64,000 bases of DNA, taken from assembly GCA_020637165.1 (NCBI GenBank), contig JACJWN010000007.1:229611-293610 (forward strand). Direction: 5' to 3'. The position numbers and the translations under genes were made by a program. Under the pieces are notes generated by a model that was given only the letters and a program-made list of their open reading frames with translations, was not told where the DNA came from and searched no databases. Shown here one piece after another: positions 1-64,000 of this stretch. The stretch is from Mycolicibacterium sp. Its GTDB lineage: Bacteria > Actinomycetota > Actinomycetes > Mycobacteriales > Mycobacteriaceae. The stretch's first letter is position 1; each line of letters starts with the position of its first letter.

Positions 1-2
1 CG

Positions 3-263
3 CCGGCGTTGCGCGAACAGTTGCATGGTCTGGTGCGTGAGGGCAAGGCTCGCCTCGTGGTGGACCTGTCCGCAGTCGACGCCATCGACTCATCGGGGCT
101 CGGCGCCCTCATCTCAGGTCTCAAGGCGGCGCGGCAGGGCAATGGCGACCTGCGGATCGCAGCCCCGTGCGAGCAGGTCAAGGCGGTCCTGGAACTGACC
201 AACCTCAACCGGGTCCTCAAGACCGCAGAGTCGGCGGACACCGCCTTTGACGAGTCGGCATAG
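3..263 (+). CDS. STAS-domain anti-anti-sigma factor (5' end outside window)
   Basis: Anti-anti-sigma (RsbV/SpoIIAA-type) protein, cytoplasmic; in known systems it binds an RsbW-like anti-sigma kinase and frees a sigma factor. The readable part shows the STAS core, with the motif DAIDSSGLGAL holding the serine that the partner kinase phosphorylates. The frame is open to the left edge, so the N-terminus is missing; the TTG at position 9 is internal and not a credible start. The next gene, an RsbW-type ATPase, begins five bases after the stop, which supports a partner-switching pair. The target sigma factor or effector is not visible here. Confidence 0.85.
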   Translation, partial: PALREQLHGLVREGKARLVVDLSAVDAIDSSGLGALISGLKAARQGNGDLRIAAPCEQVKAVLELTNLNRVLKTAESADTAFDESA

Positions 264-267
264 GGCA

Positions 268-660
268 ATGCTGATCGACGGGGTCGCAGAACCCGAGGTC
301 CTCGAAGAAATCGAGCGAACCCTCGAACGGTTCTGGGGCGAACACCCGGCGGTGCCGGAGATCACCCGTATGTATCTGGGCATCGCGGTTGCCGAGATCG
401 GGTCCAACATCATCGAGCATTCCGGCCGTCAGCGGCGGGTGCGCCTACGCATGGAACTGCGGCACAGCCCCGGTGAGGTGCGGGTCAGCTTCACCGATGA
501 CGGCCCGCCGGTCGATGTGAACCTCGACTGCCTGCCACAGCCCGACGATATGGCCGAACGCGGTCGCGGCCTGGCGTTGGCCAAGGCCGCGCTGAGTGCG
601 CTGTCCTATCACCGCGACGAGCGGGGAAACCACTGGTTGCTGGTGAGCCGCCCCTTCTGA
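268..660 (+). CDS. RsbW-type ATP-binding protein (anti-sigma kinase-like), first copy
   Basis: Small HATPase_c_2 protein of about 130 residues, the serine-kinase/anti-sigma type that phosphorylates STAS partners. Visible ATP-site boxes are the N box (EIGSNIIEH), G1 (DDGPPVD) and G2 (RGRGLALAKAAL), so binding and probably kinase activity look intact. The ATG at 268 is chosen just after the STAS stop; a TTG at 247 would overlap the STAS gene and add seven residues. It is about half identical to the next gene by eye, so the two are probably tandem duplicates. Which sigma factor it controls is unknown. Confidence 0.82.
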   Translation: MLIDGVAEPEVLEEIERTLERFWGEHPAVPEITRMYLGIAVAEIGSNIIEHSGRQRRVRLRMELRHSPGEVRVSFTDDGPPVDVNLDCLPQPDDMAERGRGLALAKAALSALSYHRDERGNHWLLVSRPF

Positions 661-776
661 ATCGGCGGTCTAAACCCCGGTTGGCCCCTCAGGTTCATGG
701 CCTGGGCTGTCGGGTTCCACCAAGATGGAGTGGTGACCGCCGTCCTACCGTGCCCGAGGTCAACTGAGCGCCTGGT

Positions 777-1208
777 ATGGCCGTCGTGACCTGGGACCTC
801 GACGTCACGACCGGACGTCATACGCTTGACCAGATTCATCGCGCTCTCGAGCGGTTCTGGTCCGCCCACAGCCGGATTCCGGAGATGGTGCGACTGCAGA
901 TGGAAATCGCCTGCACCGAAATCGGCGCCAATATCGTCGCCTACGCGTCCGACGGCCGGCCGGTACGGATGCGCATGGAGTTGCGATGCCGCCCGGATCG
1001 GGTTCACATCGACTTCATCGATGACGGAATGCCGGCCGACGTGGACCTCACGGCGGTCACCATGCCCGGAGAATGGGCGGAGCACGGCCGGGGCCTGGCG
1101 ATGGCCCGGGCGGTGCTGGATCGGCTGTCCTATCGCCGGAGCGCGGTCGCCAACCACTGGACCCTGGTCAGCGAGGGTTTTACCCGGGAAGTCGCGCCCG
1201 CGTTCTAG
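777..1208 (+). CDS. RsbW-type ATP-binding protein (anti-sigma kinase-like), second copy
   Basis: A second HATPase_c_2 protein of 143 residues with the same architecture as its upstream neighbour: N box EIGANIVAY, G1 DDGMPAD and G2 HGRGLAMARAVL. It starts at an ATG 116 bases after the first copy. The shared LERFW-x-H-x-x-x-PE stretch near the N-terminus of both copies indicates duplication. Two kinases beside one STAS protein suggest either competing partners or two regulatory outputs. It converges with the LuxR-type gene. It could act on a target other than a sigma factor, as some actinobacterial RsbW homologues are thought to do. Confidence 0.82.
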   Translation: MAVVTWDLDVTTGRHTLDQIHRALERFWSAHSRIPEMVRLQMEIACTEIGANIVAYASDGRPVRMRMELRCRPDRVHIDFIDDGMPADVDLTAVTMPGEWAEHGRGLAMARAVLDRLSYRRSAVANHWTLVSEGFTREVAPAF

Positions 1209-1220
1209 GGGTTTGGCCGG

Positions 1221-1862
1221 TCAGGGACTGGCGTACTTCTCAGCCCGAGCCACTGTCGCGGCCTCCGCCCTGGTGCCGACGCCCAGTTTGGTCAGCACAT
1301 TGTGGACGTGATTCTTGACGGTGTGCAGCGTCAGCGACAGCCGGGAGGCGATTTGCTGATTGGTCAGTCCCTGGGCGATGAGGTCGAGAATCTCCCGCTC
1401 CCTGGCCGTCAGCGTCTCGGTGGTGGAATCGGGATTCTGCTGTGCGGCAAAGGCGTACACCCGACTCATCAGGATCGCCGAGACCTCGGGCGAGCACTTG
1501 GCCTGCCCGTCGCGAGCGGTGCGCACCAGGTCCAGAAGGTGGTCGAAGGATTCCGACCGCAGATGCAGGCCGGTCACACCGGCCTCGGCGCAGGCGATGA
1601 TCTCCGATTCCCGGCCGACGTCGAGTCCGAAGACGATGACCTTCGGCCGGGTGGAGAGGTCGAGGCCAACGTGGAGGAGGGTGGAACTGTTCTCGGTACC
1701 GGCGTTGAGCAGGATCACGTCGGTGGGGCCGGAGTCGATGGCCTTCAGCATCGACGGCAGGTCCCAGGCGGTCGCCGCCGGACAGTCGTGCGCGTCCAGT
1801 TGAGCCGCGAGGCACTCGCGATTAAGGCGGCCGTCGTCGACGACCAAGACGCGCACCGTCAC
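1221..1862 (-). CDS. LuxR-family response regulator with degenerate receiver
   Basis: NarL/LuxR-type transcription regulator of about 213 residues. The N-terminal half has a receiver fold (VRVLVVDDGRLNRE). The C-terminal 65 residues are a LuxR helix-turn-helix (LTAREREILDLIAQGLTNQQIASRLSL continuing to TVKNHVHNVLTKLGV). The residue expected to be the phospho-accepting Asp is Asn in VILLNAGT, and the usual conserved Lys region reads GLHLRS, so control by a histidine kinase is doubtful. The start is taken as the GTG at 1862; a TTG at 1868 and a GTG at 1856 are alternatives. It diverges from the polysaccharide locus and is a plausible regulator of it; that link is inference. Confidence 0.85.
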   Translation of the reverse strand: MTVRVLVVDDGRLNRECLAAQLDAHDCPAATAWDLPSMLKAIDSGPTDVILLNAGTENSSTLLHVGLDLSTRPKVIVFGLDVGRESEIIACAEAGVTGLHLRSESFDHLLDLVRTARDGQAKCSPEVSAILMSRVYAFAAQQNPDSTTETLTAREREILDLIAQGLTNQQIASRLSLTLHTVKNHVHNVLTKLGVGTRAEAATVARAEKYASP

Positions 1863-1879
1863 CGTCAAATGCTAACCGA

Positions 1880-1916
1880 GGGTCTAGATCCTGTGCTGAC
1901 TGAAGATCTAGATCCC
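1880..1916. promoter_or_regulatory. Paired TCTAGATC motifs in divergent promoter region
   Basis: The sequence TCTAGATCC occurs at 1883-1891 and again at 1907-1915, 24 bases apart. Outer GGG and CCC make the whole stretch an imperfect inverted repeat. It lies between the LuxR-type gene and the first small membrane protein of the polysaccharide locus, where a regulator would bind. Spacing of about two helical turns suits cooperative binding. No protein is assigned; the LuxR-type neighbour is one candidate. Confidence 0.4.
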
Positions 1917-1992
1917 AATTAGGCCCGATGGCTGATAGTCGCGTGGGTGCCGCGGGTCGCATACTGGCAACAGTTGGGAAGGAGTGTGTGGC

Positions 1993-2160
1993 ATGAGCGT
2001 CGAGGTGCGCAGCCGGCAGGAGGCAGAAGCCACCGATGAAGCGGTATCACCGCGCTTTGAGATTTCCCCTCGGCTGGCGTTGGTCCTGCTGACCCTCACC
2101 ATGATCCTTACCGCGGTGATTGGGATTTTCCTGCACGGTCAGAGCTCCGTGGGACTGTAA
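1993..2160 (+). CDS. Small single-span membrane protein (55 aa)
   Basis: Short gene of 55 codons with an ATG start and a good AAGGAG ribosome site about ten bases upstream. The first 28 residues are charged and polar. A hydrophobic segment follows at about residues 29-47 (LALVLLTLTMILTAVIGIF) and then a short tail, which predicts one membrane helix with a cytoplasmic N-terminus. No family is recognised. It stands first in the polysaccharide locus, 43 bases before the next small membrane gene, so it may be an accessory subunit of the synthase complex. Function unknown. Confidence 0.6.
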   Translation: MSVEVRSRQEAEATDEAVSPRFEISPRLALVLLTLTMILTAVIGIFLHGQSSVGL

Positions 2161-2203
2161 GGAACCGAAGTTGCACGGCGCGCCAGAGGGCACTATAAAT
2201 TCA

Positions 2204-2407
2204 GTGTGGCAACGTTTCGTCGCGGTTCTGCGTGGGCTGCGGACTTGGCTTCAGGGCGGTTCCAGCGTCGGTCAGCTGACCCAGTACATAATCCTGGTAA
2301 CCGCGATCGTGGGGGTTCTGTATCTCGCGGTGACGTTCCTGTGGGGAAACGTCCACTTCGGCCAGCCGGTCATCTTCGACTCCTTCGCCGGCGACTCGGG
2401 CCGGTAA
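2204..2407 (+). CDS. Small membrane protein (67 aa), second microprotein of the locus
   Basis: About 67 residues if started at the GTG at 2204; the frame stays open to 2120, and a TTG at 2171 is another option. The N-terminus is basic (WQRFVAVLRGLRTWLQ) and a hydrophobic helix follows (YIILVTAIVGVLYLAVTFLW), then a short tail ending FAGDSGR. This predicts one membrane span. Its last 67 bases overlap the proposed start and signal sequence of the BcsB-like gene in another frame, suggesting coupled translation. No family is recognised. Confidence 0.5.
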   Translation: MWQRFVAVLRGLRTWLQGGSSVGQLTQYIILVTAIVGVLYLAVTFLWGNVHFGQPVIFDSFAGDSGR

Positions 2408-4311
2408 GCCTCGCCGGAGCTCTCGGCCCCGTCGTGCTGGCCGTGGCGCTGGTCGGTCCCGCGGCATCCGCCGGCGCCGCCCCCGATGACGTCGACCCCG
2501 TGCCCGGGTCCACCACCCTGTCTCTCGTGGATATGGGCGCCAGCACGCCGTTGGCCTTCTACGGTGAGCAGGGGACCGCGGAACTGACCTTTCCGGTGCC
2601 GCGTGGTTTGACACCAGTCGCCCTGAACGCGATCGTCGAGCTTCCCGTCAACGTTCGCGCCGGCATGATCACCGCGACCCAGGATGGTCGCACCATTGCC
2701 CGGGTGGCCCTGCCCGCGGACGACGAGGCCCCGATCACGGTCCCACTGGCCGGCGTATCGATCGTCGACAACGCGGCCACGGTCACCCTGCGCGCCTACT
2801 CCGTCCCCAACCCGGGAACCTGCCTTGACCCCACGAACCCGCTGCGATTGATCAACGGTGCGGTCGACTTCGCCGGGGAGGCGGCGCCACCGCGCACCGT
2901 CGCCGACTTCCTGCCGACGGTGCTGAAGAAACTCACCATCGCGATCCCATCTGACCCCACCAGAGCGGAGTCCGATGCAGCGGTCCGATTGGCGGCCGCG
3001 ATCGTCGCTCGCTACGGCCGCCAGCCCACGGCCGTCGCCGTCGTCCGCCTCGGGACCCCCTCGCCGCCGACGGCGCCGTTCGAGCGGCGGATCACCATCC
3101 AGCAGGGGCCGGACACCGGACTCGCCCTTCAGGGGCCGGACCTTCGTATCTCCGGCCCCGAACCGGATCTGATCAATCAGGCTCGCCTGCTCTCCAGCGA
3201 CATCTCCGAACTGGCGATCAGTTCCAAAGCTGTCGTCGGCCCCCTCAAGACCAGCCCCCAACTGCCCGGAAACGTCACCACATTGAGCGCGCTCGGGCAG
3301 CCCACCGTCTCGGCGGTCGCATTGTCGCCGCAGGTGGCCGTCGGACTCGACCAGACCCGGATCGGCCGGCCTGCCCGGGGTATCCGGGTGCACCTGGTGG
3401 GTTCGTACACCCCGCTTCCGCAGAGCATGAGTGGGCGGTTGACGGCCATTGTCGGACCGGAGACGATCGACACCTGGAGTGTCGACGACCGTGGGGTCAT
3501 TGACCGGTGGATCGACGTTCCGGACGCGCTCCTACAGCGCTACACGACGCTGGGGATCACGTTGAACATGGCGGGTAACACCGGGCGGTGCGGGGAGTTC
3601 CAGCCACTCACCCTGACCGTCAACGGGGACAGTGTGGTGGAGAGCCTGCCTGCCGTACCGCCGGTCCCCGGCGGGCTGCAGTCGATCCCGCAAGCGCTGA
3701 TGCCGCGGACGCTCATCGGAATCGGTCCCGACGCCTACGCCGACACCGTTCGTGCGGTGGGTGTCGCCGTCGCCCTGCAACGCCTCAGTGCACTGCCGAT
3801 CGACACCGCGGTGACCAGTGCGGACGAGGCCCTTCGGGCCAACGGCCCGGCAGTCATCGTCGCGGCCGACGGCTGGGATCATCCCGAGACCCCGCTGCCG
3901 GTCGATGCCGAGGGGGGCACGATCACCCTCAACGGTGTTCTGCCGGACGGGAAGCCCACCACATTGACCCTCGATCCGCAATTGGGATACGGATCGCTGC
4001 AGGCCTTCTTCGACGGCCGGCGCTCGCTGTTGGTGGCCACCTCCAATGCCGCGCCGGGGCAACTGGATGCCTTGTTGCGCTGGGTTGACGCCGATCCGCG
4101 GCGGTTCTCGAAACTCGACGGTGTCGCGGTGGTTGCGGCGCCGCGGGAGGAGCCGGTCGTTGTGCGGCCGCAACCCGGTGTCGCCGCGTCGGCGGAGAGT
4201 TCGGGACGCGCCAGTAAGGCCCTGCTGGCGCTGGGGGCGCTGTCCACGGCGGTGGTCGCGGTGGCGGCGGTGATCGCACTGCGCGCCCGGCGCACGCGAC
4301 CGGACGGCTGA
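2341..4311 (+). CDS. BcsB-like exported, membrane-anchored polysaccharide export/assembly protein
   Basis: About 656 residues. From the GTG at 2341 the N-terminus is strongly basic, followed by a hydrophobic stretch and an AxA-type cleavage region near PAASAGAAP, a good signal sequence. The long extracytoplasmic part has beta-rich repeats, including GTCLDPTNPLRLI and later GRCGEFQPLTL, in the arrangement of the BcsB cellulose-synthase subunit family. A C-terminal helix near residues 625-645 followed by RARRTR anchors it. Earlier in-frame starts give an N-terminus unlike an exported protein. A GT2 synthase two genes downstream supports a BcsA/BcsB-type pairing. Family assignment is by eye and moderate; the substrate is unknown. 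Confidence 0.6.
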   Translation: MGKRPLRPAGHLRLLRRRLGPVSLAGALGPVVLAVALVGPAASAGAAPDDVDPVPGSTTLSLVDMGASTPLAFYGEQGTAELTFPVPRGLTPVALNAIVELPVNVRAGMITATQDGRTIARVALPADDEAPITVPLAGVSIVDNAATVTLRAYSVPNPGTCLDPTNPLRLINGAVDFAGEAAPPRTVADFLPTVLKKLTIAIPSDPTRAESDAAVRLAAAIVARYGRQPTAVAVVRLGTPSPPTAPFERRITIQQGPDTGLALQGPDLRISGPEPDLINQARLLSSDISELAISSKAVVGPLKTSPQLPGNVTTLSALGQPTVSAVALSPQVAVGLDQTRIGRPARGIRVHLVGSYTPLPQSMSGRLTAIVGPETIDTWSVDDRGVIDRWIDVPDALLQRYTTLGITLNMAGNTGRCGEFQPLTLTVNGDSVVESLPAVPPVPGGLQSIPQALMPRTLIGIGPDAYADTVRAVGVAVALQRLSALPIDTAVTSADEALRANGPAVIVAADGWDHPETPLPVDAEGGTITLNGVLPDGKPTTLTLDPQLGYGSLQAFFDGRRSLLVATSNAAPGQLDALLRWVDADPRRFSKLDGVAVVAAPREEPVVVRPQPGVAASAESSGRASKALLALGALSTAVVAVAAVIALRARRTRPDG

Positions 4312-4312
4312 G

Positions 4313-5842
4313 GTGACCTCGACCGTCGCCAGCGCCGGACCGGACAGCGAACCGACGCCGGTTGCCACGCCTCCGCTGGACGTTCGGCCTGGATGGACAA
4401 TCGGCCGGCTCGCGGCACGCTGGCTTTTCATCGCCGCGATGACCGTGTTCGCCTTCCATGCGACGCTGCGCAGCCTGGTGGACAGCACCCGGGCCGGCAG
4501 CCTCAACGGTTTCGTGTGGCTCACGCCGGTCGCAGCGGTCCTCGCCGCCTTCGGCGTGGCCCGCCGCGAGCGGGTGGAACTGCCCATCCATGACCGTCAG
4601 ACCGACGTCATCATCGGCACCCTCGGTATGACCGTCGCGCTCATGGTGCAGGGGGTGCTGCTCAGCAGATATGCGCAGACCTTCCACCTGCTGCGGATCG
4701 ACCTGATCGCGATGTGGCTGTTCCTGGTGAGTTCCAGCGTCCTGCTGTTCGGCCTGCGTCCGGTGATCCGCTTCCGGTGGGTCTGGGCGATGATGCTGAT
4801 GTCCTTCCCGTTGGCCTACCACCTGTCGGTGATCGCCTTCGGCGGTAACCAGGTGGCCGCCGGTCTGGCATCTCTGGTGATCGCCGCTGCGGCGACCGCG
4901 GTCTCGGTCGGGCGCAACCCCGGCCGAGCCCTCACCGGTGCCGTCGGGGCCATGGCCGTGGGGTTGATCGTGTTGCTGGGCATGAACCGGCTCACGCCGG
5001 GCGCCCCGTTGCTGGCCTTCCAGATGATTCCGGCGCTGACCGCGATCGTGGTCGTCGGCAGCGTGCTGTTCCTGCAGGCCCGCCGGGGAATGTCGAAGCG
5101 GGTTCTGCAGCGGCGCATCGAACCGATCGCCAATGCGCAGGTGCTGGCCGGCGTCCCACTGGTCCTCGCGGTGGCGGTGCTGTTGTCGCTGGTGCGGGTT
5201 CCGGTGGTGGAATCCCCACCCGTTCTGATCAAGGAATTGACCTTCGGTCGCCCGCTGGCTCCTCCGGTCGGCTGGCACCAGACCGAGCAGACCGAATTCA
5301 CCTGGGCTAAGCGGATTTACGGGCACAACGCGACGCTGATCCGGCAGCGATTCGTCGCCGATTCCGGAGACCTCAGGTGGGACAAACGGGCGGCCCCGCG
5401 GACCGTGGTGGTCGACACCACCAGCACGTGGCGGCCGTTCTCGTTGCGCGTCTACCCGGCGGAAGTGCTCTATGACAAATCGGACAGCCGGATCAGCACC
5501 CCCCGACCGGTCGATCTCGGCCACGGAATCACCGGTTCGCTGGTGACCGTCGTCGACGACGGGCTGCTGCTCACCTGGAATTTCCTGTCGTGGACGTGGC
5601 GCAACGCGGACTCCGCGCAGCGGATCATGGTCGCGGCGGTGGACAACCATGAACCCGATGCGCCGTTTCCCGCACCGGTCGGCGGGCTGGTGGCCACCCT
5701 GAGAACGTTGATCATCGTGCTCTTCCGGGGCAATACGGCCACCTGGGACCAGGATCCGACCTTCAAGGACGAAGACCTGCTCACCGTATTCTCCCGCGCA
5801 CTCATCGAAGCCCAGTTGCGCCACGAGGAGCGCGGGTCGTGA
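4313..5842 (+). CDS. Multi-span membrane protein with exosortase/EpsI-like layout
   Basis: 509 residues. About eight hydrophobic segments span residues 35-300, and a soluble, probably extracytoplasmic domain follows at roughly 305-480. The membrane part (LLFGLRPVIRF with a following MSFPLAYH) loosely resembles exosortase. The soluble part (KRIYGHNATLIRQRFV and later GLLLTWNFLSW) loosely resembles the EpsI/DUF3485 domain found in exopolysaccharide operons. No cysteine is present, so the catalytic Cys of exosortases is absent and protease activity is not predicted. It starts one base after the BcsB-like stop and overlaps the GT2 gene by four bases. Function is inferred only from context. Confidence 0.5.
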   Translation: MTSTVASAGPDSEPTPVATPPLDVRPGWTIGRLAARWLFIAAMTVFAFHATLRSLVDSTRAGSLNGFVWLTPVAAVLAAFGVARRERVELPIHDRQTDVIIGTLGMTVALMVQGVLLSRYAQTFHLLRIDLIAMWLFLVSSSVLLFGLRPVIRFRWVWAMMLMSFPLAYHLSVIAFGGNQVAAGLASLVIAAAATAVSVGRNPGRALTGAVGAMAVGLIVLLGMNRLTPGAPLLAFQMIPALTAIVVVGSVLFLQARRGMSKRVLQRRIEPIANAQVLAGVPLVLAVAVLLSLVRVPVVESPPVLIKELTFGRPLAPPVGWHQTEQTEFTWAKRIYGHNATLIRQRFVADSGDLRWDKRAAPRTVVVDTTSTWRPFSLRVYPAEVLYDKSDSRISTPRPVDLGHGITGSLVTVVDDGLLLTWNFLSWTWRNADSAQRIMVAAVDNHEPDAPFPAPVGGLVATLRTLIIVLFRGNTATWDQDPTFKDEDLLTVFSRALIEAQLRHEERGS

Positions 5843-7317
5843 CCGGACCGGGCGCAGAACCGGACGCCGAACCCGACGAGGCCGTACGCCTCCGCGCGCT
5901 GTACCGGGCCGTGAACGGCTTGCGCGACGAGGATCCGGTGCATTCGGCGGCGAACGCGGTCGTCGGATGGCAGCGGGCGGTGCTGTGGATTCTGCTGGTC
6001 ATCACGGTGACCCTGATGGTGTGGCGACCGATGCACACCACCATCGCGCTGATCGCGCTGTCCACGCTCGCCTACATCCTCACCATGGTCGACCGGGTGC
6101 TGATCTTCCGCCAAGGGCTGGCCTATCGGGCGATCGTCGTCTCCGATGAGGAGGCCAGAGCCATCCCCGACGAACGGTTGCCGAGCTACACGATTCTGGT
6201 GCCGGCCTACAACGAGCCCGAGGTGGTCGGCGACCTCATGGGTGCGATGTTGCGGCTGGAGTATCCCCCGGACCGGATCCAGGTGCTGCTGTTGCTGGAG
6301 GCCGACGACGAGGTGACCATCGCCGCGGCCCGGGCGCACGCCGACTCGGACATCATCACGATCGTCGAGGTGCCGCCGGCCGACCCGCGCACCAAACCGA
6401 AAGCCTGCAACTACGGGTTGCAGTTCGCCACCGGTGAGATCGTCACCATCTACGACGCCGAGGACGCGCCGGAACCGTTGCAGTTGCGCAAGACCGTGGT
6501 CGCCTTCGAGAAGTCCCCGCCGGAGGTCATCTGCATCCAGTCCAAGCTCGCCTATCACAATGCTCACCAGAATCTGTTGACCGGCTGGTTCACCGCGGAG
6601 TACGGGCTGTGGTTCGGCTACCTCTTGCCGGGGATGATGCGCAGTGCGTCGCCGATCCCGCTGGGTGGCACCTCCAATCACCTGCGGCGTGACGTGCTGG
6701 TGGCGATCGGCGCATGGGATCCGTTCAACGTCACCGAGGACGCCGACCTGGGCTTGCGGATTCACGCCGAGGGGTTGCGGACCGCCGTGCTCGACTCGAC
6801 CACGCTGGAAGAGGCCAACAGCGACACCATCAACTGGATCCGGCAGCGCTCCCGCTGGTACAAGGGGTATTTGCAGACCTGGCTGGTGCACATCCGCCGG
6901 CCAGTGGTGATGTGGCGCTCGGTCGGCCCGCGCTCGTTCCTACGGCTGACCCTGATCCTGGCCGGAACCCCGATCATCGCGGTGCTCAACCTGGGTTTCT
7001 GGCTCATCACCATCCTCTGGTTCCTGGGCCAGCCCGCGCTCGTCGGCGCCGTGTTTCCCTGGTGGGTTTATTTTCCCGCGCTGGTGGCGCTGATACTGGG
7101 CAACGGAGCCACGCTGTACATGAACCTGATCGCGCTGCGCGAGGACGACCGCGCTGACCTGATCGTGCCGGCCCTGACCGTCCCGGGATTCTTCGTGCTG
7201 ATGAGCATCGCCGCCGCCAAGGGCGTTTACCAGCTGATCCGCACACCGTCCTACTGGGAGAAGACTTACCACGGCCTGGCGCGGCGACCGGAGGCCGAAC
7301 CGCCGGAGCCGTCATGA
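5839..7317 (+). CDS. Processive family-2 glycosyltransferase (cellulose/chitin synthase-like)
   Basis: 492 residues, GTG start overlapping the previous stop by four bases. Two N-terminal helices (about 47-90) are followed by a cytoplasmic GT2 domain (about 115-370) and about four C-terminal helices. Synthase signatures are present: PAYNEPEVV, EADDE, the metal-site DAED near 204, TEDADLG near 299 and the acceptor-site QRSRW near 335-339. This places it with BcsA/XagB-type enzymes that polymerise a beta-linked sugar from a nucleotide sugar and pass it through the membrane. No PilZ domain is visible, so direct c-di-GMP binding is not predicted. The sugar is unknown. Confidence 0.85.
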   Translation: MTGPGAEPDAEPDEAVRLRALYRAVNGLRDEDPVHSAANAVVGWQRAVLWILLVITVTLMVWRPMHTTIALIALSTLAYILTMVDRVLIFRQGLAYRAIVVSDEEARAIPDERLPSYTILVPAYNEPEVVGDLMGAMLRLEYPPDRIQVLLLLEADDEVTIAAARAHADSDIITIVEVPPADPRTKPKACNYGLQFATGEIVTIYDAEDAPEPLQLRKTVVAFEKSPPEVICIQSKLAYHNAHQNLLTGWFTAEYGLWFGYLLPGMMRSASPIPLGGTSNHLRRDVLVAIGAWDPFNVTEDADLGLRIHAEGLRTAVLDSTTLEEANSDTINWIRQRSRWYKGYLQTWLVHIRRPVVMWRSVGPRSFLRLTLILAGTPIIAVLNLGFWLITILWFLGQPALVGAVFPWWVYFPALVALILGNGATLYMNLIALREDDRADLIVPALTVPGFFVLMSIAAAKGVYQLIRTPSYWEKTYHGLARRPEAEPPEPS

Positions 7318-8987
7318 CCGGGATCAGCGACCGGCGACTGAAGATCCTCGCCTTCGCGGTGTCGTTCGCGGTATACACCGGTCTCGGTTACTGGCTTCAG
7401 GTCCGCCACGGATTCATTCTCGGTGATTCGCTCTCCCGGGTTTATGCGGCGCAGAGTGTGGTCTACAGCCGCGATCCGCACCTGGCGGCGATCGGTTTCA
7501 TCTTCACCCCGCTGACCGCCATGGTGGAGATTCCGTTCATCGCCTTGAGCCCGGTCTTCCCACCCCTGGCCGGTCGGGCCTTTTCCGGCAGCATCATTTC
7601 GGCGTTGTTCATGGCTGGAGCGGTCGTGCAGATCCTGTCGATGGGCGTCGACCGGGGACTGCCGCGCTGGTATTGCCTGACGATCACCGCGCTGTTCGCG
7701 GTGCATCCGATGATCCTGTTCTACGGATCCAACGGGATGAGCGAGGCGCCGTTCATCTTCTTCATCACCTGGGCGGTCCGCCGGCTCATCCTGTGGATGG
7801 TTGACGACGACGTGCACCACCTCGTCGCGGCCGGCGGGATCGCCATGGGACTGGCCTATCTCACCCGCTATGACGCCCTGGCCTGCATCGGGGTTGCCGG
7901 CGCTGTGGTCGCCACAACCACCTACCTGCGCGGGAGGCGCTTTCCGCGGGTCCGGCGCGCGCTGCTGGACCTGTTCATCATGAGCGGGCCGGGAGTGGTG
8001 GCCTTCCTCGGCTGGGCCATCGCGAGCTGGCTGATCACCGGGGAGGCCTTCGCGCAATTCACCTCGCAGTACGGCAACTCGGCGATCCTCGAACAGTCCG
8101 GCACCGCGCGGGTCGGGGTCGCCGCCGGTCTGGCGTTCGCCGGCGTCTGCATCCTGCTGCTGGCGCCGACCCTGGTTCCGCTGGGGGTGTTGGCCGGGAT
8201 CATCCGATGGCGCCGGCCGAAGGCGTCGATGCTGGTCCCGCCGGTGGCCCTCTTCGGTGCCGCGCTGAGCTTCCAGGCGCTCACCTACGCGATCGGGGGC
8301 ACCTTCCCATTCCTGCGCTTCTACATCATCGCGGTGCCGTTCGCCGCCTGCCTGGCACTGCTGGCGGTTCCCGACGGGGTGTTCGTCACGCCGGTCCGGC
8401 CGGGACGGCACGCGCTGGCGCCCAGTGCCGTTCCCTCCACCCGGACCCGTGGCGGCTTCGGCTGGGTTGCGGCGACGTTCGGGGTGTCGGTGGTCGTCGC
8501 AGTCTGGGGGATGACCCTGCCGCGCTATTCCCCGCAGGAGTACGCCCTCGACGCCGTGCTCTACCCCGACCCCGACAGCATCAGTCCGAAGAAGGAGGCC
8601 GAGCATCGCATCGCCCGGACGTTCTCGACCGAACGGTCCATCGCCCGCTACCTCGACGATATGAACCTGCCCCGCGGCTCGATCCTGGCTGACACGGTGT
8701 TCGGCTTCGCGATCATCGCCGCCTCCGATCGGCCCGCGACCTATGTCGTTCCCTCCGATCCGGATTTCGTCCGGATTCTGTCCGATCCTTCGACTTACGG
8801 TGTGGAGTACCTCCTCGCTGTGCCGCCGACCGGACGGGGGGTTTCCGACGCGCTCAACCAGCGCTATCCGACCCTGTATGACACCGGGGCCGACATCGCG
8901 ACCCTGGAACTTGAGATCCCCAACGACGGCGACGGCCAGCCGAACTGGCGGCTGTACCGCGTCAACGAACCTGTTCCCCAGCCCTGA
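7314..8987 (+). CDS. GT-C-like polytopic membrane glycosyltransferase
   Basis: 557 residues with about ten to twelve membrane helices and a soluble C-terminal part from about residue 425. The first extracytoplasmic loop carries acidic residues (GDSLSRVYAAQSVVYSRDP) in the place where GT-C enzymes that use lipid-linked sugars hold their catalytic acid. TRYDALA after the middle helices also fits that class. It overlaps the GT2 gene by four bases and closes the locus, so it may decorate the polymer or a lipid acceptor. Similarity to ArnT/PMT-type families is by layout rather than strong motif identity. Confidence 0.6.
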   Translation: MTGISDRRLKILAFAVSFAVYTGLGYWLQVRHGFILGDSLSRVYAAQSVVYSRDPHLAAIGFIFTPLTAMVEIPFIALSPVFPPLAGRAFSGSIISALFMAGAVVQILSMGVDRGLPRWYCLTITALFAVHPMILFYGSNGMSEAPFIFFITWAVRRLILWMVDDDVHHLVAAGGIAMGLAYLTRYDALACIGVAGAVVATTTYLRGRRFPRVRRALLDLFIMSGPGVVAFLGWAIASWLITGEAFAQFTSQYGNSAILEQSGTARVGVAAGLAFAGVCILLLAPTLVPLGVLAGIIRWRRPKASMLVPPVALFGAALSFQALTYAIGGTFPFLRFYIIAVPFAACLALLAVPDGVFVTPVRPGRHALAPSAVPSTRTRGGFGWVAATFGVSVVVAVWGMTLPRYSPQEYALDAVLYPDPDSISPKKEAEHRIARTFSTERSIARYLDDMNLPRGSILADTVFGFAIIAASDRPATYVVPSDPDFVRILSDPSTYGVEYLLAVPPTGRGVSDALNQRYPTLYDTGADIATLELEIPNDGDGQPNWRLYRVNEPVPQP

Positions 8988-9005
8988 CGGGTAACGTCGC
9001 TGACC

Positions 9006-11357
9006 ATGGCGGCCGAGTTCACAGGCAAGATCTCCCTCGACATCCGCGACTCCGAACCGGACTGGGGTCCCTTCGCCGCCCCCACCGCACCCGAGGGCGC
9101 TCCCAACGTGCTCTACGTCGTCTGGGACGACGTGGGCATCGCCACCTGGGATTGCTTCGGCGGGCTGGTGCAGATGCCGGCGATGAGCCGGATCGCAGAG
9201 CGGGGGGTCAAGCTGACCCAGTTCCACACCACCGCGCTGTGCTCGCCCACCCGGGCGTCCTTGCTGACCGGACGCAACGCGACGACGGTCGGGATGGCCA
9301 TGGTCGAGGAGTTCACCGAGGGATTCCCCGGCATCAACGGGCGCATCCCCGCCGACACCGCGCTGATCTCCGAGGTGCTGGCCGAACGCGGGTGGAACAC
9401 CTACTGCCTCGGCAAATGGCACCTGACTCCGCTGGAGGAGTCCAACCTCGCCTCCACCCGCCGGCACTGGCCGCTGTCGCGGGGCTTCGAGCGGTTCTAC
9501 GGATTCCTCGGCGGAGAGACCGACCAGTGGTACCCCGAACTCGTCTACGACAACCACCCGGTCGAGGCCCCGGCCACCCCGGAACAGGGCTATCACCTCT
9601 CCAAAGACCTCGCCGACAAGGCGATCGAGTTCATTCGCGACTCCACCCAGGCCGCCCCGGGCAAGCCGTGGTTCACCTACCTGTGTCCGGGAGCCGGGCA
9701 TGCGCCGCATCACGTGTTCAAGGAGTGGTCCGATCGCTACGCGGGCGCCTTCGACATGGGCTACGAGCGCTATCGCGACATCGTTCTGGAGAACCAGAAG
9801 AAGCTCGGGATCGTGCCCCCCGAAACGGAGCTGTCGCCGGTCAACCCCTACCTGGATGTCAAGGGTCCCAAGGGTGAACCATGGCCCCTGCAGGACACCG
9901 TGCGGCCCTGGGACTCGTTGTCCGACGAGGAGAAGCGCCTCTTCGCCCGGATGGCGGAGGTCTTCGCCGGGTTCCTGTCCTACACCGACGCCCAGATCGG
10001 CCGGGTCCTGGACTATCTGGAGGAATCAGGTCAGCTCGACAACACGCTTATCGTGGTGATCTCCGACAACGGCGCCAGCGGTGAGGGTGGGCCCAACGGG
10101 TCGGTCAACGAGGCCAAATTCTTCAACGGGTACATCGACACCGTCGAGGACAGCATGCGGTTCTACGACGAGCTGGGTTTGCCGTCGACCTACAACCATT
10201 ACCCGATCGGCTGGGCGATGGCGTTCAACACCCCGTACAAGCTCTACAAGCGCTACGCCTCCCACGAGGGCGGCATCGCCGACACCGCGATCGTCTCCTG
10301 GCCGGCCGGCATCGCCGCCCGCGGCGAGGTTCGGGACAACTACGTCAACGTCTGCGATATCGCCCCCACTGTCTACGACCTCTTGGGCATCGACCCGCCC
10401 GACACCGTCAAGGGCATCGCCCAGAAGCCGCTCGACGGGGTGAGTTTCGCAGCGGCCCTTGCCGATCCGAGTGCCGAGACCGGAAAGGACGTCCAGTTCT
10501 ACACCATGCTCGGCACCCGCGGGATCTGGCATCAGGGCTGGTTCGCGAACACGGTGCATGCGGCATCCCCCTCGGGCTGGTCGAACTTCGACAAAGATCG
10601 CTGGGAGCTCTATCACGTCGAGAACGACCGCAGTCAGTGCCACGACCTCGCCGCCGAGCAGCCGGAAAAGCTGGCCGAGATGCAGGCGCTGTGGTTCGCC
10701 GAAGCGGAGAAGTACAACGGTTTGCCGCTGGCCGACCTGAGCGTGTTCGAGATGATCGGGCGGTGGCGGCCGACGGTGGGCGGTGACCGGACCAGTTACA
10801 CCTACTACCCGAATACCGCTCCGGTGTCGGTGGGGGCGTGCGTGAACATCGCCGGCCGCTCCTTCTCGGTGCTGGCGGAGGTGAGCGTCCACAGTGCCGA
10901 TGTCAGCGGCGTCCTGCTCAAACAGGGCGCCGGGCACGGTGGCTACGTTCTGTTCGTCGAGGACGGGCGGCTTGCGTTCGTCTACAACTTCTTCGGTGAA
11001 TCCGAGCAGCGGGTGATCGCGCCAGATCCGGTGCCGCTCGGCGATCACATCCTCGGGGTCGGCTACGCGCGGACCGGGACACTGGAGGGCACGCATACCC
11101 CGATCGGCGTGGTCACTCTCTACGTCGACGGTGCCGCGGTGGCGACCCTTCCCGACGTCAAGGCGCACCCGTTCATCTTCGGGCTGGCGGGCGGGGGAGT
11201 CGAGGTGGGCCGCAACCTCGGTCAGCCGGTGTCTGCGGCCTACACCGCCCCGTTCCCGTTCACCGGCGGGACCATTGCCAAAGCGGTGGTCGACGTGTCG
11301 GGCGCCCCGTACGTCGACCTCGAGCGTGAGTTGGCGGTCGCCTTCGCCCGCGACTGA
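9006..11357 (+). CDS. atsA: Type I arylsulfatase
   Basis: 783-residue sulfatase that hydrolyses sulfate esters. The signature CSPTRASLLTGRN places Cys79 as the residue converted to formylglycine. The early metal ligands Asp41-Asp42 (VVWDDVG) and the later SDNGASGEGG stretch complete the calcium site. The C-terminal 200 residues form a second beta-rich domain common to long mycobacterial sulfatases. No signal peptide is visible, so a cytoplasmic enzyme is likely. The formylglycine-generating enzyme that would activate it is the next gene, and the same order occurs in M. tuberculosis (Rv0711-Rv0712). The substrate is unknown. Confidence 0.9.
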   Translation: MAAEFTGKISLDIRDSEPDWGPFAAPTAPEGAPNVLYVVWDDVGIATWDCFGGLVQMPAMSRIAERGVKLTQFHTTALCSPTRASLLTGRNATTVGMAMVEEFTEGFPGINGRIPADTALISEVLAERGWNTYCLGKWHLTPLEESNLASTRRHWPLSRGFERFYGFLGGETDQWYPELVYDNHPVEAPATPEQGYHLSKDLADKAIEFIRDSTQAAPGKPWFTYLCPGAGHAPHHVFKEWSDRYAGAFDMGYERYRDIVLENQKKLGIVPPETELSPVNPYLDVKGPKGEPWPLQDTVRPWDSLSDEEKRLFARMAEVFAGFLSYTDAQIGRVLDYLEESGQLDNTLIVVISDNGASGEGGPNGSVNEAKFFNGYIDTVEDSMRFYDELGLPSTYNHYPIGWAMAFNTPYKLYKRYASHEGGIADTAIVSWPAGIAARGEVRDNYVNVCDIAPTVYDLLGIDPPDTVKGIAQKPLDGVSFAAALADPSAETGKDVQFYTMLGTRGIWHQGWFANTVHAASPSGWSNFDKDRWELYHVENDRSQCHDLAAEQPEKLAEMQALWFAEAEKYNGLPLADLSVFEMIGRWRPTVGGDRTSYTYYPNTAPVSVGACVNIAGRSFSVLAEVSVHSADVSGVLLKQGAGHGGYVLFVEDGRLAFVYNFFGESEQRVIAPDPVPLGDHILGVGYARTGTLEGTHTPIGVVTLYVDGAAVATLPDVKAHPFIFGLAGGGVEVGRNLGQPVSAAYTAPFPFTGGTIAKAVVDVSGAPYVDLERELAVAFARD

Positions 11358-11369
11358 AGCTTTCTCGTC

Positions 11370-11426
11370 GAGTGAGTGACCACGCAGACGGTTTTTGAGA
11401 AGCGCTGTGCGTGGCTCCTCACTCAC
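11370..11426. repeat. Imperfect inverted repeat between atsA and the FGE gene
   Basis: GAGTGAGTGACCACGCA at 11370-11386 is complementary, with one small bulge, to TGCGTGGCTCCTCACTCAC at 11408-11426. The spacer of about 21 bases is AT-richer and holds a run of five T. It can form a long hairpin in the gap between sulfatase and activating enzyme and may be a terminator, a processing site or a repeat family member. It argues against the GTG at 11411 as a start, because that codon would be buried in the stem. Confidence 0.6.
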
Positions 11427-11446
11427 CGCGGCCTAGGCTCAAGAGT

Positions 11447-12334
11447 GTGCTGACCGACCTCGTCGAACTACCCGGTGGTTCGTTCCGGATGGGCTCGACG
11501 AGCTTCTATCCCGAGGAAGCCCCGATCCACACCGTGACCGTGGCGCCGTTCGCGATCGAGCGCCATCCGGTGACCAACGCCCAGTTCGCCGAGTTCGTGC
11601 GGGACACCGGGTACGTCACCGTCGCCGAACGGCCGCTGGACCCGGCGCTGTATCCCGGGGTGGCCCCCGGGGATCTGCTGCCCGGTGCTTTGGTCTTCCG
11701 CGCCACCGCGGGCCCGGTGAATCTGGAGGACTGGCGGCAGTGGTGGGACTGGGCGCCCGGAGCGTACTGGCGCCGTCCCTTCGGCGAGGGCAGCGACATC
11801 GCCGGTAAAGACGATCACCCCGTCGTTCAGGTCGCCTACCCCGATGCCGGGGCCTACGCCGCCTGGGCCGGGCGCCGGCTGCCGACCGAGGCCGAGTTCG
11901 AGTACGCCGCGCGCGGCGGGGCGTCGAGCACCTACCCGTGGGGCGAGGACCCGCAACCGGGCGGGACGCTGATGGCCAACACCTGGCAGGGCCGCTTTCC
12001 GTACCGCAACGACGGCGCCCGGGGCAACGGAACCGCGCGCTGGACCGGCACCTCGCCGGTGGGCACCTTCCCGCCGAACGGCTACGGCCTGGTCGACATG
12101 ATCGGCAACGTCTGGGAGTGGACGACCACCAAGTATTCGGGCCACCACCAGATGCAGCCGTCGAACTCCTGCTGCCCCAAGTCCGCCGAACCCGACCCGT
12201 CGCTGATCCAGACCCTCAAGGGCGGCTCGCACCTGTGCGCCCCGGAGTACTGCCACCGCTATCGGCCCGCCGCGCGCTCGCCGCAGTCCCAGGACAGTTC
12301 CACCACCCACATCGGCTTCCGCTGCGTGGCCTGA
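11447..12334 (+). CDS. Formylglycine-generating enzyme (sulfatase activator)
   Basis: About 295 residues, FGE-sulfatase family. It oxidises the active-site Cys of sulfatases to formylglycine. Visible signatures are the N-terminal LPGGSFRMGS, the RLPTEAEFEYAARGG block, GNVWEW, and the paired active-site cysteines in GGSHLCAPEYCHRYR (about C264 and C269), which match the copper-binding pair of characterised enzymes. The start is set at the GTG at 11447 (MLTDLVELPGG), the form recalled for mycobacterial homologues; the GTG at 11411 lies within a hairpin. It directly follows the arylsulfatase it presumably matures. Confidence 0.92.
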   Translation: MLTDLVELPGGSFRMGSTSFYPEEAPIHTVTVAPFAIERHPVTNAQFAEFVRDTGYVTVAERPLDPALYPGVAPGDLLPGALVFRATAGPVNLEDWRQWWDWAPGAYWRRPFGEGSDIAGKDDHPVVQVAYPDAGAYAAWAGRRLPTEAEFEYAARGGASSTYPWGEDPQPGGTLMANTWQGRFPYRNDGARGNGTARWTGTSPVGTFPPNGYGLVDMIGNVWEWTTTKYSGHHQMQPSNSCCPKSAEPDPSLIQTLKGGSHLCAPEYCHRYRPAARSPQSQDSSTTHIGFRCVA

Positions 12335-12351
12335 CGGGTAGCTTTTCCCGC

Positions 12352-12410
12352 CGAGCAGACGTAAACGTCCCCGACACGCCGTGGATTACTGGGACGTTTA
12401 CGTCTGCTCG
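12352..12410. repeat. Long palindrome with GAGCAGACG core, terminator-like
   Basis: GAGCAGACGTAAACGTCCC (12353-12371) has a perfect inverted copy at 12391-12409, giving a stem of about 20 base pairs with a loop of 19-20. It lies 18 bases after the FGE stop and could terminate that transcript before the ribosomal promoter. There is no T-run, as is common for mycobacterial hairpins. The same core occurs in the palindrome at 24443-24506. Confidence 0.75.
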
Positions 12411-12453
12411 CGGGGTAGGGGCGGGGTCTGGGCGGGAGGGGGAGAGCGCGGAT

Positions 12454-12483
12454 TTGGCTGACGGCGGGCCTGTCACCTAGTAT
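12454..12483 (+). promoter_or_regulatory. Candidate sigma-A promoter for the rplN operon
   Basis: TTGGCT at 12454-12459 and TAGTAT at 12478-12483 are separated by 18 bases, a fair match to the housekeeping -35/-10 pattern. It lies about 135 bases before rplN and after the palindrome that would end the upstream transcript. The resulting leader of roughly 125 bases could hold ribosomal-protein autoregulation, but no specific structure was recognised. Confidence 0.45.
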
Positions 12484-12618
12484 CGGGGGGTTGCCTCGGG
12501 CAGACCTCGGCCGGCGTTCAGTCGGCCCCGCGTGCCCTGGGGTGACGAAGACCGCGCACGTCAGGTTCCCTTCGGCCTGCCCAGGGAAGCTTCGGCGTGC
12601 ACAACCGAGGGAGATCTG

Positions 12619-12987
12619 GTGATTCAGCAGGAATCGCGGCTCAAGGTTGCCGACAACACCGGTGCCAAGGAGATCTTGTGCATCCGCGTGCTGGGCGGCT
12701 CGTCGCGGCGCTACGCCGGCATCGGCGACATCATCGTGGCCACCGTCAAGGATGCGATCCCGGGCGGCAACGTCAAGCGCGGCGATGTCGTCAAGGCCGT
12801 GGTGGTGCGCACCGTCAAGGAGCGTCGCCGGCCGGACGGCAGCTACATCAAGTTCGACGAGAACGCCGCGGTGATCATCAAGGCCGACAATGACCCGCGC
12901 GGGACCCGCATCTTCGGCCCGGTCGGCCGTGAGCTGCGCGAGAAGCGCTTCATGAAAATCGTCTCGCTGGCCCCGGAGGTGCTGTAG
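12619..12987 (+). CDS. rplN: 50S ribosomal protein L14
   Basis: 122 residues, the usual L14 length. It binds 23S rRNA at the subunit interface near L19. The sequence starts [18 protein letters not shown] and ends [11 protein letters not shown], both typical. The GTG at 12619 follows a GAGGGAGA ribosome site; upstream in-frame starts would only add an unrelated leader. It is the first gene of the spc-type operon here and is followed with no gap by rplX. The S10-type operon that usually precedes it is not in the window; the sulfatase pair lies between. Confidence 0.97.
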
Positions 12988-13311
12988 ATGAAGGTCCACA
13001 AGGGCGACACCGTTCTGGTCATCGCCGGCAAGGACAAGGGCGCCAAGGGCAAGGTTTTGAAGGCCTACCCCGAGCGCAACCGGGTCCTCGTCGAGGGCGT
13101 CAACCGGATCAAGAAGCACACCGCGCAGTCGGCCAACGAGCGTGGGGCCTCCTCGGGCGGCATCGTCACCCAGGAGGCTCCGATCCACGTCTCCAACGTG
13201 ATGGTCGTCGACTCCGACGGCACGCCGACCCGCATCGGCTACCGGGTGGACGAGGAGTCCGGCAAGCGGGTCCGTATTTCCAAGCGCAACGGCAAGGACA
13301 TCAGCTCATGA
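12988..13311 (+). CDS. rplX: 50S ribosomal protein L24
   Basis: 107 residues with an N-terminal KOW motif ([22 protein letters not shown]). It is an assembly-initiating 23S rRNA binding protein near the peptide exit. The ATG begins directly after the rplN stop, and the stop overlaps rplE by four bases, which indicates strict co-translation. Length and sequence are ordinary. Confidence 0.97.
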
Positions 13312-13871
13312 CAACCGCCGAGAAGGTTCAGCCGCGCCTGAAGGCGCGCTACCGCAGCGAGATTCGCGACGCGCTGAACAAAGAGTTCAACTACGCCAAC
13401 GTGATGCAGATCCCCGGTGTGGTGAAGGTCGTCGTCAACATGGGTGTCGGCGACGCCGCCCGGGACGCCAAGCTCATCAACGGCGCGGTCAACGACCTGG
13501 CGCTGATCACCGGTCAGAAGCCGGAGATCCGCAAGGCCACCAAGTCGATCGCCCAGTTCAAGCTGCGCGAGGGCATGCCGATCGGCGCCCGGGTCACCCT
13601 GCGCGGCGACCGGATGTGGGAGTTCCTCGACCGACTGGTCTCCATCGCGCTGCCGCGTATCCGCGACTTCCGCGGGCTGAGCCCCAAGCAGTTCGACGGC
13701 CACGGCAACTACACCTTCGGCCTGGCCGAGCAGTCGGTGTTCCACGAGATCGACGTGGACTCGATCGACCGGCCCCGCGGTATGGACATCACCGTCGTCA
13801 CCTCGGCGACGAACGACGACGAAGGCCGGGCGCTGTTGCGGGCGCTGGGCTTCCCGTTCAAGGAGAACTGA
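13308..13871 (+). CDS. rplE: 50S ribosomal protein L5
   Basis: 187 residues, standard for L5. It binds 5S rRNA in the central protuberance and contacts the P-site tRNA. Recognisable blocks are [21 protein letters not shown], the [18 protein letters not shown] loop and [24 protein letters not shown] start overlaps the rplX stop by four bases. The zinc-type S14 gene follows four bases after the stop. Confidence 0.97.
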
Positions 13872-13875
13872 GCAC

Positions 13876-14061
13876 ATGGCAAAGAAGGCTCTGGTCAACA
13901 AGGCCAAGAAGAAGCCGAAGTTCGCGGTGCGGGCCTACACCCGCTGCAACAAGTGCGGCCGCCCGCACGCCGTGTACCGCAAGTTCGGCCTGTGCCGGAT
14001 CTGCCTGCGCGAAATGGCGCACGCCGGCGAGCTGCCGGGCGTGCAGAAGTCCAGCTGGTAA
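13876..14061 (+). CDS. rpsN: 30S ribosomal protein S14, zinc-binding (type Z)
   Basis: 61 residues, the short zinc-containing S14. The four ligands are C24, C27, C40 and C43 (CNKC and CRIC). It sits in the head of the small subunit. Mycobacteria often carry a second, cysteine-free S14 elsewhere that replaces this one under zinc starvation; that gene is not in this window. The position between rplE and rpsH is the standard spc-operon place. Confidence 0.96.
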
Positions 14062-14131
14062 CTCTCCGACAAACAACACCGCAGCAGGCCCGTACCGGGA
14101 ACCGTTGCGAGGAAGGTAGACAGGCCCAGTC

Positions 14132-14530
14132 ATGACCATGACGGACCCGATCGCAGACTTCTTGACACGTCTGCGCAACGCCAACTCGGCGTACCACGAC
14201 GAGGTGGCCCTGCCGCACTCGAAGATCAAGGCCAACATCGCCGAGATCCTCAAGAACGAGGGCTACATCACCGACTACCGCACCGAGGATGCCCGGGTGG
14301 GCAAGTCGCTGGTGGTCAAGCTGAAGTACGGCCCGAACCGGGAGCGCAGCCTCGCCGGCCTGCGCCGGGTGTCCAAGCCCGGTCTGCGGGTGTACGCGAA
14401 GTCGACCAACCTGCCGCGGGTGCTCGGTGGTCTGGGCGTGGCCATCATCTCCACGTCCTCCGGCCTGAGGACCGACCGCCAAGCGGCCCGTGAGGGCGTG
14501 GGCGGCGAAGTCCTCGCGTACGTGTGGTGA
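14132..14530 (+). CDS. rpsH: 30S ribosomal protein S8
   Basis: 132 residues. It binds the central domain of 16S rRNA and in other bacteria is the spc-operon translational repressor. [18 protein letters not shown] and the C-terminal [13 protein letters not shown] are typical. The start is the first ATG of ATGACCATG at 14132, after a GAGGAAGG-like site; the second ATG would remove two residues. A 70-base gap separates it from rpsN. Confidence 0.97.
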
Positions 14531-14543
14531 GGGAGATTTAGAC

Positions 14544-15083
14544 ATGTCGCGTATTGGTAAGCAACCCGTCCCCGTCCCCAGCGGCGTGGACGTCACGATC
14601 GACGGCCAGAAGCTGTCGGTCAAGGGTCCCAAGGGCACCCTGGATCTCGCGGTCGCCGAGCCGATCACCGTCGCGCGCAACGACGACGGCGCCATCGTGG
14701 TGAGCCGGCCCGACGACGAGCGGCGCAGCCGTTCGCTGCACGGCCTGTCGCGCACCCTGGTGGCCAACCTGATCACCGGTGTGACCGAGGGATACACCAC
14801 CAAGATGGAGATCTTCGGCGTCGGTTACCGCGTTCAGCAGAAGGGCTCCAACCTCGAGTTCGCGCTCGGCTACAGCCACCCGGTGGTCATCGAGCCGCCG
14901 GAGGGCATCACCTTCGCGGTGGAGAGCCCGACGAAGTTCTCGGTCTCGGGGATCGACAAGCAGAAGGTCGGCCAGATCTCGGCGGTCATCCGCCGCCTGC
15001 GCCGCCCCGACCCCTACAAGGGCAAGGGCGTGCGGTATGCGGGCGAGCAGATCCGTCGCAAGGTCGGAAAGACAGGTAAGTAG
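14544..15083 (+). CDS. rplF: 50S ribosomal protein L6
   Basis: 179 residues with the usual two repeated alpha/beta domains. It lies near the factor-binding site and the base of the L7/L12 stalk. The ATG at 14544 follows GGGAGAT and gives the typical start [17 protein letters not shown]; an upstream in-frame start inside rpsH is rejected. The C-terminal [20 protein letters not shown] block is conserved. Two bases separate it from rplR. Confidence 0.97.
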
Positions 15084-15085
15084 TC

Positions 15086-15481
15086 ATGACACAGACAATC
15101 GACCGCTCCCCGGTCGGCACCACCGCCTCGGCGGCCCGCCGGGCCGCCCGGCTGCGCCGGCACGCCCGGCTCCGCAAGAAGGTGGTCGGCACCGCCGAGC
15201 GCCCGCGCCTGGTGGTCAACCGTTCGTCGCGGCACATCCATGTACAGCTCGTCGACGACGGCACCGGCACCACGCTGGCCGCGGCCTCCTCGATCGAAGC
15301 CGATGTCCGTGCCGTCGAGGGCGACAAGAAGGCCCGCGCCAAGCGGGTCGGCCAGCTGATCGCCGAGCGCGCCAAGGCCGCCGGCATCGAAACGATCGTC
15401 TTCGACCGCGGCGGCAACACCTACGGCGGGCGCATCGCCGCGCTGGCCGATGCCGCTCGCGAGAACGGACTGACATTCTGA
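15086..15481 (+). CDS. rplR: 50S ribosomal protein L18
   Basis: 131 residues. It binds 5S rRNA together with L5 and L25. The basic N-terminus ([16 protein letters not shown]) and the C-terminal [20 protein letters not shown] block are typical. The N-terminal segment before residue 15 is serine/threonine-rich and longer than in E. coli, as usual in actinobacteria. ATG start, two bases after rplF. Confidence 0.97.
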
Positions 15482-15512
15482 TGAGCTTCGGACACAACGG
15501 AAGGACCGCATG

Positions 15513-16235
15513 ATGGCGGAGCAGACGACCGCTCCCGCGACGGAGGCGGCTCCGGCGACCGGCGGGCCCTCGGCGGGCACTCGAACCGATGAGCAGCGCG
15601 GCGGCGACCGCGGGGATCGCGGCGATCGTGGCGGCAGGGGCCGGCGCGACGACCGTGGTGGCCGCGGCGGCCGTGACGGCGGGGAGAAGAGCCAGTACCT
15701 CGAGCGCGTGGTCACGATCAACCGCGTCTCCAAGGTGGTCAAGGGTGGCCGTCGGTTCAGCTTCACCGCCCTGGTCATCGTTGGTGACGGGCACGGCCTG
15801 GTCGGCGTGGGCTACGGCAAGGCCAAGGAGGTGCCGGCCGCGATAGCCAAGGGTGTGGAGGAAGCCCGCAAGAACTTCTTCCGCGTTCCGCTGATCGGCG
15901 GCACCGTCACGCACCCGGTGCAGGGCGAGGCCGCCGCCGGCGTGGTCATGCTGCGCCCGGCCAGCCCCGGTACCGGTGTCATCGCCGGCGGCGCCTGCCG
16001 CGCCGTGCTGGAGTGCGCGGGCGTGCACGACGTGCTGGCCAAGTCGCTCGGCAGCGACAACGCGATCAACGTGGTGCACGCCACGGTTGCCGCGCTGAAG
16101 ATGCTGCAGCGGCCCGAGGAGGTGGCCGCCCGGCGCGGCCTGCCGATCGAGGACGTCGCGCCGGCGGGCATGCTGCGCGCGCGGCGGGAGAGCGAAGCGG
16201 CTGCCGCTGCGGCCGCGCGTGAAGGAAGCGTGTAG
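15513..16235 (+). CDS. rpsE: 30S ribosomal protein S5 with Arg/Gly/Asp-rich N-terminal extension
   Basis: 240 residues. S5 helps with translational accuracy and the mRNA-entry helicase. The conserved double-stranded RNA-binding fold starts at about residue 50 ([21 protein letters not shown]) and the C-terminal domain ends [16 protein letters not shown]. Ahead of it is an extension of about 50 residues rich in RGGDRGD repeats, probably disordered. The second ATG of ATGATG (15513) is preferred, eight bases from GGAAGGA; 15510 is the alternative. Confidence 0.96.
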
Positions 16236-16240
16236 GAACA

Positions 16241-16420
16241 ATGGCCGAACTCAAGATCACTCAGGTCCGCGGCACCGTGGGGACCCGCTGGAAGCAGCGT
16301 GAGTCCCTGCGCACGCTGGGCCTGCGCAAGATTCGCCAGTCGGTGATCCGCGAGGACACCCCGCAGACCCGCGGGCTGATCAACGTCGTGCATCACCTCG
16401 TCGAAGTTGAAGAGGTCTGA
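16241..16420 (+). CDS. rpmD: 50S ribosomal protein L30
   Basis: 59 residues, typical for bacterial L30. The start [20 protein letters not shown] and the [10 protein letters not shown] motif are diagnostic. ATG at 16241 is preceded by a TAGGAAC site and lies five bases after rpsE; rplO starts two bases after the stop. The place between rpsE and rplO confirms identity. Confidence 0.96.
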
Positions 16421-16422
16421 CA

Positions 16423-16866
16423 ATGAGCGTTATCAAGCTGCACGACCTGCGGCCCGCCAAGGGCGAGAAGAAGGCCAAGACCCGCGTCGGTCGCGGTGAG
16501 GGCTCCAAGGGCAAGACCGCCGGTCGCGGCACCAAGGGCACCGGCGCTCGCAAGAACGTGCCGGTGGGCTTTGAGGGCGGCCAGATGCCGATCCAGATGC
16601 GGCTGCCGAAGCTCAAGGGCTTCAAGAATCGCTTCCGCACCTCCTACGAGGTGGTCAACGTCGGCGATATCAACCGGCTCTTCCCGGCCGGCGGGGACGT
16701 CACCGTCGAGGACCTGGTAGCCAAGGGTGCGGTTCGCAAGAACACCCTGGTCAAGGTGCTCGGCGACGGCAAGCTCTCGGCCAAGGTCAATGTGAGTGCC
16801 CACAAGTTCAGCGACAGCGCGCGGGAGAAGATCACCGCGGCGGGCGGTTCGACCACCGAGCTGTAG
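16423..16866 (+). CDS. rplO: 50S ribosomal protein L15
   Basis: 147 residues. It is a late-assembly 23S rRNA protein. The glycine- and basic-rich N-terminus ([25 protein letters not shown]) and the [18 protein letters not shown] block are conserved. It ends the contiguous ribosomal run. secY, which follows rplO directly in many bacteria, is displaced here by about 4.3 kb containing a Nudix gene, sppA and two methyltransferases. Confidence 0.97.
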
Positions 16867-16886
16867 GGCTGACCCTCCGCGCGACC

Positions 16887-17381
16887 ATGCAGGCGCACGG
16901 CTGGCTTTCCGAAGCTGACTTCACCCGGGCCGTCGAGGCCCTGCCGCTGGTGTCGGTGGACTGGATTGTGCTGAACCCCGCCGGGCAGATGCTGCTCGGT
17001 TTGCGCCGCCGGACACCGGCCCGGGACTGGTGGTTCACCCCGGGTGGACGGGTTCGGAAGAACGAGGCGTTGCCCGACGCGCTGGCCCGGGTCGGGCGGG
17101 ACGAACTCGGCCTGCCCGAGGATCTCGTGGCCGGGGCCCGTCTGCTGGGCGCCTGGGATCACTTCTACCCGGACAGCGGTTACAGCGACGTCGTCTCGAC
17201 CCACTACGTGAACCTGCCGCACCTGGTGCGTCTTGATCATTCGCCGGACCCCGACACGCTGCCCACCGACCAGCACCGGCAGTGGCGCTGGCAGAACGCG
17301 GCGGAGGCCGCGGTCGCCGATGACGTGCACCCCTATGCGCGGGTGTCCGCGCAGATCGTCGCCGACCTGCAGCCCGGCTGA
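16887..17381 (+). CDS. Nudix hydrolase, GDP-mannose mannosyl hydrolase-like
   Basis: 164 residues. Family blocks include WIVLNPAGQMLLGLRRRTPARDWWF and the modified Nudix box PGGRVRKNEALPDALARVGRDELG. The variant box, lacking one usual catalytic Glu of Nudix enzymes, together with the Arg-rich loop and the H-F-Y-x-D stretch, matches GDP-mannose mannosyl hydrolases that release mannose from GDP-mannose. It starts 20 bases after rplO and may be transcribed with it. A role in sugar-nucleotide turnover for the mannose-rich mycobacterial envelope is inference; the exact substrate is not proven. Confidence 0.75.
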   Translation: MQAHGWLSEADFTRAVEALPLVSVDWIVLNPAGQMLLGLRRRTPARDWWFTPGGRVRKNEALPDALARVGRDELGLPEDLVAGARLLGAWDHFYPDSGYSDVVSTHYVNLPHLVRLDHSPDPDTLPTDQHRQWRWQNAAEAAVADDVHPYARVSAQIVADLQPG

Positions 17382-17434
17382 TCGCCGCCCGGGCCATTCG
17401 CCTCCGGGCCCCCGGCGAACGTAACCTTGCGGGC

Positions 17435-19207
17435 ATGCGCTCCCTTCTGCCCAGCCTGCCGGGCCTGGACGTTCCCGGGCTGATCCGCCGGGTCGACACC
17501 GTGCGCCACCACGGCGTGCCGGGCGGCTGCATCCTCGAGGCGAACCTGCAGTCCGTGCCGCCGGAGACCGCCGGCTTCGACCCCGTGCGCCTGGTCACCG
17601 GCGCGGGCCGGCCGCTGCTGCTGCGTGATGCCGTGGCCGCGATTCACCGCGCCGCCGAGGACGACCGGGTGGCCGGACTCATCGCCCGGGTCCAGCTGTC
17701 GGCCGCGCCGCCGGCCGCGGTGCAGGAACTTCGCGAGGCGATCAGCGCCTTCGCCGCCGCCAAACCCTCGCTGGCCTGGGCCGAGACCTTCCCCGGCACG
17801 CTGTCCTACTACCTGGCCTCGGCCTTCGGCGAAGTGTGGATGCAGCCCTCCGGCACCGTGGGGCTGATCGGTTTCGCCACCAACGCGCTGTTCCTGCGCG
17901 ACGCCCTGGACAAAGCCGGAATCGAAGCCCAGTTCGTGGCCCGCGGCGAGTACAAGTCGGCGGCCAACATGTTCACCAAGGATCGCTACACCGACGCCCA
18001 CCGGGAGGCCGACACCGGTCTGGTCGAGAGTCTGCGCGCCCAGGTGTGGCAGGGCATCGCGGAGTCCCGCAAGCTGGAGCCGGCCGACCTCGATGCGCTG
18101 GCCGACCGGGCGCCGCTGTTGCGCGACGACGCGGTCTCGGCGGGCCTGGTGGACCGGATCGGTTTCCGCGACGAGGCCTACCGCAGGATCGCCGAACTGG
18201 TCGGCTGCGAGGCGATGAAGGACTCCGGCGCGGACCCGGACTCCGCCGACGCCCCGCCGCGGCTGTTCCTGTCCCGCTATGCCCAGACCCGCTCCAAAGG
18301 CCCGTCGCTGCCCGGCCGGAAGGCGGATCCGACCATCGCCGTGGTGAGCTTGGCCGGGCCGATCGTCAGCGGCCGGGGCGGTCCGCAACTGCTGCCGTTG
18401 TCGCGCTCCGGCGCCGGCGCGGACACCATCGCCGCGGCCCTGCGCGAGGCCGCCGCCGACGACGACGTCAAGGCGGTGGTGCTGCGCGTCGAGAGCCCGG
18501 GCGGGTCGGTCACCGGCTCGGAGACCATCTGGCGGGAGGTGTGCCGTCTCCGCGAGGCGGGCAAGCCGGTGGTGGCCTCGATGGGCGCGGTCGCCGCCTC
18601 CGGCGGGTACTACGTGTCGATGTCCGCCGACGCGATCGTGGCCAACCCGGGCACCATCACCGGCTCGATCGGGGTGGTCACCGGCAAGCTGGTGGCCCGC
18701 GAACTCAAGGAGCGGCTCGGCGTGGGCTCGGACACCGTGCGCACCAATGCCAACGCCGACGCATGGTCGGCCAACACCCCGTTCACCCCGGAGCAGCAGG
18801 CCATGGTCGAGGCCGAGGCGGACCTGTTCTACGACGATTTCGTCGCCCGGGTCGCGCAGGCGCGGAAGATGTCGGTGGAGCAGGTCGAGGCGGTCGCCCA
18901 GGGCCGGGTGTGGACCGGCGCGGACGCCCTCGAGCGTGGCCTGGTCGACGAGCTGGGCGGGCTGCGGACCGCCGTTCGCCGGGCCAAGATGCTCGCGGGT
19001 CTGGACGCCGACGCCGAGGTTCGGCTGGCGAACTATCCGGGATCGTCGCTGCTGGACTACCTGCGGCCCAGGGAGTCCTCGCAGCCGGCGGCCGCGTCGG
19101 CGTCCGACGCCGCCGTCGCCCTGCTTGCCGGCGCGGTGAGCGGTCTGCTGGACCAACGCCCCCAGAGCCTGACGAGCGCCCTCTGGACCGGGGAGGTGCG
19201 GTTCTGA
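17435..19207 (+). CDS. sppA: Signal peptide peptidase SppA (protease IV), long form
   Basis: 590 residues with two SppA domains, the long E. coli-like form. It degrades cleaved signal peptides at the membrane. The proposed general-base Lys lies in ARGEYKSAANMF (about residue 173), and the nucleophilic Ser in MGAVAASGGYYVS (about residue 389), preceded by the VESPGGSV loop. No convincing N-terminal membrane helix is visible, so attachment may be peripheral. It converges with the methyltransferase gene, with a single base between the two stops, leaving no room for a separate terminator. Confidence 0.92.
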   Translation: MRSLLPSLPGLDVPGLIRRVDTVRHHGVPGGCILEANLQSVPPETAGFDPVRLVTGAGRPLLLRDAVAAIHRAAEDDRVAGLIARVQLSAAPPAAVQELREAISAFAAAKPSLAWAETFPGTLSYYLASAFGEVWMQPSGTVGLIGFATNALFLRDALDKAGIEAQFVARGEYKSAANMFTKDRYTDAHREADTGLVESLRAQVWQGIAESRKLEPADLDALADRAPLLRDDAVSAGLVDRIGFRDEAYRRIAELVGCEAMKDSGADPDSADAPPRLFLSRYAQTRSKGPSLPGRKADPTIAVVSLAGPIVSGRGGPQLLPLSRSGAGADTIAAALREAAADDDVKAVVLRVESPGGSVTGSETIWREVCRLREAGKPVVASMGAVAASGGYYVSMSADAIVANPGTITGSIGVVTGKLVARELKERLGVGSDTVRTNANADAWSANTPFTPEQQAMVEAEADLFYDDFVARVAQARKMSVEQVEAVAQGRVWTGADALERGLVDELGGLRTAVRRAKMLAGLDADAEVRLANYPGSSLLDYLRPRESSQPAAASASDAAVALLAGAVSGLLDQRPQSLTSALWTGEVRF

Positions 19208-19208
19208 G

Positions 19209-20117
19209 TCAGCGGGTGGCGCGGACGTAGACGATCTCACCGAGTGGGTCGTCGTCGCCGCGCTCGGGTGCTGGCAGACCGGCGTCGGCGAACAATTCGG
19301 CGTCCGGTGTCCCGCTCACCTGCCAGCCCAGGGCACCTAGGTAGTCCATGACGGGGCGCCGCGGACCGGGGTAGACCAGCGATGCCATGTCGAGCTGCAG
19401 GCCGCGCTCGCGCAGGTTCGCCGTGATCTCCCGTGCCCGGTCGGCGTCGAAGTCCACGATGCCGGGCACATATTCGGTCGCCACGGCGCTGCCGGGCGCG
19501 CTCAGCGCGGTGACGGTCTCCATGAGCCGGTCCTGGGCGTCCGGTGGCAGGTAGATCAGCAGGCCCTCGGCCAGCCACGCGGTCGGCAGCGCCGGGTCGA
19601 AGCCGGCGTCCCGCAGCGCGGCCGGCCAGTCGCCGCGCAGATCGACGCCGACGGTGCGCACCTGCGCCGCCGGCCGGGCGCCGAGTCCGGCCAGTGTGGC
19701 CGTCTTGAACTCGACGACGGCGGGCCGGTCGACTTCGTAGACCACCGCCGCTGGCGGCCAGGGCAGCCGGTAGGCCCGGGAGTCCAGTCCGGAGGCGAGG
19801 ATGACCGCCTGGGTGATCCCGGATTCGCCGGCCCGGGTGAAGTGGTCGTCGAAGAAGCGGGTCCGCATGGCCATCCCGGCGATCATGGCCCGCAGCCGTT
19901 CCGGACCACCGTCCCCGAGCGCCGAGGCGTCGATCCGGCCGTCGAGCAGGTCGGTGAAGAACGCGATGCCCACCGCGCGCACCAGCGGTCCGGCGAACGG
20001 GTCGTCGATGAGGCGGCGGTCGTCCCCGGTGGCCAGGGCACGCGCGGCGGCCACCATGGTGGCCGTCATTCCCACGCTGGAGGCCAGATCCCAGGTGTCG
20101 TCGTCGGTGCGGCTCAC
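19209..20117 (-). CDS. SAM-dependent methyltransferase, mycobacterial TIGR00027/LCM-like family
   Basis: About 302 residues of the mycobacterial family of putative S-adenosylmethionine methyltransferases (leucine carboxyl methyltransferase-like fold). Landmarks are [29 protein letters not shown], the SAM-binding [13 protein letters not shown] and [19 protein letters not shown]. The GTG at 20117 overlaps the upstream stop as GTGA; longer upstream starts only add arginine-rich shadow sequence. It forms a translationally coupled pair with the next gene, its paralogue. The methyl acceptor is unknown. The same type of pair lies beside sppA in M. tuberculosis (Rv0725c-Rv0726c). Confidence 0.9.
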
Positions 20118-21007
20118 GGCCGGCCCCCCGTCATGGTGGCCGTGAGGTACCGGGCTTCGGAGAACAGCCGGGACATCTCGTCGTCGATGTGCTCGATGCC
20201 GTAGGCGTCGAACAGCTGCCGCACCGGGGTTCCGCTGACCTGCCAGCCCAGGCCCTCCAGGTAGTCGACGGCGTGGTTGCGTTCGCCGCCGTAGACCAGC
20301 CCGGCGAGATCGTCGGAGAAACCGAACCGGCGCCAACGGTCCTCGCCGTCGGCGGCTCGTGCGGTGAAGGCGTCCATACTCGGGAAGAACTCGGTGGCCA
20401 GCCGGCTTCCAGGGTGGCTGAGCGCGGTGATGCTGTCGAACAGGCGGTCCTGGGCCTCCGGCGGCAGGTACATCAGCAGGCCCTCGGCGATCCAGGCCGC
20501 CGGGCGTTCAGTGTCGAACCCGGCCGCCCGCAGCGACGCCGGCCAGTCCTGGCGAAGGTCGGCGGCGACGGCGCGTACCTCGGCGGTGGGCTCGGCGTCC
20601 AGCGCGCGCAGCGTTGTGGCCTTGAAGTCCAGCACGCCCCGCTGGTCGATCTCGTAGACCACCGTGCCCGTCGGCCACGGCAGCCGGTAGCCCCTGGCGT
20701 CCAGGCCGCTGGCCAGGATCACCGCCTGCCGGATACCGTCGCGGCCCGACTCCACGAAAAAATCGTCGAAGTACCTCGTGCGCACGGCCATCCCCTGGGC
20801 CATCCGCTCCACTTCGGAGGCGTCACCCGGCCTGCCCTCGAGAATCGCGAGGAAACGCTCCACCCCGACCGCGGTGACCAGCGGCTCGGCGAGGGGGTCC
20901 TCGATCAGTCCCGCCCGGGTGGCCAGCGCTCGCGCGGCAGCCACCGCCGTCGCCGTGGCGCCCACCCCGGTCGCCAGGTCCCAGGTGTCTTCGTCGGTGC
21001 GTGCCAT
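20114..21007 (-). CDS. SAM-dependent methyltransferase, paralogue of the downstream gene
   Basis: About 297 residues of the same family, with [44 protein letters not shown] and [19 protein letters not shown]. The ATG at 21007 is chosen because GGAGGCG lies just upstream on this strand; the longer form from 21037 adds ten residues and places the ribosome site inside the gene. It is the promoter-proximal member of a duplicated pair and diverges from secY across about 210 bases. Substrate unknown; family members have been linked to lipid or small-molecule methylation only by inference. Confidence 0.9.
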
Positions 21008-21217
21008 GTCGCCTCCGCTCGGCGTTGATGTGGACATTCAACCAGCAGTGGCAAACGGCGTCGGAGCCGAGCGGATTCCCGCCCAGCCTGCCGTAACTGT
21101 TAGTCTCGTAGACTGTTCGAGCGCGCGGCGCGCGCGCTGACGAAGGTTTACCGCTAACGCTGGCCAGGCCAGCCCCATCGGCACGTCGAGACCCGGTCCG
21201 GCTGCCCAGGAGGAAGA

Positions 21218-22539
<1,322 letters not shown>

Positions 22540-22543
<4 letters not shown>

Positions 22544-23085
22544 GAATCGTCTTGCTGGGCCCGCCGGGGGCGGGAAAGGGGACCCAGGCGGTCAAGCTGG
22601 CCGAGAAGCTCGGTATCCCGCAGATCTCCACCGGCGATCTGTTCCGCCACAACATCAACTCTGGAACTCCGCTGGGGTTGCAGGCCAAGGAGTACCTCGA
22701 CGCGGGGGATCTCGTTCCGGCCAGCCTCACCAACGCCCTGGTCGACGATCGCCTCGACGAGGCCGACGTCGCGGAGGGTTTCATCCTGGACGGCTTCCCC
22801 CGCACGGTCGAGCAGGCCGAGGCTTTGCACGACATGCTCGAGCGGCGGAACCTCAAGCTCGACGCGGTGCTGGAGTTCAGGGTTCCCGAGGAGGAACTGG
22901 TCGCTCGGCTGGCCGGGCGTGGGCGCGCCGACGACACCGAGGACGTCATCCGTAACCGGTTCCGGGTCTATCGCGACGAGACCGCACCGCTGCTGGACTA
23001 CTACACCCACGAACTGAAGACCGTCGAGGCGGTCGGCAGTCTCGACGAGGTGTTCAACCGGGCACTGCAGTCGCTGGGTCACTGA
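22540..23085 (+). CDS. adk: Adenylate kinase, short form
   Basis: 181 residues. Catalyses ATP + AMP to 2 ADP. The P-loop GPPGAGKGT is at residues 7-15, followed by QISTGDLFR (AMP binding), [10 protein letters not shown] and the C-terminal [10 protein letters not shown]. It lacks the inserted LID zinc domain of long forms, as in other mycobacteria. The GTG overlaps the secY stop by four bases (GTGA), so translation is coupled. Confidence 0.97.
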
Positions 23086-23105
23086 GTTCATGGGCCACTG
23101 AATTG

Positions 23106-23903
23106 ATGGTGTCCCTGCCCGGACTTCGCAACCGCAAGACGGTTCCGGCCCGCACGGCGGGCGAACTCGACGCGATGGCCGCCGCCGGTGCCGTCGTCGC
23201 CGCGGCACTGCGCGCCGTCCGGGAGGCCGCGGCGGTGGGGGTGTCCACCAAAGATCTCGACGATATCGCCGAGACGGTGATCCGCGAAGCGGGGGCGACC
23301 CCGTCGTTCCTGGGCTACCACGGCTTCCCGGCGAGCATCTGCTCGTCGGTCAACGATCGGGTGGTGCACGGCATCCCGGCCGCGGGGGAGGTGCTTGCCC
23401 ACGGCGATCTGGTCTCGATCGACTGCGGTGCCATCCTCGACGGCTGGCACGGCGACGCGGCGGTCACCTTCGGGGTGGGTGGGCTGATCGCCGCCGACGA
23501 GGCGCTCTCGGAGGCGACCCGGCGGTCGATGGAGGCCGGTATCGCCGCGATGCTCCCGGGCAACCGGCTGACCGATGTCTCGCACGCCATCGAGAAGGGC
23601 ACCCGGGCCGCCGAACGTGAGCACGACCGCCGGTACGGGATCGTCGAAGGCTACGGCGGCCACGCCATCGGCCGGCAGATGCACATGGACCCGTTCCTGC
23701 CCAACGAGGGCGAACCCGGGCGCGGCCCGCTGCTGGTGGCCGGGTCGGTGCTGGCGATCGAGCCGATGCTGACGCTGGGCACCGCGCGCACCCGGATCCT
23801 CGACGACAAGTGGACCGTCGTCACCACCGACGGCTCGCGCGCCGCGCACTGGGAACACACGGTTGCGGTAACCGACGACGGCCCGCGGATACTGACGGCC
23901 TGA
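23106..23903 (+). CDS. map: Methionine aminopeptidase
   Basis: 265 residues, type I. Removes initiator methionine from nascent proteins. The five metal ligands are visible in order: two Asp in [19 protein letters not shown], His in YGGHAIGR, Glu in LAIEPMLT and Glu in HWEHTVAV. No N-terminal zinc-finger extension is present, so this is the MapA-like form; mycobacteria usually have a second enzyme elsewhere. The ATG at 23106 is preferred over the TTG at 23103. It lies 20 bases after adk. In M. tuberculosis the next genes are sigL and rslA; here a MarR gene follows at once. Confidence 0.94.
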
Positions 23904-23912
23904 CCCGCTGGG

Positions 23913-24422
23913 ATGAGTGCGGAACGACCGGCAGACACCCGGGACCCGATCGCCTCGGCGCGGGCCAACTGGGAGAAAGCCGGTTGGGGCGAGGTTGCCG
24001 ACGGCATGGTGGCGGTGACCTCCGTCATGCGGGCCCACCAGATCCTGCTGGCCCGGGTTGAGAACGCGCTTCGGCCCTATGACCTGAGCTTCTCCCGGTT
24101 CGAACTACTGCGCCTGCTGGCCTTCAGCCGGACCGGGGCGCTGCCGATCGCCAAGGCCTCAGATCGCCTCCAGGTGCATGTCACCAGCGTCACCCACGCG
24201 ATCCGCCGATTGGAGGCCGACGGGCTGGTGCGGCGCACACCGCACCCGACCGATGGGCGCACCACGCTGGTCCAGATCACCGATCTGGGCCGAACGACGG
24301 TGGAGGACGCCACGGCAACCCTCAACCGGGAGGTGTTCGCCGACATCGGCATGTCGCCCGATCAGGCCGGTGCGCTGGTGGCCTCGATCGAGACCCTTCG
24401 CCACCACGCCGGCGACTTTTGA
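23913..24422 (+). CDS. MarR-family transcriptional regulator
   Basis: 169 residues with a central winged helix-turn-helix (SFSRFELLRLLAFSRTGALPIAKASDRLQVHVTSVTHAIRRLEADGLVRRTPHPTDGRTTLVQIT). The wing motif DGRTT and flanking dimerisation helices are typical. It begins nine bases after map and converges on the valine-catabolic operon. Ligand unknown. The same gene follows the map region in M. tuberculosis (Rv0737). One candidate target is the palindrome upstream of mmsA at 28159, which is inference. Confidence 0.88.
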   Translation: MSAERPADTRDPIASARANWEKAGWGEVADGMVAVTSVMRAHQILLARVENALRPYDLSFSRFELLRLLAFSRTGALPIAKASDRLQVHVTSVTHAIRRLEADGLVRRTPHPTDGRTTLVQITDLGRTTVEDATATLNREVFADIGMSPDQAGALVASIETLRHHAGDF

Positions 24423-24442
24423 TTTGCGCGGGCACCCCCCTT

Positions 24443-24506
24443 GCGCGAGCAGACGCAAATGACCCTCAAACGCAGCGTGTTGCGGGTACTTTTCGTCTGC
24501 TCGCGC
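24443..24506. repeat. Second palindrome of the GAGCAGACG family, between converging genes
   Basis: GCGCGAGCAGACG at 24443-24455 is exactly complementary to 24494-24506. The arms extend imperfectly into CCCCC/GGGGG outside and AAA/TTTT inside. It sits between the MarR stop and the mmsB stop and can serve as a bidirectional terminator. It shares the core with the palindrome at 12352-12410 although the loops differ. Confidence 0.75.
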
Positions 24507-24513
24507 CAGGGGG

Positions 24514-25386
24514 CTAGCTCCGCAGGGTCTCGATGACCGCGCTGAAGTCCAGGCCGGCGTGCTCCTCGGCGAAGGCCGCATAGATCTGCGCCGCGTGGCT
24601 GCCCAGTGGGGCCGATGCGCCGGAGGAGGCGACCGCGTCCATCGCCAGGCCGAGGTCCTTGTTCATCAGCGCGGTGGCGAACCCGGGCTTGAACCCGTTG
24701 TTGGCCGGCGACGTCGGAACCGGCCCGGGCACCGGACAGTTGGTGTGCACCGCCCAGCAATTGCCGGTGGCGCCGGTGACGACGTCGAACAGCGACTGCG
24801 CCGACAGCCCGAGTTTCTCGGCCAGCACGAAGGCCTCACCGACGGCGATCTGCTGGACCGCCAGCAGCATGTTGTTACACAGCTTGGCGGCCTGCCCAGC
24901 CCCGGAGTCACCGCAGTGAATGATCTTGCCCGCCATGGGTTCCAGCACCGGCCGCGCCCGTTCCAGGGCCTCGCCGGCACCGCCGACCATGAACGCCAGA
25001 GTCCCGGCCACCGCGCCCTTCACCCCGCCGGACACCGGCGCGTCGAGCTGGGCGAACCCACGCTCGCCGGCGTAGGCGTGCACCTCGCGGGCGTCGTCGA
25101 CGGCGATGGTGGAGCTGTCGACGAACAGCGCCCCCTTGCGGGCCTTGCCCATCACCTCGGCGTAGCACTCCTTGACCAGGGCTCCGTTGGGCAACATGGT
25201 GATCACCACATCGGCGCCCTTGACCGCGGTGGTGCCGCGCTCGGCGACCTCGACACCCTTGTCCGCCGCGGCATCCCGGGCGGCCGGAACGGGGTCATAT
25301 CCGCGCACGGTATAACCGGCGTTGACGAGGTTGCCCGCCATCGGTGCGCCCATATTGCCCAGCCCCAGGAACGCGATCGTGGTCAT
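24514..25386 (-). CDS. mmsB: 3-hydroxyisobutyrate dehydrogenase
   Basis: 290 residues. Oxidises 3-hydroxyisobutyrate to methylmalonate semialdehyde with NAD in valine breakdown. The Rossmann start IAFLGLGNMGAPMAGNL, the substrate-binding DAPVSGGVKGA and the catalytic Lys in GAGQAAKLCNN are all present. It is the last gene of the mmsA-fadE9-mmsB operon. The gap of 49 bases to fadE9 holds only a ribosome-site-like region. Confidence 0.93.
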   Translation of the reverse strand: MTTIAFLGLGNMGAPMAGNLVNAGYTVRGYDPVPAARDAAADKGVEVAERGTTAVKGADVVITMLPNGALVKECYAEVMGKARKGALFVDSSTIAVDDAREVHAYAGERGFAQLDAPVSGGVKGAVAGTLAFMVGGAGEALERARPVLEPMAGKIIHCGDSGAGQAAKLCNNMLLAVQQIAVGEAFVLAEKLGLSAQSLFDVVTGATGNCWAVHTNCPVPGPVPTSPANNGFKPGFATALMNKDLGLAMDAVASSGASAPLGSHAAQIYAAFAEEHAGLDFSAVIETLRS

Positions 25387-25435
25387 TGTCGGGGTCGTCT
25401 CCTTCGAGTCGGTGATACGAGTCGGTGGTGCTGTC

Positions 25436-26596
25436 TCAGCCGCGTGCCCGCGCGGCCTGCGACCGCCCGATCACCACACGCATGATTTCGTTGGTGCCCT
25501 CCAGGATCCGGTGCACTCGAAGATCGCGGACGATCTTCTCCAGGCCGTACTCCCGAAGGTAGCCGTAGCCGCCCAACAGCTGCAGGGCGCGGTCGGCGAC
25601 CTCGAAGCAGGCGTCGGTGACGTACAGCTTGGCCATCGCGCACAGGGTGACCTTGTCGGCCTCATCGCCGTCCAACGCACCCGCCGCGCGCCACAGCATC
25701 AGCCGCGAGGTCTCCAGGGCGGTGGCCATATCGGCCAGCGCGAACCGGATGGTCGGCTCGTCGATCAGTGCGCCCCCGAAGGCCTGCCGGTCGACCAGGT
25801 AGCTCGCCGCCTTGTCATAGGCCGCCTGACCGCCGCCCAGCGAGCAGGCCGCGATATTGAGCCGCCCCCCGTTGAGGCCGTTCATCGCGATGCCGAAACC
25901 GCCGCCCTCGCCATCCGGCCCGCCGAGCATGGCCTCGGCGGGAACCCGCACGCCCTGGAGGATCACCTGGGCGGTGGGCTGGGCGTTCCAGCCCATTTTC
26001 TCCTCGTTGGCGCCGAAACTCAGCCCGGCGGTGCCTTTTTCGACGATGAATGCCGAGATGCCGCGCGGCCCTTCGCCGCCGGTGCGCGCCATCACGATGT
26101 AGACGTCCGAGCGTCCGGCCCCGGAGATGAACTGCTTGACGCCGTCGAGCACCCAATGATCGCCGTGACGGACGGCCCTGGTGCGCAGGGCCGCGGCATC
26201 GGATCCGGCGCCGGGTTCGGTGAGGCAGTAGCTGGCGATCGCCTCCATCGCGGCCAGCCGCGGGATCCATGACGAGCGCTGCTGGGGCGTGCCATAGGTG
26301 TCGATCATCCAGGCGCACATGTTGTGGATCGAGATGAACGCCGCGATCGCCGGGTCGGCGTAGGACAGCTGCTCGAAGATCCGGACCGCGTCCAGCCGGC
26401 GAAGCCCACTGCCGCCGACGTCCTCGCCGCAGTAGATCGCGCCCATACCGAGTTCGGCGGCCTCCCGCAGGACGTCCTCGGGGAAGTGCTTGTCGTGGTC
26501 CCAGGCCAGCGCGTTCGGCGAGAGCCTCTTGGCGGCGAAGGCGGCGGCGGTCTCGGCTATCACCCGCTCGTCATCGTCGAGCAGCATGAAATCCAT
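25436..26596 (-). CDS. fadE9: Acyl-CoA dehydrogenase, probably isobutyryl-CoA dehydrogenase
   Basis: About 386 residues, FAD-dependent. Signatures are CLTEPGAGSDAAALRT, GWNAQPTAQVILQGVRVP and the C-terminal GGYGYLREYGLEKIVRDLRV with the catalytic Glu in ILEGTNE. Context between mmsA and mmsB points to isobutyryl-CoA to methacrylyl-CoA in valine catabolism. The ATG at 26596 (MDFMLLDDDER) is chosen; the longer frame would overlap mmsA. It starts 11 bases after the mmsA stop. Symbol follows the M. tuberculosis orthologue (Rv0752c). Confidence 0.9.
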   Translation of the reverse strand: MDFMLLDDDERVIAETAAAFAAKRLSPNALAWDHDKHFPEDVLREAAELGMGAIYCGEDVGGSGLRRLDAVRIFEQLSYADPAIAAFISIHNMCAWMIDTYGTPQQRSSWIPRLAAMEAIASYCLTEPGAGSDAAALRTRAVRHGDHWVLDGVKQFISGAGRSDVYIVMARTGGEGPRGISAFIVEKGTAGLSFGANEEKMGWNAQPTAQVILQGVRVPAEAMLGGPDGEGGGFGIAMNGLNGGRLNIAACSLGGGQAAYDKAASYLVDRQAFGGALIDEPTIRFALADMATALETSRLMLWRAAGALDGDEADKVTLCAMAKLYVTDACFEVADRALQLLGGYGYLREYGLEKIVRDLRVHRILEGTNEIMRVVIGRSQAARARG

Positions 26597-26607
26597 TGGC
26601 TGCGAGC

Positions 26608-28128
26608 CTATTTCATTGTGGGAATGACGAACTCGGCGCCATCCCTGATCCCCGAGGGCCACCGCTCGGTGACGGTCTTGACCTTGGTGTAGAACTGGAT
26701 CGACGCCGGCCCGTGCTGGTTGAGGTCGCCGAATCCGGACCGTTTCCAGCCGCCGAAGGTGTGGTAGGCCACCGGAACCGGAATCGGCACGTTCACGCCG
26801 ACCATGCCGACCTGAACCCGGGAGACGAAGTCGCGGGCGGTGTCGCCGTCGCGAGTGAAGATCGCCACGCCGTTGCCGTACTCGTGCTCGTTGGGCAGCC
26901 GCAACGCCGACTCGTAGTCCTTGACCCGGACGATGCAGACCACCGGGCCGAAGATCTCGTCGGTGTAGATCGACATGTCGGTGGTGACGTGGTCGAACAG
27001 GCTGGGGCCGATGAAGAAGCCGCCTTCGAGGCTGTCGTCGCCGAAGGTCAGTTCGTCGCTGCCCTTGTCGCGGCCGTCGACGACGAGATCGGCTCCCGCC
27101 GCGACGCCGGCGTCGATGTAGCCGCGGACCCGGTCCAGGGCGGCCTCGTTGACCAGCGGCCCGTAGTCGGCCTTGGGGTCCAGGCTGTGGCCGACCCGCA
27201 GATGCTCGACGCGTTCGGCGAGCCGGGCGCGCAGCCGGTCGGCGACCTCATCGCCCACGGCGACCGCGACGCTGATGGCCATGCAGCGCTCTCCGGCGCT
27301 ACCGTAACCGGCCCCGATCAGGGCGTCGACGGCCTGGTCGAGGTCGGAGTCGGGCATGACGATCATGTGGTTCTTGGCACCGCCGAAGCACTGCGCGCGC
27401 TTGCCGTTGGCCGCCGCGTGGGCGTAGATGTACTGCGCGATATCGGAACTGCCGACGAACCCGTAGGCCTTGATGTCGGGATGGGCCAGCAGCGCGTCGA
27501 CCGCCTCCTTGTCGCCGTTGACGACCTGGAAGACCCCCGGCGGCAAGCCGGCCTGGACGAACAGCTCGGCCAGCCGCAGCGGCACCGAGGGATCCCGCTC
27601 GGAGGGCTTGAGGATGAAGGCGTTGCCGCAGGCCAGGGCGGGTCCGGCCTTCCACAGCGGGATCATCGCCGGGAAGTTGAACGGGGTGATACCGCAGACC
27701 ACCCCGAGCGGCTGGCGGATGGAGTAGACGTCGATGCCCGGCCCGGCGCCCTCGGTGTACTCGCCCTTCATCAGGTGCGGGATGCCGGTGGCGAACTCGA
27801 TGACCTCGATACCGCGCTGGATGTCGCCGTGGGCGTCGGCCACGGTCTTGCCGTGCTCGAGGGACAGCATTTCGGCGATCTCGTCGGCATTGGCGTTGAC
27901 CAGGTCGATGAACTTCATCAGCACCCGGGCCCGCTTCTGCGGATTCCAGGCCGCCCACTCCTTCTGCGCCTCGACCGCGGACGCCACGGCGGTGTCGACG
28001 TCGGCCGCCGAGGCGAGCAGCACCTGCGCCTGGACGGCGCCGGTGCTCGGGTTGAACACGTCGGCGGTGCGGGTGCTGGAAAGGGCACTGCGCCGGCCGT
28101 CGATGAAGTGGGGGATCTGAGTGGTCAT
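26608..28128 (-). CDS. mmsA: Methylmalonate-semialdehyde dehydrogenase (CoA-acylating)
   Basis: About 506 residues of the aldehyde dehydrogenase superfamily. Converts methylmalonate semialdehyde to propionyl-CoA in valine catabolism. The catalytic Cys lies in GSAGERCMAISVAV and the NAD site in GVVCGITPFNFPAMIP with FVGSSDIAQYIY. The ATG at 28128 is supported by GGAAGG upstream; longer starts run through rmlC on the same strand. It is promoter-proximal in the operon, and a 16-base palindrome lies 31-46 bases upstream of its start. Confidence 0.93.
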   Translation of the reverse strand: MTTQIPHFIDGRRSALSSTRTADVFNPSTGAVQAQVLLASAADVDTAVASAVEAQKEWAAWNPQKRARVLMKFIDLVNANADEIAEMLSLEHGKTVADAHGDIQRGIEVIEFATGIPHLMKGEYTEGAGPGIDVYSIRQPLGVVCGITPFNFPAMIPLWKAGPALACGNAFILKPSERDPSVPLRLAELFVQAGLPPGVFQVVNGDKEAVDALLAHPDIKAYGFVGSSDIAQYIYAHAAANGKRAQCFGGAKNHMIVMPDSDLDQAVDALIGAGYGSAGERCMAISVAVAVGDEVADRLRARLAERVEHLRVGHSLDPKADYGPLVNEAALDRVRGYIDAGVAAGADLVVDGRDKGSDELTFGDDSLEGGFFIGPSLFDHVTTDMSIYTDEIFGPVVCIVRVKDYESALRLPNEHEYGNGVAIFTRDGDTARDFVSRVQVGMVGVNVPIPVPVAYHTFGGWKRSGFGDLNQHGPASIQFYTKVKTVTERWPSGIRDGAEFVIPTMK

Positions 28129-28158
28129 GAAATGCCTTCCGGCCCGGAATAACGAGAT

Positions 28159-28174
28159 ACTTGGATATCCTAGT
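28159..28174. promoter_or_regulatory. Palindrome ACTTGGATATCCTAGT, candidate operator of the mms operon
   Basis: A 16-base sequence with seven of eight half-site positions complementary and a perfect GGATATCC centre. It lies just upstream of mmsA and overlaps the rmlC stop codon. Its length and place suit a MarR- or TetR-type dimer repressing the valine operon, and a MarR gene lies at the far end of that operon. No binding protein is proven. Confidence 0.5.
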
Positions 28175-28810
28175 AACGGCCGGATGGCGGGCGCAACTCT
28201 CGGCCCGGGGGTAGGCCCGTGGCGAAGGCGCGAGTCTGTGAACAGGTGGGCAGCAGGCCAGCCGCTCGCACCTCGGCCAGCGTCGGCGCCGCGGCATCGC
28301 GGTCGGACATCGACGGCTCGGCCGCCGGCAGCGGCCAGCGGATGCCGATGGCCGGATCGGTCGCGGCGATGGCGTGCTCCCGCTGCGGGGCATACGGCGT
28401 CGAGCACAGATACATGACGGTGGAGCCGTCCCGCAGTGACTGGAAGCCGTGTGCCAGCCCCTCGGACAGGTACACCGAGCGCCGGGTCTCGTCGTCGAGC
28501 AGCACCGAATCCCACTGTCCGTAGGTGGGCGAGCCCACCCGGATGTCGACGACGACGTCGAAGACCGCCCCGGCGACGCAGGTCACGTACTTGGCCTGAC
28601 CGGGCGGCAGCTGGGCGAAGTGCAGCCCGCGCAGCACCCCGGCCGCCGACACCGAGCAGTTGGCCTGGCGCATGTCGAAGCGGTGACCGACCGTCTCCGC
28701 GAAGGCGCGATCGGTGAACCACTCGAAGAAGAGGCCCCGGCCGTCGCCGTGCAGCCGCGGGGTGATCTCCCACGCACCCCGGACCGCCAGTTCGCGCCAC
28801 CCGCCGGTCA

Positions 28811-28811
<1 letters not shown>
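28170..28811 (-). CDS. rmlC: dTDP-4-dehydrorhamnose 3,5-epimerase
   Basis: 213 residues. Third enzyme of dTDP-L-rhamnose synthesis, which supplies the linker between peptidoglycan and arabinogalactan. The cupin core reads FFEWFTDRAF, RQANCSVSAAGVLRGLHF (catalytic His), GAVFDVVVDIRVGSPTYGQW and LSEGLAHGFQSL. ATG at 28811 overlaps the rmlB stop (ATGA), so the two are coupled. The C-terminal 30 residues are longer than in E. coli, as in other mycobacteria. Confidence 0.94.
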
Positions 28812-29938
<1,127 letters not shown>

Positions 29939-29998
29939 TCACACGTTTTGCAGTCCGGCGAACGCCGCCCAGTCGATACAAGCAGGATTTGTGAGGTT

Positions 29999-30220
29999 AT
30001 GGGCAAGAAAGACGGTGCCATCGAGGTCGAGGGCCGCGTGGTCGAGCCCCTGCCCAATGCGATGTTCCGCATTGAGCTGGAGAACGGCCATAAGGTGCTC
30101 GCCCACATCAGCGGCAAGATGCGGCAGCACTACATCCGCATCCTGCCCGAGGACCGGGTCGTGGTGGAGTTGTCCCCCTACGACCTGACCCGGGGCCGCA
30201 TCGTCTACCGCTACAAGTGA
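29999..30220 (+). CDS. infA: Translation initiation factor IF-1
   Basis: 73 residues, the exact usual length, a single OB fold that occupies the ribosomal A site at initiation. The start [21 protein letters not shown] and end [11 protein letters not shown] are near-invariant. The ATG at 29999 follows GTGAGGTT; a long in-frame extension back to 29474 is a shadow within rmlB. It is followed by rpmJ, as usual in actinobacteria. Confidence 0.97.
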
Positions 30221-30284
30221 TCCGGCGCCGGAATCCGGCACCCAGCCCAGACCCACGAACGAGGAAGAACAGGACCAACCAGCC

Positions 30285-30398
30285 GTGAAGGTGAACCCGA
30301 GCGTCAAGCCGATCTGCGACAAGTGCAGGGTGATCCGCCGGCATGGGCGGGTCATGGTGATCTGCTCCGATCCGCGCCACAAGCAGCGGCAGGGCTGA
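30285..30398 (+). CDS. rpmJ: 50S ribosomal protein L36, zinc-binding form
   Basis: 37 residues. Starts [19 protein letters not shown]. Zinc ligands are C11, C14, C27 and H32, so this is the zinc-dependent version. GTG start at 30285; the GAGGAAGAA stretch lies rather far upstream, so initiation may be weak or coupled to infA, whose stop is 64 bases earlier. The zinc-free paralogue expected in mycobacteria is not in this window. Confidence 0.95.
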
Positions 30399-30589
30399 TC
30401 ACCCGGGGCGCAAGCCCCACCACCTAAGCCCCACCACAATTGAATGAAGACCTCCCAGAACCACTGCGGGGATACGCCCCGCAGACGCGCCCGGAACGGA
30501 GGCCGGGCCCCGGAAAACCCCATCAGAACTGGGTCGGACGGGAACGGTCTGGGATCGACACCTCCGCATAGAAGAAGGAATAAAGCCCT

Positions 30590-30964
30590 GTGGCACGTCT
30601 AGTGGGCGTCGACCTCCCGCGCGACAAGCGTATGGAGATCGCGCTGACCTATATCTACGGCATCGGCCGTACCCGCTCCCAGGAGATCCTGGCAGCCACC
30701 GGCATCGACCGGGACCTGCGGAGCAAGGACCTGACCGACGATCAGCTCACCCAGCTGCGCGATTACATCGAGGGCAACCTCAAGGTGGAGGGCGACCTGC
30801 GCCGCGAGGTTCAGGCCGACATTCGCCGCAAGATCGAGATCGGCTGTTACCAGGGCCTGCGGCACCGCCGTGGCCTGCCGGTGCGCGGCCAGCGGACAAA
30901 GACCAACGCGCGCACCCGCAAGGGCCCGAAGCGCACCATCGCCGGCAAGAAGAAGGCTAAGTAA
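30590..30964 (+). CDS. rpsM: 30S ribosomal protein S13
   Basis: 124 residues. Head protein contacting the P-site tRNA and the large subunit. [26 protein letters not shown] and [23 protein letters not shown] are diagnostic. GTG start at 30590 after GAAGGAA. A gap of 191 bases from rpmJ contains GC-rich inverted segments and may carry a leader or promoter; nothing specific was recognised. Confidence 0.97.
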
Positions 30965-30966
30965 CC

Positions 30967-31380
30967 ATGGCACCTCCGAAGAAGGCCGCGTCCGGCAAGA
31001 AGGGCAAGACCACCCGCCGCAGGGAAAAGAAGAACGTCCCGCACGGCGCCGCCCACATCAAGAGCACGTTCAACAACACGATCGTGTCCATCACCGACCC
31101 TCAGGGCAACGTCATCGCCTGGGCCTCCTCCGGCCATGTCGGCTTCAAGGGCTCGCGTAAGTCGACGCCGTTCGCCGCGCAGCTGGCCGCCGAGAACGCC
31201 GCGCGCAAGGCCCAGGAGCATGGCGTACGCAAGGTCGACGTCTTCGTCAAGGGCCCGGGGTCGGGCCGCGAGACCGCGATCCGTTCGCTGCAGGCCGCCG
31301 GTCTCGAGGTGGGCGCGATCTCCGATGTCACTCCGCAGCCGCACAACGGCTGCCGTCCGCCCAAGCGGCGCCGGGTCTAG
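30967..31380 (+). CDS. rpsK: 30S ribosomal protein S11
   Basis: 137 residues. Platform protein near the mRNA exit. Conserved [20 protein letters not shown] and the C-terminal [18 protein letters not shown] are present. The first 20 residues are lysine/arginine-rich, longer than in E. coli. ATG start two bases after rpsM. Confidence 0.97.
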
Positions 31381-31401
31381 CGGGAAAGGTAAGGACACGA
31401 A

Positions 31402-33148
<1,747 letters not shown>

Positions 33149-33222
33149 AGAATTCCGTCCCGGCCCTACCTGATACGGGGGCCGGCCCCGAAAAGGAGTA
33201 GTCACAATGGCAGGAGTGTCAC

Positions 33223-33816
33223 ATGCCTAGGCCCACAAAAGGTCCTCGCCTCGGCGGGTCGTCCTCGCACCAGAAGGCGCTGCTGGCCAACCTGGCCACC
33301 TCGCTGTTCGAGCACGGCCGGATCAAGACCACCGAGCCGAAAGCCCGCGCGCTGCGGCCGTATGCCGAGAAGCTGATCACCCACGCCAAGAAGGGCACGC
33401 TGCACAACCGGCGTGAGGTGATGAAGAAGATTCGCGACAAGGATGTCGTGCACATCCTCTTCGCCGAGATCGGTCCGTTCTTCGCCGACCGCAACGGCGG
33501 TTACACCCGGATCGTCAAGGTCGAGCCGCGCAAGGGCGACAACGCACCGATGGCCGTCATCGAACTGGTGCGGGAGAAGACGGTGACCTCCGAGGCCAAC
33601 CGGGCGCGCCGCGCCGCCGCGGCCAAGGCCACCGAGGCCGCCGCCCCGGCGCCGGAGCCCGAGGAGACCTCCCCCGAGGAGACTTCCGTGGCAGAACTCG
33701 AGGCTGAGGACGCCGCTATCGCCGACGCCCAGACCGCGGTGGCGGAGGCCGAGATCTCCGAGGAGGCTGCCGAGGAGCGGGCTGCCGAGGAGCAGGGCAA
33801 GTCTGACGAGTCCTGA
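33223..33816 (+). CDS. rplQ: 50S ribosomal protein L17 with long acidic tail
   Basis: 197 residues, against about 120-130 in E. coli. The core ([52 protein letters not shown]) is normal and ends near residue 120. The remaining 75 residues are rich in Glu and Ala and probably disordered; shorter tails are known in other mycobacteria. ATG at 33223. A seven-codon frame from 33207 overlaps this start but is probably chance. The 3' end overlaps the proposed truA start. Confidence 0.95.
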
Positions 33817-34663
33817 CGCTGTCGGCGATGTCCGGCTTCGGCTGGACATCGCCTACGACGGAACGGATTTCGCCGGCTGGGCGGTCCAGGACGGGCAACG
33901 CACCGTGGCCGGTGTGCTCGATGAGGCCTTCTCGACCATATTCCGGGTGCCGCTGCGGCTGTTCGCCGCCGGGCGCACCGACACCGGTGTGCACGCAACT
34001 GGGCAGGTGGCCCATATCGACATCCCCGCCGAGGTGTTGCCGAAGGCCTACCCGCGAAGCGCCCGCCCCGGGGAACCGGAGTTCCTCCCGTTGGTGCGCC
34101 GGCTGGGACGATTGCTGCCGGAGGATGTCCGGGTTCGCGGAATCGTCAGGGCGCCCGTGGGTTTCGACGCCCGTTTTTCGGCGTTGCGCCGGCACTACCG
34201 CTACCGGCTGTCGTTGGCCCCCTACGGAGCCGAGCCGGAGCAGTCCCGGTTCGTCACGCCCTGGCGCCACCCGCTGGACATCGACGCCATGGCTAAGGCC
34301 TCACGAAAACTGCTGGGCCTCAACGACTTCGCCGCGTTCTGCCGTCACCGGCCCGGAGCCACCACGATCCGCGACCTGCAACGGCTGGATTGGGTGCGCG
34401 AGGGGCAGCTGGTGACCGCCCACGTCAGCGCCGACGCCTTCTGCTGGTCGATGGTGCGGTCGCTGGTCGGTGCGCTCCTGGCGGTGGGGGAGGGCAGGCG
34501 GGAACCCGACTGGTGCGCAACGCTATTGGGCGCCACCGGCCGGTCGAGTGCCTTCGCCGCGGCACCTGCCCGCGGCTTGACGCTGGCCGGCGTCGACTAC
34601 CCGCCGGATGATCAGTTGGCCGCGCGAGTCACGGTGACGCGTGACCTGCGCACCCTCGATTAG
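33803..34663 (+). CDS. truA: tRNA pseudouridine synthase A, start codon non-canonical or uncertain
   Basis: About 286 residues if begun at the CTG at 33803. Isomerises uridines 38-40 in the tRNA anticodon arm. The catalytic Asp is in [11 protein letters not shown], with RRHYRYRL and [14 protein letters not shown] later. The conserved first strand and loop ([16 protein letters not shown]) lie upstream of the first ATG/GTG/TTG in frame, which is only at 33905 and would remove this conserved part of the fold. The CTG has GAGGAG about ten bases upstream and overlaps the end of rplQ. A single-base error near 33830 is the alternative, since an ATG in another frame lies at 33828. Confidence 0.85.
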
Positions 34664-35325
34664 AGCCTGGCGGCGACGAAATCGGCGGCCTCATTCACCA
34701 GGCCCGAATCGATGTAGGCGGGCTGCAGGTGTTCGGACCAGTTGCCCAGCCAGGTGTTCGGGTCCATGTTGTCGCTGCAGATCGGGTCCTCGGCCGTGCA
34801 GAGGTCGATCGTCTTGGAGCCCCACAGCGGGCTCACCGCGGATACCGGCCCGAGTAGTTTGCGGGTGCCGTTGCCGAACAACGCCACCGCGGCGATGTGG
34901 TCGGTCATACCCAACGGCAGCGGGTTCTTGTAGCCGAGAAACGGCGAGGGCGCGCCGAGAACGACGTCGGTCACCGCCGCGCCCAGTGAGTATCCGCCGA
35001 GCACCAACTTGGTGTCGGGGCAGTTGGCCGCCATGTACTGGATATGCCGGCTCATATCCGTTGCGCCCTGAATGATCTCGGTGTCCGCGGGATAGTCCAC
35101 CGCGTAGTAGGCGACGCTCTTGTCGGTCTTGCTGCGCAGGGCCGCGATGAACGCCTGCCCGATCTGGCCGGTGCCGGGCGGTTCGATGCGGCCGCGGGCG
35201 AAAACCACCTCGACCTGCGGGCAGGGATCCGCGCCCGCCACAGGAAGGGCCGCCGGAGCCAGCAGGGTGGCCGCTGTGGCTGAAATCACAACAGACACCA
35301 TTGTGCACATCCGCCTCAGAAGCAT
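34660..35325 (-). CDS. Cutinase-family exported esterase, first of three
   Basis: 221 residues, cutinase (alpha/beta-hydrolase) family. The N-terminal signal sequence ends near VAGADPCP. The nucleophile is in GGYSLGAA, the Asp in [10 protein letters not shown] and the His in WSEHLQPAY; conserved cysteines flank the domain. Mycobacterial members hydrolyse lipid esters at the cell surface. The ORF converges on truA with a four-base overlap of stops. It is the most divergent of the three copies ([12 protein letters not shown] instead of GTxExPGxGRVG). ATG at 35325; an internal ATG at 35310 is possible. Confidence 0.88.
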
Positions 35326-35382
35326 CAGCCCATGCTAATGGCTGCCCGGAGGTCGGGCCACATAAGAATTGTCTGGCAGTCG

Positions 35383-36042
35383 CTACAGCAAACCGGCGAC
35401 GAAGCCGGCGGCCTGGCCGACCAGGTTCGATTTCTCGTAGCTGGTGTGCGCGAAGGGATTGCGGCCCTGCGAGCAGATGGGGTCGCCGTCGGCGCACAGG
35501 TCGATCGCCTTCCCCGCGAACGGGATCATGGCGGCCGACACCGGGTTGCCGAATTTGGTGGCCGGATTGCCGAACACGGCGACCGCGGCGACCTTGTCGG
35601 CCAGGCTGTGGGGCAGCGGCGGCGCCGAGCCGACATCACCGACCTTGTTGCCCAGCGGGGGTATGCCCATCAGCATGTCGACCACCGCGGCCCCCTGCGA
35701 ATAGCCGCCGAGGATGAAGCGCGTCCCCGGGCAGGTCTGCGCCATCGCGGTCATGCGCTGGGTGGCATCGTTGGCCCCGTCGGCGGCGGCGAGGAAGTCA
35801 TAGCTGGCGGGGTAGTTGACCGGGTAGACGCCCAGGGTGCGCCCCCCGAGGTTGGCCGCGAGCTGGTCGCGCAGCGCTTGCCCCACCCGGCCCAGGCCGG
35901 CGGGCTCACTGGTCCCTCGGGCGAACACCAGCTCGACGTCGGGACAGGACACGGCCCCGGCGGGCGTGGCCGCCACGGCCGCGGCCCCCAGGCTCGCGGC
36001 CAGCGTCAGGAGAATCGAGCCAACCCCCACGGTGAAGCGCAT
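35383..36042 (-). CDS. Cutinase-family exported esterase, second of three
   Basis: 219 residues. Signal peptide to about residue 30 (ATPAGAVSCPD). Catalytic elements are Ser in GGYSQGAAVVD, Asp in CADGDPICS and His in PFAHTSYEKS. FARGTSEPAGLGRVGQAL is the family start motif. ATG at 36042; the open frame extends upstream without a credible signal sequence. A 57-base gap separates it from the first copy, so co-transcription is likely. Substrate probably a medium- or long-chain lipid ester. Confidence 0.9.
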   Translation of the reverse strand: MRFTVGVGSILLTLAASLGAAAVAATPAGAVSCPDVELVFARGTSEPAGLGRVGQALRDQLAANLGGRTLGVYPVNYPASYDFLAAADGANDATQRMTAMAQTCPGTRFILGGYSQGAAVVDMLMGIPPLGNKVGDVGSAPPLPHSLADKVAAVAVFGNPATKFGNPVSAAMIPFAGKAIDLCADGDPICSQGRNPFAHTSYEKSNLVGQAAGFVAGLL

Positions 36043-36100
36043 GGGCCAATACTCACACACCGCCCGTGCGGCGGCGAAACCGCGCGACCGCGGGTCGGGC

Positions 36101-36763
36101 TCAGAGCAGGTTCGCCACGAATTGAGCGGCCTGCCAGGCGGTGCCGTCCGGGCCGTAGCTGCGGTGGGCCGGTACGTCGTTGCCGTCCGAGCAGATCGGG
36201 TCGCCAGGGTTGCACAGGTCGATGGCCTTGCGTCCATAGACCGGGCTGGAGGTCAGCGGTATGCCGATCCGGTTGGACGGGTTGCCGAAGACCGCCAGGG
36301 CCGCGATCCGGTTGGCGACGTCCGGGGGCAGCGGGTTGGTGAACCCGATGACCGGGAACGGCACCGCGGCGAGCACGTCGATGATCGCCGCGCCCTGCGA
36401 GTACCCGCCGAGCACCAGTTTGGTGTTCGGGCAGGTGTTGACCACGTTCTGGATATAGGCGCTGGCATCGTTCGCGCCGTCGGCGGCCGCCAGGAAGTCA
36501 TAGCTGGCCGGGTAGTTCACCGCATAGACCCCGAGGCTGCGGTTGCCCACCATATTGCGCAGATCGTTGACGAAGGCCTGCCCGACACGGCCGATGCCGG
36601 GGTCCTCCTTGGTGCCGCGGGCGAAAACCACCTCGATGTCGTTGCAGGCCACGGCGCCGGCGACGGGAGCGTTGAGGGGTGTCAGGGCTGCCGCCGACGC
36701 GGCCAGCAACGCCGTGGTGAGACGCAGGATCAACAGTCGCAGGGATGAGGTGAGAGAGCGCAT
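36101..36763 (-). CDS. Cutinase-family exported esterase, third of three
   Basis: 220 residues. Signal peptide to about residue 36 (APVAGAVACND). Family motifs are FARGTKEDPGIGRVGQAF, GGYSQGAAIID (Ser), CNPGDPICSDG (Asp) and VPAHRSYG (His). ATG at 36763 shares one base with the stop of the permease gene (TGATG), so it is translated after that gene. It is closer to the second copy than to the first. In M. tuberculosis two cutinase genes sit here beside ESX-4. Confidence 0.9.
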   Translation of the reverse strand: MRSLTSSLRLLILRLTTALLAASAAALTPLNAPVAGAVACNDIEVVFARGTKEDPGIGRVGQAFVNDLRNMVGNRSLGVYAVNYPASYDFLAAADGANDASAYIQNVVNTCPNTKLVLGGYSQGAAIIDVLAAVPFPVIGFTNPLPPDVANRIAALAVFGNPSNRIGIPLTSSPVYGRKAIDLCNPGDPICSDGNDVPAHRSYGPDGTAWQAAQFVANLL

Positions 36764-37767
36764 CACGGCACCGATTGTTCCAGATTCCCCGGCGATGAGC
36801 TTTCCGGGACGATTTCGCCCCGACGCGCCAGAGCCAGACCGGCCAGCACGACGATCCCGCCGACGGTCTGCGCCCCGCTGAGGTCCTCGCCGAGCAGCAA
36901 CCAGGCGGCCAGCACCGCGAACAGCACCTCGGCCAGGCCCGCCAGTGAGGCGAAACCCGGCCGCAGCCGAGCCACTCCGCCGATTCCGAGCGTGTAGGCC
37001 AGTGCGGTGCAGACCACCCCGAGCAGTACCACCGGAACCATCCACGGCACCGTCGCCCCGGCGATCACCGCGTCGTTGGCCGTGAAGTGCAACGGCATCA
37101 CGCCGGACAGGCCGAGCAGGCCGACGGCGATGGTGGCCACCACCAGCGATCCCGCAGCGAGCGTCAGCGCCTGCAGGCCCGAGCCGTCGGTGCTGACCTT
37201 GTCCGACATCATGAAGTAACAGACGGCGCACAGTGCCGCGCCCAGGCCCCAGGCGACGCCCACGGGGTCGACCCGGGCGGAGTTGAAGACGTCGAGCACC
37301 AGCGTCACGCCCACCACCGCCAGCGCGACGCCGACCAGCGTCAGGACCTGTGGCCGACGCCTGGTGGTGGCCCATAACCACCCGATGACCAGCACGGGGG
37401 AGGTGTACTCCAGCAGCAATGCGACGCCCACCGACAGATGCGCGACGGCGTTGTAGTAGCAGAGCTGCGCGCCGGCGACCGGGATCAGCCCGTAGGCGAG
37501 CACGGTCCCGGCGTGTGCGCGGGCTTCGCGGAGCCAGCCTGGTCGGGCGATGGTGGCGACGACGGCGAGCACAAGTGCACCGCCGGCGAGTCGAGCGGTG
37601 ACCGCGGCCGTCGGCGACCAGCCGGCCTCCATCAGCGATTTTGCGAGCGGGCCGGACATCCCGAACGCGAAAGCCGAACCGCCGGCCAGCAGCAGCCCCA
37701 GCTGGAACTGGTTCACGGGCCGGGGCTGGTTCTTCTCCAGCGTCTTCTGATCGAGCGTCGTGGACAT
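36763..37767 (-). CDS. EamA/DMT-type membrane permease
   Basis: 334 residues with ten predicted membrane helices in two EamA repeats (about 20-160 and 175-310). Landmarks are GMSGPLAKSLMEAGWSPTAAVTARL and ALAYTLGIGGVARLRPGFASLAGLAEVLFAVLAAWLLLGE. Such proteins export or import small metabolites; the substrate cannot be read. ATG at 37767 with GAGGGGG upstream. It diverges from the CGNR gene and is coupled to the third cutinase gene. It is not part of the usual M. tuberculosis order here and may be an insertion into the former ESX-4 place. Confidence 0.85.
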   Translation of the reverse strand: MSTTLDQKTLEKNQPRPVNQFQLGLLLAGGSAFAFGMSGPLAKSLMEAGWSPTAAVTARLAGGALVLAVVATIARPGWLREARAHAGTVLAYGLIPVAGAQLCYYNAVAHLSVGVALLLEYTSPVLVIGWLWATTRRRPQVLTLVGVALAVVGVTLVLDVFNSARVDPVGVAWGLGAALCAVCYFMMSDKVSTDGSGLQALTLAAGSLVVATIAVGLLGLSGVMPLHFTANDAVIAGATVPWMVPVVLLGVVCTALAYTLGIGGVARLRPGFASLAGLAEVLFAVLAAWLLLGEDLSGAQTVGGIVVLAGLALARRGEIVPESSSPGNLEQSVP

Positions 37768-37840
37768 CGGACACCCCCTCGGGTCATGAGTAAAATAGTT
37801 GACGGTCCTGACGCTACGTCCCCGGGAGGTCATGGGTCAA

Positions 37841-38404
37841 ATGCTTTTCACGCCTGACACCGAGCTGACCCTCCGGGCCGCGGCCGTCCTGGTCAACAGC
37901 AATCGGATCGACGGTGAGCAACTCGTTGACCAGGCTGCACTCGACGAGTATCTGGATACGTACGGGTGGACGGGGCGCCGCGACCGTGATGCCGCGGAGC
38001 TGGCCGAGGTCCACGGGCTCCGAGAACGGCTCGGCCGGATCTGGGCGGTCGCCGATGACGAGGAAAGCTCCGTCGAGGAGGTCAACGCGCTGCTCGCCGA
38101 GACCCGCGCCTCGCCGTGGCTGACCAGGCATCCGGAGATGCCCGAATGGCATCTGCATCTGGCGTCCGCGCGCGATCCGCTGGCCCGGAGGATGGGGGCG
38201 GAGATGGCGATGGCGCTGGCCGATCTGATTCGCGGCGGGCAGTTGAACCGTCTGAAAACCTGTGCGGCGCCCGACTGCGAGGCGGTGCTGGTCGATCTGT
38301 CCCGCAACCGCTCGCGGATGTTCTGCGACACCGGCAATTGCGGCAACCGGCAGCATGTCGCCGCTTACCGTCGGCGCCGTTCCGTCAAGCCCCGACAGCC
38401 CTGA
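37841..38404 (+). CDS. CGNR zinc-finger (ABATE domain) putative transcription regulator
   Basis: About 187 residues. The N-terminal three-quarters is the ABATE-type ligand domain (LTLRAAAVLVNSNRID). The C-terminal CGNR zinc finger reads CAAPDCEAVLVDLSRN, then CDTGNCGNRQHVAAYRRRR, a DNA-binding treble-clef type. The ATG at 37841 has an 11-base space to GGGAGG; the ATG at 37832 is only two bases from it. It diverges from the EamA permease, a common regulator-transporter arrangement, and may control it. Ligand unknown. Confidence 0.85.
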   Translation: MLFTPDTELTLRAAAVLVNSNRIDGEQLVDQAALDEYLDTYGWTGRRDRDAAELAEVHGLRERLGRIWAVADDEESSVEEVNALLAETRASPWLTRHPEMPEWHLHLASARDPLARRMGAEMAMALADLIRGGQLNRLKTCAAPDCEAVLVDLSRNRSRMFCDTGNCGNRQHVAAYRRRRSVKPRQP

Positions 38405-38467
38405 CGGTCCTCAAAGCCCTGTGGATGGCCACGGCGGGCGGGGGCCAACCGGCCCTAACCTCGAGCC

Positions 38468-39427
38468 GTGAACGACAGCCCCTACCCGAACGACGGCGCC
38501 CAGACCGTGCTGGAGGTCGGGCCGCGGACCGTCCGCGTCGTGAGCGGCGGCGCAGGTGCCCGGCTGCCCCCCGCGCTGGTGGCGGCCGCCCTCGAGTGGA
38601 TCGACGATCCGGTCGGGTTGTTCGAGGGTTCGCCGGTCGCCGTGGCCGACCTGTGGCGGGAGCTACTGCTGGCCGCGGTCGGCCGGCACCGCGATTCGGT
38701 GGTCGTCGTGCATCCGCCGGGCTGGCCCGAACCGCGCATCGCGCGGGTCCTGGCCGCGGCGAACACCGTCGCCGACCGGGTCGTCGCGGTCCGCTCCGGG
38801 GAATGGGTCCCGTCACGTCCCGAACCCGAACATCCTCAACTCGAGCCCGTCGGCAGGCGCCGGCGCCGGTGGCCCATGGCGATCGCGGTCGCCGGGATCG
38901 TCCTGCTCCCGGCGGCGGCCCTGCTGTGGCCCCACCCGTCACCGCCCGCGGCTCGGCCGGCGAGCCCGGTAGCGAGCAGCCTGGTGGAGGGGCGGGTGGC
39001 GGTGCGGATTCCCCGGCTCTGGTCCGTCGAGCGGATCACCGCAGGCCCGGGGTCGCGCCGCGTGCAGGTCATTTCGCCGTCTCACGCCGACGTGGCGCTG
39101 CATATCACCCAGTCCTACGCGCCCGAGGCGACGCCGGAGCAGACCGCCGAGGTCCTCGCGCGTGCCATCGCCCGTGAACCGGCCGGGGTTTTCACCGACC
39201 TTCGTCCCGACGGCCGGGTCGCCGGCCGCCCGGCGGTGACCTACACCGAGGCTCGGCCCGGCCGGATCATCCGGTGGGCGGTGCTGTCCTCGGGCCCGAC
39301 CCGGATCAGCATCGGTTGCCAGAGTCCGCCGGGCCGCGAGGATTCCATCACGGCGGTCTGCGACGACGCGGTGCGTTCGGCGCGTGATGTGGGAACCGAA
39401 GCCGGTCCCGCGACGTCTAACCCTTAG
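38468..39427 (+). CDS. Type VII secretion-associated membrane protein (Rv3446c-like), orphan
   Basis: 319 residues. N-terminal soluble domain (LEVGPRTVRVVSGG and VVVVHPPGWPEPRI), a basic segment RRRRRWPM, one membrane helix at about 138-158, then an extracytoplasmic domain (VAVRIPRLWSVERIT to CDDAVRSARDV). This is the layout of the mycobacterial type VII secretion-associated protein located within ESX-4 in M. tuberculosis. Here no eccB, eccC, eccD, mycP or esx gene of ESX-4 lies beside it. GTG start at 38468. Family assignment is from layout and position; the function is not established. Confidence 0.7.
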   Translation: MNDSPYPNDGAQTVLEVGPRTVRVVSGGAGARLPPALVAAALEWIDDPVGLFEGSPVAVADLWRELLLAAVGRHRDSVVVVHPPGWPEPRIARVLAAANTVADRVVAVRSGEWVPSRPEPEHPQLEPVGRRRRRWPMAIAVAGIVLLPAAALLWPHPSPPAARPASPVASSLVEGRVAVRIPRLWSVERITAGPGSRRVQVISPSHADVALHITQSYAPEATPEQTAEVLARAIAREPAGVFTDLRPDGRVAGRPAVTYTEARPGRIIRWAVLSSGPTRISIGCQSPPGREDSITAVCDDAVRSARDVGTEAGPATSNP

Positions 39428-39521
39428 TGACCGGCCACCGATGACCGGCGGTTGCGCGGTCTCGACGGAGGAGAGCCGTCGGGACCGCACAGCTGCCGCA
39501 ACGGTGCGCTCCGGTGGCGTT

Positions 39522-39551
39522 TTGACCTGCTCGGATCCCCGACGGTAGGCT
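39522..39551 (+). promoter_or_regulatory. Candidate rplM-rpsI promoter, with a long leader
   Basis: TTGACC at 39522-39527 and TAGGCT at 39546-39551 are separated by 18 bases. Transcription from here would leave a leader of about 155 bases before rplM. The leader contains a six-base-pair hairpin CCGCGG/CCGCGG at 39573-39590 and could carry ribosomal-protein feedback. No known leader class was matched. Confidence 0.5.
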
Positions 39552-39714
39552 ACCGATCTGGTGTGCGGTACTCCGCGGTGTCATCCGCGGGGTCAGCCGG
39601 GTTCTCGGGTCAATGTCGGTCGCTGAGAAACGTTGCCCGACCGCTGGCACCCGACCGGCACCCGGCCCGTCCGGGATCGAAACCCGCTAGAGGATCAAGG
39701 AGAGGTAAGCGCCT

Positions 39715-40158
39715 GTGCCTACATACACGCCGAAGGCCGGTGACACCACGCGCTCGTGGTACGTCATCGACGCCACCGACGTGGTGCTCGGCCGGCTCGC
39801 CGTCGCCGCAGCCAATCTGCTGCGCGGCAAGCACAAGCCGACATTCACGCCCAACGTCGACGGTGGCGACTTCGTCATCATCGTCAACGCCGACAAGGTC
39901 GCCATCGGAGGCGACAAGCTCAACTCCAAGATGGCCTACCGCCACTCCGGTTATCCCGGCGGTCTGAGCTCGCGCACCATCGGTGAACTGATGGCCAAAC
40001 ATCCGGACCGGGTCGTCGAGAAGGCGATCGTCGGGATGCTGCCGCATAACAAGCTGAGCCGTCAGGTCCAGCGGAAGCTGAAGGTCTACGCGGGCCCCGA
40101 TCATCCGCATACCGCTCAGCAGCCGATTCCGTTCGAGATCAAGCAGGTGGCGCAGTGA
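39715..40158 (+). CDS. rplM: 50S ribosomal protein L13
   Basis: 147 residues. Early-assembly 23S rRNA protein. [37 protein letters not shown] and [20 protein letters not shown] are diagnostic. GTG start at 39715 after AAGGAGAGG. The rpsI start overlaps its stop by four bases. It follows the type VII secretion-associated gene directly, where esxT and esxU are expected. Confidence 0.97.
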
Positions 40159-40643
40159 CAGACAACGACATCGAGACAGGCAGCGACATCGACGTGACAA
40201 CCGAGACGGTCGAAGAGGTCGCGGTCGAGGCCGCGCCCCGCCAGCCGGTGTTCATCGACCGCCCGATCCAGACGGTGGGTCGCCGCAAGGAGGCCGTGGT
40301 CCGGGTGCGCCTGGTTCCCGGCACCGGCCAGTTCAACCTGGACGGCCGCACTCTGGAGGCCTACTTCCCCAACAAGGTGCACCAGCAGCTCATCAAGGCG
40401 CCGCTGGTGACCGTCGACCGGGTGGACAGTTTCGACGTCTACGCCCACCTCGACGGTGGCGGCCCGTCCGGGCAGGCCGGCGCGCTGCGCCTGGCGATCG
40501 CCCGCGCACTGATCCTGGTTCAGCCTGAGGACCGGCCCGCACTGAAGAAGGCCGGCTTCCTGACCCGCGACCCGCGCGCCATCGAGCGCAAGAAGTACGG
40601 CCTGAAGAAGGCCCGCAAGGCGCCGCAGTACAGCAAGCGCTGA
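40155..40643 (+). CDS. rpsI: 30S ribosomal protein S9
   Basis: 162 residues. Head protein whose C-terminal arginine/lysine tail ([11 protein letters not shown]) reaches the P-site tRNA. The core includes [18 protein letters not shown] and [22 protein letters not shown]. The first 35 residues are acidic and variable. GTG start in GTGA overlaps rplM. A strong terminator follows. Confidence 0.97.
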
Positions 40644-40660
40644 GCGGCAATTGCCTGTCC

Positions 40661-40716
40661 CACTCGCCGGGTGCGGTCCAGCTCCGACTGGACCGCACCC
40701 GGCGGGTGTGTTTTTT
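40661..40716 (+). terminator. Intrinsic terminator of the rplM-rpsI operon
   Basis: The arms 40661-40681 and 40688-40708 pair over 21 positions with one T-G wobble. The loop is six bases, and TTTTTT follows at 40711-40716. This is the only canonical stem plus T-run terminator noted in the window. It isolates glmM, which begins 34 bases later. Confidence 0.92.
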
Positions 40717-40749
40717 CGGTGAGTCTGCGGATCTGGAAGGTGTGAGTCC

Positions 40750-42084
40750 ATGGGCCGACTGTTCGGCACCGACGGTGTACGCGGAGTCGCCAACCGCGAG
40801 TTGACCGCTGAGCTCGGACTGGCGCTCAGCGCGGCGGCCGCGCGCCGGCTCGCCCCAGCCACCACCGGGCACCGCTTCGCAGTGGTCGGCCGCGACCCCC
40901 GGGCAAGCGGGGAGATGCTCGAGGCGGCGGTGATCGCCGGCCTCACCAGTGAGGGAGTCGACGCCCTGCTGGTGGGGGTGTTGCCCACCCCCGCGGTGGC
41001 CTATCTGACCGCGGCCTACCGCGCCGACCTCGGCGTGATGATCTCCGCCTCGCACAACCCGATGCCCGACAACGGCATCAAGATCTTCGGCCCCGGCGGG
41101 CACAAACTCGACGACGACGCCGAGGACCGGATCGAGGAACTCGTCGCCCAGGGGCCGGGGCTGCGGCCGGTCGGTGCGCAGATCGGCCGGGTCCGGAGGG
41201 CCCACGACGCGCTCGACCGCTACCTGGACCACATCGTGGCTGCGGCCGGAACCCGTCTGGACGGGCTGACCGTCGTCGTCGACTGTGCCAACGGCGCGGC
41301 GTTCGCCGCGGCGCCGCGTGCCTACGCGGCCGCGGGTGCGCGGGTCATCGCGATCAACGCCGAGCCGGACGGGCTCAACATCAACGACGGCTGCGGGTCG
41401 ACACACCTTGATCAGCTTCGGTCGGCGGTGGTGACGCACGGCGCCGATCTCGGTCTGGCCCACGACGGCGACGCCGACCGCTGCCTGGCCGTGGATGCGG
41501 CCGGTGAGGTGGTCGACGGCGACGCGATCATGACCGTCATCGCACTGGCTATGCGGGAGGCCGGCGAACTCGCCGCCGACACGCTGGTCACCACCGTGAT
41601 GAGCAATATGGGGCTGCACCTGGCCATGCGGGAGGCGGGCATCGCGGTGCGCACCACCGCGGTCGGCGATCGTTACGTGCTCGAGGAACTGCGGGCCGGG
41701 CGGTACAGCCTGGGCGGCGAGCAGTCCGGGCACATCGTCCTGCCGGCGTTCGGCACCACCGGCGACGGGATCCTCACCGGGCTGCGGCTGATGTCGCGGA
41801 TGGCCCAGACCCGGGCCACCCTGGCGCAGCTGGCCGCCCCGATGCGCTCACTTCCGCAGGTCCTCATCAACGTGGAGGTCGCCGACAAGGCCAGTGCCGC
41901 CCAGGCGCCGGCGGTGCGCTCGGCGGTGTCGCAGGCCGAAGCCGAGCTCGGCGACACCGGCCGAATCCTGCTGCGGCCCTCGGGCACCGAACAGATCGTC
42001 CGGGTGATGGTCGAGGCTGCCGACGAGGACACCGCCCGCCAAGTCGCTCACCGGGTCGCGAGGTCGGTCAGCGCCGAGGGCTGA
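40750..42084 (+). CDS. glmM: Phosphoglucosamine mutase
   Basis: 444 residues. Converts glucosamine-6-phosphate to glucosamine-1-phosphate for UDP-GlcNAc and peptidoglycan. The phosphoserine site is in [15 protein letters not shown], the magnesium loop is DGDADR, the sugar-binding loop is GGEQSGHI, and the phosphate site is [14 protein letters not shown]. Start [15 protein letters not shown] is typical. It works with glmS, located at 45178 in this window. Confidence 0.96.
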
Positions 42085-42133
42085 GTTCGCGCCGGAAGGG
42101 AACCGGCGGGGTCGCGGTCGCGTCCAATCCGAT

Positions 42134-42382
42134 ATGGGAACAACTGCCGGAGTCATCGCGGTGGATCCGCAGGCGCTACGGATCGCGGCGGCGCGGCTGG
42201 ATGCCGCCGCGGACATCCTGCTCACGGCGCGCCGCACCCACCTGAGTGGCCTCCGGGCCGAGGAGGCGGCCACCGCTGTGGCCCGCTGGGAACTGGCCGT
42301 GCGGGAGACCGCCACGGCGTTGCGCACCGCGGCGGAGCGTTACGCCGACTCCGAGGTGCGTGGGGCCCAGGCCTTGCGGTGA
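42134..42382 (+). CDS. Small EspC/WXG-like alpha-helical protein
   Basis: 82 residues, predicted to be two long alpha helices (IAAARLDAAADILLTARR and AATAVARWELAVRETATALRTAAERYADSE). Size, composition and the final Y-A-D-S-E resemble ESX-related secreted or helper proteins of the EspC type. It is coupled by a four-base overlap to the next gene and corresponds in position to Rv3440c of M. tuberculosis. No enzymatic motif. Secretion by a type VII system is inference. Confidence 0.6.
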   Translation: MGTTAGVIAVDPQALRIAAARLDAAADILLTARRTHLSGLRAEEAATAVARWELAVRETATALRTAAERYADSEVRGAQALR

Positions 42383-43137
42383 CGGCCGATCCGGGGCTTG
42401 TGGCGACGCTGGAGGCCGAGCGCGTCGCGGTGACCGCGGCGGCCGCGATGGCCGAAGACGCGCTGAGCCTCCAGCGGGAGGCCCTGGCCGTCCTGGTGGA
42501 GGGTTGGGACGGTCAATCCGGTTCAGCGGCAGCCGATCTGCTGTCGCGGCAATGCGCCGACGGGGCGGACGTGGTCACCGCGATGCAGGAGGTCGCCGGT
42601 GAACTCGCCCTGCTGCGCGACAGCCTGGCGGATCCGGGTGACACCGCCGCCCGGGCCGTTCGCGCCTACGGTGAGGCTCCCGTTGGTGCGGGTGTTCCGG
42701 CGGCGCCGTGGGGGCCCACCGGGATGCCCTTTCCCGCGCTACCGGACTTCGGCGGGGCGCTCGCGGGCTTGGTCGGCCAGATCACCGAGGCGATCGGAAC
42801 CGGTGTGGGCGGCTCGGTGGGCTTTCCCGCCGAGTCCGCGAGCGGGATTCCCGCTGAGATCCCCGCTGAGGTCCGCGCCGGGCCGCCCGAACCGCCTGAG
42901 GTCGTGCCGGAGGCCGTCGAGACGGTGCCGGACCCGGTGCCCGCGCCACCGCCCGATACGGTGCCCGCCGAAGCGCCGGGCCCGCTTGCTGCCGAAGCGC
43001 CGGTGGTGAGTCCGCCCACCGAGGAACCCTTGGTCATCCAGCGGCCGCCGGAAACGGAGCCGCAACCGGAATCTCCGGCAGCCCCGGCCACACCCTGCGA
43101 GATCGCCGCCGACGAACTTCCGCAGGTCGGCCGATGA
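42379..43137 (+). CDS. WXG-like N-terminal domain with proline-rich C-terminal tail
   Basis: 252 residues. The first 95 residues are helical with a WDG turn (VEGWDGQSGSAAADLLSRQ), resembling the WXG hairpin of ESX proteins. From about residue 110 the chain is rich in Pro, Glu, Ala and Val and likely disordered. GTG overlaps the preceding stop. By position it matches Rv3439c, which is considerably longer, so this may be a shortened version. Role unknown; it probably forms a pair with the previous small protein. Confidence 0.55.
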   Translation: MTADPGLVATLEAERVAVTAAAAMAEDALSLQREALAVLVEGWDGQSGSAAADLLSRQCADGADVVTAMQEVAGELALLRDSLADPGDTAARAVRAYGEAPVGAGVPAAPWGPTGMPFPALPDFGGALAGLVGQITEAIGTGVGGSVGFPAESASGIPAEIPAEVRAGPPEPPEVVPEAVETVPDPVPAPPPDTVPAEAPGPLAAEAPVVSPPTEEPLVIQRPPETEPQPESPAAPATPCEIAADELPQVGR

Positions 43138-43145
43138 CCCACGGA

Positions 43146-44186
43146 TCAGGGCAGCAACTGCAGGAACTGTTCGACGAAGTCGACGTACTCCGCGCCGTCG
43201 GCGGCGACGGGTGTGGCGAGCAGCGTGGTAACGCCGGCCTCGGCAAAGGCGGCGATGCGTTCCGCGACATAGCCACGCGGGCCGATCAGCGACACATTGC
43301 GCACAAGTTCGTCGGGTACCGCGGCGATCGCCTCGACCTTGCGGCCGGACAGGTACAGGTCCTGGATTCGGTCGGCGACCTCGCCGAACCCGTACCGGGT
43401 CGCCACGTTGTGATAGAAGTTGCGCCCCTTGGCGCCCATCCCGCCGATATAGAGCGCCAGTTGGGGTTTGGCCCATTCCAGCCGGTCCTCGACGTTGTCT
43501 CCGATAGCGAGCGAGACCCCGACCATCACGTCAAGGTCGCCGAGTTGGCTGTCGCGCTTGGCTTTTCCTGCGCGCAGCGCCTCGCCCCAGATATCGTCGG
43601 CCCGCTCCGGGTAGAAGAACACCGGCTGCCAGCCCTCGGCGATCTCGGCGGTCAGTTCGACGTTCTTGGGCCCCAGGGCGGCGATACTGATCGGAATGCG
43701 TTCCCGCACCGGCTGATTGATGAGCTTCAGCGGCTTTCCGAGTCCGGTGCCCCGGCCGGGCGGCAGCGGGATCTGATAGTTCTTGCCTTGGTGGGACACT
43801 CGTTCGCGGCGCCAGACCTGGCGGCAGATCTGCACGACCTCCCGGGTGCGGCCCAGGGGGGCGTCGAACGGCACGCCGTGGAAACCCTCCATCACCTGAG
43901 GCCCGGAGGTGCCGATGCCGAGCCGGAATCGTCCGTCGGAGACGTAGTCGAGGCCTGCGGCGGTCATGGCCAGCAACGTCGGTGTGCGGGTGTAGATCGG
44001 CACCACGCCGGATCCGAGTTCGATGGTCGAGGTCTTGGCCGCCAGATAACCGAGTTGGCTGACGGCGTCGAAGGAATACGCCTCGGCGACCAGGACGATG
44101 TCCACCCCCTGACGCTCCAGGACGGCGACGTGCTCCGCGGCTTCGTGGAAGCCGCCCGCGTAGGACAGGAAGACACCGGTGCGCAT
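43146..44186 (-). CDS. LLM-class F420-dependent oxidoreductase
   Basis: 346 residues, luciferase-like TIM barrel. Typical landmarks are VLVAEAYSFDAVSQLGYLAAKT, IELGSGVVPIYTRTP, RFRLGIGTSGPQVMEGFHG and PISIAALGPKNVELTAEIAEGW. The family uses reduced F420 or FMN; the substrate cannot be inferred. It converges with the WXG-like gene with eight bases between stops. ATG at 44186. It may share a transcript with the hydrolase-like gene upstream (30-base gap). Confidence 0.88.
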   Translation of the reverse strand: MRTGVFLSYAGGFHEAAEHVAVLERQGVDIVLVAEAYSFDAVSQLGYLAAKTSTIELGSGVVPIYTRTPTLLAMTAAGLDYVSDGRFRLGIGTSGPQVMEGFHGVPFDAPLGRTREVVQICRQVWRRERVSHQGKNYQIPLPPGRGTGLGKPLKLINQPVRERIPISIAALGPKNVELTAEIAEGWQPVFFYPERADDIWGEALRAGKAKRDSQLGDLDVMVGVSLAIGDNVEDRLEWAKPQLALYIGGMGAKGRNFYHNVATRYGFGEVADRIQDLYLSGRKVEAIAAVPDELVRNVSLIGPRGYVAERIAAFAEAGVTTLLATPVAADGAEYVDFVEQFLQLLP

Positions 44187-44216
44187 GCACCGGTTATACC
44201 GTCCCCGGAACGGGCT

Positions 44217-45053
44217 CTACTTGAACAGGGCCACGATCCGGTCCTCGTCGGTCACCGGCGGGGCGTCCGGGTCCGGCCGCCGAGTGTGCGGCAGCGCCGC
44301 CTCCGGATCGGCGAAGTCGCGATAGGCCTTGTCGCCGGTGAGCCGGTGCATCAGGAATCCGGTCAGCAGCGCCCGGACGGTCTTCTGGGTCCGGGTGCTG
44401 GAGCCGGGCAGACCGAGGAGCCAGCCCAGGCGCCGTTTCTCGGCCAGTTCGGCGGCGGCGGCCTTGTCGACCACTCGCAGAACCGAACCGCTCCAGGCCC
44501 GGCCCACCTCGAGGGCGTCGGTGCGCAGGGACTTGGCGTCATCGGGGGTCGCCAGCACCAGGCCCGGAACCTTCAGCCCGGCCGCGGCGGCCTCAGCCGA
44601 GGGCTTGGTCACCGCCGGGAAGACCGCCGCCACCGCCTTCGGGGTGACCGAACCGGAGGCCGCCAGGATCGCCGCCGAGGCGCCGACGCCGTGACCGGAC
44701 AGACCGCGCTTGTCCGGGGCGACGCTGATCCGGCCCGGGCCGAGCCGGATCCCGCTGATCACGTCCAGGGTGGCGGACAGGTCGTGGGCCAGGTCGAGGA
44801 CCGAGGGGACCGGGCCGCGCTGGGTGGCCGGCGCGGCCGCCACGATGCCCCAGCTGGCCAGGTGTTCGAGGGTTCCGGTGTAGCGATAGGCGTCGGTGAG
44901 CCAGTCGTGTCCGAAGGCCACGCCGGGCAGGTGAAAGCCCTCGGCGGGGGTGTAGAGCAACCCTGGGATGCCGGCGAACGCCAGGTCGCCGCGCAGCACC
45001 TTATGTGGGCCGCGCCGGGTGAGGGACTTGAACAGCGTGCGGGTGCGGGACAC
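44217..45053 (-). CDS. Alpha/beta-hydrolase-fold protein without nucleophile
   Basis: 278 residues, dienelactone-hydrolase-like layout: GIPGLLYTPAEGFHLPGVAFGHDW, then GIVAAAPATQRG, and the elbow GLSGHGVGASAAILAASG. The elbow reads G-H-G-V-G, with Gly where the nucleophilic Ser or Cys should stand, so esterase activity is doubtful. The C-terminal 80 residues are variable. By position it corresponds to Rv3438. It diverges from glmS. Possibly a binding or structural protein; function unknown. Confidence 0.7.
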   Translation of the reverse strand: MSRTRTLFKSLTRRGPHKVLRGDLAFAGIPGLLYTPAEGFHLPGVAFGHDWLTDAYRYTGTLEHLASWGIVAAAPATQRGPVPSVLDLAHDLSATLDVISGIRLGPGRISVAPDKRGLSGHGVGASAAILAASGSVTPKAVAAVFPAVTKPSAEAAAAGLKVPGLVLATPDDAKSLRTDALEVGRAWSGSVLRVVDKAAAAELAEKRRLGWLLGLPGSSTRTQKTVRALLTGFLMHRLTGDKAYRDFADPEAALPHTRRPDPDAPPVTDEDRIVALFK

Positions 45054-45114
45054 CTGACGACCGTAGCCGACCCGGTTGCCGTGGGCTCACTGTTCGCCGC
45101 GATCATGCCTGATC

Positions 45115-45136
45115 GCAGGCCCGGGACCGGGCCTGC
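45115..45136. promoter_or_regulatory. Perfect hairpin GCAGGCCCGG/CCGGGCCTGC upstream of glmS
   Basis: Ten complementary base pairs around a GA centre, 42 bases before glmS in a 124-base divergent gap. It could be a dyad operator or a 5' leader hairpin. The core of a glmS ribozyme is not seen, and that ribozyme is not expected in actinobacteria. Confidence 0.5.
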
Positions 45137-45177
45137 GGGTCGGTAGCTCACCCCCGGCTGCACTACCCTGATGAACC

Positions 45178-47046
45178 ATGTGCGGAATCGTGGCGTACGT
45201 GGGGCACCGTCCTGCCCGCGACGTCGTGGTCGACGCACTGCGGCGGATGGAGTACCGGGGTTATGACTCCGCGGGGATCGCGCTCGTCGAGGCGGCGGGC
45301 GGACTGACCGTCCGGCGCCGCGCGGGCCGGCTGGCCAACCTGGAGGAGGCGCTGGCCGAGACCGATCCGGACGCACTCACCGGGACCGCGGGGCTGGGCC
45401 ACACCCGATGGGCCACCCACGGCCGGCCCACCGACCGCAACGCGCACCCGCACCGCGACGCCGCCGGCGAGTTCGCCGTGGTGCACAACGGGATCATCGA
45501 GAACTTCGCCGCCCTGCGCCGCGAACTCGAGGACGCCGGCGTGGAGTTCGCCAGCGACACCGACACCGAGGTGGCGGTCCACCTGGTTTCCCGCGCCTAC
45601 CGCGAGGGTGACACCGCCGGCGATTTCGTGGCCTCGGTGCTGGCCGTGCTGCGCCGTCTGGAGGGTCACTTCACGCTGGTCTTCGCCCACGCCGGAGACC
45701 CGGGCACCATCGTGGCCGCCCGCCGGTCCACTCCCTTGGTGGTCGGGGTGGGCGACGGGGAGACCTTCCTGGGCTCCGATGTCGCGGCCTTCATCGAATT
45801 CACCCGCGACGCCGTCGAACTCGGCCAGGACCAGGCCGTGGTGATCACCGCCGGCGGATACCGGATCACCGACTTCGACGGCAATGACGCGTCCGCCCAA
45901 GCCCGCCCCTTCCATATCGACTGGGACCTCTCGGCCGCCGAGAAGGGCGGCTATGACTACTTCATGCTCAAGGAGATCGCCGAACAGCCCGTCGCCGTGG
46001 GCGACACCTTGCTCGGCCATTTCGTCGACGGCCGGATCGTGCTCGACGAGCAGCGGCTCTCCGACCAGGAACTGCGCGAGGTGGACAAGGTCTTCATCGT
46101 CGCCTGCGGCACCGCTTTCCACTCCGGCCTGCTGGCCAAGTACGCCATCGAGCACTGGACCCGGCTTCCGGTGGAGGTGGAGATCGCCAGCGAGTTCCGC
46201 TACCGCGACCCGGTTCTGGACCGCGCCACGCTGGTGATCGCCATCTCCCAGTCCGGCGAGACCGCCGACACCCTCGAGGCGGTGCGCCACGCCAAGGCCC
46301 AGAAGGCCAAGGTGCTGGCCATTTGCAACACCAACGGCAGCCAGATCCCCCGCGAGGCCGACGCCGTGCTCTATACCCGGGCCGGGCCGGAGATCGGGGT
46401 GGCGGCCACCAAGACCTTCCTGGCCCAGGTCGCCGCCAACTACCTGGTCGGCCTGGCCCTGGCCCAGGCGCGCGGCACGAAATACCCCGAAGAGGTCGCC
46501 CGCGAGTACCACGAACTGGAGGCCATGCCCGGTCGGGTGACCGAGGTGCTCGAGCACATCGGCCCGGTGTCCGAACTGGGCCGCCGGTTCGCCCAATCCT
46601 CGGCGGTGCTCTTCCTCGGCCGCCACGTCGGCTACCCGGTCGCCCTGGAGGGTGCCCTCAAGCTCAAGGAACTGGCCTACATGCATGCCGAGGGCTTCGC
46701 CGCCGGCGAACTCAAGCACGGGCCGATCGCGCTCATCGAGGATGGCCTGCCGGTCATCGTCGTGATGCCCTCGCCCAAGAACGCCGCCACCCTGCACGCC
46801 AAACTGCTCAGCAACATCCGCGAGATCCAGGCCCGCGGAGCGGTCACCATCGTCATCGCCGAGGAAGGCGACGACACGGTCCGTCCCTACGCCGACCACA
46901 TCATCGAGTTGCCTTCGGTGTCAACGCTTTTCCAGCCGCTGCTGTCCACCGTCCCACTGCAGGTGTTTGCCGCCGCAGTGGCCCGCGCGCGGGGCTATGA
47001 CGTCGACAAGCCGCGTAACCTGGCCAAGTCCGTGACCGTCGAATAG
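45178..47046 (+). CDS. glmS: Glutamine-fructose-6-phosphate aminotransferase
   Basis: 622 residues. Makes glucosamine-6-phosphate from fructose-6-phosphate and glutamine. The N-terminal glutaminase begins MCGIVAYVG with catalytic Cys2, followed by GHTRWATHG. Two SIS domains follow: ACGTAFHSGLLAKYAIE with SQSGETADT, then the C-terminal ALKLKELAYMHAEGFAAGELKHGPIALI and ending PRNLAKSVTVE. Feeds the glmM reaction. Confidence 0.97.
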   Translation: MCGIVAYVGHRPARDVVVDALRRMEYRGYDSAGIALVEAAGGLTVRRRAGRLANLEEALAETDPDALTGTAGLGHTRWATHGRPTDRNAHPHRDAAGEFAVVHNGIIENFAALRRELEDAGVEFASDTDTEVAVHLVSRAYREGDTAGDFVASVLAVLRRLEGHFTLVFAHAGDPGTIVAARRSTPLVVGVGDGETFLGSDVAAFIEFTRDAVELGQDQAVVITAGGYRITDFDGNDASAQARPFHIDWDLSAAEKGGYDYFMLKEIAEQPVAVGDTLLGHFVDGRIVLDEQRLSDQELREVDKVFIVACGTAFHSGLLAKYAIEHWTRLPVEVEIASEFRYRDPVLDRATLVIAISQSGETADTLEAVRHAKAQKAKVLAICNTNGSQIPREADAVLYTRAGPEIGVAATKTFLAQVAANYLVGLALAQARGTKYPEEVAREYHELEAMPGRVTEVLEHIGPVSELGRRFAQSSAVLFLGRHVGYPVALEGALKLKELAYMHAEGFAAGELKHGPIALIEDGLPVIVVMPSPKNAATLHAKLLSNIREIQARGAVTIVIAEEGDDTVRPYADHIIELPSVSTLFQPLLSTVPLQVFAAAVARARGYDVDKPRNLAKSVTVE

Positions 47047-47082
47047 CCCCGGTTCGCCCGCCGGCATGCCATCCTCGATGTA

Positions 47083-48516
47083 ATGCGGCACTACTACACC
47101 GCCGATCAGATCAGGGCCGCCGAGGCCCCCCTGCTGGCCGGTCTACCCGACGGCGCGCTCATGCGCCGCGCGGCCACCGGGCTGGCCGGGGCCATCGCCG
47201 CCGAACTGCGGCGGCGCACCGGCGGGCTGGCGGGGCGTTCGGTCTGCGCGGTGGTCGGATCCGGGGACAACGGCGGCGACGCGCTCTGGTCAGCGACCCT
47301 GTTGCGCCGCCGCGGCGTGGCGGCCGCCGCGATCCTGCTCAACCCCGAGCACACCCACACCGGGGCTCTGGCAGCCTTCCGGGCGGCCGGCGGCCGGGTG
47401 GTGGCGGCGCCGCCGCGCGACGCCGACCTCGTCATCGACGGTGTGGTCGGGATCTCCGGCAAGGGGCCGCTGCGGCCCGCCGCCGCGGAGATCTTCGCCG
47501 CCGTCGACGCCGCGGGCATCCCGGTGGTCGCCGTGGACATCCCCAGCGGGATCGACGTTCACACCGGCGCGATCGACGGTCCGGCCGTCCGGGCCGCGCG
47601 CACCGTCACCTTCGGAGGGCTCAAACCGGTCCACGCTCTGGCCGACTGCGGTCCGGTCGACTGCGTCGACATCGGCCTGGACCTGCCCGCCACCGACCTG
47701 ATCGGCCTGGACGCCGCCGACATCGCCGCCAACTGGCCGGTGCCCGGACCCCGCGACGACAAGTACACCCAGGGTGTCGTCGGCATCGTGGCCGGATCGT
47801 CGAGGTATCCGGGCGCGGCCGTTCTCTGCACCGGTGCGGCGGTCGCTGCCACCTCCGGCATGGTGCGCTACGGCGGGACCGCCGCGGCGGATGTGGTGTC
47901 GCACTGGCCGGAGGTCGTCGCGGCGCCCAGCGCGCCCGCGGTCGGCCGGGTACAGGCCTGGGTGGTCGGCCCCGGGCTGGGCACCGATGAGTCGGCGAAA
48001 ACGGCGCTGATGTTCGTCCTCAACAGCGACCTGCCGGTCATCGTCGACGCCGACGGGTTGACCATCCTGTCCGCCCACCCGCATCTGGTGGCAAAGCGCG
48101 ATGCGCCCACCGTGCTGACCCCGCACGCAGGGGAGTACGAACGGCTGGCGGGGCGGCCCCCGGGGGAGGACCGATTGGGCGCCGCGCGCCGGCTCGCAGA
48201 GTCGTTCGGCGCCACCGTGCTGCTGAAGGGGAACGTCACCGTCATCGCCGACCCGGGCGGACCGGTTTACCTCAACCCGGCCGGTGCGTCCTGGGCGGCC
48301 ACCGCCGGCTCGGGTGACGTCCTGTCCGGCATCATCGGCGCGCTGCTCGCCGCAGGGCCGGCACCGGGCGAGGCCGCCGCGATGGCTGCGTTCGTGCACG
48401 CCCGCGCCGCCAACGACTCGGCCGCGGATCCCGGACCGGCCGCGGTCCCGACATCCGCCTCGCGCATCCTCGCCCACATCCGCCCCGCCCTCGCGCAGCT
48501 ATTGAACCAACAGTGA
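47083..48516 (+). CDS. nnr: Bifunctional NAD(P)HX epimerase/dehydratase
   Basis: 477 residues. Repairs hydrated NADH and NADPH. The N-terminal YjeF epimerase domain (about 1-205) has GSGDNGGDALWSATLLRRRGV and DIPSGIDVHTG. The C-terminal ADP-dependent dehydratase domain has GPGLG, LTPHAGEYERL and the ATP-site AGSGDVLSGIIGALLA. ATG at 47083, 36 bases after glmS. Ends just before the gadB leader. Confidence 0.94.
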   Translation: MRHYYTADQIRAAEAPLLAGLPDGALMRRAATGLAGAIAAELRRRTGGLAGRSVCAVVGSGDNGGDALWSATLLRRRGVAAAAILLNPEHTHTGALAAFRAAGGRVVAAPPRDADLVIDGVVGISGKGPLRPAAAEIFAAVDAAGIPVVAVDIPSGIDVHTGAIDGPAVRAARTVTFGGLKPVHALADCGPVDCVDIGLDLPATDLIGLDAADIAANWPVPGPRDDKYTQGVVGIVAGSSRYPGAAVLCTGAAVAATSGMVRYGGTAAADVVSHWPEVVAAPSAPAVGRVQAWVVGPGLGTDESAKTALMFVLNSDLPVIVDADGLTILSAHPHLVAKRDAPTVLTPHAGEYERLAGRPPGEDRLGAARRLAESFGATVLLKGNVTVIADPGGPVYLNPAGASWAATAGSGDVLSGIIGALLAAGPAPGEAAAMAAFVHARAANDSAADPGPAAVPTSASRILAHIRPALAQLLNQQ

Positions 48517-48539
48517 AAAACCAACCAGGAGGACAACGC

Positions 48540-49931
48540 ATGCCGCACGTCAAGTACCGGTCGCCGTCGATCGCCCCGGCCTACACGGGTCGGCTTTCGA
48601 CCGACCCGGTCCCGTCGATGAGACTGCCCGCCGAGGCCATGGAACCCGCCGCGGCGTACCGGTTCATCCACGACGAGCTGATGCTCGACGGCAGCTCCCG
48701 GCTCAACCTGGCGACCTTCGTGACCACCTGGATGGACCCGGAAGCCGAACGGTTGATGGCCGAGACGTTCGACAAGAACATGATCGACAAGGACGAGTAC
48801 CCGGCCACCGCGGCGATCGAATCACGCTGTGTGGCAATGGTCGCCGATCTGTTCCATGCCGAGAATCTGCGGGACGACGACGTGTCCACCGCCGTCGGGG
48901 TGTCCACCATCGGGTCCTCCGAGGCGGTCATGCTCGGCGGTCTGGCGCTGAAGTGGCGCTGGAAGGAGCGCGTCTCCAAGAATGATCCGAACGCCTGGAA
49001 GGGCCGCACGCCGAACCTGGTGATGGGCTCCAACGTGCAGGTGGTCTGGGAGAAGTTCTGCCGCTATTTCGAGGTCGAGCCCCGGTACCTGCCGATGGCC
49101 GAGGACCGCTATGTGATCACACCCGAGCAGGTGGTCGAGGCCGTCGACGAGAACACGATCGGGGTCGTCGGGATCCTGGGCACTACCTACACCGGCGAGT
49201 TGGAGCCGATCGCCCAGATCTGCGCCGCACTGGACAAACTCGCGAGCGAGAAGGGGCTCGACATCCCGGTGCACGTCGATGCCGCCAGCGGCGGCTTCGT
49301 CGTCCCGTTCCTCGACCCGGACCTGAAATGGGACTTCCGGCTGCCCCGGGTGGCCTCGATCAACGTCAGCGGTCACAAGTACGGGCTGACCTATCCGGGG
49401 GTGGGCTTCGTGGTCTGGCGCAACGCCGATCAGCTGCCCGAGGATCTGGTGTTCCGGGTGAACTACCTGGGCGGGGACATGCCGACCTTCACGCTGAACT
49501 TCTCCCGGCCGGGCAATCAGGTGGTCGGGCAGTACTACAACTTCCTACGGCTGGGCCGGGCCGGCTACACCAGCGTGATGCAGACCCTGTCGAACACCGC
49601 GCGCTGGTTCGCCGATCAACTCGCCAAGTCGCGTCATTTCGAGGTGATCTCCGACGGATCGCAGATCCCCGTCGTCGCGTTCCGGCTCTCCGGCGATTTC
49701 GGCTACAACGAGTTCGACGTCTCGGCCGGGTTGCGCTCCTTCGGCTGGCAGGTTCCGGCCTACACCATGCCCGACGGCGCCAAGGACGTCTCGGTGCTGC
49801 GGGTCGTGGTGCGCGAGGGCCTGTCCGCCGACCTGGCCCGTTCGCTGTGGGAGGACCTGCACGCGGTGCTGGACAACCTCGACGCGCTGCAGCCCGAGGG
49901 GCACTTCACCCAGGCGCACTTCGCGCACTGA
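48540..49931 (+). CDS. gadB: Glutamate decarboxylase
   Basis: 463 residues, PLP-dependent. Converts glutamate to GABA with proton consumption, a route to acid tolerance. The PLP Lys is in NVSGHKYGLTYPG; VDAASGGFV holds the PLP-ring Asp; STIGSSEAVMLGGLALKW is conserved. The ATG at 48540 is placed by a strong AGGAGGA site; the in-frame GTG at 48513 would place the ribosome site inside the gene. The C-terminus ends with two His in QAHFAH. No antiporter gene lies beside it. Confidence 0.95.
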   Translation: MPHVKYRSPSIAPAYTGRLSTDPVPSMRLPAEAMEPAAAYRFIHDELMLDGSSRLNLATFVTTWMDPEAERLMAETFDKNMIDKDEYPATAAIESRCVAMVADLFHAENLRDDDVSTAVGVSTIGSSEAVMLGGLALKWRWKERVSKNDPNAWKGRTPNLVMGSNVQVVWEKFCRYFEVEPRYLPMAEDRYVITPEQVVEAVDENTIGVVGILGTTYTGELEPIAQICAALDKLASEKGLDIPVHVDAASGGFVVPFLDPDLKWDFRLPRVASINVSGHKYGLTYPGVGFVVWRNADQLPEDLVFRVNYLGGDMPTFTLNFSRPGNQVVGQYYNFLRLGRAGYTSVMQTLSNTARWFADQLAKSRHFEVISDGSQIPVVAFRLSGDFGYNEFDVSAGLRSFGWQVPAYTMPDGAKDVSVLRVVVREGLSADLARSLWEDLHAVLDNLDALQPEGHFTQAHFAH

Positions 49932-49982
49932 CGCACCCGGCTTCGGCCTGACGGGGCTTCTGGGAGAATCGTCGGTGGTGAC

Positions 49983-51170
49983 ATGACCATGCAGACCTCT
50001 CCGTCGAACTCCTCGACACCCACGCGCGCCCCGGCGGTCAACGGCGAGGCCGTCATCGACCTCGCGGCCATCGCCCACAATGTGCGTGTGCTGCGGGAAC
50101 ACGCCGGGTCGGCACAGGTGATGGCCGTGGTCAAGGCCGACGGCTACGGTCACGGCGCCACGGCGGTGGCCCGTACGGCGGTGGCCGCAGGTGCGGCCGA
50201 ACTGGGCGTCGCGACCATCCCCGAAGCGCTGGAACTGCGGCGGGGCGGCATCACCGCCCCGGTGCTGTCCTGGCTACATCCGCCGGGCACCGACTTCGCC
50301 GCGGCGCTGACGGCCGACGTGCAGATCGGGGTGTCCTCGGTTCGCCAGATCGACGATGTGCTCGACGCGGTGGCGCGCACCGGCCGCGCCGCCGCGGTCA
50401 CCGTCAAGGTCGACACCGGCCTGAACCGCAACGGCGTGGGCGTCCGGGAGTACCCGGAGGTGCTGGAGGCGCTCGGGCGCGGGGTCGCCCTGGGCGCCAT
50501 CGGCCTCCGCGGCTTCATGTCACACCTGGCCAGTGGCGACGAACCGCACAATCCGGTCAACGATCTGCAGGCCAAACGGTTCGCCGAGATGCTCGCCGAG
50601 GCCCGTCGCAAGGGTCTGCGATTCGAGGTTGCGCATCTCTCGAACTCGCCATCGGCGATGACCCGGCCCGACTTCGCTTTCGACATGGTCCGTCCCGGAG
50701 TCGCGGTCTACGGTCTCAGCCCCATCCCGGAGCGCGGCGACATGGGGTTGCGGCCGGCCATGACGCTGAGATGTCCGGTGGCCATGGTGAAGTCGCTGAC
50801 GGCCGGTGACGCGGTGTCCTACGGGCACACCTGGATCGCCGAGCGTGACACCACGGTGGCGCTGCTGCCGATCGGGTATGCCGATGGCGTCTACCGGGCG
50901 TTGAGTGGTCGCGTCGACGTGATGATCAACGGACGGCTCCGGCCCTCCATCGGGCGGATCTGCATGGACCAGTTCGTCGTCGATCTAGGCCCCGGCCCGA
51001 CCGACGTCGTCGAGGGCGACCAGGCGGTCCTGTTCGGGCCGGGCGGTTCGGGTGAGCCGACCGCCCAGGACTGGGCGGATCTGCTGGGCACCATCCACTA
51101 CGAAGTGGTCACCAGCCCGCGCGGCCGGGTGCTGCGCCGTTACCGGGAGGCCGACGCCGATGCCCGGTAG
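49983..51170 (+). CDS. alr: Alanine racemase
   Basis: 395 residues. Makes D-alanine for peptidoglycan. The PLP Lys is in [12 protein letters not shown], the second catalytic Tyr in [11 protein letters not shown], and [10 protein letters not shown] and [13 protein letters not shown] are conserved. ATG at 49983, with a second ATG six bases later that could also be used. The N-terminal 18 residues are variable. It is followed, with an overlap, by the hydrolase gene. Confidence 0.95.
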
Positions 51171-52326
51171 ACCGCGAAGGATCACCGGTCGGCCCCGGCA
51201 CCCGGCCATCGAGGCCGCGAAACCGGAGGGTGCGCCCAGCGGCAACGGCAAGAAAGCGGGTCTGCTGGCCGGCCTCGCCGGACTGTCCGCGGTCGGCGCC
51301 GCGGCCGGGGTGTCCGCGGCCCGGGCCGTGCGGTTCCGTAAGGCCATCCACGACGCCTACGAGGGCGAGGACTTCGCCTTGCTCGAGGCCGACCGCGGCT
51401 GTGTGATCACCACGCCAGACGGCGTCCCCCTGGTGGTCCGCGAGGTGGGTCCGGTGACCGCCCCGCTGACCGTGGTGTTCGCCCACGGGTTCTGCATGCG
51501 GATGGGGGCGTTCCACTTCCAGCGTGCGGCACTGGCCCAGCGGTGGGGCGAGCAGGTCCGGATGGTCTTCTACGACCAGCGCGGGCACGGCCAGTCCGGC
51601 AGCGCCTCGATCAAGACCTACACCGTCGAGCAACTCGGTCGCGACCTGGAAACCGTTCTGCAGGTGATGGTTCCGCGCGGACCGGTGGTTCTGGTGGGCC
51701 ACTCGATGGGTGGGATGACGGTGCTCTCCCATGCCCGCCAGTTTCCGGAGCACTACGGCAAGCGCATCGTGGGCGCCGCGCTCATCTCATCGGCCGCCGA
51801 GGGGGTGTCGCGGTCGCCGCTGGGCGAGATCCTGCAGAACCCGGCGCTGGAAGCCGTGCGGTTCGCCGCGCGCTACGCGCCGAAACTTGTCCACCGCACC
51901 CGCGGTGCCACCCGGTCGCTGCTGCGGCCCATCCTGCGGACCGCGTCCTTCGGCGACGAGAAGATCAGCCCCAGCGTCGCGCAGTTCAACGAGGCGATGA
52001 TCCACGACACCCCGATCGACACCCTGGTGGCGTTCCTGCACGCCCTGGAGGTGCACGACGAGAGCGCGGCGCTGCCGGTGCTGGCCCGGATCCCGACGCT
52101 GATCGCCTGCGGGGACCGGGACATGCTCACCCCGGTGAAAAACTCCGAGGAGATGGCGGCCGCACTGCCGGACTCCCTGCTGGTGATCGTCCCCGGCGCG
52201 GCGCACCTGGTGCAGATGGAGCGCCCCGAGGTCATCGACGAGGCGCTGGTGCGCCTGGTGGAGCGGGCCACCCCGTCGCGGCTGATCGCCTTCGCTCGCC
52301 GGTTGCGGGAGCGTGCCCGTGACTGA
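51160..52326 (+). CDS. Alpha/beta-hydrolase fold protein
   Basis: About 388 residues. A basic N-terminus and a hydrophobic helix at about 30-50 ([21 protein letters not shown]) suggest membrane attachment. The hydrolase core has [14 protein letters not shown] (oxyanion), [10 protein letters not shown], nucleophile Ser in [10 protein letters not shown], Asp in CGDRDMLTP and His in [13 protein letters not shown], so the triad is intact. The ATG at 51160 follows GGGAGG and overlaps the end of alr. The gene interrupts the usual alr-tsaE order. Substrate unknown; esterase or epoxide hydrolase are possible. Confidence 0.88.
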
Positions 52327-52792
52327 CGTGCGCGCCGAGGCCGGCACGGCGTCGCTGCCGACCGTCGCCGACACCATCGCCCTCGGGGAGCGGATCGGCC
52401 GCGGGCTGCGTGCCGGCGACGTCGTGGTGCTCTCCGGCCCCCTCGGCGCCGGAAAGACGGCGCTGGCCAAGGGGATAGCGCGGGGCATGGACGTCGAGGG
52501 GCCGGTCACCTCGCCGACCTACGTGCTGGCCCGGGTGCACCGGGCCAGGCGAGCCGGCCCCCCGGCGATGGTGCACGTCGACCTCTACCGACTGCTCGAC
52601 CACGGCGCCGTCGACCTGACCGCCGAGCTGGACTCCCTCGACCTCGACACCGATCTCGACGACGCCGTGGCGGTGGTCGAATGGGGGGAGGGCCTGGCCG
52701 AACGGCTCTCCGAGAATCACCTGCTGGTGCGGCTGCAACGGCAGCCCGACACCGAGACCCGCACCGCGAGCTGGCAGTGGAACCGGCCGTGA
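52319..52792 (+). CDS. tsaE: tRNA t6A biosynthesis ATPase TsaE
   Basis: About 157 residues. P-loop ATPase that works with TsaB and TsaD in adding threonylcarbamoyl to A37 of tRNAs. Walker A is GPLGAGKTALAKG, followed by VTSPTYVLARVH and HVDLYRL, and Walker B-like VAVVEWGEG. The GTG at 52319 is eight bases from CGGGAG; the GTG at 52313 is too close to it. It overlaps the hydrolase stop by eight bases and the tsaB start by four. Confidence 0.92.
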   Translation: MTDVRAEAGTASLPTVADTIALGERIGRGLRAGDVVVLSGPLGAGKTALAKGIARGMDVEGPVTSPTYVLARVHRARRAGPPAMVHVDLYRLLDHGAVDLTAELDSLDLDTDLDDAVAVVEWGEGLAERLSENHLLVRLQRQPDTETRTASWQWNRP

Positions 52793-53436
52793 CCCGAATC
52801 ATCCTCGCCATCGACACCTCCACGCCGGCGGTGATCGCCGCCGTGCTGCGCCGCGACGATGACGGCCGGATCGGCCCGCTCGCTGAGCGGATCACCGTCG
52901 ACGCCCGTGCGCACGCCGAGCTTCTGACCCCCAATGTCGTTGCGGCCGTTGCCGATGCGGGGCTCACGCTGAGCCGGATCGACGCGGTGGTGGTGGGCTG
53001 CGGGCCCGGGCCGTTCACCGGTCTGCGGGTCGGGATGGCCACTGCCGCGGCTTACGGGCACGCACTCGGGGTGCCGGTGTTCGGGGTGTGCTCGCTGGAC
53101 GCCATCGGTGGGCAGACCGCCGGTGAGGTTCTGGTGGTCACCGATGCCCGCCGGCGCGAAGTGTATTGGGCTCGCTACGCCGACGGGGTGCGGGTGGACG
53201 GCCCGGGTGTGGCGGCCGCCGCCGACGTGCCCGCCGGCCCCTCCGAACAGGTGGCCGGCTCGCCGCAGCAGTGCGCGTCGTTCGACCTGCCGACGATCGG
53301 CCCGGCCCGGCCCACCCCGGTCGGTCTGGTCGCCGCGGTCGTGGACTGGGATGCCGAACCGGCCCCCCTGGTGCCTCTGTACCTGCGCCGTCCGGATGCC
53401 AAGACACTTGCCGAACGGGCGGGGGCCGAACGGTGA
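52789..53436 (+). CDS. tsaB: tRNA t6A biosynthesis protein TsaB
   Basis: 215 residues, ASKHA fold. Dimer partner of Tsa[27 protein letters not shown] and [18 protein letters not shown] are typical. GTG at 52789 overlaps the tsaE stop (GTGA). The second half is shorter and less conserved, normal for the family. Confidence 0.92.
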
Positions 53437-53900
53437 ACGGCCAGGTGAGTGCGGTCTACGACGAACTGACCCGGCGGGATTGCTCCCGCTGCGCCGAACT
53501 GGAGGCGCTGCTGTTCGCCGGCGACGACCCGTGGCCGGAGGTGGCGTTCGTCCGGGAGTTGGCCGCCGGGCACAACCGTTACGTCGCGGCGCGCGTCGCG
53601 GACACCCTCGTCGGCTACGCCGGAATCGCCCGGCTGGGACGCGTCCCGCCCTTCGAATACGAGATTCACACCATCGGGGTGGATCCCGCGTACCAGCGAC
53701 ACGGCATCGGGCGGGCCATGATGGCCCTGCTGCTCGACGAGGTTGGTCCGGACGGCGTGGTCTACCTCGAGGTGCGCACCGACAACGAACCCGCGCTCGA
53801 GCTCTACCGCAGCCTCGGGTTCGAGACCATCGGGGTGCGCAAGCGGTACTACCGCGCCAGCGGCGCCGACGCCTACTCCATGCGGCGGGGCCCGGCATGA
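53433..53900 (+). CDS. rimI: Ribosomal-protein alanine N-acetyltransferase (GNAT)
   Basis: 155 residues. GNAT enzyme that acetylates N-termini, classically of S18. AcCoA site is [49 protein letters not shown] is the conserved RimI block. GTG overlaps the tsaB stop and its own stop overlaps tsaD, so four genes form a coupled chain. The M. tuberculosis homologue lies in the same position. Confidence 0.92.
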
Positions 53901-54934
53901 CTCCTCAATCACTCAAGGTGCTGGCCATCGAAACCTCCTGTGACGAAACCGGAGTCGGGATCGCGGCGCTCTCCGATGCCGGCCAGGTGACGCTGCTGGC
54001 CGACGAGGTGGCCTCCAGCGTCGAGGAGCACACCCGCTTCGGCGGGGTGGTACCCGAGGTCGCCTCGCGGGCCCACCTGGAGGCGCTGGGCCCCACCATG
54101 CGCCGGGCGCTGGCGACCGCCGGCATCGAGCGGCCCGACGTGGTGGCCGCGACCATCGGACCCGGACTGGCCGGAGCACTGCTGGTGGGGGTCGCCGCCG
54201 CCAAGGCCTACGCGGCGGCCTGGGGTGTGCCGTTCTACGCCGTCAACCACCTCGGCGGGCATCTGGCCGCCGACGTCTACGACCACGGACCGCTGCCCGA
54301 AAGTGTGGCCCTACTGGTCTCGGGTGGTCACACCCACCTGCTGCATGTGCGCTCACTGGCGCAACCCATCGTCGAGTTGGGCAGCACCCTCGACGACGCG
54401 GCTGGGGAGGCCTACGACAAGGTGGCCCGCCTGCTGGGGCTGGGATATCCCGGCGGCCGGGTTCTCGACGACCTGGCCCGCCGCGGTGACCGCGGAGCGA
54501 TCACTTTCCCGCGGGGAATGACCGGCCCCCGCGACGACCCGTATGCGTTCAGCTTCTCCGGGTTGAAGACCGCGGTGGCCCGCTACCTGGAGGCGAATCC
54601 ACGCGCCGACGCCGCCGACGTCGCCGCCGGTTTCCAGGAGTCGGTGGCCGATGTGCTGACCGCGAAGGCGGTGCGGGCCGCGACCGATGTCGGGGTGGAC
54701 ACCCTGTTGATCGCCGGCGGGGTGGCCGCCAATTCACGGCTGCGCGAGCTTGCCGAGGAGCGCTGCGCCGCGGCCGGCCTGACGCTGCGGGTGCCCCGGC
54801 CACGGTTGTGCACCGACAACGGTGCGATGATCGCCTCCTTCGCCGCCCATCTGGTCGCCGCCGGCGCGGAACCCTCGCCACTGCAGGTCGCCAGCGATCC
54901 GGGACTGCCCGTTCTCGTCGGACAGGTGGTGTGA
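53897..54934 (+). CDS. tsaD: tRNA N6-threonylcarbamoyladenosine transferase TsaD
   Basis: 345 residues, ASKHA/Kae1 fold. Transfers threonylcarbamoyl-AMP to A37. The start [14 protein letters not shown], the metal-binding [13 protein letters not shown] motif (HxxxH), [13 protein letters not shown] and [12 protein letters not shown] are present. ATG overlaps rimI as ATGA. It is the last gene before the groE control region. Confidence 0.95.
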
Positions 54935-54978
54935 CGCGGAGCCGGATTCGGCCCTCGGCGAATCGCACGGACCCCCCC

Positions 54979-55005
54979 TTGAGTGCTAGCACTCTCGTGT
55001 ATAGA
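54979..55005 (+). promoter_or_regulatory. Candidate sigma-A promoter of groES-groEL1, overlapped by CIRCE
   Basis: TTGAGT at 54979-54984 and TATAGA at 55000-55005 are 15 bases apart, a short spacer. The CIRCE element covers the whole spacer and the -10, which is how HrcA would block polymerase. The leader to groES would be about 115 bases. Pattern-based assignment. Confidence 0.5.
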
Positions 55006-55012
55006 GTGCTAG
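54986..55012. promoter_or_regulatory. CIRCE element (HrcA operator)
   Basis: CTAGCACTC at 54986-54994, nine bases, then GAGTGCTAG at 55004-55012: a perfect inverted repeat differing from the consensus TTAGCACTC-N9-GAGTGCTAA only at the outermost base of each arm. It is the binding site of the heat-shock repressor HrcA upstream of groE genes. Confidence 0.95.
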
Positions 55013-55125
55013 GCGGCAGGCGGCCAACGCCCTGTGCCGGCACCCGCGACGACGGCACGAGGTAGCGGACGCATGCCGAACACCTGGTTAATCGAACAGT
55101 GTTAATCGAAACAGTGGAGGACCAC

Positions 55126-55428
55126 GTGGCGAGCGTGAACATCAGGCCCCTCGAGGACAAGATCCTCGTTCAGGCCAACGAGGCCGAGACGACCACCGCG
55201 TCGGGTCTCGTCATCCCTGACACCGCCAAGGAGAAGCCGCAGGAAGGCACCGTCGTGGCTGTCGGCCCCGGCCGGTGGGACGAGGACGGCGAAAAGCGGA
55301 TCCCGCTGGACGTCTCCGAGGGCGACACCGTCATCTACAGCAAGTACGGCGGCACCGAGATCAAGTACAACGGCGAGGAGTACCTGATCCTTTCGGCCCG
55401 CGACGTGCTGGCGGTCGTCAACAAGTAA
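55126..55428 (+). CDS. groES: Co-chaperonin GroES
   Basis: 100 residues, heptameric lid of the chaperonin. [39 protein letters not shown] contains the mobile loop; [19 protein letters not shown] is the conserved end. The GTG at 55126 is set by GGAGG six bases upstream; an in-frame TTG-type start at 55099 is rejected. It is the first gene of the HrcA-controlled groES-groEL1 operon. Confidence 0.98.
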
Positions 55429-55439
55429 CAGCTGTGCCC

Positions 55440-55483
55440 CGCCCCGGAAATCCCCGCATCGTGATCGGGCGGTTTCCGGGGCG
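55440..55483 (+). other. Intercistronic hairpin between groES and groEL1
   Basis: CGCCCCGGAAA at 55440-55450 is exactly complementary to TTTCCGGGGCG at 55473-55483, with a 22-base loop that can pair further. It lies 12 bases after groES and lacks a T-run. It may be an RNA stability or processing element that sets the ratio of groES to groEL1. Confidence 0.6.
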
Positions 55484-55496
55484 GAACACTTTCCAG

Positions 55497-55532
55497 ACAG
55501 ACCAAACAGACCAAACAGGCCGGACAGACCCA
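55497..55532. repeat. Four tandem 9-base units before groEL1
   Basis: ACAGACCAA, ACAGACCAA, ACAGGCCGG and ACAGACCCA lie head to tail at 55497-55532, ending 14 bases before groEL1. The stretch is purine-rich and AT-richer than its surroundings, which may keep the ribosome site of groEL1 unstructured. Not a CRISPR: the units are contiguous and too short. Confidence 0.7.
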
Positions 55533-55546
55533 GAGGACTGGACTAC

Positions 55547-57169
55547 ATGAGCAAAGAGATCGAGTACAACGAAACCGCCCGGCGGGCCATGGAGACCGGT
55601 GTCGACAAGCTCGCCGACGCCGTCCGGGTCACGCTCGGACCGCGCGGCCGGCACGTGGTGCTGGCCAAGGCTTTCGGCGGTCCCACCGTCACCAACGACG
55701 GCGTGACGATTGCCCGCGAGATCGACCTGGAGGACCCGTTCGAGAACCTCGGGGCGCAGCTGGTCAAGTCGGTGGCGACCAAGACCAACGACGTCGCCGG
55801 CGACGGCACCACCACCGCCACCGTGCTGGCCCAGGCCATCATCCGCAACGGTCTGCGCAACGTGGCCGCCGGCGCCAACCCGATTGCGCTGGGGTCGGGG
55901 ATCGCCAAGGCCGCCGAGGCCGTGTCCCATGCGCTGCTGGAAGCGGCGAACCCGGTCTCCGGCAAAACGGCGATCGCCCAGATCGCCACCGTGTCCTCCC
56001 GCGACGAGGGGGTCGGCGAGATGGTCGGCGAGGCGATGACCAAGGTCGGCGGCGACGGTGTGGTCAGCGTCGAGGAGTCCTCGACGCTGAACAACGAGTT
56101 GGAGATCACCGACGGCGTCGGCTTCGACAAGGGTTTCATCTCGGCGTACTTCGTCACCGACTTCGACTCCCAGGAGGCGGTCCTCGACGACGCGCTGGTG
56201 CTGCTGCACCGGGACAAGATCAGCTCCCTGCCCGACCTGCTGCCGCTGTTGGAAAAGGTGGCCGAATCGGGCAAGCCGCTGCTCATCGTGGCCGAAGACG
56301 TCGAAGGCGAGGCGCTGTCGACCCTGGTGGTCAACGCCATCCGCAAGACGCTCAAGGCGGTCGCGGTCAAGGCTCCGTTCTTCGGTGACCGGCGCAAGGC
56401 GTTCCTCGAGGATCTGGCCATCGTCACCGGCGGCCAGGTGGTCAATCCCGACGTGGGCCTGGTGCTGCGTGAGGCCGGCCTGGAGGTGCTGGGAACGGCG
56501 CGCCGGGTCGTGGTCAGCAAGGACGCCACCGTGATCGTCGACGGCGGCGGCACCCACCAGGCCATCGCCGACCGGGTCAAGCAGCTCAAGAGCGAGATCG
56601 AGGCCTCTGACTCCGACTGGGACCGGGAGAAGCTGCAGGAGCGGGTGGCCAAACTCGCCGGCGGCGTCGCGGTGATCAAGGTCGGCGCGGCCACCGACAC
56701 CGAGATCAAGGAGCGCAAGCACCGCGTCGAGGATGCGGTGGCGGCGGCCAAGGCCGCTGTCGAGGAGGGCGTCATCCCCGGCGGCGGCAGCGCCCTGGTG
56801 CAGGCCCGTGCCGCGCTGGCTCCGTTGCGAGAGTCGCTGTCCGGCGACGAGGCCCTCGGGGTGGCGGTGTTCTCCGACGCCCTGTCGGCCCCGCTGCACT
56901 GGATCGCCGAGAATGCCGGCCTGGATGGCCCCGTGGTGGTCCACAAGGTCGCCGAAATGCCCGCCGGGCACGGCTTCAACGCCGCCACGCTGACCTACGG
57001 CGACTTGGTCGCCGACGGCGTCATCGACCCGGTGAAAGTCACCCGGTCGGCGGTGCTCAACGCCGCCTCGGTGGCGCGGATGCTGCTGACCACCGAGACC
57101 GCGGTGGTCGAGAAGCCGGTCGAGGACGACGACGAACACGGCCACGGGCACCACGGCCACAGTCACTGA
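55547..57169 (+). CDS. groEL1: Chaperonin GroEL1 (His-rich tail type)
   Basis: 540 residues, Hsp60 fold. [28 protein letters not shown] and [15 protein letters not shown] are the ATP-site blocks. The C-terminus ends [14 protein letters not shown] instead of the Gly-Met repeat, which marks the GroEL1 paralogue of mycobacteria. In M. smegmatis GroEL1 has been tied to biofilm mycolate synthesis; the main housekeeping GroEL2 lies elsewhere. ATG at 55547. Confidence 0.97.
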
Positions 57170-57174
57170 GCGGC

Positions 57175-57222
57175 TGACGCACAACACCCCCCGGCCATTT
57201 AGTCGGGGGGTGTTGTGCGTCA
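57175..57222 (+). terminator. Hairpin terminator after groEL1
   Basis: TGACGCACAACACCCCCCG at 57175-57193 has a perfect inverted copy at 57204-57222, giving 19 base pairs around a ten-base loop. It begins six bases after the groEL1 stop. No T-run follows, as is common in mycobacterial terminators. Isolates the lipoprotein gene. Confidence 0.85.
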
Positions 57223-57334
57223 TGGGCGTATTCAGCCTGAACCGATGCCTGCCGTCGACGATGTCGGCTACCGGGCCCACCGGTGGCGTAATAGCCTGGC
57301 GGAAAGCCCGTTGGGTCGAGGGAGGGGGCTGCTC

Positions 57335-58168
57335 ATGATGCCATTGGCCATTCGACTCGCCGCTGTGGCGATGGCGATCACCACCGTGCTGGCCGGCTGC
57401 GCGGGCTCACCGGAACGGCCGGGCCCGGGTCCGGGTGTTGCCGCGGAGATGGCCGGCGCGCCCATGCCGCAGGATGCACCGGAGCAGCCTCCGACGGCCA
57501 AGCGCGATGTGGTCAAGACCGCCTCGATGACCATCATGGTGGCCAATCCCTCCGAGGCCGCCGACCGGGCCGCTGCCATCACCGAGGACGCGGCCGGCCG
57601 CGTCGACAGCCGTTCCGAGGAAGCGGGATCGGGAACCGGCAGGGCTCGGACCTGGGTGGTCCTGCGGGTTCCCGCCGACAAGCTCGACGAGACGATGCGC
57701 GACCTCAAGGCGCTGGGCACAGTTGAGCGCGCCGAGATCAGCACTGAGGACGTCACCGCTCAGCGGGTCGACCTCGACGCCCGGATCAACGCGCTGCAGA
57801 CTTCTGTTGACCGGCTTTTGGCGATCATGCGCGATGCCAAAGACCCCGAGGCGCTGATCAAGGCCGAAGACGCCCTGTCGGAACGCCAGGCCGATCTCGA
57901 CAGCCTGCGAGCCCAGCGCGAGGCCCTCGGCGACCGGATCGACTACAGCACCCTGACCGTCACGTTCGTCGCCGACACGATCGGCGGACCGGAGGAGTAC
58001 CGGGGATTTCTCGGGCAGATCGAACGTGGCTGGAACGCGTTGACCTCCACGGTCGGCGACCTGGTGCTGCTCTTTGGACTGCTGCTGCCCTGGCTCGGGG
58101 CGCTGACCGTGGCCGGGGGTATCGGCTTCGGCCTCATCCGGCTGCTGACCAAACGCCGGCGGCGATAG
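57335..58168 (+). CDS. DUF4349 lipoprotein with C-terminal membrane helix
   Basis: About 277 residues. Lipobox LAGC near residue 25 follows a hydrophobic N-terminus. The DUF4349 block is KTASMTIMVANPSEAADRAAAITEDAAGRVDSR with WVVLRVPADKLDETMRDLKALGTVE. A coiled-coil region (about 160-215) and a C-terminal helix with KRRRR anchor follow. ATG at 57335 after GGAGGGGG. Being both a lipoprotein and C-terminally anchored is typical of the family. Function unknown. Confidence 0.82.
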   Translation: MMPLAIRLAAVAMAITTVLAGCAGSPERPGPGPGVAAEMAGAPMPQDAPEQPPTAKRDVVKTASMTIMVANPSEAADRAAAITEDAAGRVDSRSEEAGSGTGRARTWVVLRVPADKLDETMRDLKALGTVERAEISTEDVTAQRVDLDARINALQTSVDRLLAIMRDAKDPEALIKAEDALSERQADLDSLRAQREALGDRIDYSTLTVTFVADTIGGPEEYRGFLGQIERGWNALTSTVGDLVLLFGLLLPWLGALTVAGGIGFGLIRLLTKRRRR

Positions 58169-58199
58169 CCCCGCTGGGGGATATTGGCCGGGTACGGTC

Positions 58200-58910
58200 G
58201 TGGGCCGCAGTAAACTGCTGACCGTGGCCAGAATGTCCGCCAGTGGCTGGGGTCGCGGATTGGCAGCCGCGCTCTCCGTCGTCGTCGCCGGGGCAATGGT
58301 CTACGCCCAAAACACGGAGACTCCCGCGTCGCCGCCGGAGACGCCCGCCGCTGAGATGTCCGCGGTAGCACCGGCGGGTCCGCCGACCGCGGTGGCCAAC
58401 GCGGCACACGTCGGCGACACGCCCACCGAGGCCGAACTACTGGCAGCAAGCGCACCCATGGCGGCCCAGGATTTCAAGGTCGCTTTGCCCCGCGGCGTGG
58501 CGCCGGAGGAGGGGCTGCAGGTCCATACCATCTGGGCGGCCCGCGCCATCAGCCTGATGTTCATGGAGATCAAGACCATCGGTGGGTACCGGCAGGACCC
58601 GTTGCCATGGCATCCCAATGGGCTGGCGATCGACGTGATGATCCCGAATCATCAGTCCCCAGAGGGAATCGAGCTCGGTAATCAGATCGCGGGATACGTT
58701 CTGGCCAATGCGAAACGTTGGGGCGTGCTGCATGTGATCTGGCGTCAGGGTTTCTACCCGGGCATCGGGGCGCCGAGCTGGACCGCCGATTACGGCAACG
58801 AGACCGCCAACCACTACGACCACATTCACATCGCCACCGACGGCGGCGGGTTCCCGACCGGACGGGAAAAGTACTACCTCAGTTCCATGGAGACTGCGGA
58901 GCCGAGCTGA
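58200..58910 (+). CDS. Exported protein with M15-like metallopeptidase-type C-terminal domain
   Basis: Up to 236 residues. The hydrophobic N-terminus (LAAALSVVVAGAMVYA) is a signal sequence or anchor, followed by a Pro/Ala-rich linker to about residue 95. The C-terminal domain contains WHPNGLAIDVMIPN and ANHYDHIHIAT, so potential zinc ligands are two His and an Asp in the order used by M15-type and ARB_07466-like domains. A role in cell-wall peptide cleavage is possible but unproven. GTG at 58200 is listed; GTG 58224 or ATG 58233 are also possible. Confidence 0.7.
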   Translation: MGRSKLLTVARMSASGWGRGLAAALSVVVAGAMVYAQNTETPASPPETPAAEMSAVAPAGPPTAVANAAHVGDTPTEAELLAASAPMAAQDFKVALPRGVAPEEGLQVHTIWAARAISLMFMEIKTIGGYRQDPLPWHPNGLAIDVMIPNHQSPEGIELGNQIAGYVLANAKRWGVLHVIWRQGFYPGIGAPSWTADYGNETANHYDHIHIATDGGGFPTGREKYYLSSMETAEPS

Positions 58911-59009
58911 CCGTCGCCGGGCGCGTGGTTGCGGTGCGAGACGGTCGGCTGACCGCCACGACGAGAAACAGCTGAACCCGGTTCGGTAGTGTTGGTCAGC
59001 TTCTGGTCA

Positions 59010-59303
59010 TCACGCCGTTCTGCGGCGTACCGAGCCCTTGAGCATCAGCTCGCGTTCGGACTCGCTCAGGCCACCCCAGATTCCGTACGGCTCGCCGACC
59101 TGTAGTGCGTGCGTGCGGCACTGGGTGATGACCGGGCACTGCCGGCACATCTTCTTGGCCTGCAATTCTCGGTGGGTGCGGGCGCGGCCGCGTTCCCCGT
59201 CGGGGTGGAAGAACATCGACGAGTCGACACCCCGGCACAGCCCGTGCATCTGCCAGTCCCACAGATCGGCATTCGGCCCGGGTAGCTGCTGCGGTTGATT
59301 CAT
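59010..59303 (-). CDS. whiB3: WhiB-family redox transcription factor WhiB3
   Basis: 97 residues. Binds a [4Fe-4S] cluster; in M. tuberculosis WhiB3 senses redox state and NO and controls lipid synthesis. Cluster cysteines are in HGLCRGVD and CRQCPVITQC; the turn is EPYGIWGGLSESE, then the basic KGSVRRRTA tail for DNA binding. ATG at 59303 has GGAG about nine bases upstream on this strand; a longer form to 59372 is unlikely. A palindrome lies 22-45 bases upstream. Confidence 0.95.
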   Translation of the reverse strand: MNQPQQLPGPNADLWDWQMHGLCRGVDSSMFFHPDGERGRARTHRELQAKKMCRQCPVITQCRTHALQVGEPYGIWGGLSESERELMLKGSVRRRTA

Positions 59304-59636
59304 GTCGAATCTCCTCTCGCCGTGCAGGTTTCGCACGTGTGAGACCTGGATATAGCTTCTGGGTAGAGACACTGTGCAGTCGCCGGTGACCGCTTTGCGA
59401 CCATCACGCTAGGAGGGCTGGCGAAACCGCGTCAACACGCGCACTTTGTGTGCAATCGCATAGAAGTGGCCCAAGAATTTACGTCCAATTCATATTCGGG
59501 CACGGTCACCGGCAGATTACGCAGCGTGGCCACCGGACGCGGCTCGCGAGGGCCGCCGTTGTTCCGTTGTAGTTGATGTGTTCGTAACGTAGGCCGCACA
59601 AAGAGTTAACGGCGTGATTGATAGCGTCGGGTTCCG
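59304..59636. other. Divergent intergenic region between whiB3 and the TPR-like gene
   Basis: 333 bases without a credible gene. Besides the palindrome at 59325-59348 it is AT-richer than its surroundings, with a near-palindrome GCGCAC-TTT-GTGTGC at about 59440-59454. GTAACG at 59584-59589 is a possible -35 for the plus-strand gene. It probably holds the promoters of both genes; no binding factor can be named. Confidence 0.6.
59325..59348. promoter_or_regulatory. 24-base imperfect palindrome at the whiB3 promoter
   Basis: CAGGTTTCGCAC|GTGTGAGACCTG, with ten of twelve half-site positions complementary. It lies in the region just upstream of whiB3 and directly next to a possible -10 (TATATC on the minus strand, 59349-59354), so a bound dimer would cover the transcription start. 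The factor is unknown. Confidence 0.5.
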
Positions 59637-60431
59637 ATGCCCTCCCAAACGGAGCGGGTCGCCTTCGGCGAAGATCCGGGCCGCTGGCCGTTGCCGACCC
59701 CTGCCACCGATGACGAACTGTGGCTGTGTGCGGTGGCCGCAGGAGGGCAGGGCCGATACGCCGCGGCAAGGTCGCGGCTGACTGAATTGGCGATCCGGGA
59801 GCCGATGGGCCGGCTGGGATCGCTGGCATTGAGCACCCATGCCTCCTTCCTTCGCCAACTGGGCTGGCACCAGCGGGCCCGCGGTTGGGACGGCCGGGCG
59901 TGGGCGCGTGCCGGCGGTGACCCGGAGGCCGGTGTCGATGCCCTGATCGGTCTTGCTGCGGACGCCCTCGGCGTGGGTCGGCTGGCGCTGTCGGCGGCGC
60001 TGCTGACGCGGGCCGCCGGATTGCTGGCGAGTGCCGATGCCCCCCCGCAGCGGCTGGCGATCAGACTGGAGTGGGTGCGTGCCGAACTGGCCATGGCCTG
60101 CTCCGACGGATCGTCGGCGGTCTCCTTCGCGCGGCGAGGGGTGGAACTGGCAGAACAAGCACTGCCGGCACTGCGGCGCCACCGCGTCAAGAGCGACATC
60201 GTGCTGGCCGCCGCGCTGTGTTGTTCCGGTGATACGGCCGGAGCCGGTGCGGTGGCCGATGCCGTGCTGCCGGCCACCGAGAGGTGGGGATTGGTGCCGT
60301 TGCGCTGGGCGGTGTCCTGCCTGCTCGCCGATATCGGCAGCGCGGTACTCACGCCGGGTGCCGTCAGCGACATCCGCGACCGAAGTGCCGCCTTCGTGGT
60401 GCGGCACGGGGGGCGGTGGAACCGCCGCTAA
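59637..60431 (+). CDS. Alpha-helical repeat (TPR-like) protein of the sigD locus
   Basis: 264 residues made of helical pairs rich in Ala, Leu and Arg (AAARSRLTELAIREP, ASFLRQLGWHQRARGWDGRAW, ALLTRAAGLLASAD, FARRGVELAEQALPAL), like a tetratricopeptide solenoid. No catalytic motif or membrane segment. By position it matches Rv3415c, which lies between whiB3 and sigD in M. tuberculosis. It may bind a regulator in the sigD pathway; function unknown. ATG at 59637. Confidence 0.7.
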   Translation: MPSQTERVAFGEDPGRWPLPTPATDDELWLCAVAAGGQGRYAAARSRLTELAIREPMGRLGSLALSTHASFLRQLGWHQRARGWDGRAWARAGGDPEAGVDALIGLAADALGVGRLALSAALLTRAAGLLASADAPPQRLAIRLEWVRAELAMACSDGSSAVSFARRGVELAEQALPALRRHRVKSDIVLAAALCCSGDTAGAGAVADAVLPATERWGLVPLRWAVSCLLADIGSAVLTPGAVSDIRDRSAAFVVRHGGRWNRR

Positions 60432-60519
60432 CGCCTTGAAGCGCCCAGGGCCGATATTGTCACTAGCTGAACCCGCCGAGCGAGATGCCCATTACGTAAC
60501 GTTGGAGAAGCCGCTGTCG

Positions 60520-61098
60520 ATGACCATTCCAGGAGAGCGTCTCGACGCGGCCGTTGCTGAGGCGGTGGCCGGCAGTCGCGATGCGCTCCGGGAAGTAGTG
60601 GAGACCATTCGCCCCATCGTGATCCGGTACGTGAGAGCACGGATCGGATCCGGGGAGCGCAGTGGCCTCTCGGCTGACGACGTTGCTCAGGAGGTTTGCT
60701 TGGCCGCCATCCAGGCGCTGCCGCGCTATCAGGATCAGGGACGCCCCTTCCTGGCCTTCGTCTACGGTATCGCCTCACACAAGGTCGCCGACGCGCATCG
60801 CGCGGCGGCCCGTAACAAATCCGAGCCGACCGATGTTGTGCCGGAGAAATTCTCGCTGGATGCGGGTCCCGAACAAATGGCGATGCAATCCGATTCCGCG
60901 ACGCGGATGAAGAAACTGCTCGCGATCCTGCCGGACAAGCAGCGTGAGATTCTCAACCTGCGGATCGTCGTCGGGCTCTCCGCCGAGGAGACCGCCCAGG
61001 CCGTCGGCAGCACACCGGGGGCGGTGCGGGTGGCTCAGCACCGCGCCTTGGCCCGGCTGAAGTCCGAGATCGCCGGATCGGGGATCGACTATGCCTGA
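60520..61098 (+). CDS. sigD: RNA polymerase sigma factor SigD (ECF type)
   Basis: About 192 residues. Region 2 includes LSADDVAQEVCLAAIQALPRYQDQGRPFLAFVYGIASHKVADAHRAA; region 4 includes LPDKQREILNLRIVVGLSAEETAQAVGSTPGAVRVAQHRAL. In M. tuberculosis SigD acts in stationary phase and starvation. ATG at 60520; TTG 60502 would add six residues. The anti-sigma gene overlaps its last eight bases, so production is coupled. Confidence 0.95.
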   Translation: MTIPGERLDAAVAEAVAGSRDALREVVETIRPIVIRYVRARIGSGERSGLSADDVAQEVCLAAIQALPRYQDQGRPFLAFVYGIASHKVADAHRAAARNKSEPTDVVPEKFSLDAGPEQMAMQSDSATRMKKLLAILPDKQREILNLRIVVGLSAEETAQAVGSTPGAVRVAQHRALARLKSEIAGSGIDYA

Positions 61099-62475
61099 TT
61101 ACGGTGGGTCCGACTTCAGCGGTCAGCCTTCGATGGAGGCCGTCCTGCGTACCGACAGTTTCGTCGATGCGCTGGCCACCGGTGGTCCGGTGGCTCCGCA
61201 GGACGCGGCCGACGCCGAACTGGCGGCGCTGCTCGGCGGGTGGCGCGACGAGATGCGTCAGCCCCCGGCGACCGATCTGATCACCGAATCCGAGGCGATC
61301 GCCGCGCTCAGCGCCGGACTGGGTGGGAAGCGCGGCGGCGGCATTCGCGACCGGCGCGGCACTCCCCCCGCGCCCGTCGTTCCCCGGCGCAGTCATCGCG
61401 GCCTGAGCATCATCGGTGCGGCGGCCGCCGCCGTGCTGGGTATCGGCGGCTTCGGCGCCGTGGTGGCCGGGTCCGGCCCGGGTGACACCCTCTACGGCGT
61501 GCGTTCGATGCTGTTCGGAGCCCCCAAGGAGGTCCGCGACGATCAGGTGGCGTTGGCTGCGAAGACCGAGCTCGCCCAGGTGCAGAATCTGATCGCCCAG
61601 GGGGAGTGGCAACAGGCGCAGGACAAACTCGTCGCGGTCAGCACGCAGGTGGCCAGCATCGGAGACCAGCAGCAGAAGCAGGAGCTGCTCGACCAGTTCA
61701 ACGACCTTTCCGCCAAGGTGGTCGAGCGTGACCCGGAGGCCATCGCGCCCCCCGGCATCACCTACACGGTGCCGCCGTCGGCCACCGAGTTGGTGCCGGC
61801 CGTCGCACCGACCAGCACCCCGAGCGCGCCGCCGCCGAGTGGGTCCACTGCCGCGTCGGAGTCGTCCTCCACCCCGCCGGAGTCGTCCACCAGCAGTGCC
61901 GCGACATCGGGCACCGAGTCCTCGGCCCCGTCGTCCTCGGGGGCCCCGACGACGTCAGCGTCGGCGTCGACCCCGTCCTCCTCGGGGGCCCCGTCCACAT
62001 CTGCCCCGTCGACATCCGCCCCGTCGACATCTGCAGGGGGCACGTCGGCCCAGTCGACATCGGCGCCGTCGAGTTCGGCCTCCCAACAGAATCAACAGAC
62101 GACGACGCCCACCAGCGCCGCCCCGACGACGAGCACGGCTACGCGGTCGACGACGCCGACCACGACGAGTGCCCCGGCGGCGGCCGCGAGCACGACCCCC
62201 GAGGCGTCGGAACAGGCGGATGAGGCTACTGCGGACGAAACGACGTCGGCCCAGGCCACCGCGGACGAAACCACCGCTGCCGAAACAACATCGGCCCAGA
62301 GCAGGTCCGCCCAGACGACGTCCGCCCCGACGACAACCGCCGTCGAGACCCCGGAGACCGAGGCGGTTGAGACCTCGGCAGAGACCGAGGACGCAGAGCC
62401 GGAGACGGTCCAGTCGCCGTCAACGGCCGCGGCCACCACCACCGCCGCGGTTCCGACCCCGGTTCCGGTCGGCGG

Positions 62476-62479
<4 letters not shown>
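61091..62479 (+). CDS. rsdA: Anti-sigma-D factor RsdA with long Ser/Thr/Pro tail
   Basis: 462 residues; about 300 are recalled for M. tuberculosis RsdA. The N-terminal cytoplasmic part (residues 1-95) holds the sigma-binding segment (MEAVLRTDSFVDALA). A membrane helix follows at about 103-123 (LSIIGAAAAAVLGIGGFGAVVAG), then a helical extracytoplasmic domain (125-215). Residues from about 225 to the end are low-complexity Ser, Thr, Ala and Pro. In M. tuberculosis ClpXP degrades RsdA to release SigD. The long tail is probably wall-spanning or glycosylated. Confidence 0.92.
61933..62034 (+). repeat. Short tandem repeats within the rsdA tail
   Basis: ACATCTGCCCCGTCG, ACATCCGCCCCGTCG and ACATCTGC follow one another at 61997-62034. 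TCCTCGGGGGCCCCG recurs near 61934 and 61978. They encode Ser-Thr-Ala-Pro units. Such units expand and contract by slippage and may vary in length between strains. Confidence 0.75.

Positions 62480-64000
<1,521 letters not shown>

Follow-up and report, generated by a model that had tools for sequence, protein, structure and literature searches.

A putative exopolysaccharide operon of mycobacteria with a BcsB homolog and an apparently non-catalytic exosortase homolog

Introduction

What does a mycobacterium make with a cluster of Bcs-like genes? Cellulose and PNAG have been reported from mycobacterial cultures and biofilms, and the literature, as far as the available passages state, calls the responsible genes unknown. 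Putative cellulose synthase components have already been published for some mycobacteria, M. neoaurum and M. cosmeticum (PMC6364259, PMC7952908). The locus analyzed here lies in a 64,000-nucleotide stretch of Mycolicibacterium DNA, hereafter the window, and had been described in a first-pass annotation as six adjacent genes for a Bcs-like exopolysaccharide system.

Layout of the locus

All of the claimed open reading frames are present on the + strand (Table 1). The BcsB-like frame closes at 4311 and that of the exosortase homolog (xrt) opens at 4313; xrt and gt2 overlap by 4 bases, as do gt2 and gtc, and 18 bases separate gtc from atsA, so the locus does sit directly before atsA, as first described. 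Across the four large frames GC3 is 0.79-0.89 against a GC2 of 0.45-0.56.

Only part of the proposed six-gene locus held up. The four large frames are conserved, and we take the core to be the BcsB homolog, the exosortase homolog, the GT2 and the GT-C-like protein; the two small upstream frames have few relatives or none. For 1993-2160, the only relatives that tblastn gave upstream of bcsB at E < 0.01 were those of L052, L061 and L046, the last being another, nearly identical record of the genome from which the window comes; one-TM look-alikes were spotted by eye in L047-L049. Its product possibly belongs to the operon in the closest lineage only. For 2174-2407 there was no tblastn relative at E < 0.6 outside L046.

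Table 1. Features of the operon and its right-hand neighbors in the window.
Feature	Position	Strand	Basis or remark
Small one-TM protein, 55 aa	1993..2160	+	GC3 0.73 / GC2 0.43; few relatives
Small one-TM ORF, 77 aa, doubtful; overlaps BcsB-like start	2174..2407	+	GC3 0.76 / GC2 0.45
BcsB-like exported protein: signal-peptide-like start, BcsB-homologous region, one C-terminal TM	2341..4311	+	hhalign; Pfam in relatives
Pseudo-exosortase: exosortase homolog lacking the catalytic Cys/Arg/His, with a C-terminal domain of unknown family	4313..5842	+	hhalign vs L151
Membrane GT2, synthase-like	5839..7317	+	Pfam PF13641 1.5e-26; tree; motifs
GT-C-like multi-TM glycosyltransferase	7314..8987	+	PMT PF02366 21.7 bits, below cut-off 22.7
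atsA-like sulfatase; neighbor, not part of the core	9006..11357	+	PF00884 4.2e-64
Formylglycine-generating-enzyme-like protein; neighbor	11411..12334	+	PF03781 1.9e-83
Presumably rplN, where the following ribosomal-protein operon begins; marks the site's right border	12619..12987	+	translated protein; marker in the synteny comparison

The exported protein

The exported protein had been called BcsB-like, and profile comparison upholds this. A diverse set of its relatives (A6) aligned by hhalign with five canonical BcsB proteins at a probability of 98.7 and E 4e-16 over 541 columns, most of its length, and a Geobacillus BcsB, itself over the Pfam BcsB cut-off, matched at E 7e-14. The match was much stronger with the diverse set than with set A3 against E. 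coli BcsB singly (E 0.033, probability 1.5). By hydropathy alone, peaks occur only at 18-49 and 624-650, a BcsB-like arrangement of a signal-peptide-like start and a single C-terminal TM. The Pfam BcsB family, PF03170, has no match in the window copy. At E up to 1 it finds 18 of 55 relatives, the strongest at 2.9e-7, and it gives the BcsB of L161 17.3 bits, below the cut-off of 21; a genome-wide search with it found matches in 0 of 61 genomes, and the control, B. subtilis, has one, in the protein we take to be YdaN. As the relatives' matches and hhalign show, this single model is insensitive here. At the level of sequence, then, we regard the BcsB homology as firm, and at that level the outcome that the first-pass annotation had set against this reading, a protein lacking a BcsB-like fold, did not arise.

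The GT2

The GT2 carries the motifs LEADD, YDAEDAP, VTEDADL, QRSRW and PSYWEKTYHG, and three to four hydrophobic segments follow its catalytic part. It had been credited with the full D, TED and QxxRW motifs of a processive synthase; TED and QxxRW (as QRSRW) are there, whereas LEADD stands as the first Asp motif and YDAEDAP as the metal motif. Because the BcsA, PgaC and NodC rows have other acidic motifs, we treat processive action as putative. The membrane-synthase type itself, also claimed at first pass, is borne out by the scores of the GT2 model, which gives BcsA, PgaC and NodC 71-99 bits, NfrB 44, and the nine other GT2 rows of the same genome at most 28.

In a quick tree of 36 rows, with 13 of its 33 inner branches open, five BcsA proteins form their own clade at 100 and the window GT2 falls outside it. 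Four of the nine other own-genome rows were kept in this tree (L169, L172, L174, L175 and L176 were omitted): three fall with PgaC and NodC, and L173, on a very long branch, is unplaced near NfrB. The GT2 did not group with lipid-linked mannosyltransferases, an outcome that the first-pass annotation had set against its own reading, in this tree from which L174 was omitted; L174, whose start we take to resemble that of a polyprenyl-phosphate-mannose synthase, scores 14.9 bits to the GT2 model.

Could this be the missing mycobacterial cellulose synthase, with the GT2 as BcsA and the exported protein as BcsB? Besides the BcsB homology, the PDB sequences that the GT2 matches best are chains of cellulose synthase subunit A (E 5e-13, residues 105-363), its best NCBIfam match is CelA, and cellulose has been reported in M. 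tuberculosis biofilms (PMC4848537, in the text available). Yet the CelA match, at 81 bits, is far below the cut-off of 699, the BcsA clade excludes the window GT2, LEADD and DAED stand where BcsA has DDG and DCDH or DADH, and Pfam found no PilZ match in the protein, which ends at 492 aa. Moreover, M. tuberculosis, for which cellulose is reported, is said in the available portions of two papers to be without BcsA and BcsB (PMC6364259, PMC7952908). On balance a cellulose product fares badly, and we judge this alternative improbable. Control by c-di-GMP through the synthase was also considered and rejected, as the window GT2 has neither PilZ nor, in the NCBIfam results, an MshE-type domain, although its Geobacillus relative has one.

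The exosortase homolog

Pfam and NCBIfam returned no direct family match for this protein. In hhalign its alignment (A4) matches, over the full length, the exosortase of an actinobacterial locus, L151 (E 1.1e-20); that exosortase exceeds the PF09721 and TIGR04178 cut-offs and has an intact catalytic triad. The window protein contains zero cysteines, and the exosortase core Arg and His have no counterpart in it in our alignments, including that with L151. Among 26 homologs, the window's included, 11 lack a cysteine at any window-aligned column and 10 have one at column 246, outside any C-S/A-G context. In eight of nine pairs dN/dS is 0.08-0.25. Descended from a protein-cutting enzyme, the protein lacks the cutting residues and is still under purifying selection. 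Of the earlier label, exosortase/EpsI-like, the exosortase homology thus stands, with no support for an active enzyme; EpsI identity of the C-terminal domain was rejected, since EpsI (DUF3485) had no match in Pfam and NCBIfam searches of the window and L151 proteins or in NCBIfam searches of 26 relatives.

The homolog might still be an active sorting enzyme with another nucleophile, in an operon that anchors surface proteins to a glycan. Its full-length kinship to a triad-bearing exosortase, from a locus with three PEAP-tailed proteins, and the column-246 cysteines would fit such a role; the want of any cysteine in the window protein and in the aligned columns of the 11 homologs, the unmatched Arg and His, and a search with one PEP-CTERM-like tail pattern across the loci and the window, which gave four matches in 188 loci, L151 accounting for three, and no match in the window, make it very improbable. 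The fourth tail match, in L084, looks spurious.

The GT-C-like protein

A GT-C-like enzyme had been predicted, and this is weakly borne out: the window protein falls just short of PF02366 (Table 1), and of six relatives' proteins compared with PMT families one is over a cut-off (L107, 27.8 against 26.1 for PMT_2), three are under and two have no match, with L151 also under. D38 and E144 are retained across 22 aligned rows with at most one exception. BLASTP against a Geobacillus GT39 protein gave E 0.042 and no convincing alignment. Resting on matches near or below cut-offs, this is the weakest of the putative enzyme assignments.

GT-C enzymes use polyprenyl-linked donors. The operon could build or extend a membrane-linked glycan (a lipoglycan or protein glycan) in place of a free polymer, with the GT2 making a polyprenyl-linked sugar or short chain and the GT-C transferring it; the atypical acidic motifs of the GT2 are compatible with this, and no export channel was recognized inside the operon (nor was a regulator). 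However, the GT2 has QxxRW, TED, the hydrophobic segments after its catalytic part and a model that scores BcsA, PgaC and NodC above NfrB and the genome's other GT2 rows, and BcsB is tied to polymer passage in known systems, according to the available text of PMC4125290. We consider a membrane-linked product unlikely.

Distribution and age

In a survey of the genus, of the kind proposed at first pass and with the best few candidates per genome scored, 119 of 198 genomes have a BcsB-like match and 50 have one to the exosortase homolog, all 50 within the 119 (kinship between genomes ignored). Among relatives found with a closer set (A2), the best 80 of 115 were taken for comparison of loci, so the sample leans to relatives of the window's type. 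All four genes are together in 26 of these 80, L046 among them, and the operon is present in Mycolicibacterium parafortuitum (L054); in a further three (L047, L048, L064) the exosortase homolog is present and the stretch ends inside the operon. BcsB occurs without an exosortase homolog in 51 of the 80, several of them cut by contig ends, and therefore BcsB need not work with this GT2.

Of the 29 loci with the exosortase homolog, 22 have rpsQ upstream of bcsB at a distance of 0.4 to 7.8 kb; of the 51 without it, 10 have rpsQ there at 0.4 to 3.1 kb. Among the other seven of the 29, L047, L048, L049 and L092 offer less than 2.7 kb of upstream sequence. There is no rpsQ in the 7.7 kb upstream in L052, nor in the 10 kb upstream in L107 and L115, both from Williamsia, so not all loci share the site. 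In 12 of the 29 an atsA relative lies on the + strand within the flank covered. In a FastTree phylogeny of BcsB, rooted at the midpoint and with long branches flagged, the operon-borne rows branch at the base. L161-L163 represent a second, diverged type in mycobacteria, ordered xrt-gt2-bcsB-gtc. In L151, L153 and L166 the order is xrt-gt2-gtc, and the available stretch, which in L166 begins inside xrt, shows no BcsB match.

The suggestion that the locus was acquired is not borne out for a recent event. Its GC content of 0.65-0.70 is the same as that of the flanks, and with the rpsQ synteny and the basal operon BcsB this led us to reject recent horizontal acquisition, which appears unlikely from sequence. 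The operon looks old in mycobacteria, many species of which have it between the ribosomal operons S10 and spc, and piecemeal loss seems to have left lone BcsB genes behind.

A decaying remnant without present function would be consistent with the patchy distribution, the repeated absence of xrt-gt2-gtc and a TGA inside the match in 4 of 37 genomes with a high-scoring exosortase homolog. Against decay, 32 of the 33 pairs compared for the four genes have a dN/dS of at most 0.25, the frames of the window operon are intact and gene order is the same across species; we find this alternative scarcely credible. The exceptional pair, the exosortase homologs of L096 and L099 (0.38), probably compares different tandem copies.

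Proposed function

The first-pass view of an exopolysaccharide-type locus is supported. The products of the operon probably form a membrane complex for the synthesis and export of a non-cellulose exopolysaccharide, with a pseudo-exosortase among its subunits. From its family and its TED and QxxRW motifs, the GT2 would polymerize a nucleotide sugar at the inner face and thread the chain through its membrane helices. The BcsB-like protein, held by its C-terminal helix, would guide the chain outside the membrane, and the GT-C-like enzyme may add side sugars there from a polyprenyl-phosphate-sugar donor. The exosortase homolog, presumably no longer cutting, could serve as a membrane scaffold or substrate-binding subunit.

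A bolder proposal is that exosortases and this GT2/GT-C pair form one machine. In actinobacteria like that carrying L151 (G207), the GT2 and GT-C would make the glycan that receives the exosortase's PEAP-tailed proteins; in mycobacteria, protein attachment would have been dropped, the exosortase would have become a non-catalytic subunit and BcsB would have been recruited for glycan export. We offer this as a rather unlikely speculation. If true, it would name an exosortase acceptor and give an exosortase fold a role in polysaccharide export. The four genes are a conserved, selected candidate for a mycobacterial matrix polysaccharide. That selection maintains a pseudo-exosortase next to a glycan synthase is also relevant to the question of which acceptor exosortases pass their proteins to.

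Comparison with known systems

Like BcsA-BcsB systems, the operon has a BcsB homolog adjoining a membrane GT2 with TED and QxxRW. It differs in that its GT2 lies outside the BcsA clade with other acidic motifs and no PilZ, in its additional pseudo-exosortase and GT-C, and in that the eight proteins scanned include neither BcsC nor BcsZ. Compared by description, the Listeria pssA-E locus is similar in combining a BcsB ortholog and a non-BcsA GT2 in a Gram-positive, within an exopolysaccharide locus whose polymer was not identified as cellulose, as the available text has it (PMC4125290). That locus and the exopolysaccharide operon ydaJKLMN of Bacillus subtilis encode the c-di-GMP receptors PssE and YdaK and, unlike the window operon, have no exosortase homolog in the descriptions available.

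Also similar in gene content is a row on the Geobacillus stearothermophilus plasmid pEF60063-1, nucleotidyltransferase-BcsB-GT2-GT39, whose GT2 is 41% identical to the window's and whose GT39-annotated protein is just below the PMT_2 cut-off. At its N terminus the plasmid GT2 has a c-di-GMP-binding domain of the MshE type, for which the window GT2 gave no match, and, unlike the window, the plasmid stretch has no detected exosortase homolog. With this row, the BcsB-GT2-GT-C combination recurs.

Exosortase/PEP-CTERM systems (EpsH, XrtA and others) share a homologous membrane protein in a polysaccharide gene setting; the window protein departs from them in its missing catalytic Cys, Arg and His, with no PEP-CTERM-like tails near the operon and no EpsI match. 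L151 differs from the window operon in its triad-intact exosortase, its PEAP-tailed proteins and the absence of a BcsB match, and shares with it the order xrt-GT2-GT-C and a GT2 50.5% identical over 481 aligned positions. The mycobacterial operon is related to such actinobacterial loci, which have an exosortase next to the same two glycosyltransferases, GT2 and GT-C.

Four-gene operon between two ribosomal-protein operons

The operon in the window consists of four large, tightly packed genes encoding, in order, a BcsB-like protein, an exosortase homologue (Xrt-like), a GT2 and a GT-C-like protein. It lies between two ribosomal-protein operons: reading downstream, ribosomal genes ending in what we take to be rpsQ are followed by two opposite-strand genes, regulators, the operon, atsA, fge and a gene we likewise take to be rplN. 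Family search identified the right neighbors, atsA and fge, as a sulfatase/FGE pair, while the left neighbors (STAS, two RsbW-like and a LuxR-type gene) were named by reading the sequence, with no family search. Relatives of some of these left-hand genes also precede the operon in L047 and L049, and a relative of the LuxR-type gene does so in L048. It is possible that these upstream genes place the operon under stress-sigma control.

Coordinates of the operon and of loci compared with it
Locus	Position	Strand	Features
Window	9-1868		STAS, two RsbW-like and LuxR-type genes (by eye), preceding the operon
Window	2341-4311	+	BcsB-like
Window	4313-5842	+	Xrt-like
Window	5839-7317	+	GT2
Window	7314-8987	+	GT-C-like
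L127 (window's own genome)	8393-16898		second BcsB-like copy, 44% identical, near GH16, flippase-like, group 1 glycosyltransferase
L070 and similar	about 2.4-12.9 kb		lone BcsB, polysaccharide flippase, priming sugar transferase; some with polysaccharide deacetylase
L151 (G207:C39)	3226-17573		actinobacterial exosortase with intact triad beside related GT2 and GT-C
L157	221-4866		BcsB-like; GT2 from another branch
L159	8179-11423		BcsB-like; GT2 from another branch
L160	4717-8248		BcsB-like; GT2 from another branch
L177 (Geobacillus conjugative plasmid)	5144-11881		nucleotidyltransferase, BcsB, GT2 with MshE-type c-di-GMP domain, GT39

Exported protein homologous to BcsB

As a single query, the window copy of the BcsB-like protein found no match in family or sequence searches. 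Pfam BcsB was matched by 18 of 55 relatives (E up to 1; best 2.9e-7). In a profile-profile comparison, a diverse alignment of 21 relatives matched five canonical BcsB proteins (E. coli and four plasmid-borne) with a probability of 98.7 and an E of 4e-16 over 541 columns, and the BcsB-family alignment matched a single Geobacillus protein annotated as BcsB (E 7e-14). We regard homology of the exported protein to BcsB as established at the level of sequence.

Exosortase homologue without catalytic residues

The Xrt-like window protein matched no exosortase family in Pfam or NCBIfam, and five of the 26 members of its alignment weakly matched one exosortase model (best E 0.01). A class-wide search supplied a bridge, an actinobacterial protein (L151, genome G207) that matches both the Xrt-like alignment and Pfam Exosortase_EpsH. 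In hhalign, the 26-row alignment matched this exosortase at E 1.1e-20 over 456 columns, including the N-terminal helices and the C-terminal domain. The L151 protein scores above the NCBIfam exosortase/archaeosortase signature cut-off (45.9 bits versus 23) and carries SACAG (Cys235), NIGRI and GLHPF, which we take to be the Cys, Arg, His triad. The window homologue has lost the catalytic residues. It contains no cysteine at all; 11 of the 26 aligned members, the window included, lack cysteine in every window-aligned column. Cysteine is most frequent at column 246, where 10 of the 26 carry it, outside any C-S/A-G context. The operon is under selection, with the Xrt-like gene constrained at a dN/dS of 0.08-0.25 in eight of nine pairs. 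In L099, L100, L101, L106 and L109, an extra exosortase homologue upstream of bcsB leaves that gene flanked by two copies.

Beyond relatives resembling the window operon (type 1), a diverged mycobacterial type 2 (L161-L163) has the order xrt-gt2-bcsB-gtc; its Xrt-like proteins are 23-25% identical to that of the window and its GT2 proteins 45-49%. The order xrt-gt2-gtc occurs in L151, L153 and L166, a BcsB match being absent from each fetched stretch; the Xrt-like match of L153 is weak (E 3.4e-5), and the L166 stretch begins inside xrt. In L145 and L147, an exosortase-like stretch lacking the C-S/A/G/T-G motif accompanies a GT2 (574 and 556 bits). Searching 148 class genomes for the Pfam exosortase family gave six matches, three above cut-off, and five of the six adjoin a GT2 matching the window GT2 model (148-697 bits). 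The remaining match, in L146, scores 18.4 bits, below the cut-off; it has no such GT2 in its 3.3 kb stretch and looks spurious. Three L151 proteins terminate in PEAP, a helix and a basic tail, resembling PEP-CTERM signals; one of the three has a pro-kumamolisin domain, and none has an NCBIfam name.

Distinct GT2 subfamily and GT-C-like partner

The window GT2 keeps TED and QRSRW, while LEADD and YDAEDAP replace the DDG and the DCDH or DADH of five BcsA; its DAED form is common to E. coli NfrB. A quick 36-row tree, with 13 of 33 inner branches open, places it in a group (SH-aLRT 95) that also contains the type 1 and type 2 enzymes and three GT2 linked to exosortases. Near this group lie the enzymes of Geobacillus, of Frigoribacterium and of a plasmid from Hyphomicrobiales, and the five BcsA form a separate clade (support 100). 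The best PDB sequence matches, confined to the catalytic part, were cellulose synthase A chains (E 5e-13). Given these motifs, tree placement and PDB matches, the protein is by sequence synthase-like and belongs to a distinct GT2 subfamily. In L157, a UDP-GlcNAc 2-epimerase (PF02350, 1.6e-89) adjoins the BcsB-like/GT2 pair, a neighbor that might indicate a ManNAc polymer.

The GT-C-like protein matches PMT at 21.7 bits, below the cut-off of 22.7. Among six relatives scanned, one (L107) exceeds the PMT_2 cut-off, three match below it and two have no match; the L151 copy also matches under cut-off. D38 and E144 are conserved, each with no more than one exception among 22 aligned rows.

Distribution and history

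Because the best few candidates per genome alone were scored, genus counts are lower bounds: among 198 genomes, at least 119 have a BcsB-like match and at least 50 an Xrt-like match (37 with best E < 1e-80, type 1; 13 weaker), all 50 falling within the 119. Across 296 class genomes, genus included, the matches number 19 and 12, respectively. All four genes occur in 26 of the best 80 of 115 relatives; three more of the 80 carry Xrt-like on stretches ending inside the operon, and 51 have BcsB without Xrt-like, several on short contigs. rpsQ lies at most 7.8 kb upstream of the operon or bcsB in 22 of the 29 Xrt-like loci and in 10 of the 51 without, and three of the 29, with at least 7.7 kb of upstream sequence, do not follow rpsQ. 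In the BcsB tree, operon-borne rows are basal and lone BcsB rows nest inside. We infer that the operon is old, was mostly at the ribosomal junction and was lost piecemeal. A polysaccharide deacetylase relative lies near bcsB in 20 of the 51 loci without Xrt-like versus none of the 29 with it. Relatives such as the slow growers M. scrofulaceum and M. colombiense retain a lone BcsB that has a polysaccharide flippase nearby, along with a priming sugar transferase.

Proposed function and known systems

It seems rather probable that the operon encodes a machine for a non-cellulose exopolysaccharide. The GT2 would polymerise the chain and thread it out, the BcsB-like protein would guide it as it leaves, the GT-C-like enzyme would decorate it, and the pseudo-exosortase may act as a structural subunit, a scaffold.

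Excerpts from the literature term the mycobacterial cellulose genes unknown, and mention in passing that M. neoaurum and M. cosmeticum carry putative cellulose-synthase components (PMC6364259 and PMC7952908). As excerpted, the founding PEP-CTERM paper (PMC1569441) reports that its data set contained no Actinomycetes example. The operon is not described among the matches listed from open-licence literature, including those for exosortase, Mycobacterium and glycosyltransferase. Excerpts on Listeria pss describe an exopolysaccharide operon with a BcsB orthologue and a polymer whose composition had defied prediction (PMC4125290), and the B. subtilis ydaJKLMN exopolysaccharide is thought, in the excerpted text, to contain alpha-D-Gal and/or GalNAc. 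Geobacillus has a BcsB-GT2-GT39 row, in which the GT2 bears a c-di-GMP-binding domain.
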